A stretch of 64,000 bases of DNA, taken from the NCBI RefSeq assembly GCF_004768465.1, contig NZ_SRMF01000001.1, forward strand, positions 845,893 to 909,892, written 5' to 3'. Positions 1-64,000 of this stretch are shown here, piece by piece. The position numbers and the translations under genes were made by a program. The stretch's first letter is position 1, and each line of letters starts with the position of its first letter. The notes under the pieces were generated by a model. The model saw only the letters and a list, made by a program, of their open reading frames with translations. It had not been told where the DNA came from and did no database searches. The stretch is from Natronospirillum operosum. Lineage in GTDB: Bacteria; Pseudomonadota; Gammaproteobacteria; Pseudomonadales; Natronospirillaceae.

Positions 1-217
1 CGTTGCTCGCTACAAATGAGGCACAGGCCCCTGTAGCGAAGCACGTGTAGTGAGGGACGCAAGTCCCGACTGAGGGGCGGCTGATGCCGCCATCGCGACT
101 CGCGTTGCTCGCTACAAATGAGGCACAGGCCCCTGTAGCGAAGCACGTGTAGTGAGGGACGCAAGTCCCGACTGAGGGGCGACTGACACCGCCATCGCGA
201 CTCGCGTCGCTCGCTAC
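1..217. repeat. Tandem REP/BIME-like repeats, 102-bp unit
   Basis: A 102-bp unit (1-102) is repeated almost exactly at 103-204, and a third copy begins at 205 and breaks off at about 217. Each unit holds a forward palindromic element (47-69 and 149-171: GTAG head, then GGGAC-GCAA-GTCCC) and a diverged inverted copy (93-115 and 195-217, ending CTCGCTAC). This head-to-head arrangement matches bacterial interspersed mosaic elements built from REP sequences. The same core recurs at 5953, 5995, 17592 and 18901. It lies just past the 3' end of kdsA and could act as a transcript end or stabiliser (inference). Confidence 0.85.
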
Positions 218-230
218 AGAATTAGGTCCG

Positions 231-1094
<864 letters not shown>

Positions 1095-1223
1095 TCAGTC
1101 GTGCGGGTTCATGTTGATCAACACCTGCACAGTGCCTGAGCGCCTTGTCCGGCCTGTTCCTGAACCTCGGCACAGGGGTCCCTGACATGGATTCCTGATA
1201 CACTGTCGCACCGGTATCGATCA

Positions 1224-3377
1224 ATGGCTCCTATGTTAACAGATCAACAGAAACAGCTCATTCAGAAGGCCTATCGGGATTATCTGGCCGCCCGGGAACT
1301 GCGTCCGCGCAGTGGTCAGCGGCACATGATCGCCCACATTGCCCGCCGCCTGGGCGGTGTTGCGCCTGAGGCGGCAGCAGAACCCGTTCCGGCCTCCACC
1401 GAAGAAGCCTCGGCGTCCGCAGAATCCGATACAGCCGTGGCCGACCGCATTGCGGTGGTGGAAGCGGGCACCGGCACAGGCAAGACGCTGGGCTACCTGA
1501 TTCCGGCGCTGATTATCGCTGCCGAGGAGCGCAAGCAGGTGGTGCTGTCCACTGCCACCGTCGCCCTGCAGGGGCAACTGATGGACAAGGATCTGCCCGA
1601 CCTGCAGGCCTATACCGACCTCTCGTTCGATTATGCCCTCGGCAAGGGCCGCGGCCGATTCTTCTGCGAGGTCAAAGCCGAGCAGGCGCGCGGCGAACTG
1701 GGCACAGAAGCCACTCTGTTTGATCGCGCTGCCGCCACCAGCCAGGCGCTGATGGAGCGCATTGACGGTCTGACCGAGGCCTTTGCCAGCAAGCAATGGA
1801 ACGGCGACCTGGATGGTCTGGAAGAGCAGCCTGACCCGGCGCTGCGCCGGGCCATCACGGCAACCAGTTCGGACTGCCTCGGATCCCTGTGCAGCCGCTA
1901 CAACGAGTGCCCCTATTTCAGTCACCGGCAGCGCCTGAAGGACGTGGATCTGCTGGTGGTCAATCATGATCTGGTGCTCAGCGATCTGGCGCTGGGCGGC
2001 GGCGTGGTGCTGCCGGACCCGGCAGATACGCTCTTCGTTTTCGACGAGGCGCACCATCTGCCCGAAAAGGCGCTGTCCCATTTCACCCTGCGACTCGAAC
2101 TCAGTGCCTTCAGCCAGTTTATCGAGCAGGTCAATCGTCACGCCACCAAGATGGTGTCGGAGCTGCAGGCCTATGATGATCTGGGCGAAGGCCTGGCTGA
2201 TCTGGAATTTCAGGCCCGTGAGACCCGGGACCAACTGCGTCAGATCAGCGCCATGCTGGATCTGGACTGGCAGGGGCAGGGCGGCGGGCGTCCCGGCTAC
2301 TACCGCTTCCCGCTGGGGCAGGTGCCGGAGCCGCTGCGCGTGGCCCTGGTCGAGCTGACTCAGCACCTGAAGCCCATCATCGATTTTCTCAACCGCGCAC
2401 AAAAGCTGATCAATCAGCAATTGCGGGCTGCCAATCCGCCGGCGGGACTGCCGGTGGTGCAGAGCTGGTCACAACAGATCGGCCAGGACCTGGAACTGGT
2501 GCAGGCCGCCATCGACCTGTCACGCCAGTATCAGCAGGCTGACGCCGACACGCCCAATGCGTTCTGGGTGGAGAAAGCCGAAGGCCGGGATGATCTGGCC
2601 CTGATGTGCAGCCCGTTTCTGGCCGGCGGAGTATTGAACCATTACCTCTGGAACCGGGCCTGGGGGGCTGTGCTGACATCCGCCACACTGAGTGTCGGTG
2701 GCGATTTCAGCCGCTTCCGGGTGCATTCCGGCATTCATGACGAGAGTGCTTATCTGCGTGTCGACAGTGCCTTTGACTATGCCCGCCAGGGCGTCATCTG
2801 GTTGCCTGGCAATGCAGCCAACGCCGGCCAGCAGGATCAGCACACCCGGGACCTGGTGTCCCGCCTGCCGACGCTGCTCACCGACCATGCGGCGACCCTG
2901 GTGCTGTTCTCTTCACGGGCGCAGATGGAATCGGTATACGAACAGCTGCCTTCCGCAGTGCGAGAGGCCATTCAGTGTCAGGGCCAGAAAAGCCGGGAAG
3001 CCATTATAGATACCCACCTGCAGCGCCTGGAGCAGGGCAGGAACAGTACCATCTTCGGGTTGGCGAGTTTCTCGGAGGGCATTGACCTGCCGGGCAAGGC
3101 GCTGACGCAGGTGATTATCGCCAAGTTGCCGTTCAGCGTGCCGGATGATCCACTGCAGTCGGCTTCGGCAGAATGGATAGAACAACGCGGCGGCAACCCC
3201 TTCATGCAACTGACGCTGCCCGAGGCCATTATCCGGCTGACGCAGGCCGTGGGCCGACTGATCCGGCAGGATGACGACGAGGGCAGGGTGGTCATTCTCG
3301 ATGCCCGGGTGCGCACCGCGCGCTACGGCAGCCTGGTGCTGAATGCGCTGCCGCCGTTCCGGCGCGATTTCTCGTGA
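1224..3377 (+). CDS. dinG: ATP-dependent helicase, DinG family
   Basis: Superfamily 2 DNA helicase of the DinG/XPD type, which unwinds 5'-3' and resolves structures such as R-loops and D-loops. The 717 residues (717 is close to E. coli DinG) show Walker A AGTGTGKT near 81-88, a DEAH box (FDEAHHLPE) near 273, and the four-cysteine iron-sulfur site formed by FCEVK near 147 and CLGSLC...ECPYF near 218-232. The C-terminal half has SATLS and the arginine-finger region QAVGRLIRQ. An alanine/glutamate-rich insertion lies before Walker A (about 48-75). The start may be ATG 1224 or ATG 1233. It diverges from kdsA across about 150 bp. Confidence 0.93.
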   Translation: MAPMLTDQQKQLIQKAYRDYLAARELRPRSGQRHMIAHIARRLGGVAPEAAAEPVPASTEEASASAESDTAVADRIAVVEAGTGTGKTLGYLIPALIIAAEERKQVVLSTATVALQGQLMDKDLPDLQAYTDLSFDYALGKGRGRFFCEVKAEQARGELGTEATLFDRAAATSQALMERIDGLTEAFASKQWNGDLDGLEEQPDPALRRAITATSSDCLGSLCSRYNECPYFSHRQRLKDVDLLVVNHDLVLSDLALGGGVVLPDPADTLFVFDEAHHLPEKALSHFTLRLELSAFSQFIEQVNRHATKMVSELQAYDDLGEGLADLEFQARETRDQLRQISAMLDLDWQGQGGGRPGYYRFPLGQVPEPLRVALVELTQHLKPIIDFLNRAQKLINQQLRAANPPAGLPVVQSWSQQIGQDLELVQAAIDLSRQYQQADADTPNAFWVEKAEGRDDLALMCSPFLAGGVLNHYLWNRAWGAVLTSATLSVGGDFSRFRVHSGIHDESAYLRVDSAFDYARQGVIWLPGNAANAGQQDQHTRDLVSRLPTLLTDHAATLVLFSSRAQMESVYEQLPSAVREAIQCQGQKSREAIIDTHLQRLEQGRNSTIFGLASFSEGIDLPGKALTQVIIAKLPFSVPDDPLQSASAEWIEQRGGNPFMQLTLPEAIIRLTQAVGRLIRQDDDEGRVVILDARVRTARYGSLVLNALPPFRRDFS

Positions 3378-3380
3378 TGC

Positions 3381-3914
3381 TCAGGTCCGGTGCGCCGTCT
3401 GCTGGGACAACAGATGCCGCGCCAGTTGCTGCCGCATGGGTTCGGGCATGTCCACAAAGGCGGCATGCAGGTTGTAGCCACCGGTGTCCGGCTCACAATT
3501 CACGATCTCGGCGCGCGGATAAATAGCCAGATAGGAAGGGGAAAATACCAGTGCCATGGCCACCCGGTCCCCGATCTTGTAGGCCTGGTGCGACCAGAAG
3601 CTCAGCCCGCCTTCACTGACGGTAATGGTCTGCGGGTCTTCATCAAGGCGGTCCAGTTGCTGGATCAGCAGATTCTGCCGGAACAGGTCGATTTTGCGGT
3701 TGAGTGCCCGCACATAGCGGCTCAGGGCTTTCTCATCCAGGTGCTCGCTCAGCTCCTTCAATTCCTGGTCGACTGCCGCCAGGGCGTTCTCGGCCGTGAC
3801 ATGGCGCAGTTGCGGGAAGTACTCCACCACACTGGGCCGGTCCTCGGCGAATGATGCGGTCAGCACCCAGGCGACATCTTCGATGCGGAAGTAGGCTCTG
3901 CGGTCGTATTCCAT
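3381..3914 (-). CDS. PilZ-domain protein (YcgR-like N-terminus)
   Basis: A 177-residue cytoplasmic protein. RRAYFRI at residues 5-11 resembles a PilZ RxxxR motif but is unusually close to the N-terminus, and SEGGLSFWS near 100-108 matches the second PilZ motif (D/N)xSxxG with the first position changed. A helical stretch at roughly 45-85 separates the two. PilZ domains bind cyclic di-GMP and pass the signal to motility or envelope machinery. The order of motifs suggests a permuted or YcgR-like regulator; c-di-GMP binding is inferred. It is convergent with dinG (3 bp between stops) and divergent from lolC. An AGCCAGT-AG-ACTGGCT hairpin lies upstream at 3964-3979. Confidence 0.7.
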   Translation of the reverse strand: MEYDRRAYFRIEDVAWVLTASFAEDRPSVVEYFPQLRHVTAENALAAVDQELKELSEHLDEKALSRYVRALNRKIDLFRQNLLIQQLDRLDEDPQTITVSEGGLSFWSHQAYKIGDRVAMALVFSPSYLAIYPRAEIVNCEPDTGGYNLHAAFVDMPEPMRQQLARHLLSQQTAHRT

Positions 3915-4018
3915 GGCGGGTCCTGCTGCTTTACCAGATGATGTCTTTACAGACAGAAAGGCCAGCCAGTAGACTGGCTGCCGTTTATCTCTTTCCTGAA
4001 CTATAAGTGAACTTCCGG

Positions 4019-5260
4019 ATGTTACAAAACCTTTCCGTTTTTATCGGACGACGGTACATCGGAGCCAAACGGCGCAATCACTTCATCTCTTTCATTTCCA
4101 CGGTCTCCATGATTGGCCTTACCCTGGGGGTAATGGTACTGATCATCGTGCTTTCGGTCATGAATGGGTTCGAGCGTGAACTGCGCGAACGCATTCTTGG
4201 CATGGTGCCGCATGGCACAATATCCGGTGTGGAGCCGGTCGAGAACTGGGAGGCCCTGCGCGAGCAGGCGCTGGAACATCCCGAAGTGCGGGGTGCAGCA
4301 CCCTACATCAGTGATACCTCCATGCTGATTTCACCCCGGCAGAGCCGTGGCGCTCTGGTCACGGGTACAGACCCGGCCTATATCGATGAGGTATCGATAC
4401 TGCGCAATCACATGGTTTCGGGCAACCTGGACGATCTGACACCGGGGAACTGGAACATTGTGCTGGGGCAGTCCCTGGCGCGCCAACTGGGCGTGCAGGC
4501 GGGCGACCGCATCAATGTCATGGTGCCGGAAGTGTCGGTCAACATCATGGGTGTGCAGCCACGCTTCAAGCGTTTTACCGTTTCAGGCATTTTCCAGGTC
4601 GGCGCTCAGTTGGATGCGGATACCGCCTTTGTGCACATGGAGGACATGGCCACACTGAAGCGCATGCCGGGGGCTGTGCAAGGCATCCAGTTGTCGATGA
4701 ATGATCTGTTCCAGGCGCCCCGTGTCACGCGGCAGCTGGCCATAGACATGCCCGGCCAGTACCAGTTCTCGGACTGGACGCGTACCCAGGGCAATCTGTT
4801 CCAGGCCATTCAGCTCGAGAAACGCATGGTGGGTCTGCTGCTGTTCATGATTGTGGCTGTGGCGGCTTTCAATATTGTGTCCAGCCTGATCATGCTGGTC
4901 ACCGAGAAACAGTCCGATATCGCCATTTTGCGCACCATGGGCGCACGGCCCAGCCAGATCATGGGCATCTTCATGGTACAGGGCGGTGTGGTCGGCGTGG
5001 TCGGCGTGAGCATCGGCATCATACTGGGTATTCTCGGTGCCCTGACCATTGACCGCATTGTAGCCTTTGTCGAAAACCTGTTCGGCTTCCAGGTGCTGGA
5101 CGGCAGCGTTTATTTCATCAGCTATCTGCCTTCTGAACTGCGCCTTGATGACGTGATCCTGGTGGCCTGTGTTTCGCTGGTGGCCAGCTTCCTGTCGACG
5201 CTGTATCCAGCGTGGCGGGCGTCCCGAACCCTGCCTGCGGAGGCCCTGCGCTATGAGTGA
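4019..5260 (+). CDS. lolC: Lipoprotein-releasing ABC transporter permease (LolC/LolE/LolF type)
   Basis: Inner-membrane permease that extracts mature outer-membrane lipoproteins and hands them to LolA. The N-terminus (SLFIG-type motif, RRYIGAKRRNHFISFIS) is typical. One transmembrane helix near residue 25-45 is followed by a large periplasmic domain and three C-terminal helices (about 275-300, 320-350, 375-400). The periplasmic loop NIMGVQPRFKRF resembles the LolC hook that binds LolA. About 413 residues from ATG 4019; a GTG at 4007 would add four. It overlaps lolD by 8 bp, so the two are translationally coupled. No second permease gene follows, unlike the lolCDE arrangement. Confidence 0.9.
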   Translation: MLQNLSVFIGRRYIGAKRRNHFISFISTVSMIGLTLGVMVLIIVLSVMNGFERELRERILGMVPHGTISGVEPVENWEALREQALEHPEVRGAAPYISDTSMLISPRQSRGALVTGTDPAYIDEVSILRNHMVSGNLDDLTPGNWNIVLGQSLARQLGVQAGDRINVMVPEVSVNIMGVQPRFKRFTVSGIFQVGAQLDADTAFVHMEDMATLKRMPGAVQGIQLSMNDLFQAPRVTRQLAIDMPGQYQFSDWTRTQGNLFQAIQLEKRMVGLLLFMIVAVAAFNIVSSLIMLVTEKQSDIAILRTMGARPSQIMGIFMVQGGVVGVVGVSIGIILGILGALTIDRIVAFVENLFGFQVLDGSVYFISYLPSELRLDDVILVACVSLVASFLSTLYPAWRASRTLPAEALRYE

Positions 5261-5933
5261 ATCTGTGCTGTCATGCCGCGAGCTGACCAAGTCCTACCAG
5301 ATCGGGCCTGAACCGGTATGGGTATTCGATGGTCTCAATCTGGACATTCAGGCCGGGGACATGGTGTCCATTGTCGGTACCAGCGGTGCCGGCAAATCAA
5401 CCCTGTTGCATCTGATGGCAGGGCTGGATCTGCCCAGCAGCGGTGCGGTCACCGTCGATGGCGAGGATCTGAGCCGCATGAGCGAGCGTCGGCGCAGCCA
5501 GGTACGCAACGAGACGCTGGGCTTTGTGTTCCAGTTTCATCATCTGTTGCATGAATTCACCGCGCTGGACAACGTCCTGATGCCGACCCGCATTCGGCGC
5601 AAGCCCAATGCGCAGGATCGGGACTATGCACTCAGCCTGCTGGAAGGCGTGGGTGTGGCGCATCGCGCCGAGCACAAGCCTTCGGAGTTGTCGGGCGGCG
5701 AACGCCAACGCGTGGCCATTGCCCGGTCGCTGATGAACCGACCGCGTCTGGTGCTGATGGATGAACCGACCGGCAACCTGGACACCCAGACCTCCGGCCA
5801 GATTCAGGAGTTGATTCTGGGCCTCAACAAGACCGCCCAGTGCAGCTTTGTGGTGGTGACGCACAACCACGATCTTGCCGCCCGCATGCCCGTGCGCTAT
5901 CGGCTGGAGCAGGGGCGTCTGGAGGCCTACTGA
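5253..5933 (+). CDS. lolD: Lipoprotein-releasing ABC transporter ATPase
   Basis: ATPase subunit that powers lipoprotein release by the neighbouring permease. The 226 residues have Walker [10 protein letters not shown] near 43, the ABC signature [15 protein letters not shown] near 147, Walker [13 protein letters not shown] near 166 and the switch histidine in VVVTHNHD near 200. I placed the start at ATG 5253, where the MacB/LolD-type N-terminus ([10 protein letters not shown]) begins; the longer frame upstream is the out-of-frame end of lolC. The ATGA-type overlap with lolC implies co-expression. It is followed by two REP elements. Confidence 0.95.
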
Positions 5934-5952
5934 GGCGGTTGATACCGCTCAA

Positions 5953-6017
5953 TCGGGACTTGCGTCCCTCGCTACCATGAGGCACAGCTCCCTGTCGGGA
6001 CTTGCACTGCTCGCTAC
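5953..6017. repeat. Two REP elements in the same orientation
   Basis: Two minus-orientation copies of the GTAG-headed palindrome, at 5953-5975 (stem GGGAC/GTCCC intact) and 5995-6017 (one arm changed, TCGGGACTTGCACTGCTCGC), separated by about 20 bp that includes ATGAGGCACAG, also present in the repeat at 1-217. They fill the gap between lolD and comEC. The spacer sequence shared with 1-217 shows that the whole mosaic, not just the palindrome, is repeated. Confidence 0.85.
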
Positions 6018-6104
6018 GAAAAAACCTATCCCTTGGGACTGCCCACCGAAACAGGGCCCCTTGATTTAGGCTCGGGGCTGTCTTGCTGGCTCAGGGAAGA
6101 GATC

Positions 6105-8315
6105 ATGAAGCCGGATATCCATTCCTGGCGGGCCTCCTGGGGCATGGGTGGTTTTCTGCTTGGGGCGGCACTGCCGGTACTGTTCCAACCTGTCTGGTGG
6201 GCTATCGCTGCGCTGGCCGGCATTTTGGTATGGCGGTTGCGCTCGGACCTTGTTTGCGCTGCCCTGGTGGGCGTCCTGTGGACGCTGGGGGCGGTACACG
6301 GCAACGTCAGTCAGTTGCTCAGCGAACCCCGTGCGCTGGACCAGATGCCGCTGCAGATCGAACGCTGCTGGTCCTCGGACTGGTCAAGCCGCTGTCTGGT
6401 GAGACAACAGGGCGGTGGCCGCTACTACCTGAACTGGCGCACCGAGGGAACCCCAGAGCCCGGACAGACCGGTATGGCGACCGGGTCGCTGCGTCCCTGG
6501 CGAGCAACAGTCAGCCCCGGGCAGACTTCCTTTGCTCTCTGGATGCTGCGCCATCGTATTCAGGCACAGGGCCAAATAGACGACTTCGAGCAGACAGAAC
6601 CCCGCGCGCTGAACCGCTGGTTGCTCAATCTGCGGGACCGGGTTCGTCAGCGCCCGGTATCGGGTCAGGCCAGAGGCTTCTACGAGGCCCTGGTGCTGGG
6701 TGATCGAGCTGCCATGGATGCGCAGGTCAGAGGGCAGGTTGCTCGCACCCAGACACAGCACCTGCTGGCCCTGTCCGGTTTGCATATCGGCAGCCTGGCC
6801 CTGTGGGCCTACTGGATAGCAGGCTGGGTCTGGCGCCTGCACCCGGTTGGTGTGCGCCAGGACTGGCAGAAACTGGCGGCACTGGTCATTGCTGGCGGCC
6901 TGCTCTGGCTCGCATTGCCGGCAGTGAGTCTGTGGCGGGCTTTTCTGATGGCGTTGCTGCCCGGACTGGCCTGGCTGTATCGCCGCCGTCTGGCGGCCCA
7001 TCACCTGCTGCTGATCATCGGTTGTCTGATGGTCATCGGCGATCCGCTGCTGTGGCTGGACCTAGGTGCCTGGTTCAGTTGGTGGGCCACTCTGGTGCTG
7101 ATCATGCTGGCACGCCATATCGGGCACTGGCCGGGCTGGCGGCAACTGGTCGGTATCCAGTTGAGCCTGTCACTGCTGCTGGTGCCGGTGCATGCGCTCT
7201 GGTCGTTGCCCCTGTTTCCCGCCGGCATGATGCTGAACCTGCTGCTGATTCCGCTGGTCAGCTTTGTGGCGTTGCCGCTGGCCTTTCTGGCCGCTCTCGG
7301 CGTGCCGCTGGCCGCAACCGGGTTTGGCCTGGCGGCCGACCTGTGGCGGCTGTTGCTGGTCCTGTTCGATCAGCCCTGGGCCTGGTTGCCGGTACTGGAT
7401 CCGCTGCAAAGCCTGTTGCTGGCTGCGGGCTGTGCTCTGGGCCTGCTGGTTCGGGCCAGATGGATCTACTGGCTGCTGCTGATCGCGCTGGCCGGCAGTA
7501 CCTTGTGGCACCAGAGCCGCGGGCCGGCGCTGGCTCTCGGGGAGTTTGAGCTCTGGGTGCTGGATGCCGGCCAGGGGCAGGCTGCCATAGTGGAAACTGC
7601 GGCTGGCCGGGTGGTCATGGATACCGGTACCGGGCCACCGGCAGCACTGAACCTGAGTCAGACCCTGTTGCGCTGGTTCTGGTGGCGCCCCCGCGGGGAC
7701 TGGACCACGCTGGTGCTGTCGCGCCCGGGCCGGTTTACCGAGGGCGGCCTGGGGTCACTGGCCACCATGGGGTTCGCGCCCCAGCAGGCGTTCTCGGCCC
7801 GACCACCCAGGTTCTGGCCAGCCGACTGGTCGGAGCCTCGTTTTTGCGACCTGAATGTGCAGTGGCAGCAGGGCGGGGTGCAGTTCCGGTTTCTGCGTCC
7901 GCAGCCAGGCTATCAACCCGAGTCGACCACCGAAGGCGCCTGCATGCTTGAAGTGCGCAGCCCGCATGGGGCCGTGGTGATCTCCGGCGGGGCCGGGGCC
8001 ACCACCGAGCATGGCCTGCTGTTGCGACAGCAACCGGCCCCGGTCGATGTGCTGGTCAGTAGTCGGGGCGGTACGGCGGCGGCCAATACCCGGGCCTGGC
8101 TGGAGGCGCTGCGGCCGCGCCGGGTGGTCCACAGTGCGCAGCGGAACCCTGCCGGTGAGGTTCAGGCCCGCATCGCCGCCGTGGAGGCGGAAGCTCATTG
8201 CACCTGTGGCCGGCACAGTTGGTGGTACCGGTTCACGGAATCGGGATTAATGGAGCAGAGCTATGGCCTAAGGTTGCTCCCATGGCTTAGAATCCCAGCG
8301 CATCAACATACTTAA
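6105..8315 (+). CDS. comEC: ComEC/Rec2 DNA-uptake channel with degenerate metallo-beta-lactamase domain
   Basis: Polytopic inner-membrane protein of the ComEC/Rec2 family, the channel that carries transforming single-stranded DNA into the cytoplasm. 736 residues from ATG 6105 (AGGGAAGAG upstream); an in-frame TTG at 6033 is less likely because it lies against the REP. N-terminal helices, then the competence domain with the LLALSGLHIGSLALWAYW signature near 220, many helices, and a C-terminal metallo-beta-lactamase-like fold from about 480. That last domain has lost its ligands: the expected SHxDxDHxGG reads SRPGRFTEGG near 537, the GD of TGD reads GGAG near 626, and PHHGS reads SSRGGT near 650. 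Channel function is plausible; the nuclease role attributed to this domain is probably lost. Confidence 0.9.
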   Translation: MKPDIHSWRASWGMGGFLLGAALPVLFQPVWWAIAALAGILVWRLRSDLVCAALVGVLWTLGAVHGNVSQLLSEPRALDQMPLQIERCWSSDWSSRCLVRQQGGGRYYLNWRTEGTPEPGQTGMATGSLRPWRATVSPGQTSFALWMLRHRIQAQGQIDDFEQTEPRALNRWLLNLRDRVRQRPVSGQARGFYEALVLGDRAAMDAQVRGQVARTQTQHLLALSGLHIGSLALWAYWIAGWVWRLHPVGVRQDWQKLAALVIAGGLLWLALPAVSLWRAFLMALLPGLAWLYRRRLAAHHLLLIIGCLMVIGDPLLWLDLGAWFSWWATLVLIMLARHIGHWPGWRQLVGIQLSLSLLLVPVHALWSLPLFPAGMMLNLLLIPLVSFVALPLAFLAALGVPLAATGFGLAADLWRLLLVLFDQPWAWLPVLDPLQSLLLAAGCALGLLVRARWIYWLLLIALAGSTLWHQSRGPALALGEFELWVLDAGQGQAAIVETAAGRVVMDTGTGPPAALNLSQTLLRWFWWRPRGDWTTLVLSRPGRFTEGGLGSLATMGFAPQQAFSARPPRFWPADWSEPRFCDLNVQWQQGGVQFRFLRPQPGYQPESTTEGACMLEVRSPHGAVVISGGAGATTEHGLLLRQQPAPVDVLVSSRGGTAAANTRAWLEALRPRRVVHSAQRNPAGEVQARIAAVEAEAHCTCGRHSWWYRFTESGLMEQSYGLRLLPWLRIPAHQHT

Positions 8316-8333
8316 AGCGCAGGGAGAATATCA

Positions 8334-8960
8334 GTGTTCGAGATCGTCAAGGCCGGTGGCTGGCTTATGGTCCCCATTATCATCTGTTCGATCCTCGCCA
8401 TCGCCATCACTATCGAACGCTTCTGGGTGTTGCGGGCCGATCGGGTGGCCCCGCGCGACCTGCTGCCAGCAGTCTGGAAACAGTTGAAGGACAATCGCCT
8501 GTCGGCGGAGTACCTGAAGAACATGCGGCGTGAGACCTGGCTCGGCAGCATTCTGGCGGCGGGCCTGCAACAGAGCCGTATGGGCCGTGAAGCCATGAAG
8601 GACAGCGTGCAGCAGCAGGCCAGCCATGTGGCCCATGAGATGGAGCGTTTTCTGAACACCCTGGGCACCATTGCACTCATTTCGCCGCTGCTGGGGCTGC
8701 TGGGCACTGTACTGGGCATGATCGAGGTGTTTACCGCCATCATGCTGCAGGGCACCGGCAATGCCGGCGTGCTGGCCGGCGGTATTTCCCAGGCGCTTAT
8801 TACCACGGCAGCGGGCCTGCTGGTGGCCATACCCGCCATGATCTTCTACCGGGCACTGCGCCGCCGCGTCGACACCATCCTGATCATGATGGAGCAGGAC
8901 TGCGTCAAGCTGATCGATGCGCTGACGGCCGAACCCCAAAACGCCCAGTCCGGGCAATGA
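8334..8960 (+). CDS. exbB: ExbB/TolQ/MotA-family proton channel subunit
   Basis: Inner-membrane proton-channel subunit that, with ExbD, powers TonB- or Tol-like outer-membrane processes. 208 residues with three membrane segments: about 8-28, then a pair at about 110-135 and 150-180 containing the conserved GLLGTVLGMIEVF and LITTAAGLLVAIPAMI motifs. Start GTG 8334 behind AGGGAGAATATCA. The exbD-like gene follows after 7 bp. A pair in this position (between comEC and lpxK) is conserved in pseudomonads. No tonB or tol genes are nearby, so the partner it energises is unknown. Confidence 0.92.
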   Translation: MFEIVKAGGWLMVPIIICSILAIAITIERFWVLRADRVAPRDLLPAVWKQLKDNRLSAEYLKNMRRETWLGSILAAGLQQSRMGREAMKDSVQQQASHVAHEMERFLNTLGTIALISPLLGLLGTVLGMIEVFTAIMLQGTGNAGVLAGGISQALITTAAGLLVAIPAMIFYRALRRRVDTILIMMEQDCVKLIDALTAEPQNAQSGQ

Positions 8961-8967
8961 GGCAGTC

Positions 8968-9390
8968 ATGAGTCTCAATTTCCGCCGTGCCCAGGAAGAC
9001 GATGTCAGCATCAACCTGACGCCATTGATTGATGTGGTCTTTCTGTTGCTGATTTTCTTTATGGTGACGACCACCTTTACGCGTGAAACCCAGCTCGAGG
9101 TCGAATTGCCGCAGGTACAGTCGGAACAGGCTGTCACCGATAATTTCAGAGTCGATGTTGTCATTGATGCCAGTGGCAATATAGAGATCAATGGCGAAAT
9201 GCTGATCAACAGCCAGGCAGATACGCTGCGCCGGGCGCTGGACACCGTGCTGGATGCCGGCAGTCAGCAGGTGGTGGTCATCACCACTGACCGGCAGACG
9301 CCGTCTCAGGCCCTGCTGACCGTAATGGATGTAGTCGGGCGCATGGGACACAGCCGGATTGCGTTTGCGGCCCAGATCGATGCAGACTGA
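8968..9390 (+). CDS. exbD: ExbD/TolR-family protein
   Basis: 140-residue partner of the preceding channel protein. One N-terminal membrane helix at about 20-42 carries the essential aspartate in LTPLIDVVFLLLIFFM, followed by a periplasmic domain with the repeated D-x-x-G-x-I-E-I-N-G strand pattern (IDASGNIEINGEML). The N-terminal FRRAQEDDVSINLTP segment is typical of ExbD/TolR. It lies 7 bp after exbB and 18 bp before lpxK in a tight run of genes to murB. Confidence 0.93.
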   Translation: MSLNFRRAQEDDVSINLTPLIDVVFLLLIFFMVTTTFTRETQLEVELPQVQSEQAVTDNFRVDVVIDASGNIEINGEMLINSQADTLRRALDTVLDAGSQQVVVITTDRQTPSQALLTVMDVVGRMGHSRIAFAAQIDAD

Positions 9391-9408
9391 AGCGCGAGTC
9401 TCCGCCCG

Positions 9409-10422
9409 ATGAGCTGGCCGGCTCACTGGCAGCAGGTGACGCCACTGACGCGCCTGGCCCGCCCGCTGGCAGCTCTGTACGGACGCCTGTCCGCGCTTCA
9501 TCAGCGCCAGTTGCTGCGCCGACGTCAGCCGTTGCCGGTGCCCGTTATCGTGGTCGGCAATATCGTGGTTGGCGGTACCGGCAAGACTCCCATGATCGGT
9601 TGGTTGGCCGATTGGCTGCGCGCTCAGGGGCACAATCCGGGCATCGTCAGCCGGGGCCATGGTGGTCGGGAGCGCGGTCCCAGCCTGGTACAGCAGCAGG
9701 ACAGTGCGGCCCGGGTCGGCGATGAACCCCTGCTGTTGGCGCACCAGACCGGCTGCCCGGTCGCTGTCGGTCGGCGCCGTCCCGAGGCGGCGCGCCATCT
9801 GCTGCAGAAACACCCGGAAGTTGATGTGCTGATCAGTGATGACGGGCTGCAGCACCTGGCTCTGGACCGGCAATGCGAGCTCTGTCTGTTTGATGCAGAG
9901 GCAGGCTATGGTAATGGCGAATTGATCCCGGCCGGTCCCCTGCGGGAGCCGCTCAGCCGTCTGAACTCGGTGGACCTGGTGATCTGCAAGGGCAGCACCC
10001 GGGCCGCCGCCAGCAGCGCTCTGGCGCCCTGGCAGCCGTTGACCATGGCACTGCAACTTGGTGCTCTGCGAGCCTTGTCTCCGACGGCCAGCAGACCGGT
10101 CCCGACGCCAGCCAGTCAGACCGAGCCCGTGGTGGCCCTGTGCGGTATCGGGCAGCCAGAGTCCTTCTTCCGCCTGTTGCGGGCGGAGGGCTGGGCACTG
10201 GAGCCACTGGCGCTGTCGGATCACGGGGTGTTGTCACAACGACAACGCGCGGCCCTGCAGGGACGCACTGTGCTGATGACCAGCAAGGACGCGATCAAGC
10301 TGCAGGCAGACCCGTTGCCTTGCGCGGCCTATGAAGTACCATTGCAGGTGCAGTTCAGTCCGCTCGATCGGGAGCGCCTGGCGAGAACGCTGCAGCCAGT
10401 ATTGAACCGACCGACTGCCTGA
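9409..10422 (+). CDS. lpxK: Tetraacyldisaccharide 4'-kinase
   Basis: Membrane-associated kinase that adds the 4'-phosphate to lipid A disaccharide, the sixth step of lipid A synthesis. 337 residues, usual length. The P-loop [12 protein letters not shown] lies near 49-60; the N-terminal segment is basic and hydrophobic as in other LpxK proteins. [20 protein letters not shown] and [14 protein letters not shown] are family motifs. In many gammaproteobacteria a small Trm112-like gene sits between lpxK and kdsB; here the 41-bp gap holds none. Confidence 0.95.
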
Positions 10423-10463
10423 CCGGTAGTCGCCAAGCCGATTGTTCCATTGAAGAGTCTCCG

Positions 10464-11228
10464 ATGACAGCCAACTTGCCCGCTTTCAAGGTAGTGATCC
10501 CCGCCCGTTACGCCAGCAGCCGTCTGCCCGGCAAGCCATTGGCGGATATTCACGGTCGCCCCATGATCGCCTGGGTGGCAGATGCCGCTCGGCGCAGTCA
10601 GGCGGAGGAAGTCTGGGTGGCGACCGATGACCCGCGCATAGAGTCGGCGCTGCAGGCGATCGAGCTGCCCGTGGTGATGACTGCAGCAGACCATGAATCC
10701 GGTACCGATCGACTGGCCGAGGTGGCCAGGCTGCGCGGCTGGTCTGACGACACCATAGTGGTCAATGTGCAGGGTGATGAGCCTGGCATGCCCCCGACCC
10801 TGATCAATCAGGTTGCAGCATTGCTGGCGGCGCATCCGGAAGCCGGAGTGGCCTCGCTCTGTACCCCGATAGAGACCCTGACCGAATATCGCAACCCCAA
10901 TGCCGTCAAGGTGGTCACAGCGGGCAACGGGCTGGCCCTTTATTTCAGTCGCGCCTCCGTGCCGTACCTGCGTGACAGTGCCGACACGGTTCCCGATCTG
11001 GCCCGGCGTCATCTGGGGATATATGCCTATCGGGCCGGGGCCCTGCAGGCCTTTACCGGCTGGTCGCCGTCACCGTTGGAGCAGACAGAGAAGCTGGAAC
11101 AGTTGCGCTTTATGGAGCATGGCGTTGCGATCGCCATGGCCGAGGCCTGCGAGCCGCCACCCAGCGGAGTGGATACACCGGAAGATCTGGAGCAGATCCG
11201 CGGTCTGCTGAAGGGAGGTGTTGTGTGA
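10464..11228 (+). CDS. kdsB: 3-deoxy-manno-octulosonate cytidylyltransferase
   Basis: Activates KDO with CTP to CMP-KDO for transfer onto lipid A. 254 residues. The nucleotide-binding N-terminus [16 protein letters not shown] near 10-25, WVATDDPRI near 52, [12 protein letters not shown] near 98-109 and the C-terminal [12 protein letters not shown] are family hallmarks. The ATG start follows a GAAGAG site. The stop overlaps the GTG start of the phosphatase gene by 4 bp. Confidence 0.96.
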
Positions 11229-11755
11229 AGCCTGTACGTGTGCTGTTTGTCTGCCTGGGCAATATCTGTCGTTCACCCACGGCCGAGGGCGTGTTCCGTG
11301 CGGCGGTGGCCCGGGCCGGCCTGTCAGATCGCATAGAGACAGATTCGGCCGGCACCGGTACCTGGCATGTGGGTAAACCGCCTGACTCCCGGGCGCGGGC
11401 TGAAGCCGCTGCGCGAGGCATTGAACTGGACGATCTGCGAGCACGCCAGGTGCAGACGGATGACTTCACCGCCTTCGACTATGTGTTGGCGATGGATAAA
11501 CAGAATCTGCGGGATCTGGAAGCGCTTTACCGGGACAGCGGAGCTCAGGGGCAGGCTCCGGTGCTGTTTCTCGATTTTGCACCGCACCAGGCCCGACGTG
11601 AAGTGCCCGATCCCTACTACGGGGGTGAAGACGGTTTTCGCGATGTGTTTGATCTTTGTACCGAGGCGGCCGAAGGCCTGTTGAAGCACATCCAGGCACG
11701 CATGATGCAACAGCCAGGGTCCGACTCCTCGGAGCGCAGCGGGCCTGCCTTGTGA
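11225..11755 (+). CDS. Low-molecular-weight protein-tyrosine phosphatase
   Basis: Cytoplasmic tyrosine phosphatase, 176 residues. The catalytic P-loop CLGNICRS (CX5R) begins near residue 9, and the general-acid loop [10 protein letters not shown] lies near 128. Start GTG 11225 with AAGGGAGG just upstream; both ends share 4-bp GTGA overlaps with kdsB and murB, indicating coupled translation. Family members often act on tyrosine kinases of capsule export, but no kinase gene is near, so the substrate is open. The C-terminal 20 residues are longer than in typical 155-residue members. Confidence 0.92.
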
Positions 11756-12756
11756 TCCTGCATGATTTCAATCTCGGGCGGCTGCAGACCATGGCCTGTG
11801 CCAGTGTGGCGCAACACGCGGCCCCGGTTCGATCGCTGGCGGATCTGGAGCAGGCCCTGGCCTGGGCCAGTGAACACGATCAGCCGGTGCGCATCCTGGG
11901 GCAGGGCAGCAATGTGCTGGCGGCCGAACAGGTCGATGGCCTGACCCTGATCAATGAACTGTCCGGTCTGCAGGCTCTGGCCTGGGATGAAGACAGCGTG
12001 ACGGTAGCGGTGGGCAGCGGTATCAACTGGCACTGGTGGGTGCGGTTCAGCAGCGCCCAGGGGTGGTATGGGTTGGAGAATCTGGCCCTGATTCCCGGTA
12101 CGGTTGGTGCGGCGCCGGTACAGAATATCGGTGCCTATGGGGTAGAGGTGGAAAGCTTTATCGAGCACCTGGAAGCCGTCAGCCTGCATAGCGGAGAAAT
12201 GCGTCAGTTTGCGCGCGCCGAATGTGCCTTCAGCTATCGGGATTCAGTGTTCAAACACGCCGAGGCGGGCCGCTGGTTTATCACCCAGGTAGTCTTCCGG
12301 CTACCGCGCCGGTTCCGTCCGGTGCTCACCTACGGACCTCTGCAGCGGCTTGTGCAGCCGACACCGAGGCAACTGATCGAACAGGTCTGTTCCGTACGAC
12401 TGGAAAAGCTGCCGCAACCCCGGGCCGTCCCCAATGCGGGCAGTTTCTTCACCAACCCCATGGTTACCAGCAGCCATGCTGCGGCTTTGCAGGAGCGCCA
12501 TCCTGATCTGCCCATGTTCAGGTCCGCTGATGGTCGCACCAAGCTGGCTGCAGGATGGCTGATCGATCAGGCTGGCTGGAAAGGCTGGCGTGATCCGGAT
12601 AGCGGGGTGGGTACCTGGCATCAGCAGGCACTGGTGATCATCAATCCCCAGCGGCGTCCGCGCAGCGATGTGCTGGCAGTGGCGGGGCGCATTCAGGACG
12701 ACATCGAGCAACGGTTTGGTGTGCGCCTGGAGCGGGAGCCCCGCCTGTTCGGCTGA
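11752..12756 (+). CDS. murB: UDP-N-acetylenolpyruvoylglucosamine reductase
   Basis: FAD- and NADPH-dependent reductase making UDP-N-acetylmuramate for peptidoglycan. 334 residues from GTG 11752, which overlaps the phosphatase stop; the N-terminal [13 protein letters not shown] is where MurB begins. GQGSNVL near 43 and IPGTVGAAPVQNIGAYG near 115 bind FAD, YRDSVFK near 162 and NAGSFFTNP near 228 include the active-site serine. The long form with the extra C-terminal domain is the E. coli-like type I. Last gene of the run that begins with exbB; a terminator follows. Confidence 0.95.
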   Translation: MILHDFNLGRLQTMACASVAQHAAPVRSLADLEQALAWASEHDQPVRILGQGSNVLAAEQVDGLTLINELSGLQALAWDEDSVTVAVGSGINWHWWVRFSSAQGWYGLENLALIPGTVGAAPVQNIGAYGVEVESFIEHLEAVSLHSGEMRQFARAECAFSYRDSVFKHAEAGRWFITQVVFRLPRRFRPVLTYGPLQRLVQPTPRQLIEQVCSVRLEKLPQPRAVPNAGSFFTNPMVTSSHAAALQERHPDLPMFRSADGRTKLAAGWLIDQAGWKGWRDPDSGVGTWHQQALVIINPQRRPRSDVLAVAGRIQDDIEQRFGVRLEREPRLFG

Positions 12757-12775
12757 CTGTCGATTGGACGGATAC

Positions 12776-12805
12776 AAAAAAGGCGGCCCGAAGGCCGCCT
12801 TTTTT
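12776..12805. terminator. Bidirectional terminator between murB and rne
   Basis: Perfect stem GGCGGCC (12782-12788), loop CGAA, GGCCGCC (12793-12799), flanked by A6 on the left and T6 on the right. The symmetry makes it an intrinsic terminator on both strands, ending murB on the plus strand and rne on the minus strand. Confidence 0.92.
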
Positions 12806-12825
12806 AGGCTGGTGCAAGGTCAGAC

Positions 12826-15800
12826 TCAGGAGTCTGCCTGCTGACGCTTGCGCATCTCACGCGGGTCGTTGGGCGCTCGGCCCGACTTCCGGCCCGAAGA
12901 GGCTTCTGCACTGTCCTTGTCGTTTGCCGGCGCCGATTGCTCTGCGCTGGTGGCAGCCGGTGGCGCTGCGGCCTCAGGCTTTTCCACCTTGGGCGGTTCG
13001 GCTTGGGGTGCTGCTGTCACGGGCGCTTCGGCCTTGGGCTTTTCGACCTTCGGTGCCTTGGCGGCCGGGACTTCAGCTTTTTCTTCAGCAGCCAAAGCTT
13101 TGGGGGCTTCTGGCGCCGGTTCAGGCTTGCTGTCTGTCGGCGCCGCAGGCTTTGCTTCCGGTTCGGCCTGCGCAGTAGCCTGATCCTCGGCTGTCGGTTT
13201 GGCCGGTTTTCTGGCTCTGGAAGCGGCTTTTGGCTTGTCGGCCTTGGGCTTGTCGGCCTGGACAGGAGCTTCCGCCGGCTCGCTGTCTGCTTCAGGTGCT
13301 GCCTGTGCGGCAGCAACCTTGGCGTCGGTCTGCGGCTGCTGGTCGGTCTGAGCATCGCTGTCAGTAGTTGCGGTGCCTTTCTGGTCCCCGGACTCGGACT
13401 CATTGCCGGCATCCTGGCCGCTGCTTCTGGAGCGCTTGGCGCCGCCACGGCTGCCGCGCTTGCGACCACCTGACTTGGGCTTGCTGTCTTCGTCGCCGCT
13501 GGCGCTGTCCTGGCTGTCTGCCAGTTGGTCCGCCTTCGCTTCTGTGGTTGCTTCCGCGTCTGCCGGTGCATTCTGTGCCTGCTCGGCCTTGCGCGGGGCC
13601 CTGGGCTTGCTCTCTTTCTTGCTGTCAGTAGCGGCCTGATCGCTGGCTGCTTTCTTTGCAGGGGCCTCTGCCGCAACATTGCCCTTGGCCGGTGCTGACT
13701 GTTCGGTGGCCGCAGTCTCCGTAGCCTGCTTCAGTTCTTCAGGGCGTTCATCACGACGCTCCTTGCGGTTCTGGCCCTTGGCGGCCTGACCTTGTTCACG
13801 GCCGGGACGCTTGCTCGGGCTCGCCATCGGTGCAGTGTCGTCTTGCGGCTGCTCGGCCTGATCATTCTGGTCTTTCTGCCGGTTGCCACTGCGACCGCCA
13901 CGGCCTCTGCCGCCGCGAGCGTCATCCTGCTGACGACCACCGCGACCCCGGTTGCGCTCACCGGTGCCGCCACGCTCATTGCTGCGTTCGCCGTTGCCAC
14001 CGCGCTCACTGCTGCGTTCGCTGTTGCCACGCTGGTCATTCTGCTGACCACCCTTGTTGTCGGTATTGGTGCCGCCCTTGCCACGACTGCCGCGACGACG
14101 ATTATTGCCGCCCTGGCTGCTGTCATCGCTCTTGTCGGTACCACGGCCGCCACGGTTGTCAGCCTGATTCCGGTTGCCGCTGCCGCCGCGGGTGTTGTTA
14201 CGCCCCCGGCTGTCGGCGCTGCGTCGCTGTTGAGCGCCACCGCGAGTCTGGGTGCCGCTGCGGCGACGGTCACTCTGGCGACCGCCCCGACGATTGTCAT
14301 CGTCATTGCTGTCACTGCTGAACAGGTTGCTCAGCCAGCCACCCAGGCGGCTCATGACGCCGGGCTCTGCTCTGGCTGCTGCCGGTTTGGCCGCAGGGGC
14401 AGGGGCGCTGGGCTGCTGCGCTGCCGCAGGGGCCGGTGCAGGCGGTGCCATGACACCGGAAATGGCCGCTTCCTCCGGCTTGTGGCTGCGCTCCAGTACC
14501 GCTTCCTGCTCGGTGGTGGAATTGTCTTCCAGCTTCAGGGCGTAGGAGGGTTCATCGGTCAGGGTTTCATCGTCATCCCGCACACGGGTGACTTCATAAT
14601 GCGGGGTCACCATGTCCGGGTTCGGAATGACCACCACCTGAACCTTCTGTGTGGCTTCGATACGTGCCAGATTCTCCCGCTTTTCGTTGAGCAGGAAGGT
14701 CGCTACCGGCATAGGTACAATGCACCGAACCTGAGCGGTGCGGTCCTTGAAGGATTCTTCTTCCATCAGACGCAGAATGGCCAGTGACAGCGACTTCACA
14801 TCGCGGATCACACCATGGCCTTCACAGCGCGGGCACACGATACCGCTGGTTTCACCCAGAGAAGGACGCAGACGCTGGCGAGACATCTCCAGCAGCCCAA
14901 AACGGGAGATGCGGCCAATCTGAACACGGGCCCGATCGGAATCGGTGGCGTTTTTCAGACGGTTTTCCACTTCCTTTTGATTGCGGCTGCTCGACATGTC
15001 GATAAAGTCAATGACCACCAGGCCACCCATATCGCGCAGACGCAACTGGCGGGCGATCTCGTCGGCCGCTTCCAGGTTCGTGTTGAGTGCGGTTTCCTCG
15101 ATATCACCACCCTTGGTGGCGCGTGAGGAATTGATGTCGATGGCGACAAAGGCTTCGGTCGGGTCAATAACGATGGAGCCGCCGGAAGGCAGTTTCACTT
15201 CGCGCTGGAAGGCGGACTCGATCTGCGCCTCGATCTGATAGCGGCTGAACAGCGGCACCTGATCTTCATACAGCTTGAGCTTGGCCTCGAAGTGCGGCAT
15301 GACCTTGCGTACAAAATCCATGGCGTGTTCGTAGACTTCCTTGTTGTCGATCAGCACCTCGCCGATATCCTGGCGGAGATAGTCGCGGATGGCACGGATG
15401 ATGACATTGCTCTCCTGCAGAATCAGGAAAGGGGCCGGGCGTTCACTAGCCGCGCCGTCAATGCTCTCCCAGAGTTGCATGAGGTAATCAAGATCCCACT
15501 GCAGTTCTTCCGAGGTACGGCCAATACCGGCCGTGCGCACGATGACACCCATGCCTTCGGGAATATTCACTCCACGCATGGCGTCTTTCAGGTTGGAACG
15601 TTCCTCACCCTCGATACGTCGGGAAATACCTCCGGCGCGCGGATTGTTGGGCATCAGCACCAGGTAGCGACCAGCCAGACTGATCAGGGTGGTCAGGGCG
15701 GCGCCCTTGGTGCCACGTTCTTCCTTGTCCACCTGCACAATGACTTCGGTGCCTTCGGCAACCACTTCCTTGATATTCACCCGTCCCTGAACATTCGGGT

Positions 15801-16038
15801 CCTTGAAATAGGTGCGGGCGATTTCCTTCAGCGGGAGAAATCCGTGGCGCTCGGAGCCGAAGTCGACAAAGGCGGCTTCCAGGGAGGGTTCTACGCGGGT
15901 GATCTTGCCTTTATAGATGTTGGCTTTTTTCTGCTCGTGGGAACCGTTTTCGATATCCAGATCGTAGAGGAATTGACCATCGACGAGGGCGACCCGAATC
16001 TCTTCGGACTGGGTCGCATTGATCAGCATTCTTTTCAT
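12826..16038 (-). CDS. rne: Ribonuclease E
   Basis: Endoribonuclease that starts mRNA decay, matures rRNA and tRNA, and scaffolds the degradosome. 1070 residues. [10 protein letters not shown] start, S1 RNA-binding domain at about 35-125, RNase H-like and 5'-sensor parts, then the catalytic region with AIDINS and VVIDFIDMS aspartates (near 303 and 346), and the zinc-link CPRCEG near 405. A short amphipathic segment [14 protein letters not shown] near 560 matches the membrane anchor. Residues about 580-720 are arginine/glycine-rich (many RGG), and about 740-1070 are alanine/proline/lysine/glutamate-rich repeats, as expected of a disordered scaffold. Partner-binding sites are not recognisable by eye. 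Confidence 0.96.
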
Positions 16039-16605
16039 AGAGAATCTGTACTCTTTTCCATGATTTTACGGAGTAGAGCCACAGTCTCAGTGCCTGAATG
16101 AAGCGTGCTCATGGGAGCAGACAGTGTCTGACCCGAGCAGGGCAGGTGGTACAGGCGGCACCCAACACAGGGGCGGGCCCGACCAACAGCGGGAATACTT
16201 TTGGGGACGGTATTGATAACGGCACAGCTCGGGGCTGTTTTAACCTGCCGGGCTCCGGGATGTCAGCGCGCCTGCCCGACGGCCTTGGCCGTCGCGGGGA
16301 AGAAACGATGTTGTCCAATTGACGTGCAATCCGGCTGCGAAATCTGGCTTAGGGCCGCAGGAAACCGTGTCTGACCGTCCAGTCTTACATTCAGTGAACC
16401 GAAGACTTGTCGCTCGGTTTTGGGTGGCCCGGCTCTTCTGAAGCCGCACACACCACTAAAATTGCGTCGCGTTTTCGTGTCAGCAGGGCAAGCCGGCATG
16501 TTCTTGGCCGGGGCCTCTGCGACTCTACGCAATATATCAGAAAATGGCGATACAGCAAATGCCTGCCAATGGTTCCTCCGCACGCAGGCTGATACCATAC
16601 GCGCC
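16039..16605. other. Divergent leader region between rne and rluC
   Basis: 567 bp without a convincing gene. On the minus strand it would form a long rne 5' leader; in E. coli a leader of about 360 nt mediates RNase E autoregulation. It contains a strong hairpin GACGGCC-TT-GGCCGTC at 16278-16293. The open frames inside are proline/arginine-rich and show no recognisable protein. The rluC promoter must lie in the AT-richer part near 16530-16600. Autoregulation is inferred by analogy. Confidence 0.5.
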
Positions 16606-17595
16606 ATGACAGACTCCTCTCCAATCAATGCTGCGGCCGACACCACGGCCGATCAGCCGTACCGCGTGCGTCATGTGCGTATAGATGCCGGCCACGAAGG
16701 CCAGCGGCTGGACAATTTCCTGCTCCATGAACTGAAAGGCGCCCCCAAGAGCCTGATCTATCGCATTATTCGCAAGGGTGAGGTGCGCGTGAACAAGAAA
16801 CGCGCCAAGCCTCTGCAGAAGCTGTGTATTGGCGATGACGTGCGGGTGCCACCGGTGCGTCTGCAGCAGAGTGATACTCCGCCGCCACCCTCGGCACAGC
16901 TCAGCCGCACGCTGCGCGAACGCATACTGTGGGATGATGATGCCTTCATGGTAATCGACAAACCCAGCGGTCTGGCCGTGCATGGCGGCAGCGGCATTAC
17001 GCTGGGTCTGATCGAGAGCCTGCGGCAGATCTACCCCGACTATCATCACCTGGAACTGGTGCACCGGCTCGATCGCGAAACTTCCGGCTGTGTGATGATT
17101 GCGAAAAAACGCAGCGCTCTGCGTCAGTTGCACGCCATGCTGCGTGAGCATCATATCGACAAGCAGTATCATTGCATCGTGCACGGGCGCTGGCCGGACC
17201 ACCGCACCCGCGTCAATGTACCGCTGCGCAAGCAGGTGCTGCAGTCGGGTGAGCGCATGGTCAAGCCGGAAACCGAGGCCGGTGACGGTGCCAAGCGGTC
17301 GGATACCCGCTTTGCCGTGGAGCAGGTTCTGAGCGGGCCGGGGCTGACGCTGGTCAGGGCCAGCCCCAGGACCGGACGCACACACCAGATTCGTGTGCAT
17401 GCGCAGGTGGCCGGCCACCCCATTCTGGGTGATGACAAGTACGCCACCAGCGAGCAATTGGCAGAGGCGAGAACACTGGGCGTTAAACGGCTGCTGTTGC
17501 ATGCCAGCGCCCTGAATTTCCGCCACCCGCTGACCGATGAGCCAGTGGCTATCGAAGCGCCGCTGCCGGAAGCCTTTACCCGGCTGCTGTCGTAG
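16606..17595 (+). CDS. rluC: 23S rRNA pseudouridine synthase
   Basis: Converts three uridines in the 23S rRNA peptidyl-transferase region to pseudouridine. 329 residues from ATG 16606: N-terminal S4 RNA-binding domain (QRLDNFLLHEL near 27, IRKGEVRVNKKRAK near 55), then the catalytic domain with HRLDRETSGC near 150 carrying the essential aspartate, and RTGRTHQIRVH near 255. The upstream in-frame extension lacks homologous features. Divergent from rne, as in many gammaproteobacteria. The TAG stop lies inside a REP element. Confidence 0.94.
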   Translation: MTDSSPINAAADTTADQPYRVRHVRIDAGHEGQRLDNFLLHELKGAPKSLIYRIIRKGEVRVNKKRAKPLQKLCIGDDVRVPPVRLQQSDTPPPPSAQLSRTLRERILWDDDAFMVIDKPSGLAVHGGSGITLGLIESLRQIYPDYHHLELVHRLDRETSGCVMIAKKRSALRQLHAMLREHHIDKQYHCIVHGRWPDHRTRVNVPLRKQVLQSGERMVKPETEAGDGAKRSDTRFAVEQVLSGPGLTLVRASPRTGRTHQIRVHAQVAGHPILGDDKYATSEQLAEARTLGVKRLLLHASALNFRHPLTDEPVAIEAPLPEAFTRLLS

Positions 17596-17614
17596 CGAGG
17601 GACGCAAGTCCCGA
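17592..17614 (+). repeat. REP element containing the rluC stop codon
   Basis: Single plus-orientation copy of the GTAG-headed palindrome (GGGAC-GCAA-GTCCC). The TAG of its head is the stop codon of rluC, so the element abuts the coding sequence directly. Confidence 0.9.
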
Positions 17615-17667
17615 TCAATTTCGACGCCTGACACCAGGCGCAGACACAAGACAAAGGAAGACACACC

Positions 17668-18720
17668 ATGGCAGATAACAACGAAACCTGGGACCGCCGT
17701 CCACGCCCCGAAGGTGACAGCTCCGGTCAGAACAACCCTGGCAATAGCCAGGACAGCCCGGCCAGGGTCTCGCGCCGCGAAGCCAAGGAATGGCAACTGA
17801 TCGAGAAGATCGTGCTGACCCACAGCAACGAACTGAAGCGCAGCCGCCGCTGGGGCATCCTGTTCAAGTCGCTGACCTTTATCTATCTGTTTGCATTGCT
17901 GTACTACCTGGTCATCGCGCCTGGCGTCATGACCCGGGGGCCGGTACAGACCGGCGGCCATATTGCCGTGGTCGAAATGCACGGCCAGATCGCGGACAAC
18001 TGGGACATCTCCATGGAGACCCATCGCGAGCCGCTGCTGGATGCCTTTGCGCATCCGGATACTCAGGCTGTGGTGCTGGATATCAACTCGCCCGGCGGCA
18101 GCCCGCTGCAGGCGCATCTGCTGTATGAACTGATCAATGACCTCAAGGCCGACTACCCGGACATCCCGGTGTACGCCGTAGTTGGCGAGATGGCAGCCAG
18201 TGGTGGCTACTACATTGCCGCTGCCGCCGATGAAATCTATGCCGGCGGCTCCAGCCTGGTCGGTTCCATCGGCGTGATTTCCGGCAGCTTTGGCTTTGAC
18301 CGCGCGCTGGAAGAACTGGGTGTGGACCGCCGCATCTACACGGCCGGTGAAAACAAGGCCTTCCTGGACATGTTCTCGCCCGAGAACGAGGAGGCCGTGG
18401 CGCACTGGCAGACCGTACTCGACAGCGTGCACGAGCAGTTCCTGGAAGCCGTCATTGCCGGCCGGGGCGATCGACTGGATGACAGCAACCCCGATGTGCT
18501 CAGCGGCTTCCTGTGGTCCGGCCGGCAGGCTGTCGACAATGGACTGATCGATGGCATCGAATCCATCTACAGCCTGGCCAACCGGCTGGAGATCGACGAA
18601 TTGCTGTATTTCGATCCGAAACGGGACCCCTGGCGCCAGATTCTGGACGACCTGGGCATCGCCGTGGGGCAGGGTATTGGCCAGGCCATACAGGCCGACC
18701 GCTGGTTCGAACTGCGCTGA
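17668..18720 (+). CDS. sppA: S49 family signal peptide peptidase-like protease (SppA/SohB)
   Basis: Inner-membrane serine protease of family S49, thought to cut leftover signal peptides. 350 residues: hydrophilic N-terminus, one membrane helix at about 68-92, periplasmic catalytic domain. The nucleophile lies in GEMAASGGYYIAAAADEI near 174 and the likely lysine base in AGENKAFLDMF near 229. DINSPGGSPLQAHLLYELI near 130 is a family motif. Length fits the short single-domain SppA form. The ATG follows CAAAGGAAG. It is the last gene before the accessory block. Confidence 0.9.
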   Translation: MADNNETWDRRPRPEGDSSGQNNPGNSQDSPARVSRREAKEWQLIEKIVLTHSNELKRSRRWGILFKSLTFIYLFALLYYLVIAPGVMTRGPVQTGGHIAVVEMHGQIADNWDISMETHREPLLDAFAHPDTQAVVLDINSPGGSPLQAHLLYELINDLKADYPDIPVYAVVGEMAASGGYYIAAAADEIYAGGSSLVGSIGVISGSFGFDRALEELGVDRRIYTAGENKAFLDMFSPENEEAVAHWQTVLDSVHEQFLEAVIAGRGDRLDDSNPDVLSGFLWSGRQAVDNGLIDGIESIYSLANRLEIDELLYFDPKRDPWRQILDDLGIAVGQGIGQAIQADRWFELR

Positions 18721-18941
18721 AGCACCAACTGGCTCAAGCCTGACTTGCCCGGACTGCAGCTTGCAAATCCGGGCGGGTCAGCTATACCTAGAGTCAGGTC
18801 CGAACAGGCTCCACCCCAAGGACCCCACAAACCGAAGGCACAAACCGAAAGATTGGACAGCCACCTCACCCGGCCGGGCGGTAGCGTGCCCAGACTCCTT
18901 GTAGCGAGGCACGCAAGTGCCGATCTGGGGCCCTTGGCCGC
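18721..18941. other. Intergenic boundary with hairpin and REP
   Basis: Just after sppA a long inverted repeat (CTGAC-TT-GCCCGGA at 18740-18753, TCCGGGC-GG-GTCAG ending near 18782) may act as transcript end although no T-run follows. A REP copy lies at 18901-18923, with the stem changed on both sides to GGCAC-GCAA-GTGCC. I see no gene here. Confidence 0.6.
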
Positions 18942-19283
18942 GCACACCACGACTACCGCACCTCGAGCGACGCTACCTTGTGACTGACGCCCGAAGAGCT
19001 GCTTCGGCGCTTTCTGCTGCATGTCTTGCCCAAGGGCTTCATGCGCATCCATCACTATGGTTTTCTGGCCAATGCGGTCAAACGGCGCTGCCTGTCGCTG
19101 ATCCGCCGGCAACTGCCGGGCCAGCAGAGGCAAAAAGACAAGATCACGTCGGCGTCGACGGACAGGCCTGGCGCGCACTGCCCGAATTGCGGCCACCAGC
19201 CGGTGGCGTGTCTGGGTGAGGATCAACCTAGTGGGCACCGGATGCCCAGGCACAGAGTCACACAGAGACTGGATAGCAGTTAG
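18942..19283 (+). pseudogene. IS91-family transposase C-terminal relic
   Basis: The frame reads HHDYRTSSDATL, a TGA stop at 18981, then TPEELLRRFLLHVLPKGF, RIHHYGFLAN and a cysteine motif CPNCG. The combination DYR...FLLHVLPKGF.RI.HYGFLAN is the C-terminal signature of IS91/IS801/ISCR-type HUH (Y2) rolling-circle transposases. The N-terminal catalytic part with the two tyrosines is missing and the remaining frame has a stop, so it is dead. It is the first sign of mobile DNA at the left end of the accessory block. Confidence 0.8.
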
Positions 19284-19490
19284 CAGCCGACAGAACGGAA
19301 TCAAAACCCTTGCTTTGGGGTGGGCCCGAGGGGTGGCCTTGTCGCAGGGGCAGCAGGGGTGTACGACCGGACAAGGTCTTCTCGTCGTGGATGGCGAGCG
19401 TGTTCGACGGCACAGTCGGACCATACCCCTCGCTGACGAGCAGGGACGCCCGAGGCAAAAAAAATTCCCTAGACAACGAGGTCAGGCGGC
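19284..19490. other. Non-coding stretch between IS91 relic and attC
   Basis: About 200 bp with no supported gene. A minus-strand open frame (19258-19476) overlaps the relic and has no recognisable domain. Its position suggests the 3' end of the IS91-type element, but no origin or terminus could be identified by eye. An A8 tract lies at 19457-19464. Confidence 0.4.
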
Positions 19491-19537
19491 GTTCAACATG
19501 CGGTTGTAGCGGCGCTGCGCTGCCGTATAACCGCTTA
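19491..19537 (+). other. Putative integron attC recombination site
   Basis: GTTCAAC (fits RYYYAAC) at 19491 and GTTGGGC (fits GTTRRRY) at 19531 bracket an imperfect palindrome: GCGGTT-G-TA-GCGGC on the left pairs with GCCG-TA-T-AACCGC on the right, leaving unpaired bases as attC folds do. At 47 bp it is shorter than usual (about 57-140 bp). The gene immediately downstream, chrA, would be the first cassette after this site. Confidence 0.6.
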
Positions 19538-19599
19538 TTTGTTGGGCGGCAAAGCTAGGCAGCCACCAGAGCATTACACACACTATCAGGGAGTAAAAC

Positions 19600-20901
19600 T
19601 TGCGCGAAGTTAGTTTCAAAGAGGCGCTGGCCGTTTGGATTCGAATTGGGTTTCTGAGTTTTGGCGGACCAGCGGGGCAAATTGCCTTGATGCATAGGAT
19701 TCTAGTCGATGAAAAAAAATGGCTGGATGAATCCCGCTTTCTGCACGCGCTCAATTACTGCATGCTCCTTCCGGGGCCGGAAGCCCAGCAGTTGGCTACC
19801 TATGTCGGATGGTTGCTGCATGGGGTAAAAGGTGGGATTGTCGCTGGCGTTCTATTCATCCTTCCGGGTGCAGTCGCCATCTTTGCGCTTTCCTGGTTGT
19901 ACGTATCTCTTGGTGATCTGGCGGTGGTTGAAGGCGTCTTTTTTGGCTTGAAGGCTGCTGTGCTCGCTATCGTCGTACAGGCATTGATGCGCATTGGCCG
20001 CCGAGCACTTAAAAATACATTGATGCCGGTATTGGCGGTGGCGGGATTCATCGCCTTGTTCGTATTTGACTTGCCGTTTCCGCTCGTGGTTCTGGGCGCG
20101 GGGGCCATTGGCTATACCGTCGCAAAGAGGATGGCGATGCAGGGTAGACTCCAATCGGAGCCTGATATCAACACGGAAACTGTCGTTCGAGCTGGAACCA
20201 AACGAGCGGCCGTGGTGTGCTTGCTGCTGTGGCTGCTGACCGTGGGTGGTTTGCTGGCATTATTAGGCTACGACAACGTATTCTCCCAAATCGCAGTTTT
20301 CTTCTCGAAGATGGCGACGGTAACATTCGGCGGCGCGTATGCGGTACTTGCTTATGTCGCCCAGCAGGGGGTAGAAAACTTCCAGTGGCTTGAGCCCGGC
20401 GAAATGCTAGAGGGGCTTGGCCTGGCCGAAACCACGCCAGGTCCCCTCATTCTGGTAACCCAGTTTGTTGGGTTCCTTGCCGCTTACCGAGAGGCCGCTA
20501 TTGAGCCTAGTATTTTTTATGCATCAATGGGGGCATTGCTGACTCTCTGGGTGACGTTTCTGCCTTGCTTCCTTTGGATTTTTGCCGGGGCACCTTATGT
20601 GGAGAAGCTGCGAGCAAATCAATCACTTTCCACAGCTTTGGCGGCAATCACGGCCGTTGTGGTCGGTGTGATCGCAAATCTGGCTTTATGGTTTGCTATC
20701 AATGCGTTATTTGCAGAGCAGCACCGAATTTCAGGATTCGGCGTGGATATGAGTTTGCCTGTTCCAGGGAGCGTGGATCTTCCAATGTTGGCTTTATCAG
20801 CGGTCGCCTTTGTTCTGGTGTTCAGGCTGCGGTTGGGAATTCTGCCCTTGCTCGGCATTTCGTCAATGCTCGGTGCGCTGTGGGTTCTTTGGATCGCATG
20901 A
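19600..20901 (+). CDS. chrA: Chromate efflux transporter, ChrA family
   Basis: Inner-membrane CHR-superfamily protein that exports chromate. 433 residues, the full two-domain long form: each half carries the family motif, FLSFGGPAGQIALMH plus LLPGPEAQQLATYVGW in the N-terminal half (about 15-68) and VTFGGAYAVLAY plus LAETTPGPLILVTQFVGF in the C-terminal half (about 240-295). About ten membrane segments. Start TTG 19600 behind CAGGGAGTAAAAC, a good ribosome site. Base composition is a little lower in GC than the backbone. An attC lies 62 bp upstream and a GCCCAAC half-site 22 bp downstream, so it looks like a gene cassette. No chrB is present. Confidence 0.9.
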   Translation: MREVSFKEALAVWIRIGFLSFGGPAGQIALMHRILVDEKKWLDESRFLHALNYCMLLPGPEAQQLATYVGWLLHGVKGGIVAGVLFILPGAVAIFALSWLYVSLGDLAVVEGVFFGLKAAVLAIVVQALMRIGRRALKNTLMPVLAVAGFIALFVFDLPFPLVVLGAGAIGYTVAKRMAMQGRLQSEPDINTETVVRAGTKRAAVVCLLLWLLTVGGLLALLGYDNVFSQIAVFFSKMATVTFGGAYAVLAYVAQQGVENFQWLEPGEMLEGLGLAETTPGPLILVTQFVGFLAAYREAAIEPSIFYASMGALLTLWVTFLPCFLWIFAGAPYVEKLRANQSLSTALAAITAVVVGVIANLALWFAINALFAEQHRISGFGVDMSLPVPGSVDLPMLALSAVAFVLVFRLRLGILPLLGISSMLGALWVLWIA

Positions 20902-21187
20902 ATCGGTCGAACCTTTTCAGGGCGCCCAACACATATGAGACGTCTCGGCACAACAGGCAATAACGATTTTTTTTTGGCCGCGCCAAGCGGCCACTATCAA
21001 AACCATGAGCGAGCGCATCTACTTCGTCAGCCTTCGTGGGCTGTCGCACCAGGTGCTTACAGCAAACATATATTGAAGCTCACTTATTGTGGTTCTCACC
21101 ACTGCCTGACCGGTTCGTTCCCTCCTGTCGGTCAGGTTACAAAATTCCACTTATCACCGCGATGGTTTTTAGGGGGGATTACCTTCT
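20902..21187. other. Spacer between chrA and beta-lactamase with attC half-site and inverted repeats
   Basis: GCCCAAC at 20924-20930 would be the 5' end of the chrA cassette's attC, but no matching GTTRRRY follows, so the site is truncated or rearranged. Other structures: palindrome GAGACGTCTC at 20937; T9 then hairpin GGCCGC-GCCAA-GCGGCC at about 20976-20992; inverted repeat CCTGACCG (21105-21112)/CGGTCAGG (21129-21136). An AGGGGGGA ribosome-site-like run precedes the beta-lactamase start. No convincing gene. Confidence 0.5.
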
Positions 21188-22072
21188 ATGTTTTGGATAA
21201 TATTAGTGAAATTTAAAGTAGTTTTTTCTTGCGCTGTTTTATTTTCTTCCTCATATTTGATTGCCGATGAAGGTCTTCTGATTAGTGAGATCGAACGTAT
21301 TGAAAGCCATCTTGATGCACGCGTCGGCTTTGCCGCATACGACACGGAATCAGACATGAGATGGGAGTACAACTCCGAGCAACGCTTTGCACTAGCTAGC
21401 ACATTTAAAACTCTAGCATGTGCGGCACTATTGGCGCGAGTAGACGCAGGAAGCGAACAGCTGACAAGGAGCATAAGTGTTTCATCATCGGATCTGGTAA
21501 CTTACTCGCCAGTTTTAGAAGAGTATGCTGACAACCGTAATATAAATCTTTCAGAGCTTTGCGAAGCTACGATGACAATAAGTGATAACACAGCGGCCAA
21601 CCTTATTTTACAGAGTTTAGGCGGGCCAGAAAGTGTCACAGCATTTGCTAGACAGCTAGGCGATGATGTTACGCGTTTGGACCGCTGGGAAACAGAGCTT
21701 AATGAAGCAGTGCCGGGTGATGAGCGAGATACAACGACACCAAATGCAATGATTGGCAACCTTGAGCAGTTGCTACTTGGTAATGTTTTAACAGAAGAGT
21801 CTATAAATTTATTAAAGACGTGGTTGATTAATAATCAAGTTGCAGATGATTTGTTTCGGTCGGTCAAACCCGATGGCTGGATCATTGGCGATAGAACTGG
21901 CGCAGGTGGATTTGGATCTAGAGCTATTACTGCAGTTATTTGGCCTCCCGAACGAAAACCGATCTTCGTAGCATTCTATATAACAGAAACAACAGCCTCA
22001 TTCGAAGAAAGAAATGCTGCGATAGAACAGCTTGGGCGTGTTCTTATGGAATCAATAGAGTCAAGCGAATAA
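21188..22072 (+). CDS. bla: Class A beta-lactamase, RTG-type carbenicillinase-like
   Basis: Periplasmic serine beta-lactamase hydrolysing penicillins. 294 residues: hydrophobic signal peptide (1 to about 26), STFK with the nucleophile near residue 70, SDN in ISDNTAANL near 136, omega loop RWETELNEAVPGDERDTTTP with the conserved glutamate near 172, and RTG (DRTGAGGFGSRA) near 237 in place of the usual KTG. RTG/RSG here is the hallmark of CARB/PSE carbenicillinases, and the C-terminal ITAVIWPPERKPIF-type run matches that branch. The gene is much more AT-rich than its surroundings and uses rare codons (ATA, TTA, AGA), so it was acquired. The exact spectrum cannot be told from sequence. Confidence 0.93.
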   Translation: MFWIILVKFKVVFSCAVLFSSSYLIADEGLLISEIERIESHLDARVGFAAYDTESDMRWEYNSEQRFALASTFKTLACAALLARVDAGSEQLTRSISVSSSDLVTYSPVLEEYADNRNINLSELCEATMTISDNTAANLILQSLGGPESVTAFARQLGDDVTRLDRWETELNEAVPGDERDTTTPNAMIGNLEQLLLGNVLTEESINLLKTWLINNQVADDLFRSVKPDGWIIGDRTGAGGFGSRAITAVIWPPERKPIFVAFYITETTASFEERNAAIEQLGRVLMESIESSE

Positions 22073-22151
22073 GTGCATGACAAGGCGCAGCAGTTCGCCA
22101 CTGAACCTGCCCCGATAAAACGGGCACCCCAAAATTGCCCGAAGGTGTCCC

Positions 22152-22382
22152 ATGCCAAAGTCCAACCTGGCCAAGAAAACCCGTCAGTACAGCCTTGAAT
22201 TCAAGTGCAAGACCGTTGAAATGATGCTCAACCCGGAAGTCCTGATCAAGGACGTCGCCTAGCGCATGGGCATCCATCTGTTCATGCTGTCACGGTGGCG
22301 CAAGGAATACAGAGAAGGCCTGCTGAGGAGAACCAGAACCGTGGCCCCGAAGAAGCCCCGCAAGCCCAAGCCAGAACAATAG
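22152..22382 (+). pseudogene. IS3-family orfA with in-frame stop
   Basis: Reads MPKSNLAKKTRQYSLEFK, then after about 36 codons an in-frame TAG (22260-22262), then RMGIHLFMLSRWRKEYREG and a lysine/proline-rich tail to a TAG at 22382. This is the helix-turn-helix OrfA of IS3-type elements. The stop makes it non-functional unless read through. Confidence 0.8.
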
Positions 22383-22474
22383 GATAGCGCTGTGGCAGCC
22401 CCTCTCTGTCAACCTAGTTGTCCATTCGGCGATTTCGCCGTTTAGCTCCTCGAGAGGGTGCTTTGGACAACGCT

Positions 22475-22732
22475 ATGCCACGCTATTCAAAAGAGCGGAA
22501 AGCCGACGTGCTCAGCAGCATGAACCGACCAGGGCACTGTACTGACAACGGCTATGCCGAATCGTTTTTACACTCGCTGAAGGCCGAATTAATACATGGC
22601 ACAACCTATAACACCGACCATGGGCTGTACACCGCAGTCCGTGACTACATCAATGACTTCTACAACACGCAGCGCCTGCATTCTGGCATCGGCTACCGAA
22701 GCCCGATAGAGTATGGGCAGACCGTTGCCTAA
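22475..22732 (+). pseudogene. Fused IS fragments: foreign orfA start joined to orfB end
   Basis: Starts MPRYSKERKADVLSS, the N-terminus of a different IS3-type orfA, then after about 16 residues switches to HCTDNGYAESFLHSLKAE and YINDFYNTQRLHSGIGYRSP, the end of the IS3 integrase (orfB) with the last catalytic glutamate region. The first two catalytic aspartates are gone. A TTGTCC...GGACAA pair at about 22419-22472 just before the ATG may mark the end of the second element. Confidence 0.7.
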
Positions 22733-22760
22733 CAGAAATGTGTCCGATTTATCGGGGCGA

Positions 22761-22827
22761 GATCACAGCCTTTCCGTTGCGGCTTCGCCTGCACTCCAAA
22801 GCTGCGCGTGTTGGGGACGTTGTGTTG
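22761..22827 (+). other. attC-like repeat, right part (left part at 22075-22107)
   Basis: Ends GTTGTGT (22819-22825), close to the attC core. Its body CACAGC...CTTTCC-TTGCG...TCCAA-GC-GCGCGTG aligns throughout with the repeat at 23310-23384. The presumed left arm lies across the IS at 22075 (GCATGACAAGGCGCAGC, one base off GCATAAC), and GCGCAGC there pairs with GCTGCGC here. So the beta-lactamase cassette's attC seems to be split by the IS insertion. Confidence 0.55.
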
Positions 22828-22840
22828 ATTGGGGCCAGCG

Positions 22841-23305
22841 ATGCTCTCAAAAGTCATAAGTGGTGGACAAACCGGCGCCGACCGGGCGGCTCTTGACGCC
22901 GGTCTAGAGGCAGTCTTCCCAATTGGAGGTAGTTGCCCAGTGGGGCGAATGGCGGAAGATGGGCCGATCAGTAGCGCATATACTTTGACAGAAATTGGTG
23001 GCGGCTACCGACAGCGTACTAAGCAAAATGTCGCGAGTTCTGATGGTACCGCAATTTTTTATGAATCTTATGTGCAAGGCGGCACTGAAACTACGGTTCT
23101 CTTTTGTATTCGGCAAGGTAAGCCCTACAAGTTGATTGATATTGAGCTAGTTGAGCCCGATCGCGCAGCAGAGCTTTTGACTTCTTTCGTCCGTCAGTAC
23201 AGCGTCGATGTTTTGAATGTGGCAGGACCCAGATCAAGCAGTTGCCCTAGAATTTATGACTATGTGAAGCAGGCCATCAGCCTGGTCATACAAAAATCAA
23301 CATAG
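22841..23305 (+). CDS. SLOG-superfamily protein (YpsA-related, putative molybdenum carrier)
   Basis: 154 residues from ATG 22841. The N-terminal VISGGQTGADRAALDAGLE is the nucleotide/ligand-binding motif of the cpYpsA-related SLOG family (often annotated putative molybdenum carrier), followed by the usual GGSCPVGRMAEDGPI and the late NVAGPRSSSCPRIYDYV motif. SLOG proteins bind nucleotide-derived ligands and are frequent in integron cassettes and defence islands. The stop codon falls inside the 5' arm of the downstream attC, as in gene cassettes. The actual substrate is unknown. Confidence 0.75.
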   Translation: MLSKVISGGQTGADRAALDAGLEAVFPIGGSCPVGRMAEDGPISSAYTLTEIGGGYRQRTKQNVASSDGTAIFYESYVQGGTETTVLFCIRQGKPYKLIDIELVEPDRAAELLTSFVRQYSVDVLNVAGPRSSSCPRIYDYVKQAISLVIQKST

Positions 23306-23384
23306 CCAGTGCAGGCACAGCGACGTCCTTTCCATTGCGCCTTTGGCTCCATTCCAAGGCCGCGCGTGCTGCAAACGTTATGTT
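23299..23384 (+). other. attC-like recombination site after the SLOG gene
   Basis: The left arm AACATA-GCCAG-TGCAG-G-CAC-A-GCG pairs with the right arm, whose complement reads AACATA-ACGTT-TGCAG-CAC-GCG, giving a long imperfect hairpin with bulged bases. The right end CGTTATGTT carries the GTTATGT core typical of Vibrio-like attC sites. It aligns closely with the repeat at 22761-22827, so both belong to one attC family, different from the one at 19491. Confidence 0.65.
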
Positions 23385-23462
23385 CCATTGCGACCCTTCT
23401 TGCCAACATCACAGCTCAGGAGTGCACTTGGACGTACCATTAAGCGTACATAAGTGATTGCC

Positions 23463-23684
23463 ATGTCAAAAATTCGCGTCGATGAAGATATTCGCCCCCT
23501 GTCTGAGTTTCGGGCGGGAGTCGCTACATTTGTGAAGCAGATCGATGAAACCCGTCGCCCTATGGTGTTAACTCAGAGGGGGCGCGGAGTTGCCGTGCTG
23601 ATGGACATCCAGGAATACGCGAGAATGGAAGAGCGCCTGGAGCTGCTGGAGGATGTTGAATGGTCAGCTACTGCGGATATCTGA
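23463..23684 (+). CDS. Phd/YefM-family antitoxin, orphan
   Basis: 73 residues from ATG 23463 (a GTG at 23454 would add three). RPLSEFRAGVATFVKQIDETRRPMVLTQRGRGVAVLMDIQEYARM is the Phd/YefM DNA-binding fold: N-terminal dimeric domain and a C-terminal toxin-neutralising helix (about 50-73). Direct GTAC repeats in GGACGTAC-N6-GCGTACATAAG just upstream could be its operator. No RelE, ParE or Doc toxin follows in the next 500 bp, so it is orphaned or belongs to a broken pair. It lies directly after an attC, so it is a likely cassette gene. Confidence 0.85.
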   Translation: MSKIRVDEDIRPLSEFRAGVATFVKQIDETRRPMVLTQRGRGVAVLMDIQEYARMEERLELLEDVEWSATADI

Positions 23685-23811
23685 GTTTGGTGATGCAGTG
23701 GCTAAAGAGCCCCAGGCGGTCATAAAAGCATTGAGTGCATAGCGCAGATGCTGACAGTCCAATTCTTGTGCCCTTTGTGGAATCAGAGTCCAATCCGAGG
23801 AGGCCGGCGCA

Positions 23812-24060
23812 ATGTCTACATCCGAGTGCAATGACATGTTGCCACCCTGGCTTCAGTATCCTGACATTCCGCTGGGGTCCATGGGTTGGCGCATGGGCCC
23901 GGGCGAAGAGTACTGGTATCAGTTTGTCGCCTGGCTCGGTGAGCTCAGTGCGGCGGAACGAGAAGCCTACAAGAGGCGGCACCCCAGGCCGGAAAGCTGG
24001 GCGGTATTCTGGCCCTACGTCCCTGAACAGCTGGCGGCCTTTTTTGACACGGAGGCATGA
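23812..24060 (+). CDS. Small conserved-looking hypothetical protein
   Basis: 82 residues, acidic, with many tryptophans and prolines (PPWLQYPDIPLGSMGWRMGPGEEYWYQF; then RRHPRPESWAVFWPYV). No family that I can name. A strong ribosome site (CCGAGGAGG, 9 bp before ATG) and a codon pattern like the backbone support it as real. No signal peptide or membrane helix. It lies between the orphan antitoxin and a MarR gene, at the right edge of the cassette region. Confidence 0.65.
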   Translation: MSTSECNDMLPPWLQYPDIPLGSMGWRMGPGEEYWYQFVAWLGELSAAEREAYKRRHPRPESWAVFWPYVPEQLAAFFDTEA

Positions 24061-24107
24061 AATGGCGGGCCGCAGGGTAGAGCAGGGGCGGCAGTCTTGA
24101 TTGATGC

Positions 24108-24140
24108 TTGACCAGTCAATCATTTCATGTATATGATTGA
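24108..24140 (+). promoter_or_regulatory. Promoter overlapped by MarR-type operator
   Basis: TTGACC (24108-24113), 18 bp, TATGAT (24132-24137). The inverted repeat TCAATCAT (24116-24123)/ATGATTGA (24133-24140) covers the spacer and the -10. Binding here would block the promoter of the following MarR gene, so autorepression is likely. Confidence 0.7.
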
Positions 24141-24170
24141 GCTATCAACTATCAAGCAAGGATCTTCCGC

Positions 24171-24590
24171 ATGCCCGTTTCATCTCAACCGGCGCTGCTG
24201 CTCAAGCTGGTCGCTCTGCACTCGAAGATACAGCGGCAACTGGCCGGTCAGCTGTCATTTCATGGGATCAGTTTTACCGAGTATCTGGTACTGCGGCAGT
24301 TGCATGAAGCACCCGGCAACAAACTGCGCCGGGTCGATCTCGCGCAACGTGTCGGGCTGACCGCATCAGGCGTCACCCGCTTGCTGAACCCCATGCAGAA
24401 AACCGGCCTGATCGACAAGGAAGATGCGGCGCGCGATGCCAGGGTCAGCCTGGTGACGCTGACCAGCGCCGGTGCAACCATCTTCAAGGATGCCGATGTT
24501 TCGTTCACCGAGGTTGCACAGTCATTCTTTGAGCCATTGGCGGCTGAAGATCAGCGTGACCTGCTCCGAATGACAAGTGCCCTGATCTGA
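24171..24590 (+). CDS. MarR-family transcriptional regulator
   Basis: 139 residues. Winged helix-turn-helix: recognition region LRRVDLAQRVGLTASGVTRLLNPMQKTGLI near 50-80 and the wing DAARDARVSLVTLTSAG near 83-100; the dimerisation helices lie at both ends. MarR proteins are ligand-released repressors. An operator-like palindrome overlaps its own promoter. The next gene is co-directional but about 180 bp away with its own promoter, so the target may be only itself or lie elsewhere. Confidence 0.92.
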   Translation: MPVSSQPALLLKLVALHSKIQRQLAGQLSFHGISFTEYLVLRQLHEAPGNKLRRVDLAQRVGLTASGVTRLLNPMQKTGLIDKEDAARDARVSLVTLTSAGATIFKDADVSFTEVAQSFFEPLAAEDQRDLLRMTSALI

Positions 24591-24705
24591 CGCTGCGAAC
24601 AACCACGGCGCTCAACGGTGTCAGGGCTATCGACATGCTGTTCGATATTCTGTGATTCATGTCGTATAAGAGACCTGTTACACAAGGCATTGAATCGTTT
24701 GAAAT

Positions 24706-24734
24706 TTGACCGCCACCCGGCTTCAGACTAGTTT
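24706..24734 (+). promoter_or_regulatory. Possible promoter of the signalling operon
   Basis: TTGACC (24706-24711), 17 bp, TAGTTT (24729-24734), 37 bp before the GTG start of the diguanylate cyclase/phosphodiesterase gene. The -10 is weak, so this is tentative. Confidence 0.4.
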
Positions 24735-24770
24735 CTGACTAATAGCAGACGCCAGGACTGAGGGTATAAG

Positions 24771-26858
24771 GTGAGCTCAACGTTAAGTGCCAGCCAGGCA
24801 GATTCCAGAAATGTGACGCTCATGTCCGGCCGGGAGTCTGATTCAGACGGTTCTGTGACGGCACATCATCAACTGAGTATTCTCCTGATTGAGGACAACC
24901 CGGGTGATGCCGATCTGTGTGAGTCCTATCTGCATGAGGCCTTCGGTCCGCGCATTGAAGTTGTTCAGCTTGGCCGGCTCAGCCAGGCAGAAGCTATGCT
25001 GGAACAGCGGCCCTTCGATATAGTCCTGCTGGATCTGGGGTTGCCGGACAGTTCTGGCATTGACTCGCTCATCAGTCTGAGATTCAGTGTTCCCTCCGTA
25101 CCCATCATCGTATTGACCGGTAATCGGGACAGTCGCATCGGCATCTGCGCGATTCGTGAGCATGCACAGGATTTCTGCGCCAAGCAGGACCTGAGTCCGG
25201 GAATGCTCTATCAGTCCATTCGCCATGCCATGGAGCGTCACCGTCTGCAGGAACAGTATTTGCGGGTTCTTGAAACGAACCCTGATGGCATGATTGTCCT
25301 TGACCGGCAGGACTGCCTTCTTTTTGCCAATCAGGCGGCTTGTCATCTGCTGGATATCAGTTTGCCTCAGGACATTGGGCATCGACTGTCGCTGGATATC
25401 ATGCGGGCAGATGGTACAGAGCTGGCATTGCCTGCAGAGCGCTATGTAGAAATCCGCACGGCACACCTGGATTGGAACAGATCACCTGCAACGCTGATTG
25501 CCTGCCATGATATTACGGCGCGCAAGGAGGCCGAGCAGAAACTTGTGCAGATGGTGCAGGTAGACCAACTGACTGGTCTCTCCAGCCGCAGTTATTTCTT
25601 CGACTATTTGCAAAGGCTGCTGCCGCATGCTGACCGGGAAGGCGGCACAATTGCCATACTGTTCATCGACCTTGATCGTTTCAAGCACGTGAACGACACC
25701 CTGGGTCATGTTGTGGGCGATGAGTTGTTGCGTCTGGCCGGGGAGCGACTCCGCGCCAACTGCCGCCGCAGTGACTTTGTCGCGCGCATGGGCGGAGATG
25801 AATTTGCCATTGCACTGCCGGATGTGAAAGGCCCTGATGATGGTGCTCATATGGCAGAGAAGCTGATTAAAGCGTTCCGACAGCCCATAGACATTGGTGC
25901 ATCCAGTGTCAGTATTGGTCTGAGTATCGGGATTGCCACCTACCCGCATTGCGGCACTGATGCTCAAGGGCTGTACGCTGCTGCTGACACGGCCATGTAC
26001 CAGGCCAAGACTCAGGGCCAGAACCACTATCAGTTCTTTTCCGAGAAACTGCAGCATGAGGTGGAGGTTCGTTTGCACCGAGAGCAGATGGTGCGCCGTG
26101 CTGTTGCAGAGGACCGGCTCTGGCTGGCATTCCAGCCCCAGGTGTGCGCCAGAACCGGAAAAACAATGAGTTTCGAAGCCTTGTTGCGCTGGCCGAAAGG
26201 CTGGGGCACGCCGTTGTCACCGTCAGAGTTTGTCCCGGTGCTGGAAGACACAGGCCTGATCGAGCAGGTGGGCTTTCAGGTCCTGATGCAAGCTGCGGTA
26301 TTTGCAAAAGAACTGGAGCGTGTAACAGGTGCTGCATACCGAATGGCGGTCAATGTGTCCATGCGCCAGCTATATGGTTCCGGGCTTTATGAGCAGGTGG
26401 CACAAGTGCTCGCTGCCACTAATCTGGCCCCGGATCGCCTCGAACTGGAGCTCACAGAGAGCGCGACCATGGTTGATCTGGAAACCACGGTCAAGACACT
26501 GACTTCTCTGCGCCAACTGGGCATAACGATCGCCATCGACGACTTTGGAACCGGCTACTCTTCGCTGAACTATCTGCGCCGTCTTCCTGTTGATGCGCTG
26601 AAGATTGATCGAAGCTTTGTCACCGAGATAGGCAACAACAGAGAGACGGAAGCGATTCTGCACAGTCTGCTGAGCCTGGCGCGAGCGCTACGCCTGAAAG
26701 TCATTGCCGAGGGGGTGGAAAATGCCCGGCAGGAGAAATTCCTGCGCAAGGCGGGCTGTGATCTGTTGCAGGGTTATCGGATCTGCAGGCCAGCGCCCAC
26801 CGGGACCATCCTCGACTGGTTGGAACAGCAGAAAGATTCCTCTGAGGAACATTCATGA
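24771..26858 (+). CDS. Response regulator with PAS, GGDEF and EAL domains
   Basis: 695-residue cytoplasmic signalling protein making and/or breaking cyclic di-GMP. Receiver domain about 35-155 (LLIEDNPGD acidic pair; phospho-acceptor in LLDLGLPD near 87), a short PAS-like segment about 165-255, GGDEF domain with intact MGGDEF near 342, and EAL domain with intact FEALLRW near 468, LELTES and IDDFGTGYSS near 590. The I-site RxxD is present as RRSD a few residues before MGGDEF. Both catalytic sites look intact, so activity may be switched by phosphorylation. GTG start. It overlaps the kinase gene by 4 bp (ATGA), forming a three-gene operon. Confidence 0.93.
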   Translation: MSSTLSASQADSRNVTLMSGRESDSDGSVTAHHQLSILLIEDNPGDADLCESYLHEAFGPRIEVVQLGRLSQAEAMLEQRPFDIVLLDLGLPDSSGIDSLISLRFSVPSVPIIVLTGNRDSRIGICAIREHAQDFCAKQDLSPGMLYQSIRHAMERHRLQEQYLRVLETNPDGMIVLDRQDCLLFANQAACHLLDISLPQDIGHRLSLDIMRADGTELALPAERYVEIRTAHLDWNRSPATLIACHDITARKEAEQKLVQMVQVDQLTGLSSRSYFFDYLQRLLPHADREGGTIAILFIDLDRFKHVNDTLGHVVGDELLRLAGERLRANCRRSDFVARMGGDEFAIALPDVKGPDDGAHMAEKLIKAFRQPIDIGASSVSIGLSIGIATYPHCGTDAQGLYAAADTAMYQAKTQGQNHYQFFSEKLQHEVEVRLHREQMVRRAVAEDRLWLAFQPQVCARTGKTMSFEALLRWPKGWGTPLSPSEFVPVLEDTGLIEQVGFQVLMQAAVFAKELERVTGAAYRMAVNVSMRQLYGSGLYEQVAQVLAATNLAPDRLELELTESATMVDLETTVKTLTSLRQLGITIAIDDFGTGYSSLNYLRRLPVDALKIDRSFVTEIGNNRETEAILHSLLSLARALRLKVIAEGVENARQEKFLRKAGCDLLQGYRICRPAPTGTILDWLEQQKDSSEEHS

Positions 26859-28090
26859 CCGACCAGACAGGCAGTGTCAAAAAAAAGCATCTGGCCCGCA
26901 GCGCTGAGCACCAGCACCTGTCTGCCGGCTGTTCCCCGCAGGAAGCAGAATTGGAGGCAGAGCGTCGCCGCTACCGGGATATCATAGAAGCTTCGCCTTC
27001 GGCCTTGATTCTGGTTGGGCCTGACGGAGGTATTGTGCTGGTGAACCGCGCCACCGAAAGGCTTTTCGGTTACAGCCGGGACGAGTTGCTGGGCAATCCG
27101 GTCGAGATGCTGATCCCGACGTCTGTGCGCACTGGTCACAAGAAATATCGCAAGAGCTACTTTGCTGAGCCTCAGCCCAGAATCATGGGGCAGGGCAGAG
27201 ATCTTTACGGGCTGAGCAAGAATGGCGAGGAGGTTCCGATAGAGGTTGGCCTGACACCGATTCAAATGCCCAACGGGATTCATGCACTCAGCGCCATCAT
27301 TGACCTGACCCGACGCAAGCAGGCCGAAGATGCCCTGGCACTCCAGGCTGATGAACTGGCACGTTCCAACGCGGAGCTGGAACAGTTTGCCTATGTCGCC
27401 TCTCATGACCTGCAGGAGCCTCTGCGCATGGTGCGCAGTTATACCGAGCTGATGCAGAAGCGTCTGCCTGATGATCTCGATGCAAGCGCCCGCAAGGCCA
27501 TGAAATATGTGGTTGAAGGGGCAGAGCGAATGCAGCTGTTGATCGACGATCTGCTCCTGTATTCCCGCGTTGGGCGAGCAGACCTGGCGATTGACCGGGT
27601 AGATGTCAATGCGGTGGTGGATCATGTGATCAACCTGGTCAGTGTGAGTCTTGCGGAACAGCCGGGTGCCTGTATTACCCGTGATGAACTGCCGACAATA
27701 CGGGCATCCGAATCCATGCTGGTACAGCTGTTCCAGAATTTGATTTTCAATGGCCTCAAGTTTCACGGCGAAGAGCCGGCGCGGGTCCATGTCAGCTGCA
27801 AGGAGCTGAAAGACCGCTGGGATTTCTCGGTTCAGGACAATGGCATTGGCATTGATGCAAAGTATGCAGAACGGATTTTTCAGGTCTTTCAACGCTTGCA
27901 CGAACGAGAGCGTTATCCGGGGACCGGCATCGGTCTGGCCATCGCCAAGCGCATTGTCGAGCGCCACGGCGGTGAAATAGGGTTCAAGTGCAAAGTGGGA
28001 AAAAGGGGCACCCGGTTTTACTTCAAGTTGCCCAAGGATCCTGCTGGTAGAAGGGGGGGCTCCCATGAAACAGCAGTCGAGACCGATTGA
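26855..28090 (+). CDS. PAS-domain sensor histidine kinase
   Basis: 411 residues without membrane segments, so a soluble sensor. PAS domain about 40-155 ([17 protein letters not shown] start, [11 protein letters not shown]), coiled linker, HisKA with phospho-accepting histidine in [12 protein letters not shown] near 183, and ATPase domain with [10 protein letters not shown] (N box), DNGIGID (G1) and [12 protein letters not shown] (G2). The HisKA type matches the family common in phytochrome-like and small-regulator (Rcp1-like) pairs. Flanked by two receiver proteins with overlapping genes, so it probably phosphorylates one or both. The ligand of the PAS is unknown. Confidence 0.92.
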
Positions 28091-28517
28091 AATCCTTCTG
28101 GTGGAAGATAATCCGGCAGACGTGGATCTGACGCTGGAAAGCTTTGCCGAGATCAGCACCCGCAATCGACTGCACCCGGTCAAGGATGGCGAGGAAGCTC
28201 TGCGCTTTCTGCGCCAGCAGGGAGAATATACCAACGCTGTCCGACCCGACATGATTATGCTGGACCTGAACCTGCCGCGCATGGATGGCCTCGAGGTACT
28301 GGAAATCATAAAGAGTGATCCGGAGCTCAAAACCTTGCCGGTGCTTGTGCTGACCTCATCGCATTCGCAGAAAGACATTCTCGCCAGTTACAGCCTGCAC
28401 GCCAATTGCTACCTGACCAAACCGCTCGGACTGGACCGGTTCTACCAGATTGCACGCGCTGTAGAGTCATTCTGGTTCGACCTGGTGGCACTGCCCAGGA
28501 CAGAACGTCCGGGTTGA
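28065..28517 (+). CDS. Single-domain response regulator, Rcp1-like
   Basis: 150 residues, a receiver domain only: acidic pair in [10 protein letters not shown] near 12, phospho-acceptor in [13 protein letters not shown] near 66, and KPL (CYLTKPLG) near 118. It has the extended loop typical of Rcp1-type regulators paired with PAS or phytochrome kinases. It overlaps the kinase gene by 26 bp. With no output domain it may pass phosphate on or bind a partner, perhaps tuning the GGDEF-EAL protein of the same operon (inference). Confidence 0.92.
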
Positions 28518-28678
28518 GAAATGTCGCCCATAGACACCGTTCTGTTGGCACAGTAGCCAACTTCCATGCTCTATCAGGCTTCGCTAGCCGATGCTAGAAT
28601 GCGGTCGCTGTGTATTGTCCAAGCCGCATTTCCCGAGAACAGGTTTGTACAGCGCCCTGTCGAGCAAGGAGAATCTTC

Positions 28679-29134
28679 ATGGGTATAGCGATTGCTCTGC
28701 ATACTCTGGCCGCAGTGATCTGGGTCGGTGGCATGTTTTTCGCCTACATGGCGATGCGACCAGCGGTCGTGGAGACTGTGGAGCCTGCTGAGCGCGGGCT
28801 GTTGTGGCATCGAACACTGAACCGTTTCTTTCTGTGGGTCTGGGTTTCGATCGCTGTGCTTTTGCTGACCGGCTACTGGATGGTGTTCAGCGTCTTTGGA
28901 GGCATGGCTGGTGCCGGGTGGCATATCCATCTGATGCAGGGCCTGGGTATCGTAATGATGCTGGTCTTTCTGCATGTCTATTTCGCGCCATTTCGGCGCT
29001 TGCGGCTGGCCATAGCCGACAGCAATCCCGAGGAAGCAGGCCGGCGGGTAGGCCAGATTCGCAAGCTGGTGGCGTTCAATCTGGTTCTGGGGGTGATTGT
29101 CGTGCTGGTCGGTTCCGGGGGACGTTTTTTCTGA
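28679..29134 (+). CDS. CopD-domain membrane protein
   Basis: 151 residues, four predicted membrane helices (about 3-24, 46-70, 80-105, 128-148). The N-terminal ALHTLAAVIWVGGMFFAYMAMRP is the CopD/YcnJ-type signature with conserved histidine, and HIHLMQGLG and LHVYFAPFRRL follow. CopD proteins are linked to copper handling, but this is the short form and no CopC or copper enzyme is near, so the function is uncertain. ATG 28679 follows AAGGAGAAT. An inverted repeat ACAGAACG/CGTTCTGT (28500-28545) lies upstream at the end of the previous operon. Confidence 0.8.
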   Translation: MGIAIALHTLAAVIWVGGMFFAYMAMRPAVVETVEPAERGLLWHRTLNRFFLWVWVSIAVLLLTGYWMVFSVFGGMAGAGWHIHLMQGLGIVMMLVFLHVYFAPFRRLRLAIADSNPEEAGRRVGQIRKLVAFNLVLGVIVVLVGSGGRFF

Positions 29135-29149
29135 AGCAAAAGGGATTTT

Positions 29150-29500
29150 ATGAATTTATCGCTGCTTACGTCATTGCCCGTCATGGGCGCGCTCATGGTA
29201 GGGGCGACAGTGGTCGGCATTGCCTGGGCTCTGGTAGTGATTCTGACCAGTGATGACCCGCTGGCGTTGATACTGGTCCCCTTGATCGTCGCGCCGTTTG
29301 CCGTGCCGCTTCTTCTGGGCACCTTCCTGTGGCTGGGGCATGGCTGGGCCCTGATGGCGCTGCGGATAACCCTGGTACTGCTGATGGCCTGGGCCCTGTT
29401 TCTGGACCGGGCCTACGCGCTGAACCTGTTCGTTGTACTGCCCTTGATGAACTATGTGTTCGTCTTCTATGTGGCCTGGCTGTTGCTGTCGTTTGCCTGA
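29150..29500 (+). CDS. Small membrane protein of unknown function
   Basis: 116 residues, almost entirely hydrophobic, with four predicted membrane helices (about 10-32, 40-62, 68-85, 90-114). I recognise no family. It lies 15 bp after the CopD-like gene and its stop directly abuts the start of the flavin monooxygenase, so the three are probably one transcript. Confidence 0.7.
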   Translation: MNLSLLTSLPVMGALMVGATVVGIAWALVVILTSDDPLALILVPLIVAPFAVPLLLGTFLWLGHGWALMALRITLVLLMAWALFLDRAYALNLFVVLPLMNYVFVFYVAWLLLSFA

Positions 29501-30718
29501 ATGAATAGACAACGTATTGCTGTGATTGGTGCCGGTACTGCTGGTCTTGCGGCGGCAACCCTGCTGGCACGCCAGGGGCACGACATCACCCTTGTCGAGC
29601 GCGCCAGCGCGCTGGAGCCAGTGGGTGCAGGGTTGCTGCTGCAGCCTTCGGCCATCGCAACCCTGGCGGACATGGGTTGTCTCGAGCACCTGCTGCAGTA
29701 CGGCCAGAGAATCGATGCTCTCTATGGCTGGACCGGTGGTGGCCGGGCGATCATGCAGGTTGAATATGCCCACCTGAAAGACAGCAGCGAGGTGTTCGGG
29801 CTCGGGGTTCACAGGGCCGCACTGTGCCATGTGCTGGACAGCGCCCTGAGCGCGGTGCAGCATCGACGCTGGCTGGGCTCTGAGGTGTTGTCGATCGAGC
29901 AGGGCGAGCGGGAGGCCATAGTCAGCTTCCGTTGCCAGGCACAGGTCCATAGCGAAGCGTTTGATGCGGTGCTGGTGGCCAACGGCAGCGCCAGCCAACT
30001 GCGACCGCAATCACTGGTGCGTCATGATCGCCTGTACCCCTGGGGTGCGATGTGGCTGATTCGCCCCTTGACGCACAGCCTGTCAGCCCTGAACAAACCC
30101 TGGCTGCAGCAGAAATATGATGGTTCTGCGGTGATGCTGGGCGCCTTGCCCACAGGATGCATGCCGACGGATACCGCGACACCGATGCTGAGCCTGTTCT
30201 GGAGCCTCCCGGTCGCGGCCATTCCTGACTGGCAGGCCGGGTATCTGGATCTGGCGCAGTGGAAAGAGCGCGTAGTGACCTTGTGGCCCGACCTGCAAGG
30301 GCTGATCAGTCACATTGAAAGTCCGTCCGAGTTGCTGCCGGCCACCTACCGAGATGTCATCCTGTCGCGCTGGGGGGAAGGGCGCACCGGCGTGATCGGA
30401 GACGCTGCACATGCGATGAGCCCGCAACTGGGGCAGGGGGCCAACATGGCGTTGCTGGATGCTGCTACTCTGGCGCGGGCAGTACAGAGCAGTGCAGACT
30501 GGGACAGCGTCTGGGCACAGTTTCATGTGGCCAGGCAGGGTTCCATTCGCTTCTATCAGCGCATGAGTCGCCTGCTGACGCCGCTTTTCCAATCCAGAAT
30601 AGTCGGTGCATCATGGGCGCGCGACCTGGCGTTGCCGCTGTCACACCGGGTTCCCTGGATGCGTCGGCAGATGGCAGAAACCGTCGCTGGCAGAAAGCAG
30701 GGCTGGTTACTGAAATGA
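29501..30718 (+). CDS. FAD-dependent aromatic-ring-type monooxygenase
   Basis: 405 residues. N-terminal Rossmann motif GAGTAGLAAATLLARQG near 11-27 binds FAD; GLGVHRAALCHVL near 103 is the DG/substrate region, and GDAAHAMSPQLGQGANMALLDA near 302 is the second FAD motif (GD). This is the UbiH/salicylate-hydroxylase-like group that uses NAD(P)H to hydroxylate substrates. The substrate cannot be named. No partner genes of ubiquinone or aromatic degradation are near. ATG start, immediately after the previous stop. Confidence 0.85.
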   Translation: MNRQRIAVIGAGTAGLAAATLLARQGHDITLVERASALEPVGAGLLLQPSAIATLADMGCLEHLLQYGQRIDALYGWTGGGRAIMQVEYAHLKDSSEVFGLGVHRAALCHVLDSALSAVQHRRWLGSEVLSIEQGEREAIVSFRCQAQVHSEAFDAVLVANGSASQLRPQSLVRHDRLYPWGAMWLIRPLTHSLSALNKPWLQQKYDGSAVMLGALPTGCMPTDTATPMLSLFWSLPVAAIPDWQAGYLDLAQWKERVVTLWPDLQGLISHIESPSELLPATYRDVILSRWGEGRTGVIGDAAHAMSPQLGQGANMALLDAATLARAVQSSADWDSVWAQFHVARQGSIRFYQRMSRLLTPLFQSRIVGASWARDLALPLSHRVPWMRRQMAETVAGRKQGWLLK

Positions 30719-30745
30719 AAGGAATTACAGAGGAGGTTGTGCCTC

Positions 30746-31231
30746 ATGGTTGAACCATTGACCCCGGATCATGTGAAGGCGGCGCTCGAAGCGCTGGGTT
30801 TGAAGGTGTCGATAGAGCATTTCGACAGTTCAACGGCGACATCGCAGGAAGCAGCCGATACGCTGGGGACGGAGCTGGGCAGTATCGTCAAGAGCCTGTG
30901 TTTCCTGATCGGCGACGAGCCGATCATGGTGCTTGGTGCCGGCGACCGGCAGATGGATGATCGCAAGCTGGCAGCATTGCGTGGTGTGGGTCGCAAGAAA
31001 GTCAGGATGGCCAGACCGGAGCAGTCCATCGAGTTCAGCGGTTACGCGCCCGGTGGGGTGCCGCCGATTGGTCACCGCGTGAGCATGCCGATCTATATCG
31101 ACGACACGCTGGCCCGATTCGAGACCGTATACGCAGCAGCAGGGGCCTCCGATACGATATTCCGGATCGCCTACAGCAAGTTGCTGGAGGTTACCGGGGG
31201 CGAGGTAGTGGATGTGGCTCGCAATGTCTGA
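30746..31231 (+). CDS. YbaK/EbsC-family aminoacyl-tRNA deacylase
   Basis: 161 residues from ATG 30746 behind AGAGGAGG. Members of this family hydrolyse mischarged tRNAs (YbaK: Cys-tRNA-Pro). Visible motifs: IVKSLCFLIGDEPIMVLGAGDRQMD with the conserved lysine near 50, and GYAPGGVPPIGH near 98-110, the substrate-pocket signature. A TTG at 30737 could add three residues. Which mischarged tRNA is cleaned is not decidable by eye. Confidence 0.88.
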   Translation: MVEPLTPDHVKAALEALGLKVSIEHFDSSTATSQEAADTLGTELGSIVKSLCFLIGDEPIMVLGAGDRQMDDRKLAALRGVGRKKVRMARPEQSIEFSGYAPGGVPPIGHRVSMPIYIDDTLARFETVYAAAGASDTIFRIAYSKLLEVTGGEVVDVARNV

Positions 31232-31243
31232 GGGCGCTCACTG

Positions 31244-32140
31244 ATGTCGACCTGGTCGCAGAATTTATGGGTGAAAGCAACTCCGGTGCTGTTTGTGTTG
31301 CTGTGGAGCACGGGCTTTATCGGCGCCAAGTACGGTCTGCCCTATGCCGAGCCCTATACCTTCCTGTTCGTGCGCTTTGTGTGCACGCTGTTTCTGCTGT
31401 ACCTGCTGATTCGCCTGTTGGGCGAACACTGGCCCACCGAGCCCAGGCTCTGGTTCCATATCGCCGTGGTCGGGGTGCTGGTGCACGGCATCTACCTGGG
31501 GGCGGTGTTTACCGCCATCAAGCTGGGCATGCCGGCCGGGGTCACGGCGCTGATCGTGGGCCTGCAACCGCTGGTAACGGCAGGTCTGGCGCGCTCCTGG
31601 CTGGGTGAGCGCATCAGCGGCCGCCAGTGGATCGGAATAGTGCTGGGTCTGGTCGGTATTGTCATGGTGATGGGCGAGAAGCTCGACCTGGCCAACCCCG
31701 AAGCACTGTTCGTCGGTTTTGGCTGGGCGGCTGTGGTGTCGGCATTTTCGGCGTTGTTGGGTATCTCTGTGGGTACTCTGTATCAGAAGCGCCACTGCAC
31801 CGGCATGCCGCTGGTCACCGGCACCTTTATCCAGTACATGGGGGCCATGGTGGTGCTCGGCGTGGCCGCAATGCTGTTCGAGACACGAGAAATTGACTGG
31901 ACTCCTACCTTTGTTGCGGCCTTGCTGTGGCTTATATTCGGGCTCTCCATCGCCGCCATCCTGTTGCTGATGACGCTGATCCGCCGCGGTGAGGCGTCCC
32001 GGGTGGCCAGCCTGTTCTATCTGGTGCCACCAGTGACCGCACTGGAGGCCTGGATACTTTTCGGGGAGCGCCTTGGTCCCATGGCCCTGGTAGGCATCGC
32101 AGTGGCTGTCAGTGGTGTGGCACTGGCCAACCGACGGTAA
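31244..32140 (+). CDS. EamA/DMT-family transporter
   Basis: 298 residues, ten predicted membrane helices in two EamA repeats. PVLFVLLWSTGFIGAKYGLPYAEPYTFLFVRF near the N-terminus is typical, with a second repeat starting near 160 (SAFSALLGISVGTLYQKRH). Drug/metabolite transporter superfamily; substrate unknown. It starts 12 bp after the YbaK stop, and a small gene follows at once. Confidence 0.88.
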   Translation: MSTWSQNLWVKATPVLFVLLWSTGFIGAKYGLPYAEPYTFLFVRFVCTLFLLYLLIRLLGEHWPTEPRLWFHIAVVGVLVHGIYLGAVFTAIKLGMPAGVTALIVGLQPLVTAGLARSWLGERISGRQWIGIVLGLVGIVMVMGEKLDLANPEALFVGFGWAAVVSAFSALLGISVGTLYQKRHCTGMPLVTGTFIQYMGAMVVLGVAAMLFETREIDWTPTFVAALLWLIFGLSIAAILLLMTLIRRGEASRVASLFYLVPPVTALEAWILFGERLGPMALVGIAVAVSGVALANRR

Positions 32141-32145
32141 CAGAT

Positions 32146-32508
32146 ATGAATGTCATCGAAGAGTCGATCCGCCTGCACGACCTTGCTTGGCGCGATCACA
32201 GCCGGTTCGCCGAGCATCTGGAGCAAGCTGCGAAGCTGCTGCGGGCGGAGTACGAGGATGGTGAGCGGGACTCGTTGCTGATCAACAACTATGCGGCAGT
32301 GCTGCTTGATCTCCATAGGGATGCGGAAGCACTGGCGTTGCTGCAGTCATCAGTGCCTGATTGTGCCGAGCATTGTTTGAACACTGCCATTGCCATAGCG
32401 AAATCAGCTTATGATCTGGCCCGGATCAGACAATGGAATCTGGCAACTGCGGACTATCCGCGCCGGCAGGGTGCTCTGGTGGCCTATATGGACTGGCAGG
32501 GACTCTGA
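32146..32508 (+). CDS. Hypothetical protein, helical
   Basis: 120 residues, alpha-helical by composition, with AAVLLDLHRDAEALALLQSSV resembling a tetratricopeptide-like helical hairpin (about 50-75). No family recognised. ATG is 5 bp after the transporter stop, so translation is probably coupled. A stretch CNTAIAIAKSAYDLARIRQW continues the helical pattern. Confidence 0.6.
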   Translation: MNVIEESIRLHDLAWRDHSRFAEHLEQAAKLLRAEYEDGERDSLLINNYAAVLLDLHRDAEALALLQSSVPDCAEHCLNTAIAIAKSAYDLARIRQWNLATADYPRRQGALVAYMDWQGL

Positions 32509-32593
32509 TCGCAGTGTCGGCTGGGCGCTTTATCAGGCCAACAGAATGGCCGCAACCGGACTGAAACCCTGAACAGAGAGGAAGCATGACATC

Positions 32594-32911
32594 ATGAGCG
32601 AAATCGCCCAGACCCCGAAGCCGCCCTACTATGCGGTTATCTTTACCTCCCTCCGCACCGAGGGGGACCATGGCTATGGTGCCATGGCCGACCGCATGCT
32701 GGCCCTGGCCGCGCAACAGGAAGGCTTTCTGGGCATTGAGTCGGCACGCGAGGGGCTGGGTATCACGGTATCCTACTGGGACAGTCTGGAAGCCATCAGA
32801 AACTGGAAGCAGCACAGCGAGCACCAGGAGGCGCAGCAACTCGGGCGTTCAACCTGGTACTCGGCATTCAGGGTGCGGATCACGAAAGTCGAGCGAGAAT
32901 ACGGAGCCTGA
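32594..32911 (+). CDS. Antibiotic biosynthesis monooxygenase (ABM)-domain protein
   Basis: 105 residues, a ferredoxin-like ABM fold: YYAVIFTSLRTE strand, GYGAMADRMLALAAQQEGFLGIESAREG with the characteristic PGF/EGFLG turn, ISYWDSLEAIRNWKQHSEHQEAQ, and a final strand VRITKVERE. Such proteins are small oxygenases or heme/quinone-binding relatives of YgiN and HmoB. ATG 32594 behind AGAGAGGAAG. No catalytic partner nearby. Confidence 0.85.
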   Translation: MSEIAQTPKPPYYAVIFTSLRTEGDHGYGAMADRMLALAAQQEGFLGIESAREGLGITVSYWDSLEAIRNWKQHSEHQEAQQLGRSTWYSAFRVRITKVEREYGA

Positions 32912-32928
32912 ACAGGCTCCGTTCCTGT

Positions 32929-34998
32929 TCAGTTCAGCCGTCGGTAGCGGTAGCGCGTACTGTAGTCATCCTGCGAAATGCACTGGAAACTGCCGTCAGG
33001 CTCCCTGCGCACCACTTCACAGCGCACAGGCTCTGCTTCCAGGACCTCCCAGGGTGAGAAATCATCCTGGCAGCTGTTGCGTTCGCGGGCTTCACGCGGT
33101 CCCCAGATCAGGGCGCGGTTGTCCGCCGACCACTCGAAACGTTCTTCAAAGACACTGCAGTTGCCTTCAATCTCGGCGTATTCGGCCTGTCCATCCGTGC
33201 CCAGATAATCCTCACCAATATCGAACCAGCTGCATTCCTCGAAATAGGAAAGCTGGTACCGGCCGGGCTGGATGGGCATGCCTGCCGAAGCAGATGGCTG
33301 CACCTGCAGCGTCTGGGTGAGGGCCAGACCGTCTGGTGCCATGCCCAGCCAGCCGCCGATATCGAGGTGTTCCAGATGGTTGGCCATGTCGGTCAGGTTC
33401 ATGAGGGCATCACAGTTGCCGGCCATGTCCATGCCGCCGGTGGCGGGCTGCGGGTAGCTGTCCATTGGCAGGTCTTCCAGATGGCGCACGAAGCCGGGCA
33501 GATCCATGGACCCGGCGAACAGCGCATTGCGGTGCTCGACGGAACCCAGGACCAGCGCACGATTGCGGGCCTGTTCGCCATGGTAGACCACCAGATAATC
33601 ACCGCTGATACGCACCTGCATCGGCGCGTCTGGCAGGGGCAGGGTGGCCGAATCTCCGCTGTCCGGTACCTGAAAGCCTGGCGGCAATTCCAGGGCTTCG
33701 GCCAGAATCATGGCCAGCCGCTGCGGGTTTTCGGCCCGTATGGCGAGCAACCCGTCGAATGATGTCCAGTCTTCCTCCTCTGCTGCCTGCAGGTCCATGT
33801 CGAACAGTTCCAGAATCAGGCCCTCGGCTCCCTGCGCCATGGCGGAGCCTGCGAGGACAGCAGCCATGTTGATGTCCGCCAGATCGGACTGCAGTTCCAC
33901 CAGGGGTGGACAGGTCCAGTCGGCATTGATGGCCCGGTTGCGCCAGGCCAGCAGGGTGTCTCCCAACTGATTGACATTCAGGGTCAGGCCCATGCGCAGC
34001 AGGCTGTCTCCGGGCTGGTCCAGATCGACCGGTAGACGGCCTTCCAGAGCGGCGAGCTCCTGCAGCACCTGGGCGTCGCTCAGTGTCAGCACGCCAAATC
34101 GGTCCAGTTGCAATTGCCCGTCCTGCACGGTGAGGTCGCTCATACCCCAGAGTATCTCCGGGGTGACCTCGGCGAAATCGATCAGCTCGGCCCTGCAGAG
34201 CGCCATGTCCGGATCGTCCATGGCCGTCCGATACTCGGGTACAAAGCGTTTCAGGTCCTGGGTCAGTGACGGGTTGTCGGCGGCCAGCACAGCGCGGGTC
34301 AGGCCGGCATAATCGAACCACCAGAAATCCGATCCGGTCAGGCTGTGCCGGCTGATCAGATCGTCCACCCGACCACTGTCGGCGAACGAAGGGGCCTGAA
34401 GGCTTTCTTCCAGACGCTCTGCGATCTGAGCTCCGGTCATCTCGCCGGGGCTCATCATGAACCGGGCAGTATCGGCAGACACCCAAAGATGGCTGTGAAT
34501 CGGCACAGCGGGATCATTGTTCAGCGGGTAGAGCCGGCCGCCGGCGGTTTCCTGGACTGCGTTTGTCGCTACCGGCAGGCCCTGCTCGGACAGCCAGCTC
34601 AGCAGTTGGGTGTCCGAGGTCAGGTCAACCCGAATCACTGCCACCAGGCCGGCGTGGTAGGCCGTAAGCCAACCTTGCGGGTCAAGGCCCAGAGTGGACT
34701 CCACCGTGTCCGGGCCGTCGGCAAACAGGCGCTCCACTTCAGCCTGCAGGCGCACGAACAGAGGAATGTCCTCCGCTGCCAGGTCCTGCATGGTGCTGAG
34801 AAAAGTCTGCTGCCGGATGTCACCCATCAGACTCTGGGTGGCTACCAGATCATCCAGCCGGGTCTGGTAGTGAAACAGGCTGTCCGCAGGTATATCGGCA
34901 AGATGGGGGTTGGTGTCCGCGAGCAGCGCCTGAAATCCGGTGGCACTAAGCAGGGTAGCCAGCACTGCGGTGCTGGCGAGGCGAGAAATCAGAGTCAT
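32929..34998 (-). CDS. Large exported protein of unknown function
   Basis: 689 residues with a clear signal peptide (MTLISRLASTAVLATLLSAT..., cleavage after ALLADT or nearby), so periplasmic or outer-membrane associated. I moved the start to ATG 34998 because AAAGGAAGC lies just upstream; the longer frame adds 28 unlikely residues. The body is acidic, with repeated phrases of the kind LAAEDIPLFVRLQAEVERL, and ends in a cysteine-containing segment (CSWFDIGEDYLG; CSVFEERFEWS; CQDDFSPWEV; CEVVRREPDGSFQC). I recognise no domain. Monocistronic, convergent with the ABM gene. Confidence 0.85.
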   Translation of the reverse strand: MTLISRLASTAVLATLLSATGFQALLADTNPHLADIPADSLFHYQTRLDDLVATQSLMGDIRQQTFLSTMQDLAAEDIPLFVRLQAEVERLFADGPDTVESTLGLDPQGWLTAYHAGLVAVIRVDLTSDTQLLSWLSEQGLPVATNAVQETAGGRLYPLNNDPAVPIHSHLWVSADTARFMMSPGEMTGAQIAERLEESLQAPSFADSGRVDDLISRHSLTGSDFWWFDYAGLTRAVLAADNPSLTQDLKRFVPEYRTAMDDPDMALCRAELIDFAEVTPEILWGMSDLTVQDGQLQLDRFGVLTLSDAQVLQELAALEGRLPVDLDQPGDSLLRMGLTLNVNQLGDTLLAWRNRAINADWTCPPLVELQSDLADINMAAVLAGSAMAQGAEGLILELFDMDLQAAEEEDWTSFDGLLAIRAENPQRLAMILAEALELPPGFQVPDSGDSATLPLPDAPMQVRISGDYLVVYHGEQARNRALVLGSVEHRNALFAGSMDLPGFVRHLEDLPMDSYPQPATGGMDMAGNCDALMNLTDMANHLEHLDIGGWLGMAPDGLALTQTLQVQPSASAGMPIQPGRYQLSYFEECSWFDIGEDYLGTDGQAEYAEIEGNCSVFEERFEWSADNRALIWGPREARERNSCQDDFSPWEVLEAEPVRCEVVRREPDGSFQCISQDDYSTRYRYRRLN

Positions 34999-35123
34999 AA
35001 TGCTTCCTTTCTGAAATACAGAAGTCCTGAAGAAGCGCATTTTGGACAATGTCCCGCCCGCTGGCAACTGTGGCAGTGCCATAGAGTGACAAAGATCACG
35101 GCGTCGGCTCTGCCGGAGCGCGG

Positions 35124-35330
35124 TTACTCGAGGCGGAAGCCGATCTTCACCACGACCTGGAAGTGGGCAATCCTGCCGTCCTCGATATGGCCCCGTGACT
35201 CGATCACTTCATACCAGTCCATGTTGCGCACACTCTCCGAAGCCTTGGCGATGGCATTGCGGATGGCGTCATCGGTCCCGGTGCTGGACGATCCGGCGAT
35301 TTCTATGAGCTTGTAGACATGATCGGACAT
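35124..35330 (-). CDS. Dodecin
   Basis: 68 residues from ATG 35330 behind AGGAGAGAAG. Dodecins form hollow 12-mers that store flavins. MSDHVYKLIEIAGSSSTGTDDAIRNAIAKAS and the flavin-stacking tryptophan in MDWYEVIESRGHIEDGRI near 36 are diagnostic, and the final strand HFQVVVKIGFRLE fits. The N-terminal extension in the longer frame is spurious. Divergent from the desaturase gene. Confidence 0.95.
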   Translation of the reverse strand: MSDHVYKLIEIAGSSSTGTDDAIRNAIAKASESVRNMDWYEVIESRGHIEDGRIAHFQVVVKIGFRLE

Positions 35331-35502
35331 TTCTTCTCTCCTGCTGGTCGGCTTTGACATGGGTGTCGCTGACAGTGTAGACGCCTTGCGCCGTCTTCGC
35401 GGCCCGCAGGCCGTAATCTGCACTGGCTCACAAACTGGCCCGGCTGCGGTTTGTCTTTTCGCTGCAAGGCGATACCCTGAGCGCTGACAGGCGGGATGCC
35501 GC

Positions 35503-36330
35503 ATGGAATCCGACTATTCAGACAGGGAGATCGGGATTGTGCAAGACGATAGCAGGGAACGCCTGAAGGCGGTTCAATGGAAAGACCTGTTGCAGCTTGG
35601 GCCGCGGGATGTAGTCCATGAAATGACACTGTCGCTGCCCTGGCTGCTGGCCTCCTGGGTAGCGGCGGCATATGGCCAGTACGTGGTGGCCCTGGCTTGT
35701 TCCTTCATGTTCTTTCTCACCGGGCTGCGCCAGGTGCACAATGCCTACCATTATGCTCTGGGGATTCCCCGCCGCAGTACCGAGTGGTTCATGGGGGTAT
35801 TCAGCGTGCTGATGCTGGGGTCCATGCATGCGGTCCAGATCAACCACCTGCGCCATCACCGCCACTGCATGGACGACGAGGATGTGGAGGCCATGAGTGC
35901 CCGCATGCCGTGGTGGAAGGCGTTGCTGTTCGGGCCGCTGTTTCCGTTGCTGCTGCACCGCAAGGCGCTACAGGTCGGCCGGCCCCGACAGCGCCGCTGG
36001 ATACTGGCCGAGCTCGCGGCCAACCTGGTGTGGATCGGACTGGTCTTCGGCGTACTGGACTGGACCTGGCTGCAGTATCATGTGGTCGCCATGGCCATTG
36101 GCCAGTGTCTGACCGCTTTCTTTGCGGTCTGGCTGGTGCATCACGGCTGTGAGCCGGGTGGCGTTCTTGCGCGCACGGTGCGGGGCAGGGCAAAGGCCTG
36201 GCTGACCTACAACATGTTCTTCCATATTGAGCACCACCTGTTTCCGGCCGTACCGACCCGCCGCCTGCCCGTGTTGGCAGAAAGAATCGACCGGCAGCGG
36301 CCGGATCTGGCGGCGAAGCGGGTGTTCTGA
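35503..36330 (+). CDS. Fatty-acid desaturase-like membrane protein
   Basis: 275 residues with several membrane helices (about 45-62, 66-85, 100-115, 165-215) and the three histidine boxes of membrane di-iron desaturases: HNAYH near 78, HLRHHRH near 115 and HIEHH near 245, plus an extra HHGC near 210. Whether it desaturates lipids or hydroxylates another substrate is unknown. No electron donor gene is adjacent. Confidence 0.85.
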   Translation: MESDYSDREIGIVQDDSRERLKAVQWKDLLQLGPRDVVHEMTLSLPWLLASWVAAAYGQYVVALACSFMFFLTGLRQVHNAYHYALGIPRRSTEWFMGVFSVLMLGSMHAVQINHLRHHRHCMDDEDVEAMSARMPWWKALLFGPLFPLLLHRKALQVGRPRQRRWILAELAANLVWIGLVFGVLDWTWLQYHVVAMAIGQCLTAFFAVWLVHHGCEPGGVLARTVRGRAKAWLTYNMFFHIEHHLFPAVPTRRLPVLAERIDRQRPDLAAKRVF

Positions 36331-36348
36331 GCTGTTGCAATCAGCCGA

Positions 36349-37749
36349 TCAGTAGATCCAGCTCAGCCCGTACAGCCACAGGCTCAGAAAGACCAGACAG
36401 AACAGCAGGTAGTGGCCATTCCAGTAGTAGGCCAGGTAGCGCGGAGAGACTCGGGCCAGGCGGGCGGTGACAGCGACCGAGATGGTAAAGGGAGAGGAGT
36501 TGACCGTCAGACTCCAGGCCGACATCAGACCCAGCGCCAGCAGCTCCTGCGTCAACCCGAACAGCTCAACTGGCTGCAGTGCTGCTGCCAGCAGTGTTAC
36601 CGACACGATCGGGTTGAACCCGACCTGACCCAGCAGAATGGTCAGCACCATGGCTGCAATCAGCAACGGCACCCCCTGCAGGTGCAACAGGTTCAGCAAC
36701 CAGACGACCTGGTCCACACTGATCAGCGCCGTGGTGACCGAGCCCAGAAAACCGGCAGCCGCCAGCAGCCCGACCTCGCCGCTCAGCGGCACAACCTGCC
36801 CCGGCACGGTTTTGCGCAGGCGGCGGGCGGTCAGCCGCGGAGCCCAGGCCCAGCCGGCACGTCGGCCCTGCCAGACAAACCAGGCCAGACTGAACAGCGG
36901 GCTCAGCACCAGCACGGACATGGGCAGGTTCAGCACGGTGTTGCCTTCCAGCATGAAGGCGGCCCCTACCAGAGTTGCGATCAGTGCGATCAGTTGCACG
37001 GCGGCCTGCCAGGCATCGGCCGGCGGTCGTGCGCGCGGGCCGGGAGGGTGGACATTTCTGTGCTGGTAGTGATCCAGTATCCAGCCGATCAGGATCAGCA
37101 GCACTGCGGTAACCAGGCCAATGGGCAGTATGGCCTGCCAACGCAGATCTGGAATCATGGTCAGCAACACGATCAGCGTTACCGAGAACGGCGAGGCCAG
37201 GGGCAGGGCGGCAAAGCCACGCAGCATGGCCTGGCTCATGCGCTTCTGACGCAGGCGCTGAATGGACTCCTGCCCCCAGGCCGCAACCAGGCTGTTGCCG
37301 CGCAGCACCATCAGACCGAGCAGATGCAGGACACCAAAATTGAGGATGGTGCCAAACAGGGCAGTGGCATAGCTGAGCATGCCATAGCGCCGACCCGGCG
37401 GCTGGATGACAGCCCATTCGCCGCACCGCCGGATCATGCGTGACTGCTGTGCGGCCAGGCGCAGAAAGGTCAGAGAAATCAGAAAGGTAGCGAAGTAGCC
37501 GCCGCGCTCGAAGGCTTCGCGCAACACACTTGCGGGTGCGTCCAGCCAGGGCAGGGTCAACGCACTGGCTGCGGCCAGGCCGATGAGAATGCGTGGCGAG
37601 TTGGACATGGCATGCCAGCGCAATACGAGGAAAGCCAGGATGGCCGGACTCGCCAGCCACAGCCCCCAGTCCAGGTCAGCCAACTGGTACAGCAGGGTGC
37701 CGATGAAGATAAACGCCAGCGCCACCAGCGGCAGGATTCGGTCCGTCAT
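36349..37749 (-). CDS. Polytopic membrane protein, possible anion/organic-acid transporter
   Basis: 466 residues from ATG 37749 (a GTG at 37803, overlapping the DUF2058 stop, would give 484). About eleven membrane helices, with two long hydrophobic halves and a charged loop around 235-250. ALPLASPFSVTLIVLLTMIPDL and the later GLMSAWSLTVNSSPFTISVAV, with a proline-serine motif in each half, resemble the hairpins of ion-transporter-superfamily permeases. I cannot assign a family or substrate. Downstream of the DUF2058 gene on the same strand. Confidence 0.6.
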   Translation of the reverse strand: MTDRILPLVALAFIFIGTLLYQLADLDWGLWLASPAILAFLVLRWHAMSNSPRILIGLAAASALTLPWLDAPASVLREAFERGGYFATFLISLTFLRLAAQQSRMIRRCGEWAVIQPPGRRYGMLSYATALFGTILNFGVLHLLGLMVLRGNSLVAAWGQESIQRLRQKRMSQAMLRGFAALPLASPFSVTLIVLLTMIPDLRWQAILPIGLVTAVLLILIGWILDHYQHRNVHPPGPRARPPADAWQAAVQLIALIATLVGAAFMLEGNTVLNLPMSVLVLSPLFSLAWFVWQGRRAGWAWAPRLTARRLRKTVPGQVVPLSGEVGLLAAAGFLGSVTTALISVDQVVWLLNLLHLQGVPLLIAAMVLTILLGQVGFNPIVSVTLLAAALQPVELFGLTQELLALGLMSAWSLTVNSSPFTISVAVTARLARVSPRYLAYYWNGHYLLFCLVFLSLWLYGLSWIY

Positions 37750-37796
37750 GACATGCTCGTTGAGAATAGTGATGCCCTTTGCTGCACTGGCTCGAC

Positions 37797-38339
37797 TCAC
37801 CACATCAGGTCGTCGGGAATCGGGAAGTCCTTGTAGGGATCGTCCTCATCCACCTCATTGGCTTTGGGGTCGGCAAGGAATATCAGTGCTTCCGGAAAGC
37901 GTTCCGCCACCTTCTCGGCAATCGTCTTGGGCACGACAACATACTGGTCGTCGGTGGCGCAGATGGCGAGACGCCCCTTGGCCAGTTGGTCCTGAATCTC
38001 GCTGGTTACATACAGACGCTTGATCTTGTTGATGCGCGGGTCGGTGAAATTGAAGCGGATATCACCGTCCACCGGCTGGCGGTTGTGTTGCAGCATCTGC
38101 TTTGCCTGCGCCTGCATGGCGCGGGCTTCTTCCGCCGCCTTGCGCTCCCGGTTCAACTGCCGGTCGCGTTCGACTTTTTCGGCCTGCTGCAGCAGTAGCC
38201 GGGCGCGAGTGTCGTCTTCGGCAGCCTGACCCTTCAGTTGCTGCTTCTTCTGCTTGCGTTTTTCCTGCTGAATCTTCTTGGCTTTCTTGTCGTCCACCAG
38301 CCCGGCGCTTTTCAGTTGATCTGCCAGTGACTTGGCCAT
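37797..38339 (-). CDS. yaiL: YaiL-like DUF2058 protein
   Basis: 180 residues from ATG 38339. MAKSLADQLKSAGLVDDKKAKKIQQEKRKQKKQ is the highly charged, lysine/glutamine-rich N-terminal coiled segment of the DUF2058 family, and INKIKRLYVTSEIQDQLAKGRLAI with DDQYVVVPKTIAEKVAERFPE is the conserved C-terminal domain. Function is not established; it is thought to be nucleoprotein-associated. The longer frame upstream is not supported. Confidence 0.85.
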   Translation of the reverse strand: MAKSLADQLKSAGLVDDKKAKKIQQEKRKQKKQQLKGQAAEDDTRARLLLQQAEKVERDRQLNRERKAAEEARAMQAQAKQMLQHNRQPVDGDIRFNFTDPRINKIKRLYVTSEIQDQLAKGRLAICATDDQYVVVPKTIAEKVAERFPEALIFLADPKANEVDEDDPYKDFPIPDDLMW

Positions 38340-38417
38340 GACACGGAATTCCTGTTGGTCGAATTGAGAGGCGGCCAGTTTACGCAACCGAGAGGCAGGT
38401 GCTCAAGTGATAAAAGC

Positions 38418-38463
38418 TAATACTTAGCTGTTGACCTAACTATTGTTATGGGTTAATACTTAG
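38418..38463 (+). promoter_or_regulatory. Promoter flanked by two TAATACTTAG repeats
   Basis: TTGACC (38431-38436), 17 bp, TAATAC (38454-38459). The 10-bp sequence TAATACTTAG occurs at 38418-38427 and 38454-38463, so the second copy covers the -10. This is a likely operator for the following ArsR repressor. Transcription should begin near 38466, only a couple of bases before the ATG at 38468. Confidence 0.7.
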
Positions 38464-38467
38464 GCAC

Positions 38468-38803
38468 ATGACTAACCATGAAGTGGAACTCAATCAACTG
38501 TTCAGTGCGCTGTCGGACCCCACCCGACGCGGCGTGCTGGCCAGACTATGCGAAGGGCCCGGCACGGTCAGCGAACTGGCCAGGCCCTATGACATGACTT
38601 TGCCTTCATTTACTCAGCATTTGAAGGTGCTGGAACGCAGTGGTCTGGTCAGGTCGCACAAGGAGGGCCGGTCTCGCCTCTATCAGGTGGAGCCTGAACA
38701 GTTGAAACGGGTCGAAGGTTGGCTGGAGCAGCAGCGCCAGGTCTGGGAGCAGCGCCTGGACAGGCTGGATGACTATCTATTGCAGATGAAGGAGAAACAC
38801 TGA
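38468..38803 (+). CDS. ArsR-family regulator
   Basis: 111 residues. Winged helix: LSDPTRRGVLARL near 14, recognition segment VSELARPYDMTLPSFTQHLKVLERSGLVRS near 35-65, wing HKEGRSRLYQVEP. No metal-binding cysteine or histidine site typical of the ArsR/SmtB metal sensors is visible, so it belongs to the non-metal type coupled to AHSA1 proteins. Stop and next start overlap (TGATG), and the operator sits on its own promoter. Confidence 0.9.
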   Translation: MTNHEVELNQLFSALSDPTRRGVLARLCEGPGTVSELARPYDMTLPSFTQHLKVLERSGLVRSHKEGRSRLYQVEPEQLKRVEGWLEQQRQVWEQRLDRLDDYLLQMKEKH

Positions 38804-39306
38804 TGAGTGCCAAATTGCCCTTTACGCCGAATCCCGAAACCGACCTGGTGCTGGAGCGGACGGTCGATGTGCCACCCGAGTGGGTCTGGGCTGCCTGGAC
38901 CAACCCGGAGCACCTCAAGCACTGGTTCTGCCCGCGGCCCTGGTCGGTCGCCGAGTGCAAGATTGATCTGCGTCCCGGCGGTGTGTTTCGAACGGTCATG
39001 AAATCTCCGCAGGGTGAACTGATGCCTGCCGGCGACGGCTGCATTCTGGCCCTGGAAGAGAATCGGCGTCTGGTCTGGACGTCGGCCATGGAACCCGATT
39101 TCCGTCCTGTCGAGTCCGGCGAGGATGCTTTCCTGTTCACCGCCCATATTCTGATCGAGCCTGACGGAGCCGGCACGCGCTATGTCGCTATAGCCATGCA
39201 CCCCGATGAAAAGGGTCGTCAGAAGCATGAGCAGATGGGGTTCCATGAGGGCTGGGGTACGGCGCTGGATCAGCTTGTCGAATACATGCAGTCTCGTGCT
39301 TCCTGA
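38803..39306 (+). CDS. SRPBCC/AHSA1-domain protein
   Basis: 167 residues. A START-like fold with a hydrophobic ligand pocket: LVLERTVDVPPEWVWAAWTNPEHLKHWF at the N-terminus and the final helix GWGTALDQLVEYM. Such proteins are routinely co-transcribed with ArsR-type repressors, as here with a 1-bp overlap. The ligand, and whether it regulates the repressor, are unknown. Confidence 0.9.
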   Translation: MSAKLPFTPNPETDLVLERTVDVPPEWVWAAWTNPEHLKHWFCPRPWSVAECKIDLRPGGVFRTVMKSPQGELMPAGDGCILALEENRRLVWTSAMEPDFRPVESGEDAFLFTAHILIEPDGAGTRYVAIAMHPDEKGRQKHEQMGFHEGWGTALDQLVEYMQSRAS

Positions 39307-39368
39307 GAACAGGATTTGGACAGTTTTCCCGGCGCACCAGGATTCAAAGCAAAGAATCTTCAATAAAG

Positions 39369-39387
39369 ATACTTGACTGTCAAGATA
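39369..39387. promoter_or_regulatory. CTTGA-N3-TCAAG operator-like palindrome
   Basis: ATACTTGACTGTCAAGATAG contains inverted repeat CTTGAC/GTCAAG with one base between. A matching site, CTTGACAATCGAGATA, covers the TTG start of the MarR gene at 39963-39978. The pair suggests a regulator (MarR 39970) that acts both on itself and on this site, about 50 bp before a small open frame. Confidence 0.6.
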
Positions 39388-39428
39388 GTTGCATGTGATG
39401 CTGGGCTCGTCAACAGAAGAGGGCTCAC

Positions 39429-39566
39429 ATGGATGAATTTGGCTGGGTGTCGGTGATCGTGGTCTGGTGGCTGGGAAGGATGCTGGCCATGCTGCATGCT
39501 CGGAGCTACAACTTCTCGACGCGCTCCCGATGGGCGCGCAGGAATGCCTGCGAGCGTCTGAGATAA
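39429..39566 (+). CDS. Possible 45-residue membrane-associated peptide
   Basis: Small frame from ATG 39429 to TAA 39566: MDEFGWVSVIVVWWLGRMLAM then a basic tail. One hydrophobic stretch (about 5-22) could span a membrane. Behind it, AGAAGAGGG is a fair ribosome site and the CTTGA-N3-TCAAG palindrome sits just upstream. It overlaps the 3' end of the MarR gene on the other strand. It may equally be chance. Confidence 0.3.
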   Translation: MDEFGWVSVIVVWWLGRMLAMLHARSYNFSTRSRWARRNACERLR

Positions 39567-39970
39567 CCAAGAATGAGTTTCAGTTCATCCTCTGAATAAT
39601 GGTCCAGCAACGACACGGCCTCCTCGGCCAGAGGGCCCCAGATCGGCTCGGTCCTCTGGCGTGCGTGGTCGGTCAACTCCACAAAAACCCGCCGTCGGTC
39701 CTTGTCGTCGCGACGACGCGTGGCATAGCCGGCGCGTTCCAGGCGGTCGAGCAGGGTGGTAGTGGAGCCCGTCGTCAGATGGGCTGCACGGGCCACAGTT
39801 GATGCAGGAACAGGGCCCATGCGGTCAAGAATGTCCAGCACCCGCAAGTCAGTGAGATGAATCCCCAGGTGTCTGGCTGCAGCCTCGTCAAAGGCCTGCG
39901 TGATTTCCTGCTCCTGCCGCACGGCTTCAAAAAACTGTCCGAGCAGCTCTACTCTACTATCGCTTGACAA
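39506..39970 (-). CDS. MarR-family transcriptional regulator
   Basis: 154 residues. Helix-turn-helix VPASTVARAAHLTTGSTTTLLDRLERAGY near 53-82 and the wing RRRDDKDRRRVFVELTDHARQ near 84-105, with flanking dimerisation helices. Start is TTG 39970 if the frame is full length, or a GTG around residue 18; no good ribosome site is seen for either. An operator-like site covers the TTG. No ligand or target is known. Confidence 0.88.
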   Translation of the reverse strand: MSSDSRVELLGQFFEAVRQEQEITQAFDEAAARHLGIHLTDLRVLDILDRMGPVPASTVARAAHLTTGSTTTLLDRLERAGYATRRRDDKDRRRVFVELTDHARQRTEPIWGPLAEEAVSLLDHYSEDELKLILGYLRRSQAFLRAHRERVEKL

Positions 39971-40058
39971 TCGAGATACCCTTGTGTGAAGCTAAATTGG
40001 TCTAGTGAAATGTACATCAGAACCATAGGTAATCCAAGTTGAATAGCAGGAGTGGACA

Positions 40059-40256
40059 ATGAGTGAATGGATCTGGGTGTCGGGTATTGTAATGGGTGGT
40101 CTGCTGGCGATGGTTTTTCTGTGGCAGATTCTGGAGATAGGGAAGCAACATTCGATCAGGGAAGCACCTGGCTCCGGCCAACTGCAGAAAGAGGTGGAAA
40201 GCCTGGCCGAACGTGTCAGCCGGCTTGAGCAGGAGTTGGCCTCGAAACAGTCCTGA
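40059..40256 (+). CDS. Small PspB-like membrane protein
   Basis: 65 residues. N-terminal membrane helix (about 5-27: WIWVSGIVMGGLLAMVFLW) then a coiled coil LQKEVESLAERVSRLEQEL (about 42-61). This is the topology of phage-shock PspB, and the length is close to its 74, but no pspA or pspC is near, so the call rests on shape only. CAGGAG precedes the ATG. Confidence 0.55.
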   Translation: MSEWIWVSGIVMGGLLAMVFLWQILEIGKQHSIREAPGSGQLQKEVESLAERVSRLEQELASKQS

Positions 40257-40322
40257 TGCATCCGACAGGAGGGGCCATGGCACATTCCGCTTGCTGAGGG
40301 TATAACGGTGCATGGACCCATA

Positions 40323-40958
40323 ATGAATCCGTCGACTATCATGGAAAAACCGTTTTCCCAGGCCTGCGAGAACAACAAGGCCCCCATTCTCGGGATTTTG
40401 CAGCAGGTTTTGCCGGAGCCGAAATGGCGCGGAACCCGGGTGCTGGAGATAGGCTCAGGCACTGGTCAGCACGCCGCCTTTTTCGCACCTCGGCTGCCCT
40501 GGCTGCACTGGCAGCCGACCGATCAGGCCCAGTATCTGCCGGGGTGCCGACTGTGGGTGGAAGACGCTCGCGCAGCCGGTGCTGATAATCTGCTGGAGCC
40601 ACTGGTGCTGGATGTACTGACTCCCGAGTGGCCGTTGTCGCAAGCCGATGCGGCCTTTTCCGCCAATACCGCCCATATCATGCACTGGCCGGCGGTGGAG
40701 GCCCTGTTTCACGGGCTGGGGCAGCGACTGCCGACAGGTGGTCTGTTTTGTCTCTATGGTCCGTTCCGCTATCAGGGCAGACATACCAGCGACAGCAATG
40801 CGCGCTTTGACCGTCATCTGCAACAGCAGGATCCGGGCATGGGCATTCGGGATCTCACGGCGGTGGAACCATTGGCTGCGAACGCCGGTTTCCGGTTGCT
40901 GGCGGATCACGCCATGCCGGCCAACAACCGAACCCTGATCTGGCAGCGCAGCCCCTGA
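40323..40958 (+). CDS. DUF938 SAM-dependent methyltransferase-like protein
   Basis: 211 residues from ATG 40323 (GTG 40308 adds five). Rossmann methyltransferase fold: VLEIGSGTGQHAAFFAPRLP near 39-58 is motif I, and NTAHIMHWPAVEALFHGLGQRL and GGLFCLYGPFRYQGRHTSDSNARFD are DUF938 signatures. The substrate is not known. Isolated between PspB-like and SMR genes. Confidence 0.85.
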   Translation: MNPSTIMEKPFSQACENNKAPILGILQQVLPEPKWRGTRVLEIGSGTGQHAAFFAPRLPWLHWQPTDQAQYLPGCRLWVEDARAAGADNLLEPLVLDVLTPEWPLSQADAAFSANTAHIMHWPAVEALFHGLGQRLPTGGLFCLYGPFRYQGRHTSDSNARFDRHLQQQDPGMGIRDLTAVEPLAANAGFRLLADHAMPANNRTLIWQRSP

Positions 40959-41040
40959 TCTACCGCAAATCAAGGATGTTCAGCGCTGTCCGAGTGCGTT
41001 AGATTAGCCGCCCAATCAGATTCGGGTCAGGAGCAGGGCG

Positions 41041-41373
41041 ATGATTTACTGGGTACTGCTGGCGGTCGCCATTGCAGCCGAAGTGGTGGCCACGTCGGCG
41101 CTGAAAGCCAGTCAGGAGTTCTCCCGCTTCTGGCCGTCAGTGATCGTGGTGGTGGGCTATGGTATTGCGTTCTACTGTCTGGCGCTGACACTGCGCGTCA
41201 TTCCCGTGGGCGTGGCCTATGCGGTCTGGGCAGGTCTGGGTATCGTGCTGATCGCGCTGGTGTCCTGGCTGGTTTATGGTCAGCGCCTGGATCTGCCGGC
41301 CATCATCGGCATGGCCCTGATCATCGGTGGCGTAGTGGTGATTCAGCTGTTTTCCCGGACCAGCGCCCACTAG
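41041..41373 (+). CDS. Small multidrug resistance (SMR) exporter
   Basis: 110 residues, four membrane helices. The essential glutamate sits in AAEVVATSALKAS near 14, followed by AVWAGLGIVLIALVSWLVYGQRLDLPAIIGMALIIGGVVVI. This is the EmrE/QacE type rather than the Gdx guanidine type judging by AYAVWAGLG. It exports cationic compounds by proton antiport, usually as a dimer. The 5' region (40959-41040) shows no guanidine riboswitch. ATG behind CAGGAGCAGG. Confidence 0.88.
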   Translation: MIYWVLLAVAIAAEVVATSALKASQEFSRFWPSVIVVVGYGIAFYCLALTLRVIPVGVAYAVWAGLGIVLIALVSWLVYGQRLDLPAIIGMALIIGGVVVIQLFSRTSAH

Positions 41374-41411
41374 TGTCCTTGCCAGGGGCGCTGTCCGAAG
41401 TGCCAGGGCAG

Positions 41412-42407
41412 TCAGAGCGGCTTGATGGGGCTCGTCTCTGCAGGGCGAACAGCAATCGGATTGCGCAGGGCCCGGCCAAAGGGCTCTGCCTCAATCTCGA
41501 AGATATCTCCCGCGCGTGTTTCAATGCTGTCGGCAAAGCTCAGCGTGGCGGTGCCGAAAAAGTGCAGGTGAGCATCGCCGGGCTGCCGGAACAGTTCGTA
41601 TTTGAAGTGATGATGCTCCAGGTTGTCCAGGCTGTGGCACATGTTGTCCTCGCCGCTGAGAAAAGGCTTCTCCCACAGGATCTGCCCATCACGCCAGATA
41701 CGTGAATACCCCTCGATGCGTGCCGGCAGCTCGTCAATCAGCAGCTCGGGCCCGATCGAACAGGGGCGCAGCTTGGAGTGCGCCAGCAGCAGATAGTTCT
41801 GACGCTCAGTCTTGTGGTCGGAAAATTCATTGCCCAGAGCATAACCAATGCGCCAGGGCTGGCCCTTGTCGTCATTGACATAGCAGCCGGCAATTTCCGG
41901 CTCTTCTCCGGCGTCCAGAGCAAAGTCGGGAGAGGGCAGCGGTGCCTCCGGAGCAACCACCGCCGTGCCGTTGCCCTTGTAGAACCACTCCGGCTGGGCG
42001 CCGGTCTGACCGGCCTCGGGCTTGCCACCGGCCACCCCCTGCTGGAACATCTTCATGCTGTCGGTCAGGTCAGCTTTTGCCGTATTTTGGGTCTTGGCGT
42101 GCATGCTGGCCCGGGTGTCCGCACTGCCCAGGTGAGTCAGGCCAGTACCGGTGACAAACAGCCGCGACGGTTCCGGATGCGTGAAGGGAGACAGCAGGCG
42201 ACCTGACCGGATCAGATCATCGTAACTGAGGGTCTCCCTGCCCAGGGCCCGGGTTATTGCGGTCTTGAGTGAAATGCCCTCGCGCAGGGCACCTTGCGCC
42301 AGCGCATAGACACTGCGGACGGAATCGAGAACCTGTATCTCGGTGGGAGAAATGACCTGGCCGACGGCGGGCGTATCGGCAGCGGACAGAAACTGTATCA
42401 GACGCAT
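41412..42407 (-). CDS. FAH-superfamily protein, GguC/AraD1-like
   Basis: 331 residues. Fumarylacetoacetate hydrolase fold: TGTGLTHLGS near 86-95, a metal-binding glutamate region VNDDKGQPWRIGYALGNEFSDHKTE near 175-200, and the late GDAHLHFFGTATLSFAD. GguC/AraD1 enzymes are sugar-acid dehydratases (for example of 2-keto-3-deoxy pentonates). No sugar operon is adjacent, so the substrate is not proven. It starts at ATG 42407 behind AGGAAGCAACC. Confidence 0.75.
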   Translation of the reverse strand: MRLIQFLSAADTPAVGQVISPTEIQVLDSVRSVYALAQGALREGISLKTAITRALGRETLSYDDLIRSGRLLSPFTHPEPSRLFVTGTGLTHLGSADTRASMHAKTQNTAKADLTDSMKMFQQGVAGGKPEAGQTGAQPEWFYKGNGTAVVAPEAPLPSPDFALDAGEEPEIAGCYVNDDKGQPWRIGYALGNEFSDHKTERQNYLLLAHSKLRPCSIGPELLIDELPARIEGYSRIWRDGQILWEKPFLSGEDNMCHSLDNLEHHHFKYELFRQPGDAHLHFFGTATLSFADSIETRAGDIFEIEAEPFGRALRNPIAVRPAETSPIKPL

Positions 42408-42501
42408 GGTTGCTTCCTGTTTTTATATTAGTCATACAATAGTACCAGAAAGCTTGGCGCAGTAAATGCTGCCGGGCAGGTCGGACGGCCTGGTGTTGTC
42501 G

Positions 42502-43080
42502 TCAGAGTACGGCGATACCCTGACGGCGCAGACATTCACAGAGCGCAATCAGCGGCAGGCCGATCAGGCTGGTAGGGTCGGCGCCCTGGTGGCGCGCAAA
42601 GAGGGCGCTGCCGAGACCTTCGGACTTGAAGCTGCCGGCACAGTCCAGCGGCCGTTCCTTCCTTATATAGGCTTCTATTTCAGCGTCGCCCAGATCGCGG
42701 AACTGAATCTCGTAGCGGTCTACCAGCAGTTCCTCGGCACCCGTCTGGGTATTGAGCACACAGAGGCCGGTATAGAACAGCACCGTCTTGCCGCTGGCAG
42801 CACGGAGCTGCTCAAACGCCTTCTCTTCGGTGCCGGGCTTGCCTACCGGGGTCAGGTCATCCAGGGTGGATACCTGATCGCTGCCGATGATCAGGCTGTC
42901 GGGAAACCGGGTACGCAGGCTGGCCGCTTTCAGGTGTGCCAGTCGACCGGCCAGTTGCTCCGGCGTCTCGCCCTGCAGGGGTGTTTCATCGGCGTCCGGG
43001 CGGGCAGTCTTGAAGTCCAGTTGCAGTCTTGTCAGCAGTTCGCGTCGATAAGGTGACGTGGATCCCAGTACCAGTTGCAT
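42502..43080 (-). CDS. yceF: Maf/YceF-type nucleotide pyrophosphatase
   Basis: 192 residues. Maf family hydrolases remove non-canonical nucleotides; the YceF (Maf-2) branch prefers 7-methyl-GTP. LVLGSTSPYRRELL near 3-16, DETPLQGETPEQLAGRLA near 31, SLIIGSDQV near 63 and the later KSEGLGSALF are diagnostic. It diverges from yceD across a 55-bp promoter region, the usual arrangement in gammaproteobacteria. Confidence 0.93.
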   Translation of the reverse strand: MQLVLGSTSPYRRELLTRLQLDFKTARPDADETPLQGETPEQLAGRLAHLKAASLRTRFPDSLIIGSDQVSTLDDLTPVGKPGTEEKAFEQLRAASGKTVLFYTGLCVLNTQTGAEELLVDRYEIQFRDLGDAEIEAYIRKERPLDCAGSFKSEGLGSALFARHQGADPTSLIGLPLIALCECLRRQGIAVL

Positions 43081-43097
43081 AAAATCATGATTTCGTT

Positions 43098-43126
43098 TTG
43101 ACAGTGACAGGGCGCGAGCATATCAT
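43098..43126 (+). promoter_or_regulatory. Strong-looking promoter of yceD-rpmF-plsX
   Basis: TTGACA (43098-43103), 17 bp, TATCAT (43121-43126). Transcription should begin near 43133, just before the ATG at 43136, so the first gene may be nearly leaderless. Confidence 0.75.
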
Positions 43127-43135
43127 ACCGCGCCT

Positions 43136-43681
43136 ATGACGAACCCGCAGCTCCCCGAATTTATTGCGCCCTATCGGTTGGCTGACCGTGAAGGTGTGTT
43201 GGAAGGGGTTGTAGGGCCCGAAGCACTGCCCCGATTGCAGGCGGCAGTACTGGGCCTGGAAGCCGTTGAAGTCATGGCGCGTTTCTGGCGCAGTGACGAC
43301 GGCGAGCGACTGGCCGAGGGTACGATCAGGGCAGAGGTCCGGATGACCTGCGAGCGCTGTCTTGGCCCCATGACACAGGTTCTGGCTACAGAGTTCCTGC
43401 TGGTGATGGTTACTGAAGAAGCACAGTTGTCTTCAGTGCCGAAGAAATACGACCCCTGGCTAGTGGCGCCGGGGGAGGATATACCCATCGCCGAGCTGCT
43501 GGAAGACACCATGCTTCTGGCCTTGCCACCGTTTCCGATGCACCCGGAAGGGGAGTGTCGGATAAAAACGTCTTTCGGCGGCGCCGATGATGCGGAGGAA
43601 TCCGCTTCGGGGTCGCCAGAGAAAACCAATCCGTTTAGTGTGCTGGCCGAACTGAAAGGCGGCCGGAAAAAACAGGAGTAA
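43136..43681 (+). CDS. yceD: YceD/DUF177 23S rRNA accumulation protein
   Basis: 181 residues. DUF177 proteins affect 23S rRNA levels and are almost always next to rpmF. The cysteine motif MTCERCLGP near 64-72 and [24 protein letters not shown] near the end are characteristic. ATG 43136 has no clear ribosome site, in line with a very short leader. Followed after 4 bp by rpmF. Confidence 0.93.
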
Positions 43682-43685
43682 CACC

Positions 43686-43865
43686 ATGGCTGTTCAGCAG
43701 AACAAAAAGACGCGTGCCCGCCGCGGCAATCGTCGTTCTCATGACGCGCTTGGCACCGCCACGCTGTCCGAGGATTCAGTAACCGGTGAAAAGCACCTGC
43801 GTCACCACGTGAGCCCCGATGGTTTCTATCGTGGCCGCAAAGTGGTCGACAAGGGTGACGAGTAA
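43686..43865 (+). CDS. rpmF: 50S ribosomal protein L32
   Basis: 59 residues ([20 protein letters not shown]...), the conserved N-terminus of L32 followed by [18 protein letters not shown]. No zinc-binding cysteines, so the C-minus form that needs no zinc. AACAGGAGTAACACC precedes the ATG. Between yceD and plsX, as is standard. Confidence 0.97.
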
Positions 43866-43884
43866 TCCAGGTCAAGGTTGACCC

Positions 43885-44871
43885 TTGATTCGGCTGGCGG
43901 TGGATATTCATGGCGGTGACCAGGGTCCCGCTGTGATTATCCCCGCTGTCCTCGCTTTTCTTGAACGCCATTCGGACGTTCAGGTCACTCTGTTCGGCGA
44001 TACGGCCGAAAACCAGGCCTGGCAGGCCATAGAATCCCGCGCTGACACTCCCCGTCTGCAATGGCAGCATGGTCGTCATTATCCGGCCACGGCGCTGACA
44101 TTGCGCGAGCTGCTGCAAGCTCCTGCTGCGGATGACGCACTCGCACGCATGCTGCGCGAGCATCAGCGGGGCGATTCGGATGCGGTGGTAACCGCTGCGG
44201 ATACGCGCACCCTGTTGCTGCGCTGCCGGCAGATACTGGGCCTGCAGTCCGAGGTTCGGCGGCCGGCTCTGGGCGCCTGGATACCGGCACAGACCGGCCA
44301 GGTGCTGTTGCTGGATGCGGGAGCCTCGGTGGCGCCGCGAGCAGACGATCTGGTCCGCCTGGCAACGCTGGGCCATCGCTTTCTGCAGGCCCGGCACTAC
44401 AATCGCAGACCGCGTCTCGGTCTGCTCAATATCGGTACCGAAGAAACCAAGGCCAAACAGCGTCTGGGACCGGTGGCAAAGCGCCTGGCCGCTGATGAGC
44501 AGTTTGACTACCACGGCTTCGTCGAGCCGGCGCAGATTTTCAGCCATGCGGTTGATCTGGTGATCACCGACGGTTTCAGTGGCAACATTCTGCTGAAATC
44601 CATGGAAGCCAGCGTCGAGTTCGCCCGCCAGCGCATGACGGAAGTGCTGACCGAACACTGGCATGGCCGTCTGCTGAGCCTGCTGATGGTCAGCCTGTAT
44701 CGCAAGCGCCTGCGGGCCCTGGCGCCGGAAACCTACAACGGGGCGCCACTGCTGGGCGTGCGCGGCTGGGTGGTCAAGAGTCATGGCAGTGCGCGCATGG
44801 CGGCCTTTCTGCAGGCCCTGGAACAGGCGCGCTCACAGGTCAAATCGGGGGTGCCCCAGCAGTTGCTGTAG
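43885..44871 (+). CDS. plsX: Phosphate acyltransferase PlsX
   Basis: Peripheral enzyme making acyl-phosphate from acyl-ACP, the first step of phospholipid synthesis by the PlsX/PlsY route. 328 residues. AVDIHGGDQGPAVIIPA at the N-terminus (usual MGGD reads HGGD), LLNIGTEETKAKQ near 188 and DLVITDGFSGNILLKSMEA near 226 are the signatures. Start TTG 43885, 19 bp after rpmF. FabH, usually next, is absent; fabD follows after its own promoter. Confidence 0.95.
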   Translation: MIRLAVDIHGGDQGPAVIIPAVLAFLERHSDVQVTLFGDTAENQAWQAIESRADTPRLQWQHGRHYPATALTLRELLQAPAADDALARMLREHQRGDSDAVVTAADTRTLLLRCRQILGLQSEVRRPALGAWIPAQTGQVLLLDAGASVAPRADDLVRLATLGHRFLQARHYNRRPRLGLLNIGTEETKAKQRLGPVAKRLAADEQFDYHGFVEPAQIFSHAVDLVITDGFSGNILLKSMEASVEFARQRMTEVLTEHWHGRLLSLLMVSLYRKRLRALAPETYNGAPLLGVRGWVVKSHGSARMAAFLQALEQARSQVKSGVPQQLL

Positions 44872-44915
44872 GGGCATTGTTTGCATGTGGTTGAAAGTCT
44901 TTTGCTGACCTGACC

Positions 44916-44944
44916 TTGGCAAGCCGACTTTGGGGCACCATAAT
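44916..44944 (+). promoter_or_regulatory. Promoter before fabD
   Basis: TTGGCA (44916-44921), 17 bp, CATAAT (44939-44944), about 42 bp before the fabD ATG. This gives fabD-fabG transcription independent of plsX. Confidence 0.65.
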
Positions 44945-44985
44945 GTCGCGCACCAATTTTTAAACAGCTATCGGGAACACAGACC

Positions 44986-45927
44986 ATGACCGATCACAAG
45001 CGCGCTTTTCTGTTTCCTGGCCAGGGTTCTCAGGCCGTAGGCATGCTGGGTGACATGATCGCGAATGCAGACGTGGTCAGGGACACCTTTGGCGAGGCCG
45101 GGGAGGCTCTGGGCTATGACCTGCTGGACCTGGTCAGCAATGGCCCGGAAGACAGCCTGAATGCCACCGAGCGCACGCAGCCCGCCATTCTGACTGCCAG
45201 TGTCGCTCTGTGGCGCCTCTGGCAGCACAAGGGCGGCCCTGTACCGGATTATCTGGCCGGGCACAGCCTGGGCGAGTACAGTGCGCTGGTTGCTGCGGGT
45301 GTGCTGAAGTTTGCCGATGCAGTGCGACTGGTGGAAAAGCGCGGACAATTGATGCAGTCTGCAGTGCCGGCAGGCGAGGGCGGCATGGCCGCCATTATCG
45401 GCCTGACGGATGAGCAGGTGCTGGAAGCCTGTGCCGCCGCCGGGACCGATGTCTGTGAAGCGGTCAATTTCAATGCGCCGGGGCAGGTGGTTATCGCCGG
45501 CAGCAAAGCGGGTGTCGACAAGGGCATGGCCGCAGCCAAGGAACTGGGTGCCAAGCGCGCCCTGCCACTGGCGGTCAGTGCGCCAAGTCATTGCGTGCTG
45601 ATGAAACCTGCGGCAGAGAGCCTGGCGGCAGAGCTGGCCAGCATTGATCTGCAGCCGGCGCAGATTCCGATCGTGCAAAACGTGGATGCGCGAGCCTATA
45701 CTGAGGTGGCTATTTTGCGTACCAATCTGGTCGAACAGCTGTATCGGCCGGTGCAATGGGTACAAACGGTGCAGAATCTGGCCGCAGAAGGGGTTGGTGA
45801 AGCCTTCGAGTGTGGCCCCGGCAAGGTACTGGCCGGTCTGGTCAAACGCATAGAACGCAGCATGACGGTGAGCCCTCTGGAGCAGCCGTCTGCTTTTGAA
45901 GATGCCGTGAACGCGGCCCGCAACTGA
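44986..45927 (+). CDS. fabD: Malonyl-CoA:ACP transacylase
   Basis: 313 residues. Transfers malonyl from CoA to acyl carrier protein for fatty-acid chain growth. FPGQGSQAVGML near 9, the nucleophile elbow LAGHSLGEYSALVAAG near 88-103 with the catalytic serine, and SAPSHCVLMKPAAE near 200 with the catalytic histidine. ATG 44986; fabG follows after 23 bp. Confidence 0.96.
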   Translation: MTDHKRAFLFPGQGSQAVGMLGDMIANADVVRDTFGEAGEALGYDLLDLVSNGPEDSLNATERTQPAILTASVALWRLWQHKGGPVPDYLAGHSLGEYSALVAAGVLKFADAVRLVEKRGQLMQSAVPAGEGGMAAIIGLTDEQVLEACAAAGTDVCEAVNFNAPGQVVIAGSKAGVDKGMAAAKELGAKRALPLAVSAPSHCVLMKPAAESLAAELASIDLQPAQIPIVQNVDARAYTEVAILRTNLVEQLYRPVQWVQTVQNLAAEGVGEAFECGPGKVLAGLVKRIERSMTVSPLEQPSAFEDAVNAARN

Positions 45928-45950
45928 AACAGAAAAGGGATGCAATACGC

Positions 45951-46700
45951 ATGACAGACACAACGACAGCCCGGGTAGCTCTGGTCACTGGCGCCAGCCG
46001 TGGTATCGGCAAGGCTATTGCCACGCAACTGGGCGCGCGCGGCTTCATTGTTGCCGGTACTGCGACCTCGGACAGTGGTGCGGAACGTATTTCCGCCTAT
46101 TTGCAGGAAGCAGGCGTGCAGGGCAAGGGGTACAATATGAATGTCACAGACAGTGACAGCATTGCCGCCGCCCTGCAGCAGATCAAGACCGACTTCGGTG
46201 ATCCGCTGGTGCTGGTCAACAATGCCGGCATCACGCAGGACAACCTGTTCCTGCGCATGAAGCAGGAAGAGTGGGATGGTGTCATCGAAACCAATCTGAG
46301 CTCCGCCTTCCGTGTCGTCAAGGCCTGCATCAAGGCCATGACCAAGGCGCGCTGGGGGCGGGTGATCAATGTCAGTTCCGTGATCGGCTCCATGGGCAAT
46401 GCCGGTCAGGTCAATTATGGTGCTTCAAAGGCCGGCATCGAGGGCTTCACGCGCTCGCTGGCCCGCGAGGTGGCAACGCGCAACATCACCGTGAATGCGG
46501 TGGCACCGGGTTTCATCCAGACCGACATGACGGATGAACTGCCGGCAGAACATCGTGACAAGATTCTGGCCCAGGTCCCTCTGGGTCGTCTGGGACAGCC
46601 GGAAGAAGTGGCAAAAACCATTGCTTTTCTGGCCAGCGATGACGCAGCCTACGTGACTGGGGAAACCCTGCACGTCAATGGCGGCATGTACATGGGCTGA
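45951..46700 (+). CDS. fabG: 3-oxoacyl-ACP reductase
   Basis: 249 residues. NADPH-dependent short-chain reductase in fatty-acid elongation. VTGASRGIGKAIA near 11 binds the cofactor, VLVNNAGITQD near 88, the catalytic triad in NVSSVIGSMGNAGQVNYGASKAG (Ser-Tyr-Lys, near 140-160), and AVAPGFIQTDMTDEL near 183. The acpP gene follows after 100 bp with its own promoter. Confidence 0.97.
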   Translation: MTDTTTARVALVTGASRGIGKAIATQLGARGFIVAGTATSDSGAERISAYLQEAGVQGKGYNMNVTDSDSIAAALQQIKTDFGDPLVLVNNAGITQDNLFLRMKQEEWDGVIETNLSSAFRVVKACIKAMTKARWGRVINVSSVIGSMGNAGQVNYGASKAGIEGFTRSLAREVATRNITVNAVAPGFIQTDMTDELPAEHRDKILAQVPLGRLGQPEEVAKTIAFLASDDAAYVTGETLHVNGGMYMG

Positions 46701-46724
46701 TTGTGAAATTTCTGCAAGTGTTTT

Positions 46725-46754
46725 TTGACTTGCGGGGGCTTCAGGCCTTTTACT
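46725..46754 (+). promoter_or_regulatory. Likely acpP promoter
   Basis: TTGACT (46725-46730), 18 bp, TTTACT (46749-46754), followed by CACTAGCGCC. The T-run before the -35 and a GC-rich discriminator are what strong growth-linked promoters look like. Confidence 0.5.
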
Positions 46755-46800
46755 ACACTAGCGCCTGTTTAGGTGCTTACAATTTCTAGGGAGCATTACA

Positions 46801-47037
46801 ATGAGTACTGTTGAAGAGCGCGTAAAGAAGATCGTCTGCGAACAGCTTGGCGCCAAAGAGGAAGATGTGACACCGCAAGCTTCTTTCGTTGATGACCTGG
46901 GCGCTGACTCACTGGACACTGTTGAGCTGGTAATGGCTCTGGAAGAGGAATTCGAAACCGAAATTCCTGATGAAGAAGCCGAAAAGCTGACCTCTGTTCA
47001 GGATGCCATTGATTATATCAATGCTCACCTGCAGTAA
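46801..47037 (+). CDS. acpP: Acyl carrier protein
   Basis: 78 residues, acidic. The 4'-phosphopantetheine serine lies in [20 protein letters not shown] near residue 37. [16 protein letters not shown] at the N-terminus and [11 protein letters not shown] at the end are typical. AGGGAGCATTACA precedes the ATG. A terminator follows before fabF, so this small, abundant message can be made in excess. Confidence 0.98.
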
Positions 47038-47064
47038 TCTGCTGAACCGCTAAAAGGGTTTCAG

Positions 47065-47106
47065 AAAGCCGTATTGTGAACCCACAGTACGGCTTTTCTT
47101 TTTTCA
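47065..47106 (+). terminator. Intrinsic terminator between acpP and fabF
   Basis: Stem AAAGCCGTA (47065-47073) / TACGGCTTT (47088-47096) with a 14-base loop, followed by TCTTTTTT. It would stop most acpP transcripts before fabF, with read-through feeding the downstream genes. Confidence 0.85.
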
Positions 47107-47139
47107 GACGAAACAGTTGATTGAGGGGACGATACAGTT

Positions 47140-48384
47140 ATGTCTCGACGTCGTGTAGTGGTCACCGGGCTGGGAATGCTTTCTCCGCTGGGTGGAAATG
47201 TGAAAGACACCTGGGAAGGCATTCTGGCCGGCAAGAGTGGTATCGGCATGATCGAACACTTTGACGCCAGTCCCTTCAATACTCAGTTCTGCGGGCGGGT
47301 CAAGGGGTTCGAAGCCACGGACTATATTGACCGCAAGGATACCAAGAAGATGGACATGTTCATCCAGTACGGTATTGCTGCGGCCATCCAGGCCGTGGAA
47401 GATTCCGGTCTGGAAGTGACAGCAGAAAACGCCGGTCGTATTGGCTGTTCCATCGGCTCCGGTATCGGTGGCCTGGAAACCATTGAACGGAATCACACCA
47501 CTCTGGAGAAATCCGGTCCGCGCCGTATTTCACCGTTCTTCATTCCTGCCGCCATCATCAACATGATTGCCGGCAACCTGTCGATTCGCTACGGGCTCAA
47601 GGGCCCCAATATCGCCATTACCACGGCCTGCACCACAGGCAGCCATTCCATTGGCTATGCGGCGCGCACCATTGCCTATGGTGATGCCGATGCCATGGTG
47701 GCCGGCGGTGCCGAGTATGCCTCCACGCCGCTGGGCATTGGTGGTTTCTCGGCGGCACGTGCATTGTCATCGCGCAATGACAACCCGCAGGGTGCCAGTC
47801 GGCCCTGGGATCGCGACCGGGATGGCTTCGTGCTGGCCGACGGTGCCGGGGTGGTGGTACTGGAAGAGTACGAACGCGCCAAGGCGCGTGGTGCCAAAAT
47901 CTATGCCGAGTTGACCGGCTTTGGCATGAGCGGCGATGCCTATCACATGACCTCACCACCGGAGGACGGTGCGGGTGCTGCGGCCTCCATGCAGAACGCG
48001 GTCAATGACGCCGGTCTGAACGCCACGGATATCGACTACATCAATGCGCATGGCACGTCGACCCCCAACGGGGACAGAGCCGAGAGCCAGGCCGCCAAGT
48101 CTCTTTATGGCGCGGACTACAAGCAAATTCGCATGAGCTCGACCAAGTCGATGATCGGCCACCTACTGGGTGCTGCGGGTGCGGTGGAAGCCATTTTCTC
48201 GGTGCTGGCCATCCGTGATCAGGTGGCACCGCCGACCATCAACCTGGAAAACCCGGATGAAGGCTGTGACCTTGACTATATCTCCGGCAGTGCCCGGGAC
48301 ATGCCGATTCGCCATGCCATGAGCAACTCATTCGGCTTTGGCGGTACCAACGGCACCCTGGTGTTCAGCAAGCTGGATGACTGA
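47140..48384 (+). CDS. fabF: 3-oxoacyl-ACP synthase II
   Basis: 414 residues. Condensing enzyme that extends acyl chains. Cys-His-His triad: [10 protein letters not shown] near 163, [11 protein letters not shown] near 303 and [14 protein letters not shown] near 337. [16 protein letters not shown] at the N-terminus and [13 protein letters not shown] at the end. An 8-bp overlap with pabC couples the two. ATG 47140 behind GGGGACG. Confidence 0.97.
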
Positions 48385-49188
48385 ACCAGGCCTGCAGTTG
48401 CGCCTGCTTGATGGGCAGTTGCAGCCGTCCGGGGTGCCATCCCGGGCGGAGCTGCTGGGTCAGGGCCTGTTCGAGACGCTGTACTGGAATGGCTCGACGT
48501 TTCCGCTCCTGATGCAGCACGAGCACCGCCTCAAGCAGAGTGCCGAATGGCTGGGCTATGACGCTGACCAGGTATGGTCGGCTTTTTGTTCGCAATGGGC
48601 TGCCCACGGCAAGTCTGCCTGCGACGGCATGCAGGCCATGGTGCGCTTCCAATGGACTCACCAGCAGACCGCCCGTGGCTATGGTTCATCTGCCGGCCCG
48701 GCGGTGACGCTGTGGCAGGTCAGCCAGACCACCGCTGATCCCGTGCAGACACTGGACAGGCTGGTACTGGCCGCACGGCCGATGCCTGACAATCCCGGGC
48801 CACCCTGCAAGCACAGCAGTCGTGTCGATCAGGTGGTGGCTGCTCGCGAAGGCGGCTCGGACCAACTGCGCTGTGATCAGCACGGCTTTCTGCGCGAGGG
48901 CCTGAGTGGCAACCTGGTCTTCTGGCGCCATGGTCACTGGTACACCCCGGGACTGCAACGCCACGGTGTGGCCGGTACTCTGCTGGCCTGGCTGTGCCAG
49001 CACTGGGCGGATCAGGACCAGCCGGTATTGAGTGGCGATTTCCCGCCCCGCATACTGCACAGTGCCGAAGTCGTGCTGCTGACCAATGCCCTGGGTGCAA
49101 GGGTGGTTAACGACTTTGAAGGTGTCCGGTACAATCGCGCCCATCCGGTATTACAGACAACGCTCCAGACAATCAGACAATTATATTC

Positions 49189-49192
<4 letters not shown>
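48377..49192 (+). CDS. pabC: Aminodeoxychorismate lyase
   Basis: 271 residues from ATG 48377. PLP-dependent fold-type IV enzyme releasing p-aminobenzoate for folate. [10 protein letters not shown] near 29, the PLP lysine in [18 protein letters not shown] near 143, [15 protein letters not shown] near 170 and [11 protein letters not shown] near 200. The lysine is present (family KTLNRLEQ reads KHSSRVDQ). A 4-bp ATGA overlap joins mltG. Confidence 0.9.
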
Positions 49193-51853
<2,661 letters not shown>

Positions 51854-51862
51854 GAGCAGCAC

Positions 51863-52201
51863 ATGGGCCCCGGCAGCGGAATATTGCAGCTCACCATGAA
51901 GGACAAGGCGGTACTGTACGCCAACTACATGCCCTGGGTGAGCGGTGGCGGCCTGTTCATCGCCACCAACAGGAAGTTCGGTCTGGGTGATGAGGTGTTC
52001 CTGTTGCTCAACCTGATGGACGAGCCGGAAAAGATTCCGGTCACCGGCAAGGTGATCTGGATTACGCCCAGAGGTGCTCAGGGCAACCGCGCGTCCGGCA
52101 TCGGCGTCCAGTTCGACACCAAGAGTGAACTGGCCAAGGACAAGGTGGAAACCTATCTGGCCGGCGCCATGAAATCCGATCGTCCCACCCATACACTCTG
52201 A
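51863..52201 (+). CDS. pilZ: PilZ, type IV pilus-associated PilZ-domain protein
   Basis: 112 residues. The LYANYMPWVSGGGLFIATNRKFGLGDEVFLLLNLMDEPEKIPVTGKVIWI region is the PilZ fold, but the c-di-GMP-binding RxxxR motif is missing, as in the original PilZ of Pseudomonas, where it serves pilus assembly with PilB rather than as c-di-GMP receptor. Its position after holB is the classical one. AGGAGCAGC precedes the ATG. Confidence 0.92.
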   Translation: MGPGSGILQLTMKDKAVLYANYMPWVSGGGLFIATNRKFGLGDEVFLLLNLMDEPEKIPVTGKVIWITPRGAQGNRASGIGVQFDTKSELAKDKVETYLAGAMKSDRPTHTL

Positions 52202-52213
52202 CCTCCCTTAATC

Positions 52214-52822
52214 ATGCGCACTCCGGCCTACCACAACCCGGGCCTTCCGGCGCCGGAAATGACGTTGCTGAATGCGGCGCTCAATCTGATGATCCGCAAT
52301 GACCCCGACAGCATTACCGTGACCCAGATCTTCCGTGCCGCCGGCGTCAGCAAAGCCACCTTCTATCAGTATTTCTCGGGGCGGGAAGATCTCTGGTGCG
52401 GCATCCTGCTGGAAGAAGAACGCTGGCGGCTGGAAGGGCTGGAGCAGGTGGCACCACAGGACGACCCGTGCGCCTGGGAACTGTTGTTTCGTGATATTTT
52501 CCAGTCACCCGACAAGCTGGCCGCACTGCAGTTCATGGAATCACGGCTGCGGGCTGCGCCACCGGATATTCGACGCTATCATCACTGGCAGGCCCTGCGT
52601 TCCACCATGCTGGACCGGATGGTGACCGTGGTCAATCGCGTGGCCGGAGCACCGGTACCCAAGAGCCAGCAGGTCGTGGCCAGCATCTGGTGCCAGATGG
52701 ATGGCTGGCTGCGCGTGTATCGGGACCCGGAGTTTGCCGGTCTGAGCGGGGGACGCCGCCAGTTTGCACGCTGGCTCGCCAGCGACTGTGCACGGAGGAT
52801 GACCCAGTATGTTGAATCTTGA
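52214..52822 (+). CDS. TetR-family transcriptional regulator
   Basis: 202 residues. N-terminal helix-turn-helix (SITVTQIFRAAGVSKATFYQYFSGREDLW, about 34-62) and a C-terminal ligand domain rich in leucine and tryptophan. It overlaps the DUF1285 gene by 14 bp, so the two are co-expressed. No operator evident in the short gap to pilZ. A TetR plus DUF1285 pair near pilZ is also found in Pseudomonas. Confidence 0.9.
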   Translation: MRTPAYHNPGLPAPEMTLLNAALNLMIRNDPDSITVTQIFRAAGVSKATFYQYFSGREDLWCGILLEEERWRLEGLEQVAPQDDPCAWELLFRDIFQSPDKLAALQFMESRLRAAPPDIRRYHHWQALRSTMLDRMVTVVNRVAGAPVPKSQQVVASIWCQMDGWLRVYRDPEFAGLSGGRRQFARWLASDCARRMTQYVES

Positions 52823-53348
52823 GTCCATCGGGCGTGAACTGCCCCCTGGCCAGCCTTTCCGGCGGCCGCCCACCGAACGCTGGCAGCCTGAACACTGTGG
52901 TGATATCGATATCCGCATCGATGCTCAGGGGCAGTGGTTTCACGAAGGTCTACCCATTCGCCGCGCCGGGCTGCTGCGTCTGCTGGCCAGTGTGCTGGTC
53001 AGGGAAGAGGGCAACTACTGGTTGAAGACACCGGTGGAGAAGATGCGCATCCAGGTGGACGACGCGCCCTTTGTGGTGCAGGAACTGAACCGCACTGACA
53101 CCGGGGTGGCCATGGTGACCAATGTGGGTGAAGTGCTGGCACTGAGCAGCCCGTGGACTCTGCAGGAGGACCCGGACGGAGAATTGCGGCCCTGGATTGC
53201 GCTGACCGATACCCTGGGCGCACGGCTGTCGCGCAATCTGTTCTATCATCTCAGCCATGAGGCGGTGAATCAGACCCCTGACGCCAGTTCGGGCGATATT
53301 CTGTACTGGCCTGCCGGCGGCCAACAGTGGCCGCTGGGGCGCCTTTGA
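52809..53348 (+). CDS. DUF1285 protein
   Basis: 179 residues. CGDIDIRIDAQGQWFHEGLPIRRAGLLRLLASVLVREEGNYWLKTPVEKMRIQVDDAPF is the DUF1285 domain, with the TPVEK motif near 75 and a GDILYWPAGG tail. Function unknown; genomic context links it to fatty-acid/energy genes and a TetR regulator. It converges with ETF-QO. Confidence 0.9.
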   Translation: MLNLESIGRELPPGQPFRRPPTERWQPEHCGDIDIRIDAQGQWFHEGLPIRRAGLLRLLASVLVREEGNYWLKTPVEKMRIQVDDAPFVVQELNRTDTGVAMVTNVGEVLALSSPWTLQEDPDGELRPWIALTDTLGARLSRNLFYHLSHEAVNQTPDASSGDILYWPAGGQQWPLGRL

Positions 53349-53383
53349 GCACCTGCCAGCGACCACTGTCGAGGTTCTGGTGC

Positions 53384-55066
53384 TTACATATTGGGGTAGT
53401 TCGGGCCACCGCCGCCTTCCGGCGCCACCCAGTTGATGTTCTGACTGGGGTCCTTGATGTCGCAGGTCTTGCAGTGCACACAGTTCTGCGCATTGATCTG
53501 GAAGCGTTTCTCGCCGTCTTCTTCCACCACTTCATAGACCCCGGCCGGGCAGTAGCGCTGGGCCGGCTCGCGGAACTGCTCCCAGTGCAGGCCGGTGGGC
53601 AGTGCCGGGTCCGCCAGTCTCAGATGCACCGGCTGATCTTCCTCGTGATTGGTGTTGGACAGGAAAACCGATGACAGCTTGTCAAAGCTCAGCTCGTTGT
53701 CCGGTCTGGGGTATTCGATGGTGGGTTGCTGATCGGCCGGCTTGAGGCTGTTGTGATCGGCCACCGGATCACGCCAGGTCCAGGGCAGACGACCGCCGAA
53801 CAGATTCAGGTCGATAAACGCATAGGCGGCACCGAGAATGTTGCCGAAGCGATGCATCGCTGGCCCGAAATTGCGCTGCTGATACAGTTCCTGCCAGGCC
53901 CAGGAGGCCTTGAACGCCTCGTCATAGGGCAGGGCGGCACCGGCACCGGCACCGGCCCAGTCCTGCTGCGCCTCCTGCCAGACCACTTCCGCCGCCACCA
54001 TGCCGGACTTCATCGCCGTATGGCTGCCCTTGATCTTGGCAAAATTCAGGGTGCCGGCATCACAGCCGATCAGCAGGCCACCGGGGAAACTCATTTTCGG
54101 CAGCGACTGAATGCCGCCCTTGGCAATGGCGCGCGCGCCATAGGATACCCGCTTGCCGCCCTTCAGCACGCCGGCAATGGCCGGGTGATGCTTCATGCGC
54201 TGGAATTCATCGAATGGCGACAGGTGCGGGTTTTCATAATTGAGGTCGGTGATCAGACCCAGTACTGCCTGACCGTTTTGCAGATGATAGAGAAAGGCGC
54301 CGCCGTTGGCGCCATGTTCGCGCAACGGCCAGCCGGTCGCATGCACCACCTTGCCGGGCTTGTGCTGAGCCGCAGGGATGTCCCAGAGCTCCTTGATGCC
54401 CAGACCGTAGTGCTGCGGGTCACAGCCTTCATCCAGGTTGAACTCGCGGACCAGTTGCTTGCCGATATGGCCGCGGGCACCCTCGGCAAACAGGGTCACC
54501 CGGGCGCGCAGTTCCATGCCCGGCATGAAGCTGTCCTTGGGCGTTCCGTCGGCGGCCACGCCCATGTCCCCGGTCAGCACACCCACAACCTTGCCGTCTT
54601 CGATCAGCGGCGACTGGGCGGCAAAACCCGGGAATATTTCCACACCCAGAGCTTCGGCCTGTTCGGCCAGCCAGCGGCACAGGTTACCCAGCGAAATGAT
54701 GTAGTTGCCATGGTTGTGCATGGTCCTGGGGGCCAGAAAATTGGGTACCTTGAGCGCCGATTCCGCATTGCGCAGCAGGAGGATGTCGTCACTGTCAACC
54801 GGGGTGTCCAGCGGTGCGCCTTGCGCCTGCCAGTCCGGCAGCAGCTCATTCAGCGCGCGCGGCTCAAAGACCGCGCCGGAGAGGATGTGTGCCCCGACCT
54901 CGGAGCCTTTCTCCAGCACGCAGACATTCAGTTCCTGATCCTGCTCTGCGGCAAGCTGTTTCAGGCGGATGGCGGCACTCAGGCCAGCCGGTCCGGCACC
55001 TACAATCACTACGTCGAATTCCATCGACTCCCGCTCGATTGCCGTATCCTGAACGTCGTTGGCCAT
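53384..55066 (-). CDS. Electron transfer flavoprotein-ubiquinone oxidoreductase
   Basis: 560 residues. Passes electrons from ETF, reduced by acyl-CoA dehydrogenases, into the quinone pool; peripheral inner-membrane enzyme. FAD motif VVIVGAGPAGLSAAIRL near 20-36, a hydrophobic quinone-binding plateau around 115-160, and a C-terminal ferredoxin-like 4Fe-4S site with CPAGVYE near 510 and CVHCKTCDIKDP near 531-542. Divergent from etfBA across a 174-bp region with a PsrA-type palindrome. Confidence 0.96.
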   Translation of the reverse strand: MANDVQDTAIERESMEFDVVIVGAGPAGLSAAIRLKQLAAEQDQELNVCVLEKGSEVGAHILSGAVFEPRALNELLPDWQAQGAPLDTPVDSDDILLLRNAESALKVPNFLAPRTMHNHGNYIISLGNLCRWLAEQAEALGVEIFPGFAAQSPLIEDGKVVGVLTGDMGVAADGTPKDSFMPGMELRARVTLFAEGARGHIGKQLVREFNLDEGCDPQHYGLGIKELWDIPAAQHKPGKVVHATGWPLREHGANGGAFLYHLQNGQAVLGLITDLNYENPHLSPFDEFQRMKHHPAIAGVLKGGKRVSYGARAIAKGGIQSLPKMSFPGGLLIGCDAGTLNFAKIKGSHTAMKSGMVAAEVVWQEAQQDWAGAGAGAALPYDEAFKASWAWQELYQQRNFGPAMHRFGNILGAAYAFIDLNLFGGRLPWTWRDPVADHNSLKPADQQPTIEYPRPDNELSFDKLSSVFLSNTNHEEDQPVHLRLADPALPTGLHWEQFREPAQRYCPAGVYEVVEEDGEKRFQINAQNCVHCKTCDIKDPSQNINWVAPEGGGGPNYPNM

Positions 55067-55122
55067 GATCTTTGCACCTCTAATTGTTTTGAGCAGGCGG
55101 TACTATAACCTGCACGTTCATA

Positions 55123-55144
55123 AATTCAAACGAGTGTTTGAATT
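55123..55144. promoter_or_regulatory. PsrA-like palindrome between ETF-QO and etfBA
   Basis: AATTCAAAC-GAGT-GTTTGAATT, a perfect 9-4-9 inverted repeat. The core CAAAC-N4-GTTTG fits the box described for the long-chain fatty-acid sensor PsrA in Pseudomonas, which controls these same genes there. One site between divergent genes can serve both. Assignment to PsrA itself is inference; no psrA is in the window. Confidence 0.8.
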
Positions 55145-55240
55145 CGTGTCTGGAAAGTCTCATGATAAGCGCTACCTGAATACATGACTTTGCTGTTAAC
55201 GTCATGAGTCTGAACTGGATAGACAACAGAGAGCCCTGAT

Positions 55241-55996
55241 ATGAAAGTTCTGGTCGCGGTTAAGCGCGTCATTGACTACAACGTCAAGGTCCGGGTCAAG
55301 CCGGATGAAAGCGATGTGGATCTGGCCAACGTCAAGATGGCCATGAATCCGTTCTGTGAAATAGCGGTCGAGGAAGCCGTGCGCCTGAAAGAGCAGGGCG
55401 TGGCCAGCGAGATCGTGGTGGTGTCGATCGGCCCGGCGAAAGCCGAGGAGCAGATTCGTCAGGCGCTGGCACTGGGCGCGGATCGCGGCCTTCTGGTGAC
55501 CACTGAGGACGATCAGAGCCTGACCTCGCTGCAGGTGGCCAAAACGCTGCAGGCGGTGATGGCAGAAGAGAAGCCTGATCTGGTGATTCTGGGCAAGCAG
55601 GCCATCGACAGTGACAACAACCAGACCGGACAGATGCTGGCCGCGCTGACCGGGCTGCCGCAGGGCACCTTTGCTTCCAGAGTCACGGTGGAAGATGGCA
55701 AGGTCGCGGTCACCCGTGAAATCGACGGCGGTCTGCAGACGATACGCCTGTCCCTGCCGGCCGTGGTGACCACGGACCTGCGCTTGAACGAGCCGCGTTT
55801 TGCCAAGCTGCCCGATATCATGAAGGCCAAGCGCAAGCCCATGGACAAGAAGTCGCTGGCTGATCTCGGTATCAGTATGGACAGCGGTGTGACCATCGTG
55901 AAGGTGACGCCACCGGCCGAGCGCAAGGGTGGTGGCAAGGTGGCCAGCGTGGAAGAGCTGGTCGACAAGCTGAAGAATGAAGCAAAGGTGATCTGA
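55241..55996 (+). CDS. etfB: Electron transfer flavoprotein beta subunit
   Basis: 251 residues. Binds AMP and forms the electron-carrying heterodimer with Etf[38 protein letters not shown] and [30 protein letters not shown] are hallmarks. Two bp separate its stop from etfA. Upstream ATG follows a weak ribosome site. Confidence 0.97.
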
Positions 55997-55998
55997 TC

Positions 55999-56925
55999 AT
56001 GAGTATTCTGTTAATTGCCGAGCATCATCAGGGCGAGCTGTCCGAAGGCACAGCACATGCAGTCACCGCCGCCAGGGCCATGGGGGGCGATATCCATGTG
56101 CTGGTGGCCGGCGAAAACATGGACGCTGTGGCACAGGCTGCCGCCTGCCTGAAGGGCGTCCAGCAGGTGCGGGTGGCCGACCATGCTGTCTATGGGCATG
56201 CCCTGGCAGAGCCGATGGCAGATCTGGTGGTCAAGCTGGCGGCGGACTATGAGCACATCGTTGCCCTGGCCACTACCGGGGGCAAGAATTTCATGCCGCG
56301 TGTGGCCGCCCTGCTGGATGTGGATCAGATTTCCGACATCATGGAAGTGCATGCTGCCGACGAGTTCTCGCGTCCCATCTATGCCGGCAATGCCATTGCC
56401 CGGGTCAAAGTCTCCACCCCGAAGAAGGTAATCACGGTGCGTGGCACCGGCTTTGATGCCACCGGTGAGCAGAGTGCCTGCGACATTGCCACCGTGGACT
56501 ATGTGTCCGATCTGGCCCTGTCCGAATTCGTGGGCGAAGAACTGGCCCAGTCTGACCGTCCCGAACTGACCGCCGCCAGGGTGGTTATTTCCGGTGGTCG
56601 GGGCATGGGCAACGGCGAGAACTTCAAGCTGCTGGAAGGTATTGCCGACAAGCTCAATGCCGCCATCGGGGCTTCCCGCGCCGCAGTTGATGCCGGCTTT
56701 GTACCCAACGACATGCAGGTGGGTCAGACCGGCAAGGTAGTAGCGCCCGACCTGTACATTGCCGTCGGCATCTCGGGGCAGATCCAGCATCTGGCCGGCA
56801 TGAAGGACTCCAAAGTCATTGTGGCCATCAACAAGGATGACGAAGCACCCATCTTCCAGGTGGCCGATTACGGCCTGGTCGGTGACCTGTTCGAGCTGGT
56901 ACCGGAACTTGATAAAGCACTTTAA
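55999..56925 (+). CDS. etfA: Electron transfer flavoprotein alpha subunit
   Basis: 308 residues. Carries the FAD that accepts electrons. The C-terminal FAD-binding segment [51 protein letters not shown] is diagnostic, with [10 protein letters not shown] near 195. Last gene of the etf operon. Confidence 0.97.
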
Positions 56926-57052
56926 CAGAGTGTGATGAATGGGCGGGCCGCGCAGCGCGTGCCCGCTCCATTCCGAAGAATGGTTCATCCCGTCCCGCGC
57001 CTGCGGTATGCTACGCCTTTCGGCCCGATGGCACACAAGGACACAGCACCGT

Positions 57053-59236
57053 ATGCAATGGGAGCGCCTGCCCGACAACAGCATCCAGAAGAAGCGCAGC
57101 CTGCTGCGGACCATAGACCGCGAGATCTCCCGCCAGGGGCGCATCAGTGTGTTCGGGCATCTGCTGGTCTTTCTCTATGTCGAATGGCTGATGGGCTTCG
57201 ATGCGCTGTCGCCGGTGCAGAGCTATGGCATTGGCCTGCTGTTGCTGCTGGTCGCCATCTGGCGGCTGGTCTATCTGCTCCAGTTCGATCATTTCTACGG
57301 CCGGGGTCCGAAGCGCTGGCGTAACCAGTACGGCATGGTCACCCTCGCCGGGGCCGCCCTGTGGTCGTGCTATCTGACCCTGACCATTGTGCTGCCCAGC
57401 TATGATGCCTCCCTGACCTTTATCTGGGTCTATACGGCGGCGGTCTGCGCCACCCATATCTATATTTTTGCACCCTATCCACGCATGGCCGAATGGTACA
57501 ACCGGATTCTGCTGATCCCGCCGGCCATTGCCGGCATCCTGATGTTCGAGCTGGAGTACAGCACCCTGGGGCTGGGGGTGTTGCTGTTCTATGTCTTCAT
57601 GAACCGGGTCGGGCGTCGCATCAGTCGCCAGCACTGGGAATCGCTGGAAAACCGTGAACGGCTGGAATATGAGCTCGGCAAGGCCAGCGCGTCCGAACAG
57701 CAGGCGGCCCTGCGGGCGGATGATTCGGAGCGTTTCATGGCCAATCTGACCGCCATGATCAAGACCCCGCTGAATGGGGTGCTCGGCATGCTCAGCCTGC
57801 TGACAACGGCCAGGCTGCGCAAGGAAGACCGCAAGCTGGTGGAAGTGGCCTCACAAAGCGCCCATTCTCTGGCTGAACTGGTCGACGACTTTGATACCTA
57901 CCTGCGGGTGCGCGGGCATTTCCTCAACGAAGAAAAGAAAGTCTTCAATGTGGCGCGCCATCTGGAAAGTGTCATGGAGAATCTGGGCCCGGTCGCGCAC
58001 GAACGGGAAGTCGAACTGAGCTATACGATGCGGCCGGATCTGCCGGAACGGGTCAATGGCAGTCCGCGCCAGATCACGACGCTGTTCAAGCAGCTCACCA
58101 CCTTTGCCGTCAGCCTGTCGACAGGGCCGGAAGTCAGCATGAAGGTGCAGGATGCCATCGAGGGTGAGGGTATTGATGTTTCTGTGCGTTTCCAGGCCGA
58201 CATAGACGAGCAGACTCTGGAAGACATGCAGACTCTGCTGCGCACCGAGCGGGGTTTCGAGGCTCTGGGGCATGTTGATGTCACTCTGCTCAGTCTGGTC
58301 ATCATAGCCAGCCTGGTCCGCCAGCATGACGGCCGTATCCGCCTGAATGTGCTGACCACAGAAGGGCACAGAATCTACCAGGTCAGTATCCGGTTGCCGC
58401 TGGAAGCCTCCACGCAGGGCGGGCGGGTGTTCAGCGCCAGCAGGCATTTTGCGGGCAAGTCGGTGCTGATGACCGGCTTTCCGGAATATGGTGCCCAGGC
58501 GGTGGGGGCAGAGCTGGAAAGCTGGGGCATGAGTGTCACCCGGCAGGAACTGGACGAGCAGGCCATTCCCGGGCCCGAGACTGCACCCGAGCAGGACTAC
58601 TGGATCATCAACGTGCCGGTGCGCCTGACCAGTGATGCTCTGGGCGTGCTGGAGAAGATCGCCGCCTACTGCCGCGACCACGACACCCTGCGCCCGCTGC
58701 TGATGGTGACAGCGGCCCAGCAGACCCTGCTGGCGGACTGGTTTGAAGAGGATCAGTTGCTCAACAAGCCGGTGCCCCGACGCACCCTGCATCGCTGGCT
58801 GTTGCGCAAGCCCATCGATCGGCAGGATGATGACGATGTCAACGAGATCACCGAGCGGCTGGCCGGACGGCGGGTGCTGGTGGTGGAGGAAAATGCCGTC
58901 AATGCCATGGTGGCGCGCAAGATACTGCAACGGCTCGGCATCGAAACGGTGGTGGTGGGCAGTGCCAGGGCAGCCCGCGAGCGTTTCCGGGCCGACAGCT
59001 TTGACATGGTCTGGGTAGATCAGGAACTGGCAGACATGTCCGGCCATGAAGCGGTGGCCCTGCTGCGCAATGACGAACGGGAAGAGGGCGCTGAGCCCGC
59101 TGTCATCCTGGGTATCACCACGACTCGTTCGCCGGCGGTTGAACGCAACTGCATGGCGGCCGGCATGGATGATATTCTGGAAAAACCACTGAACCTGAAC
59201 CAGGTGGCTGAGACTTTGCAGCGCCATTTGGTGTAA
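57053..59236 (+). CDS. Hybrid histidine kinase lacking the phospho-acceptor histidine (pseudokinase)
   Basis: 727 residues from ATG 57053. Several N-terminal membrane helices (about 35-190), then a coiled linker and a HisKA-like segment LTAMIKTPLNGVLGM near 232-246: the invariant SHEIRTPLNG reads TAMIKTPLNG, so the histidine is alanine. The ATPase part is degraded: no N box asparagine (QITTLFKQLTTFAV) and no DxGxGI. A degenerate receiver follows (ILMTGFPEYG...DYWIINVPV, no aspartate), then a last receiver with an EE-N acidic motif, D in MVWVDQELADMSG near 655 and K in ILEKPLN. It may sense and signal through the last receiver without autokinase activity. It directly precedes gspE by 12 bp. 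Confidence 0.88.
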   Translation: MQWERLPDNSIQKKRSLLRTIDREISRQGRISVFGHLLVFLYVEWLMGFDALSPVQSYGIGLLLLLVAIWRLVYLLQFDHFYGRGPKRWRNQYGMVTLAGAALWSCYLTLTIVLPSYDASLTFIWVYTAAVCATHIYIFAPYPRMAEWYNRILLIPPAIAGILMFELEYSTLGLGVLLFYVFMNRVGRRISRQHWESLENRERLEYELGKASASEQQAALRADDSERFMANLTAMIKTPLNGVLGMLSLLTTARLRKEDRKLVEVASQSAHSLAELVDDFDTYLRVRGHFLNEEKKVFNVARHLESVMENLGPVAHEREVELSYTMRPDLPERVNGSPRQITTLFKQLTTFAVSLSTGPEVSMKVQDAIEGEGIDVSVRFQADIDEQTLEDMQTLLRTERGFEALGHVDVTLLSLVIIASLVRQHDGRIRLNVLTTEGHRIYQVSIRLPLEASTQGGRVFSASRHFAGKSVLMTGFPEYGAQAVGAELESWGMSVTRQELDEQAIPGPETAPEQDYWIINVPVRLTSDALGVLEKIAAYCRDHDTLRPLLMVTAAQQTLLADWFEEDQLLNKPVPRRTLHRWLLRKPIDRQDDDDVNEITERLAGRRVLVVEENAVNAMVARKILQRLGIETVVVGSARAARERFRADSFDMVWVDQELADMSGHEAVALLRNDEREEGAEPAVILGITTTRSPAVERNCMAAGMDDILEKPLNLNQVAETLQRHLV

Positions 59237-59248
59237 CCTGAGCCGCGC

Positions 59249-60784
59249 ATGACTATGAATCACGATCCGGCTGATCAGATGGCAGCAGCAGAGCCAGGGA
59301 AGCAACCTGCCGAGGCGGCCGGACTCGCCCGTATTCCCTTTGCCTATGCCAAGCGCCACGGTGTGGTTATCGACCGGACTGCCGATGGCGTGTGCCTGTT
59401 CGTGCGCCAGGATACCCCGCCCTTTGCGATTCAGGAGGCCATGCGCCTGCAGGGTGATACCCTGCCATTCGATACGTTGGCTGATGATCAGTTCGAGCAG
59501 CGGCTGAACCTGGTCTATCAGAGTCAGAATGAAGATCGGATGCAACAGGCGGAGGAGTTCTCGGACCTCGACCTGATGAGCCTGGCCGAGTCGGTACCGG
59601 AAACCGAAGACCTGCTGGAACAGGAAGATGATGCCCCCATCATCCGCCTGATCAATGCCATTCTGACCGAAGCCATTCACGAGTCGGCCTCGGATATTCA
59701 TGTTGAAACCTTCGAGAAAAAGCTGGTCATCCGGTTCCGCGTGGACGGCGTGCTGCGCGAGGTGCTGCAGCCCAAACGGGCCCTGGCACCGCTGCTGATC
59801 TCCCGCATCAAGGTCATGGCACGTCTGGATATAGCGGAAAAACGCCTGCCTCAGGATGGCCGTATTGCGCTCAAGGTCGCGGGGCGCGAAGTCGACATTC
59901 GGGTGTCCACACTGCCTTCCAGCTATGGCGAGCGGGTCGTGATGCGTCTGCTGGACAAGCAGGCCGGGCGCCTGACGCTGTCGCATCTGGGCATGGAAAG
60001 CGCCGACGAGCAGCGTTTGCGCGAACTGATTGCGCGCCCGCACGGCATTATTCTCGTCACCGGGCCCACCGGCTCCGGCAAGACCACCACGCTGTACGCG
60101 GCGCTGGAGCATCTGAATTCAGCCGCCCGCAATATCATGACCGTGGAAGACCCGATCGAGTACTCGCTGCCCGGCATCGGTCAGACCCAGGTCAACCCGC
60201 GCATCGACATGACCTTCGCCCGTGGCCTGCGAGCTATACTGCGCCAGGACCCGGATGTGGTCATGATCGGTGAAATACGGGATTCGGACACGGTGCAGAT
60301 TGCCGTTCAGGCCAGTCTGACCGGACACCTGGTGCTGAGTACGCTGCATACCAACTCTGCCGTGGGTGCCATTACCCGTCTGCAGGATATGGGCGTTGAG
60401 CCCTTCCTGCTGTCATCCAGCGTGATCGGTGTGCTGGCTCAGCGTCTGGTCAGAACCCTGTGCCCGGACTGCAAGGTGGCAGCGACGCCCGACCGCGCCG
60501 AACGGGAATTTTTGGGTCTGAATGCATCCGAGTCGGCCACCATTTATCACCCGCAGGGGTGCAAACAGTGCAAGCACACCGGGTACCGTGGTCGTATGGG
60601 TCTGTATGAACTGGTACAGGTGGATGAAGCCATGCGGGTCGCCATCCACGAAGGTGCCGGCGAGCATGAACTGAATCGACTGGCGCGCGAGCGCACCACC
60701 GATATGCTGGCCGACGGGGTGCGCAAGGTGCGGGCCGGCCTGACCACCATCGAGGAGGTCATGCGGGTGAGCAGGAACCTCTGA
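59249..60784 (+). CDS. gspE: Type II secretion ATPase GspE
   Basis: 511 residues. Cytoplasmic hexameric ATPase that powers pseudopilus assembly. N-terminal GspL-binding region, then [27 protein letters not shown], Walker [16 protein letters not shown] near 275, Asp box and Walker [13 protein letters not shown] near 335, and the zinc module CPDCK...CKQCKHTG near 407-445. ATG 59249 follows the kinase stop by 12 bp. Stop overlaps the gspF start. Confidence 0.97.
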
Positions 60785-61989
60785 TGGCAGCCTTCGAATA
60801 TGTTGCTCTGGATGCATCGGGACGCAGCCGCAAGGGTGTGATCGAAGCCGACAGCCCGCGCCAGGTCAGAGCGCAGCTGCGCGACAAGGGCTGGGTGCCG
60901 GTAGAGTTGCGGCAATCCGCCGAACGTCGGGGACGCACCGGGTTTCTTGGCGGCCCGGGTCTCAGTGTCAGCCAACTGGCCATGGTCACCCGTCAGATGG
61001 CTACGCTGGCGGCCTCCGGTATGCCGCTGGAGGAATGCCTGCAGGCCGTGGCCGAGCAGAATGAACAGCGTCGTATCCGCTCCATATTTCTCGCCGTCCG
61101 CGCCCGGGTACTGGAAGGTTACAGTCTGGTCAGGGCTCTGGAAGCCTACCCCAGAGCCTTCAACCACCAGTTTCGAGCCACCGTGGATGCCGGTGAACAG
61201 TCCGGCAAGCTGGATCTGGTGCTGTTGCGACTGGCGGATCATATAGAGGAACAGGAAGCCACCCGGCGCAAACTGCAGATGGCCGCCACCTATCCGGTCA
61301 TACTGACGCTGGCCGCCATCGGTATCGTGGTCTTTCTGCTCAACAGCGTGGTACCCCGGATTCTCGATATCTTCGTCAGCAGCGGGCAGCCCCTGCCGGC
61401 GCCTACACGAGCCCTGATCTCGGTAACCGACTTTATGCAGACCTGGTGGCTGACCCTGATCCTGGGGTTGATTATACTGTCGGTTCTGTTCGTGTTGTGG
61501 AATCTGCAACCGGCCCGACGCGCCCTGACGCACCGTCTGTATTTACGGTTACCTTTCATTGGCCCTCTGATACGCGGCTTCAGCACCGCCCGTTTTGCCA
61601 GTACAGTGGCCATGCTGACCAGCAGTGGGGTGCCGCTGGTGGAAGCCATGCGCATAGCCGGCTCGGTGATCACCAATTTGCCGATCAGAGCCGCAGTGCG
61701 CACGGCAACGCAGAAGGTAACAGAAGGTGGGTCGCTCAGCCGGGCGCTGGCTGAAGCCGGTTATTTCCAGCCGATGATGATTCACATGATTGCCAGCGGG
61801 GAGGCAAGCGGGGGTCTGGATGACATGCTGGCTCGTACCGCACGCAATCAGGAACAGAACCTGAAGGACATTATCAGCACGGTGATGGGGCTGCTGGAGC
61901 CGCTGATGCTGGTTATAATGGGTGCCATTGTCATGGTGATTGTGCTGTCGGTGGTGTTGCCGCTGACGCAGATGAACACCATGATATGA
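60784..61989 (+). CDS. gspF: Type II secretion inner-membrane protein GspF
   Basis: 401 residues. Platform protein with two copies of the T2SF domain (about 65-190 and 265-390), each preceding a membrane region (helices about 170-195, 220-245, 375-398). VTRQMATLAASGMPLEECLQAVAEQ and STVAMLTSSGVPLVEAMRIAGSVI are the repeated signatures. Overlaps gspE by one base. Confidence 0.96.
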   Translation: MAAFEYVALDASGRSRKGVIEADSPRQVRAQLRDKGWVPVELRQSAERRGRTGFLGGPGLSVSQLAMVTRQMATLAASGMPLEECLQAVAEQNEQRRIRSIFLAVRARVLEGYSLVRALEAYPRAFNHQFRATVDAGEQSGKLDLVLLRLADHIEEQEATRRKLQMAATYPVILTLAAIGIVVFLLNSVVPRILDIFVSSGQPLPAPTRALISVTDFMQTWWLTLILGLIILSVLFVLWNLQPARRALTHRLYLRLPFIGPLIRGFSTARFASTVAMLTSSGVPLVEAMRIAGSVITNLPIRAAVRTATQKVTEGGSLSRALAEAGYFQPMMIHMIASGEASGGLDDMLARTARNQEQNLKDIISTVMGLLEPLMLVIMGAIVMVIVLSVVLPLTQMNTMI

Positions 61990-62032
61990 ATGGATTCATG
62001 AACACTGCAATTTCTACGAGAGTAATGGACAC

Positions 62033-62470
62033 ATGCTGAGAAATGGTCGTTCCGCTGCGGGTTTTACATTGATCGAGTTGTTGATTGTACTGATCATCAT
62101 TGTTGTGATTACCGGCCTGGTGGCTCAGAACTTCACCGGCCGAGACCAGGCGGCCATGCGCCAGGCGGTGCAGGCAGACTTCAATACCATCGAGAATGCG
62201 CTGCAGATGTACCGCCTGGAAAACTCGCATTACCCCAGTACTGAACAGGGGCTGGATGCCCTGATGAACGAGCCCTCCGGGTCACCGGCGCCGCGCAACT
62301 GGCGTGGACCCTACCTGCGCTCTGCACCCAGAGACCCCTGGGGCAATGACTATGACTATGTGAACCACGGCAACAACCGCATTGAAATCATCTCCTACGG
62401 CGCCGATGGTCAGCCGGGCGGGGAGGGTGACGATGCCGACCTGTCCAGTCTGGATGATGACGACCGCTAG
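62033..62470 (+). CDS. gspG: Type II secretion major pseudopilin GspG
   Basis: 145 residues. Prepilin leader G-FTLIELLIVLIIIVVI with cleavage after glycine near residue 10 and the essential glutamate at +5, then the pseudopilin domain ending YRLENSHYPSTEQGLDALMNEPSG and the RGPYLRSAPRDPWGNDYDYV loop, which holds the calcium site in many homologues. Its 3' end overlaps gspH by 14 bp. Confidence 0.97.
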   Translation: MLRNGRSAAGFTLIELLIVLIIIVVITGLVAQNFTGRDQAAMRQAVQADFNTIENALQMYRLENSHYPSTEQGLDALMNEPSGSPAPRNWRGPYLRSAPRDPWGNDYDYVNHGNNRIEIISYGADGQPGGEGDDADLSSLDDDDR

Positions 62471-63023
62471 GGGGCCTTTGAACCTCTCTCGGCATGCTCC
62501 GCGTGCGCGCGGTTTTACCCTGCTGGAGCTGCTGACGGTACTCGTTATCATCTCCGTGGCCATATCCCTGGTGGCGCTCAGCATGGCGCCGCCGAATCGC
62601 GAGCGCGATCACGAACGCTATCTGCCGCGCCTGCACAGCTTCGTGCTCGAAGCCTATACCGACGCCCGGCTGCAGCGGCAGGATCTGGGACTGCACTGGT
62701 TCAGTGACCGTATCCAGCTCTATCAACTGGGTACGGAGCTCGATGATCAGGGTGACCCCCAGACAGTGCTGGATCCGCTGCGGCACTGGATCCTGCCCGA
62801 CAGTCTGGAATTCAGGCTCGGCCTCGGCAACGATACCCGTCTGCTCCCGCTGTGGACCGAGCAGCACCCGGAACCGGCCGAGCTGCACCTGCTGATCAGA
62901 CCAGATGGCACGGGCGACCACCCATGGCGGCTGGAACTGGCCTGGGCGGACGATGGCGAGCCCTGGCAATACCTGGTGTCCGATGGCTTCAACCGACCGC
63001 AGTGGCGTTTGGCCCATGAGTAG
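62457..63023 (+). CDS. gspH: Type II secretion minor pseudopilin GspH
   Basis: 188 residues from ATG 62457 (ATG 62454 adds one). Prepilin leader ARGFTLLELLTVLVIISVAI near 17-36, then a divergent globular domain. Position between gspG and gspI identifies it, as sequence is weakly conserved. Overlaps gspI by 8 bp. Confidence 0.9.
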   Translation: MTTARGPLNLSRHAPRARGFTLLELLTVLVIISVAISLVALSMAPPNRERDHERYLPRLHSFVLEAYTDARLQRQDLGLHWFSDRIQLYQLGTELDDQGDPQTVLDPLRHWILPDSLEFRLGLGNDTRLLPLWTEQHPEPAELHLLIRPDGTGDHPWRLELAWADDGEPWQYLVSDGFNRPQWRLAHE

Positions 63024-63417
63024 ATCGACCATTCCACAGCGGCCCGGGCGCAACCGCGGTTTCACGCTGGTCGAGGTCATGGTCGCCCTGTCCATATTCG
63101 CGGTGATTGCCACCAGCCTGATGTACACCGCCACCCAGAGTATCCGCAATACCGAAATTCTGCAGGAGCGCACACTGGGGCGCTGGGTGGCCGAAAACCA
63201 CCTCAGCGAACTGCGCCTGAGCGACGCCCCCGCAATCAACAACTACACCGATGACGTCAGCAACTTTGGTCGTGACTGGGTCATACGGTGGTCGGTGGCC
63301 GACCCTGAATCGGAAACCTATGGCGCCCACCTGCGGCGGGTGACCGTATCAGTCTACCTGGCCGATGGCGAAACCCCAGTCGATGAACTCATTGCCCTGA
63401 TACCGGTGACCCTGTGA
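63016..63417 (+). CDS. gspI: Type II secretion minor pseudopilin GspI
   Basis: 133 residues from ATG 63016. Prepilin leader RGFTLVEVMVALSIFAVI near 14-31 and the family LQERTLGRWVAENHLSELRL region. Its stop overlaps the GTG start of gspJ by 4 bp. Confidence 0.93.
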   Translation: MSRSTIPQRPGRNRGFTLVEVMVALSIFAVIATSLMYTATQSIRNTEILQERTLGRWVAENHLSELRLSDAPAINNYTDDVSNFGRDWVIRWSVADPESETYGAHLRRVTVSVYLADGETPVDELIALIPVTL

Positions 63418-64000
63418 AGCCGGGGCACAGCGTTCACATGCGTGGCTTTACGCTGATGGAGCTGATGATTGCCCTGACGGTGACAGTGATCCTGGCCGGC
63501 GGCACCCTGACGCTGGTCAGTCAGTTCGTGACCACGCGCGAACGGGTGACCGAGCGGCTGCATGATCTGGAGCGCCTGCAGGCGGTACAGGAGCGTCTGC
63601 GGCAGGATCTGGAGCAATACACCCCCCAGCGGCCAGTGGCCGACGAATTCAGCAACCTGCAGCCGGCACTGATCAGCAATGACCAGACGCTGCTGGAACT
63701 GACCCGCCATGGCTGGCTGCGTTCCAGCATTGACCCGGAGTTGCGCTCCGATCTGCAGCGGGTGGTCTATGAGCTGGTTCCGATCAGCAGTGAGCGGTGC
63801 CGCATGGGGCTGACCTCGGAACAGTGGGCCCAACGGGATCAGTTGGAAGGCGACTGCCTGCTGCGCCGCTTTCGTCAGCACCTGGAAGCGGAAGCCGAAA
63901 ACCCCTGGCGCGAGCAGGTAGTCATGGCACCGCTGCGCGACATCAGCCTGAGTTTCATTGGCCTGGATGCCGACGGTGACCAGAACAGCTTTGAGCAGTG
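63414..64000 (+). CDS. gspJ: Type II secretion minor pseudopilin GspJ, partial
   Basis: 195 residues visible from GTG 63414; the window ends before the stop. Prepilin leader RGFTLMELMIALTVTVIL near 10-27, then RVTERLHDLERLQAVQERLRQDLEQYTPQRPV, the conserved N-terminal helix and loop of GspJ. gspK should follow outside the window. Confidence 0.92.
   Translation, partial: MKPGHSVHMRGFTLMELMIALTVTVILAGGTLTLVSQFVTTRERVTERLHDLERLQAVQERLRQDLEQYTPQRPVADEFSNLQPALISNDQTLLELTRHGWLRSSIDPELRSDLQRVVYELVPISSERCRMGLTSEQWAQRDQLEGDCLLRRFRQHLEAEAENPWREQVVMAPLRDISLSFIGLDADGDQNSFEQ

Follow-up and report, generated by a model that had tools for sequence, protein, structure and literature searches.

A probable integron-cassette origin for a chromosomal class A β-lactamase gene of a separate R234 lineage in Natronospirillum operosum

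We analyzed a 64,000-nucleotide stretch of the Natronospirillum operosum chromosome (hereafter the window), which harbors a class A β-lactamase gene with an R234-T-G triad (bla) on the forward strand at positions 21188–22072. The uninterrupted reading frame encodes 294 amino acids, begins with a signal-peptide-like N-terminus and displays every sequence feature expected of a class A serine β-lactamase, namely S70xxK73 (here S70-T-F-K73), S130-D-N132, E166 and [KR]234-[ST]-G (here R234-T-G), in agreement with an earlier reading made from the sequence alone (the sequence-only reading), which had described the STFK, SDN, omega-loop glutamate and RTG motifs as intact. The protein scored 310.2 bits against the curated class A model NF033103 (cut-off 200) and 140 bits against PF13354 (cut-off 22). 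Its dN/dS ratio, 0.12–0.15 against three relatives, suggests a working enzyme and would reflect lasting constraint, mostly from before its capture. The product is most likely a secreted (periplasmic) penicillinase, functional by all sequence signs, that would follow the usual cycle of S70 acylation and E166 deacylation, with penicillins, including carbenicillin, as predicted substrates.

The composition of bla is foreign to its surroundings. Its GC content is 43.1%, against 61.6 ± 2.2% for 37 backbone open reading frames of the window (z = −8.4), none of which has a lower value; GC at third codon positions is 34.9%, against 71.9% in the same set, and the gene falls 4.7 standard deviations low in codon adaptation to the backbone. 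Both the GC and the codon-usage comparisons thus bear out the earlier claim that the gene is more AT-rich than the backbone and support its description as foreign low-GC DNA; its reported position amid mobile-DNA remains was likewise confirmed, in the form of IS3-family and IS110/IS1111-type remnants and attC sites. A 10.8-kb segment of the window (18715–29500) is missing in the sole same-genus genome compared, where a single small gene separates sohB (protein 95% identical) from the gene found at position 29501 of the window. That genome yielded no bla, its corresponding 20-kb stretch no attC, and the other listed members of the family gave no strong bla match. RNase E, at 72–79% identity to all 16 genomes tested, did not discriminate the host genus. 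Besides cassettes, the cargo of the 18715–29500 segment comprises genes for a MarR protein, a GGDEF-EAL protein, a histidine kinase and a response regulator.

Downstream of bla lies a short array, all on the forward strand. An intact attC site (23299–23384), which folds as such with R′ and R″ paired, was detected at 86.8 bits (E = 4e-25) by R1, a covariance model whose training set of attC sites came from other loci and left this one out. The 3′ half of another attC (22766–22826) is 79–88% identical to attC sites of Marinobacter; R1 gives 45.2 bits for 22741–22826, the left part of which is insertion sequence (IS) DNA. Between the half site and the intact one sits a cassette gene of the cpYpsA family (circularly permuted YpsA, SLOG; 22841–23305; PF12694, E = 3e-45). 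An orphan Phd/YefM antitoxin gene, of a kind typically carried by cassettes, follows at 23463–23684 (PF02604, E = 3e-16), and an 80% identical copy of it lies upstream of bla in an Idiomarina metagenome-assembled genome (MAG). Beyond the last attC, an 82-amino-acid open reading frame (23812–24060) has no Pfam match. Taken by themselves, the attC sites fold with modest z-scores (−1.8 to −1.9), and an Rfam search of the bla region returned no match. A permissive attC detector written in Python did find known sites, yet its 19 hits in the window compared with 22–26 per shuffled window; since it performed no better than on shuffled DNA, it was kept only for collecting candidates and the covariance model took its place.

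The window thus contains at least two close attC sites (the half site in 22741–22826 and 23299–23384) with no intI nearby: in the N. operosum genome, intI-like matches occur only on contigs C12 and C13, and none lies near the bla locus on C1. With attC sites and no integrase, the locus is a small CALIN. Further attC sites are found on C12, C13 and C16 of the same genome, C13 and C16 being small contigs. The C12 locus (L014, 181–9002) is an integron with a truncated intI, of which the N-terminal half remains, and attC sites on the opposite strand. A 36-bp near-identical repeat is shared between positions 9016–9050 of L014, right at the truncation point of this intI remnant, and positions 18853–18888 of the window. 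The window also carries a fragment of an IS91-type (Y2) transposase (18990–19290; PF04986, 33.8 bits).

The half site at 22766 is immediately preceded by a decayed IS3-family element (22102–22765, forward strand), recognizable by a transposase C-terminus and lying inside the attC. Pieces of it are 89–93% identical to sequence on contig C16, where two copies start exactly 27 nt past an attC R″ core (GCCTAAC in one, AGCTAAC in the other). Counting 27 nt back from the start of the window element leads to GCATGAC, 2 bp after the bla stop codon, and the segment 22075–22101 (forward strand) is thus probably the 5′ half of the attC of a bla cassette. Its R″ core is degenerate: GCATGAC has two mismatches to RYYYAAC, and a match at least as good occurs at 6.2% of window positions. 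Set against the definition of an integron cassette, a short promoterless gene with its own attC right behind it, the window offers a core-like heptamer 2 bp past the stop codon and a 3′ attC half, with a left half that is degenerate and pairs poorly with the right half when the flanks of the IS3 element are joined. Because of this degeneracy and poor pairing, we infer that the bla attC may be a hybrid produced by recombination between IS copies.

Within the order, several genomes have copies of the IS3-family lineage concerned, with ends TGATCTTGCCCC and TGAACCTGCCCC, inside attC sites, about 26–27 nt past the R″ core. Besides the window element, the lineage was noted in L099 (1401–2226 and 3499–4268), L103, L112, L113, L117, L120, L123, L137, L145, L146 and L149. 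A stronger reading, with every IS3 relative in an attC site, was discarded: of 35 flanks, 10 proved attC-like by motif, inspection by eye added a few more, and many of the pattern hits lie elsewhere. A plasmid search with the window element gave no match, and in the literature searched no attC-preferring IS3 group is reported. The bla locus would illustrate how a cassette can become stranded in a chromosome through insertion sequences that hit attC sites.

On the upstream side, a chrA-type chromate transporter gene (19600–20901, forward strand; TIGR00937, 224 bits, cut-off 171.7) has a GC content of 53.5% (z = −3.7). A candidate short attC ahead of it (19491–19547, forward strand) shows R″/R′ and arm pairing, with a fold z-score of only −1.8 and no detection by R1. 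After chrA, a candidate R″ core for its attC (GCCCAAC, 20924–20930, forward strand) abuts the end piece of an IS110/IS1111-type element (20931–21136, without assigned strand). This piece is 77% identical to the non-coding end beside an IS110 transposase in the Marinobacter locus L028, and an 82% identical copy exists in the N. operosum genome. In L028 the end of the IS110-family element is bordered by attC sequence, and the window junction mirrors the one found there, GCTTAAC followed by ACATATGAGCC, with an IS110-type end directly after an R″-like core. Insertion sequences of the IS1111-attC group, such as ISKpn4 and ISPst6, are described as targeting attC ends in PMC11187229 (with Tetu and Holmes 2008 cited therein); the window remnant resembles them in abutting a candidate R″ core, but it is reduced to about 206 bp from one end and has no transposase. 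Next comes an end fragment from a second IS3-type element (21134–21183, reverse strand), which stops 4 bp short of the ATG of bla and is 84–92% identical to an IS-like end ahead of a transposase-like frame in the same-genus genome and to a copy on contig C6. Likeness to the closest bla locus, from Aliidiomarina, resumes at about 21184. Given the R″-like junction shared with L028, the second IS3-type end and the point at which this likeness resumes, chrA is probably a cassette too, and bla has lost its own upstream region. A hairpin at 21100–21183 that had been considered as an attC was dropped when the sequence proved to consist of IS ends.

With attC sites hit by insertion sequences and the region ahead of bla erased, excision of the gene in the manner of a normal cassette has probably become impossible, and any expression would hang on chance upstream DNA. 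The gene could accordingly be an unexpressed, stranded relic of no more use to its host, an explanation that is compatible with a cassette origin and that we regard as possible, at somewhat less than even odds. IS ends have taken over the upstream region to within 4 bp of the start codon and no promoter-like site was found ahead of the gene, as such a relic would have it; against this, frame and motifs are intact, a G-rich stretch 10 nt before the ATG could act as a ribosome-binding site, and dN/dS is about 0.15, even if that value mostly records constraint from before capture.

To place the enzyme among its relatives, a tree of 89 sequences was built from plasmids and from GTDB genomes, the latter represented by the 80 top-ranking loci from a single scan. 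The window enzyme pairs with that of the Aliidiomarina MAG (85% identity) within a clade of 26 sequences (support 100/99) from Idiomarinaceae, Nitrincola, Marinospirillum, Halomonas/Vreelandella, Marinobacter and Neptuniibacter. The RTG enzymes form another clade together with Psychrobacter chromosomal genes (support 100/100), and the PSE enzymes a third; the branching order among the three is not settled by this tree. The clade of the window enzyme adds a well-supported environmental group of partly cassette-borne class A enzymes.

The sequence-only reading had taken bla for a CARB/RTG-type carbenicillinase and a possible environmental source of CARB/RTG genes, which would make it an ancestor of the clinical RTG genes. 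The triad fits, the models for the RTG and CARB/PSE/RTG families are those that score the enzyme best among named families, and CARB-16 (56.8% identity) is the nearest plasmid enzyme once an unnamed Marinobacter enzyme is set aside. Yet the scores, 341 bits against NF000284 (RTG family carbenicillinase) and 373.7 bits against NF000481 (the CARB/PSE/RTG umbrella), fall below the curated cut-offs of 600 and 430, which true members pass (CARB-16 at 699.7 in the former; CARB-16 at 464 and CARB-4 at 519 in the latter). A tree had been named beforehand as the check that could refute the assignment; it places the enzyme outside the CARB/RTG branch, and a constraint tree grouping it with RTG was rejected (AU p = 0.0006). 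As for the triad, R234 is indeed common to PSE (RSG) and RTG enzymes, but RTG occurs in most of the environmental relatives collected (57 of 89 sequences; KTG in 19, RSG in 12, KSG in 1), so that it is not diagnostic and cannot assign a family alone: an RTG triad does not by itself make an RTG carbenicillinase, tempting as that reading is. We therefore consider it very improbable that bla encodes a true RTG/CARB enzyme.

By the tests run, the enzyme is rather a cousin of the RTG carbenicillinases, outside both the RTG and the CARB/PSE families. With CARB-16 and CARB-8 it shares class A membership, the R234-T-G triad and 56.5–56.8% identity, but they occupy a separate branch, and the RTG copies of this sample lie on Psychrobacter and Acinetobacter plasmids and on Psychrobacter chromosomes, in contexts unlike that of bla. 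CARB-3 and CARB-4 are likewise class A enzymes with R234, several PSE/CARB enzymes being integron cassettes; they differ by an RSG triad, about 46–48% identity and a distant branch. Because the RTG genes group with Psychrobacter chromosomal genes (L039, L040, L041 and L044), bla is not their likely source and the Psychrobacter genes appear the likelier candidates; flanked by broken recombination sites, bla looks more like a recipient end-point than a donor.

The genomic contexts of the clade bear on how bla reached its present position. Close relatives in Marinobacter, in Neptuniibacter and on a conjugative plasmid are plain cassettes ending in TAAAGYATAACC plus an attC, and in two cases a complete intI lies alongside. 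The Aliidiomarina gene (sp. PBR18_bin40, L016), nearest in the tree, is preceded by an attC and a toxin-antitoxin-like pair and followed by an attC-like remnant; its locus differs from that of the window by a GC content of 48% and by the absence of a visible IS3 element in this remnant. Several other relatives, from Nitrincola, Marinospirillum and Halomonas/Vreelandella, have no attC directly after bla. Together with the degenerate left half-site in the window, these would suit an arrival by some other route, bla being merely beside cassette and IS debris and the attC sites belonging only to the downstream genes. That explanation seems unlikely to us: it leaves aside that the bla stop codon lies only 2 bp ahead of a core with the fixed 27-nt spacing to the IS, that the nearest relative is likewise placed between an attC and an attC-like remnant, and that cassettes carry the gene in the sister Marinobacter lineage.

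The best explanation, to which we give a probability of about 0.8, is that bla encodes a class A penicillinase of its own R234 lineage and arrived as an integron cassette in an array that was then decayed by insertion sequences. This lineage, distinct from RTG and CARB/PSE, would have its home in haloalkaliphilic and marine gammaproteobacteria; bla would have entered the chromosome along with neighboring cassettes; and IS110-type and IS3-type elements would subsequently have landed in the attC sites and removed the region upstream of the gene. A broader proposition, for which we see about equal chances either way, is that this is an unnamed third lineage of R234 class A β-lactamases of haloalkaliphilic gammaproteobacteria, which has entered cassettes more than once and already sits on a conjugative plasmid beside qnrVC1, and that the attC in the window was broken by an IS3-family lineage preferring attC at a fixed position.

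The best plasmid relative is WP_091702541.1 (65.9% identity), encoded on the plasmid NZ_CP152381 of Marinobacter sp. SBY-1 and also found in Marinobacter persicus. It belongs to the same 26-sequence clade, has the RTG triad and is encoded by a gene cassette. In contrast to the chromosomal window copy with its broken attC, it has a proper attC in an integron with a complete intI and, on a conjugative plasmid, flanks qnrVC1 as a pair of copies. Having one member in such a setting makes the clade worth watching. On this plasmid (NZ_CP152381.1), which comes from aquaculture, the locus at 4158–8879 (L003) comprises intI, qnrVC1 and two identical class A bla cassettes.
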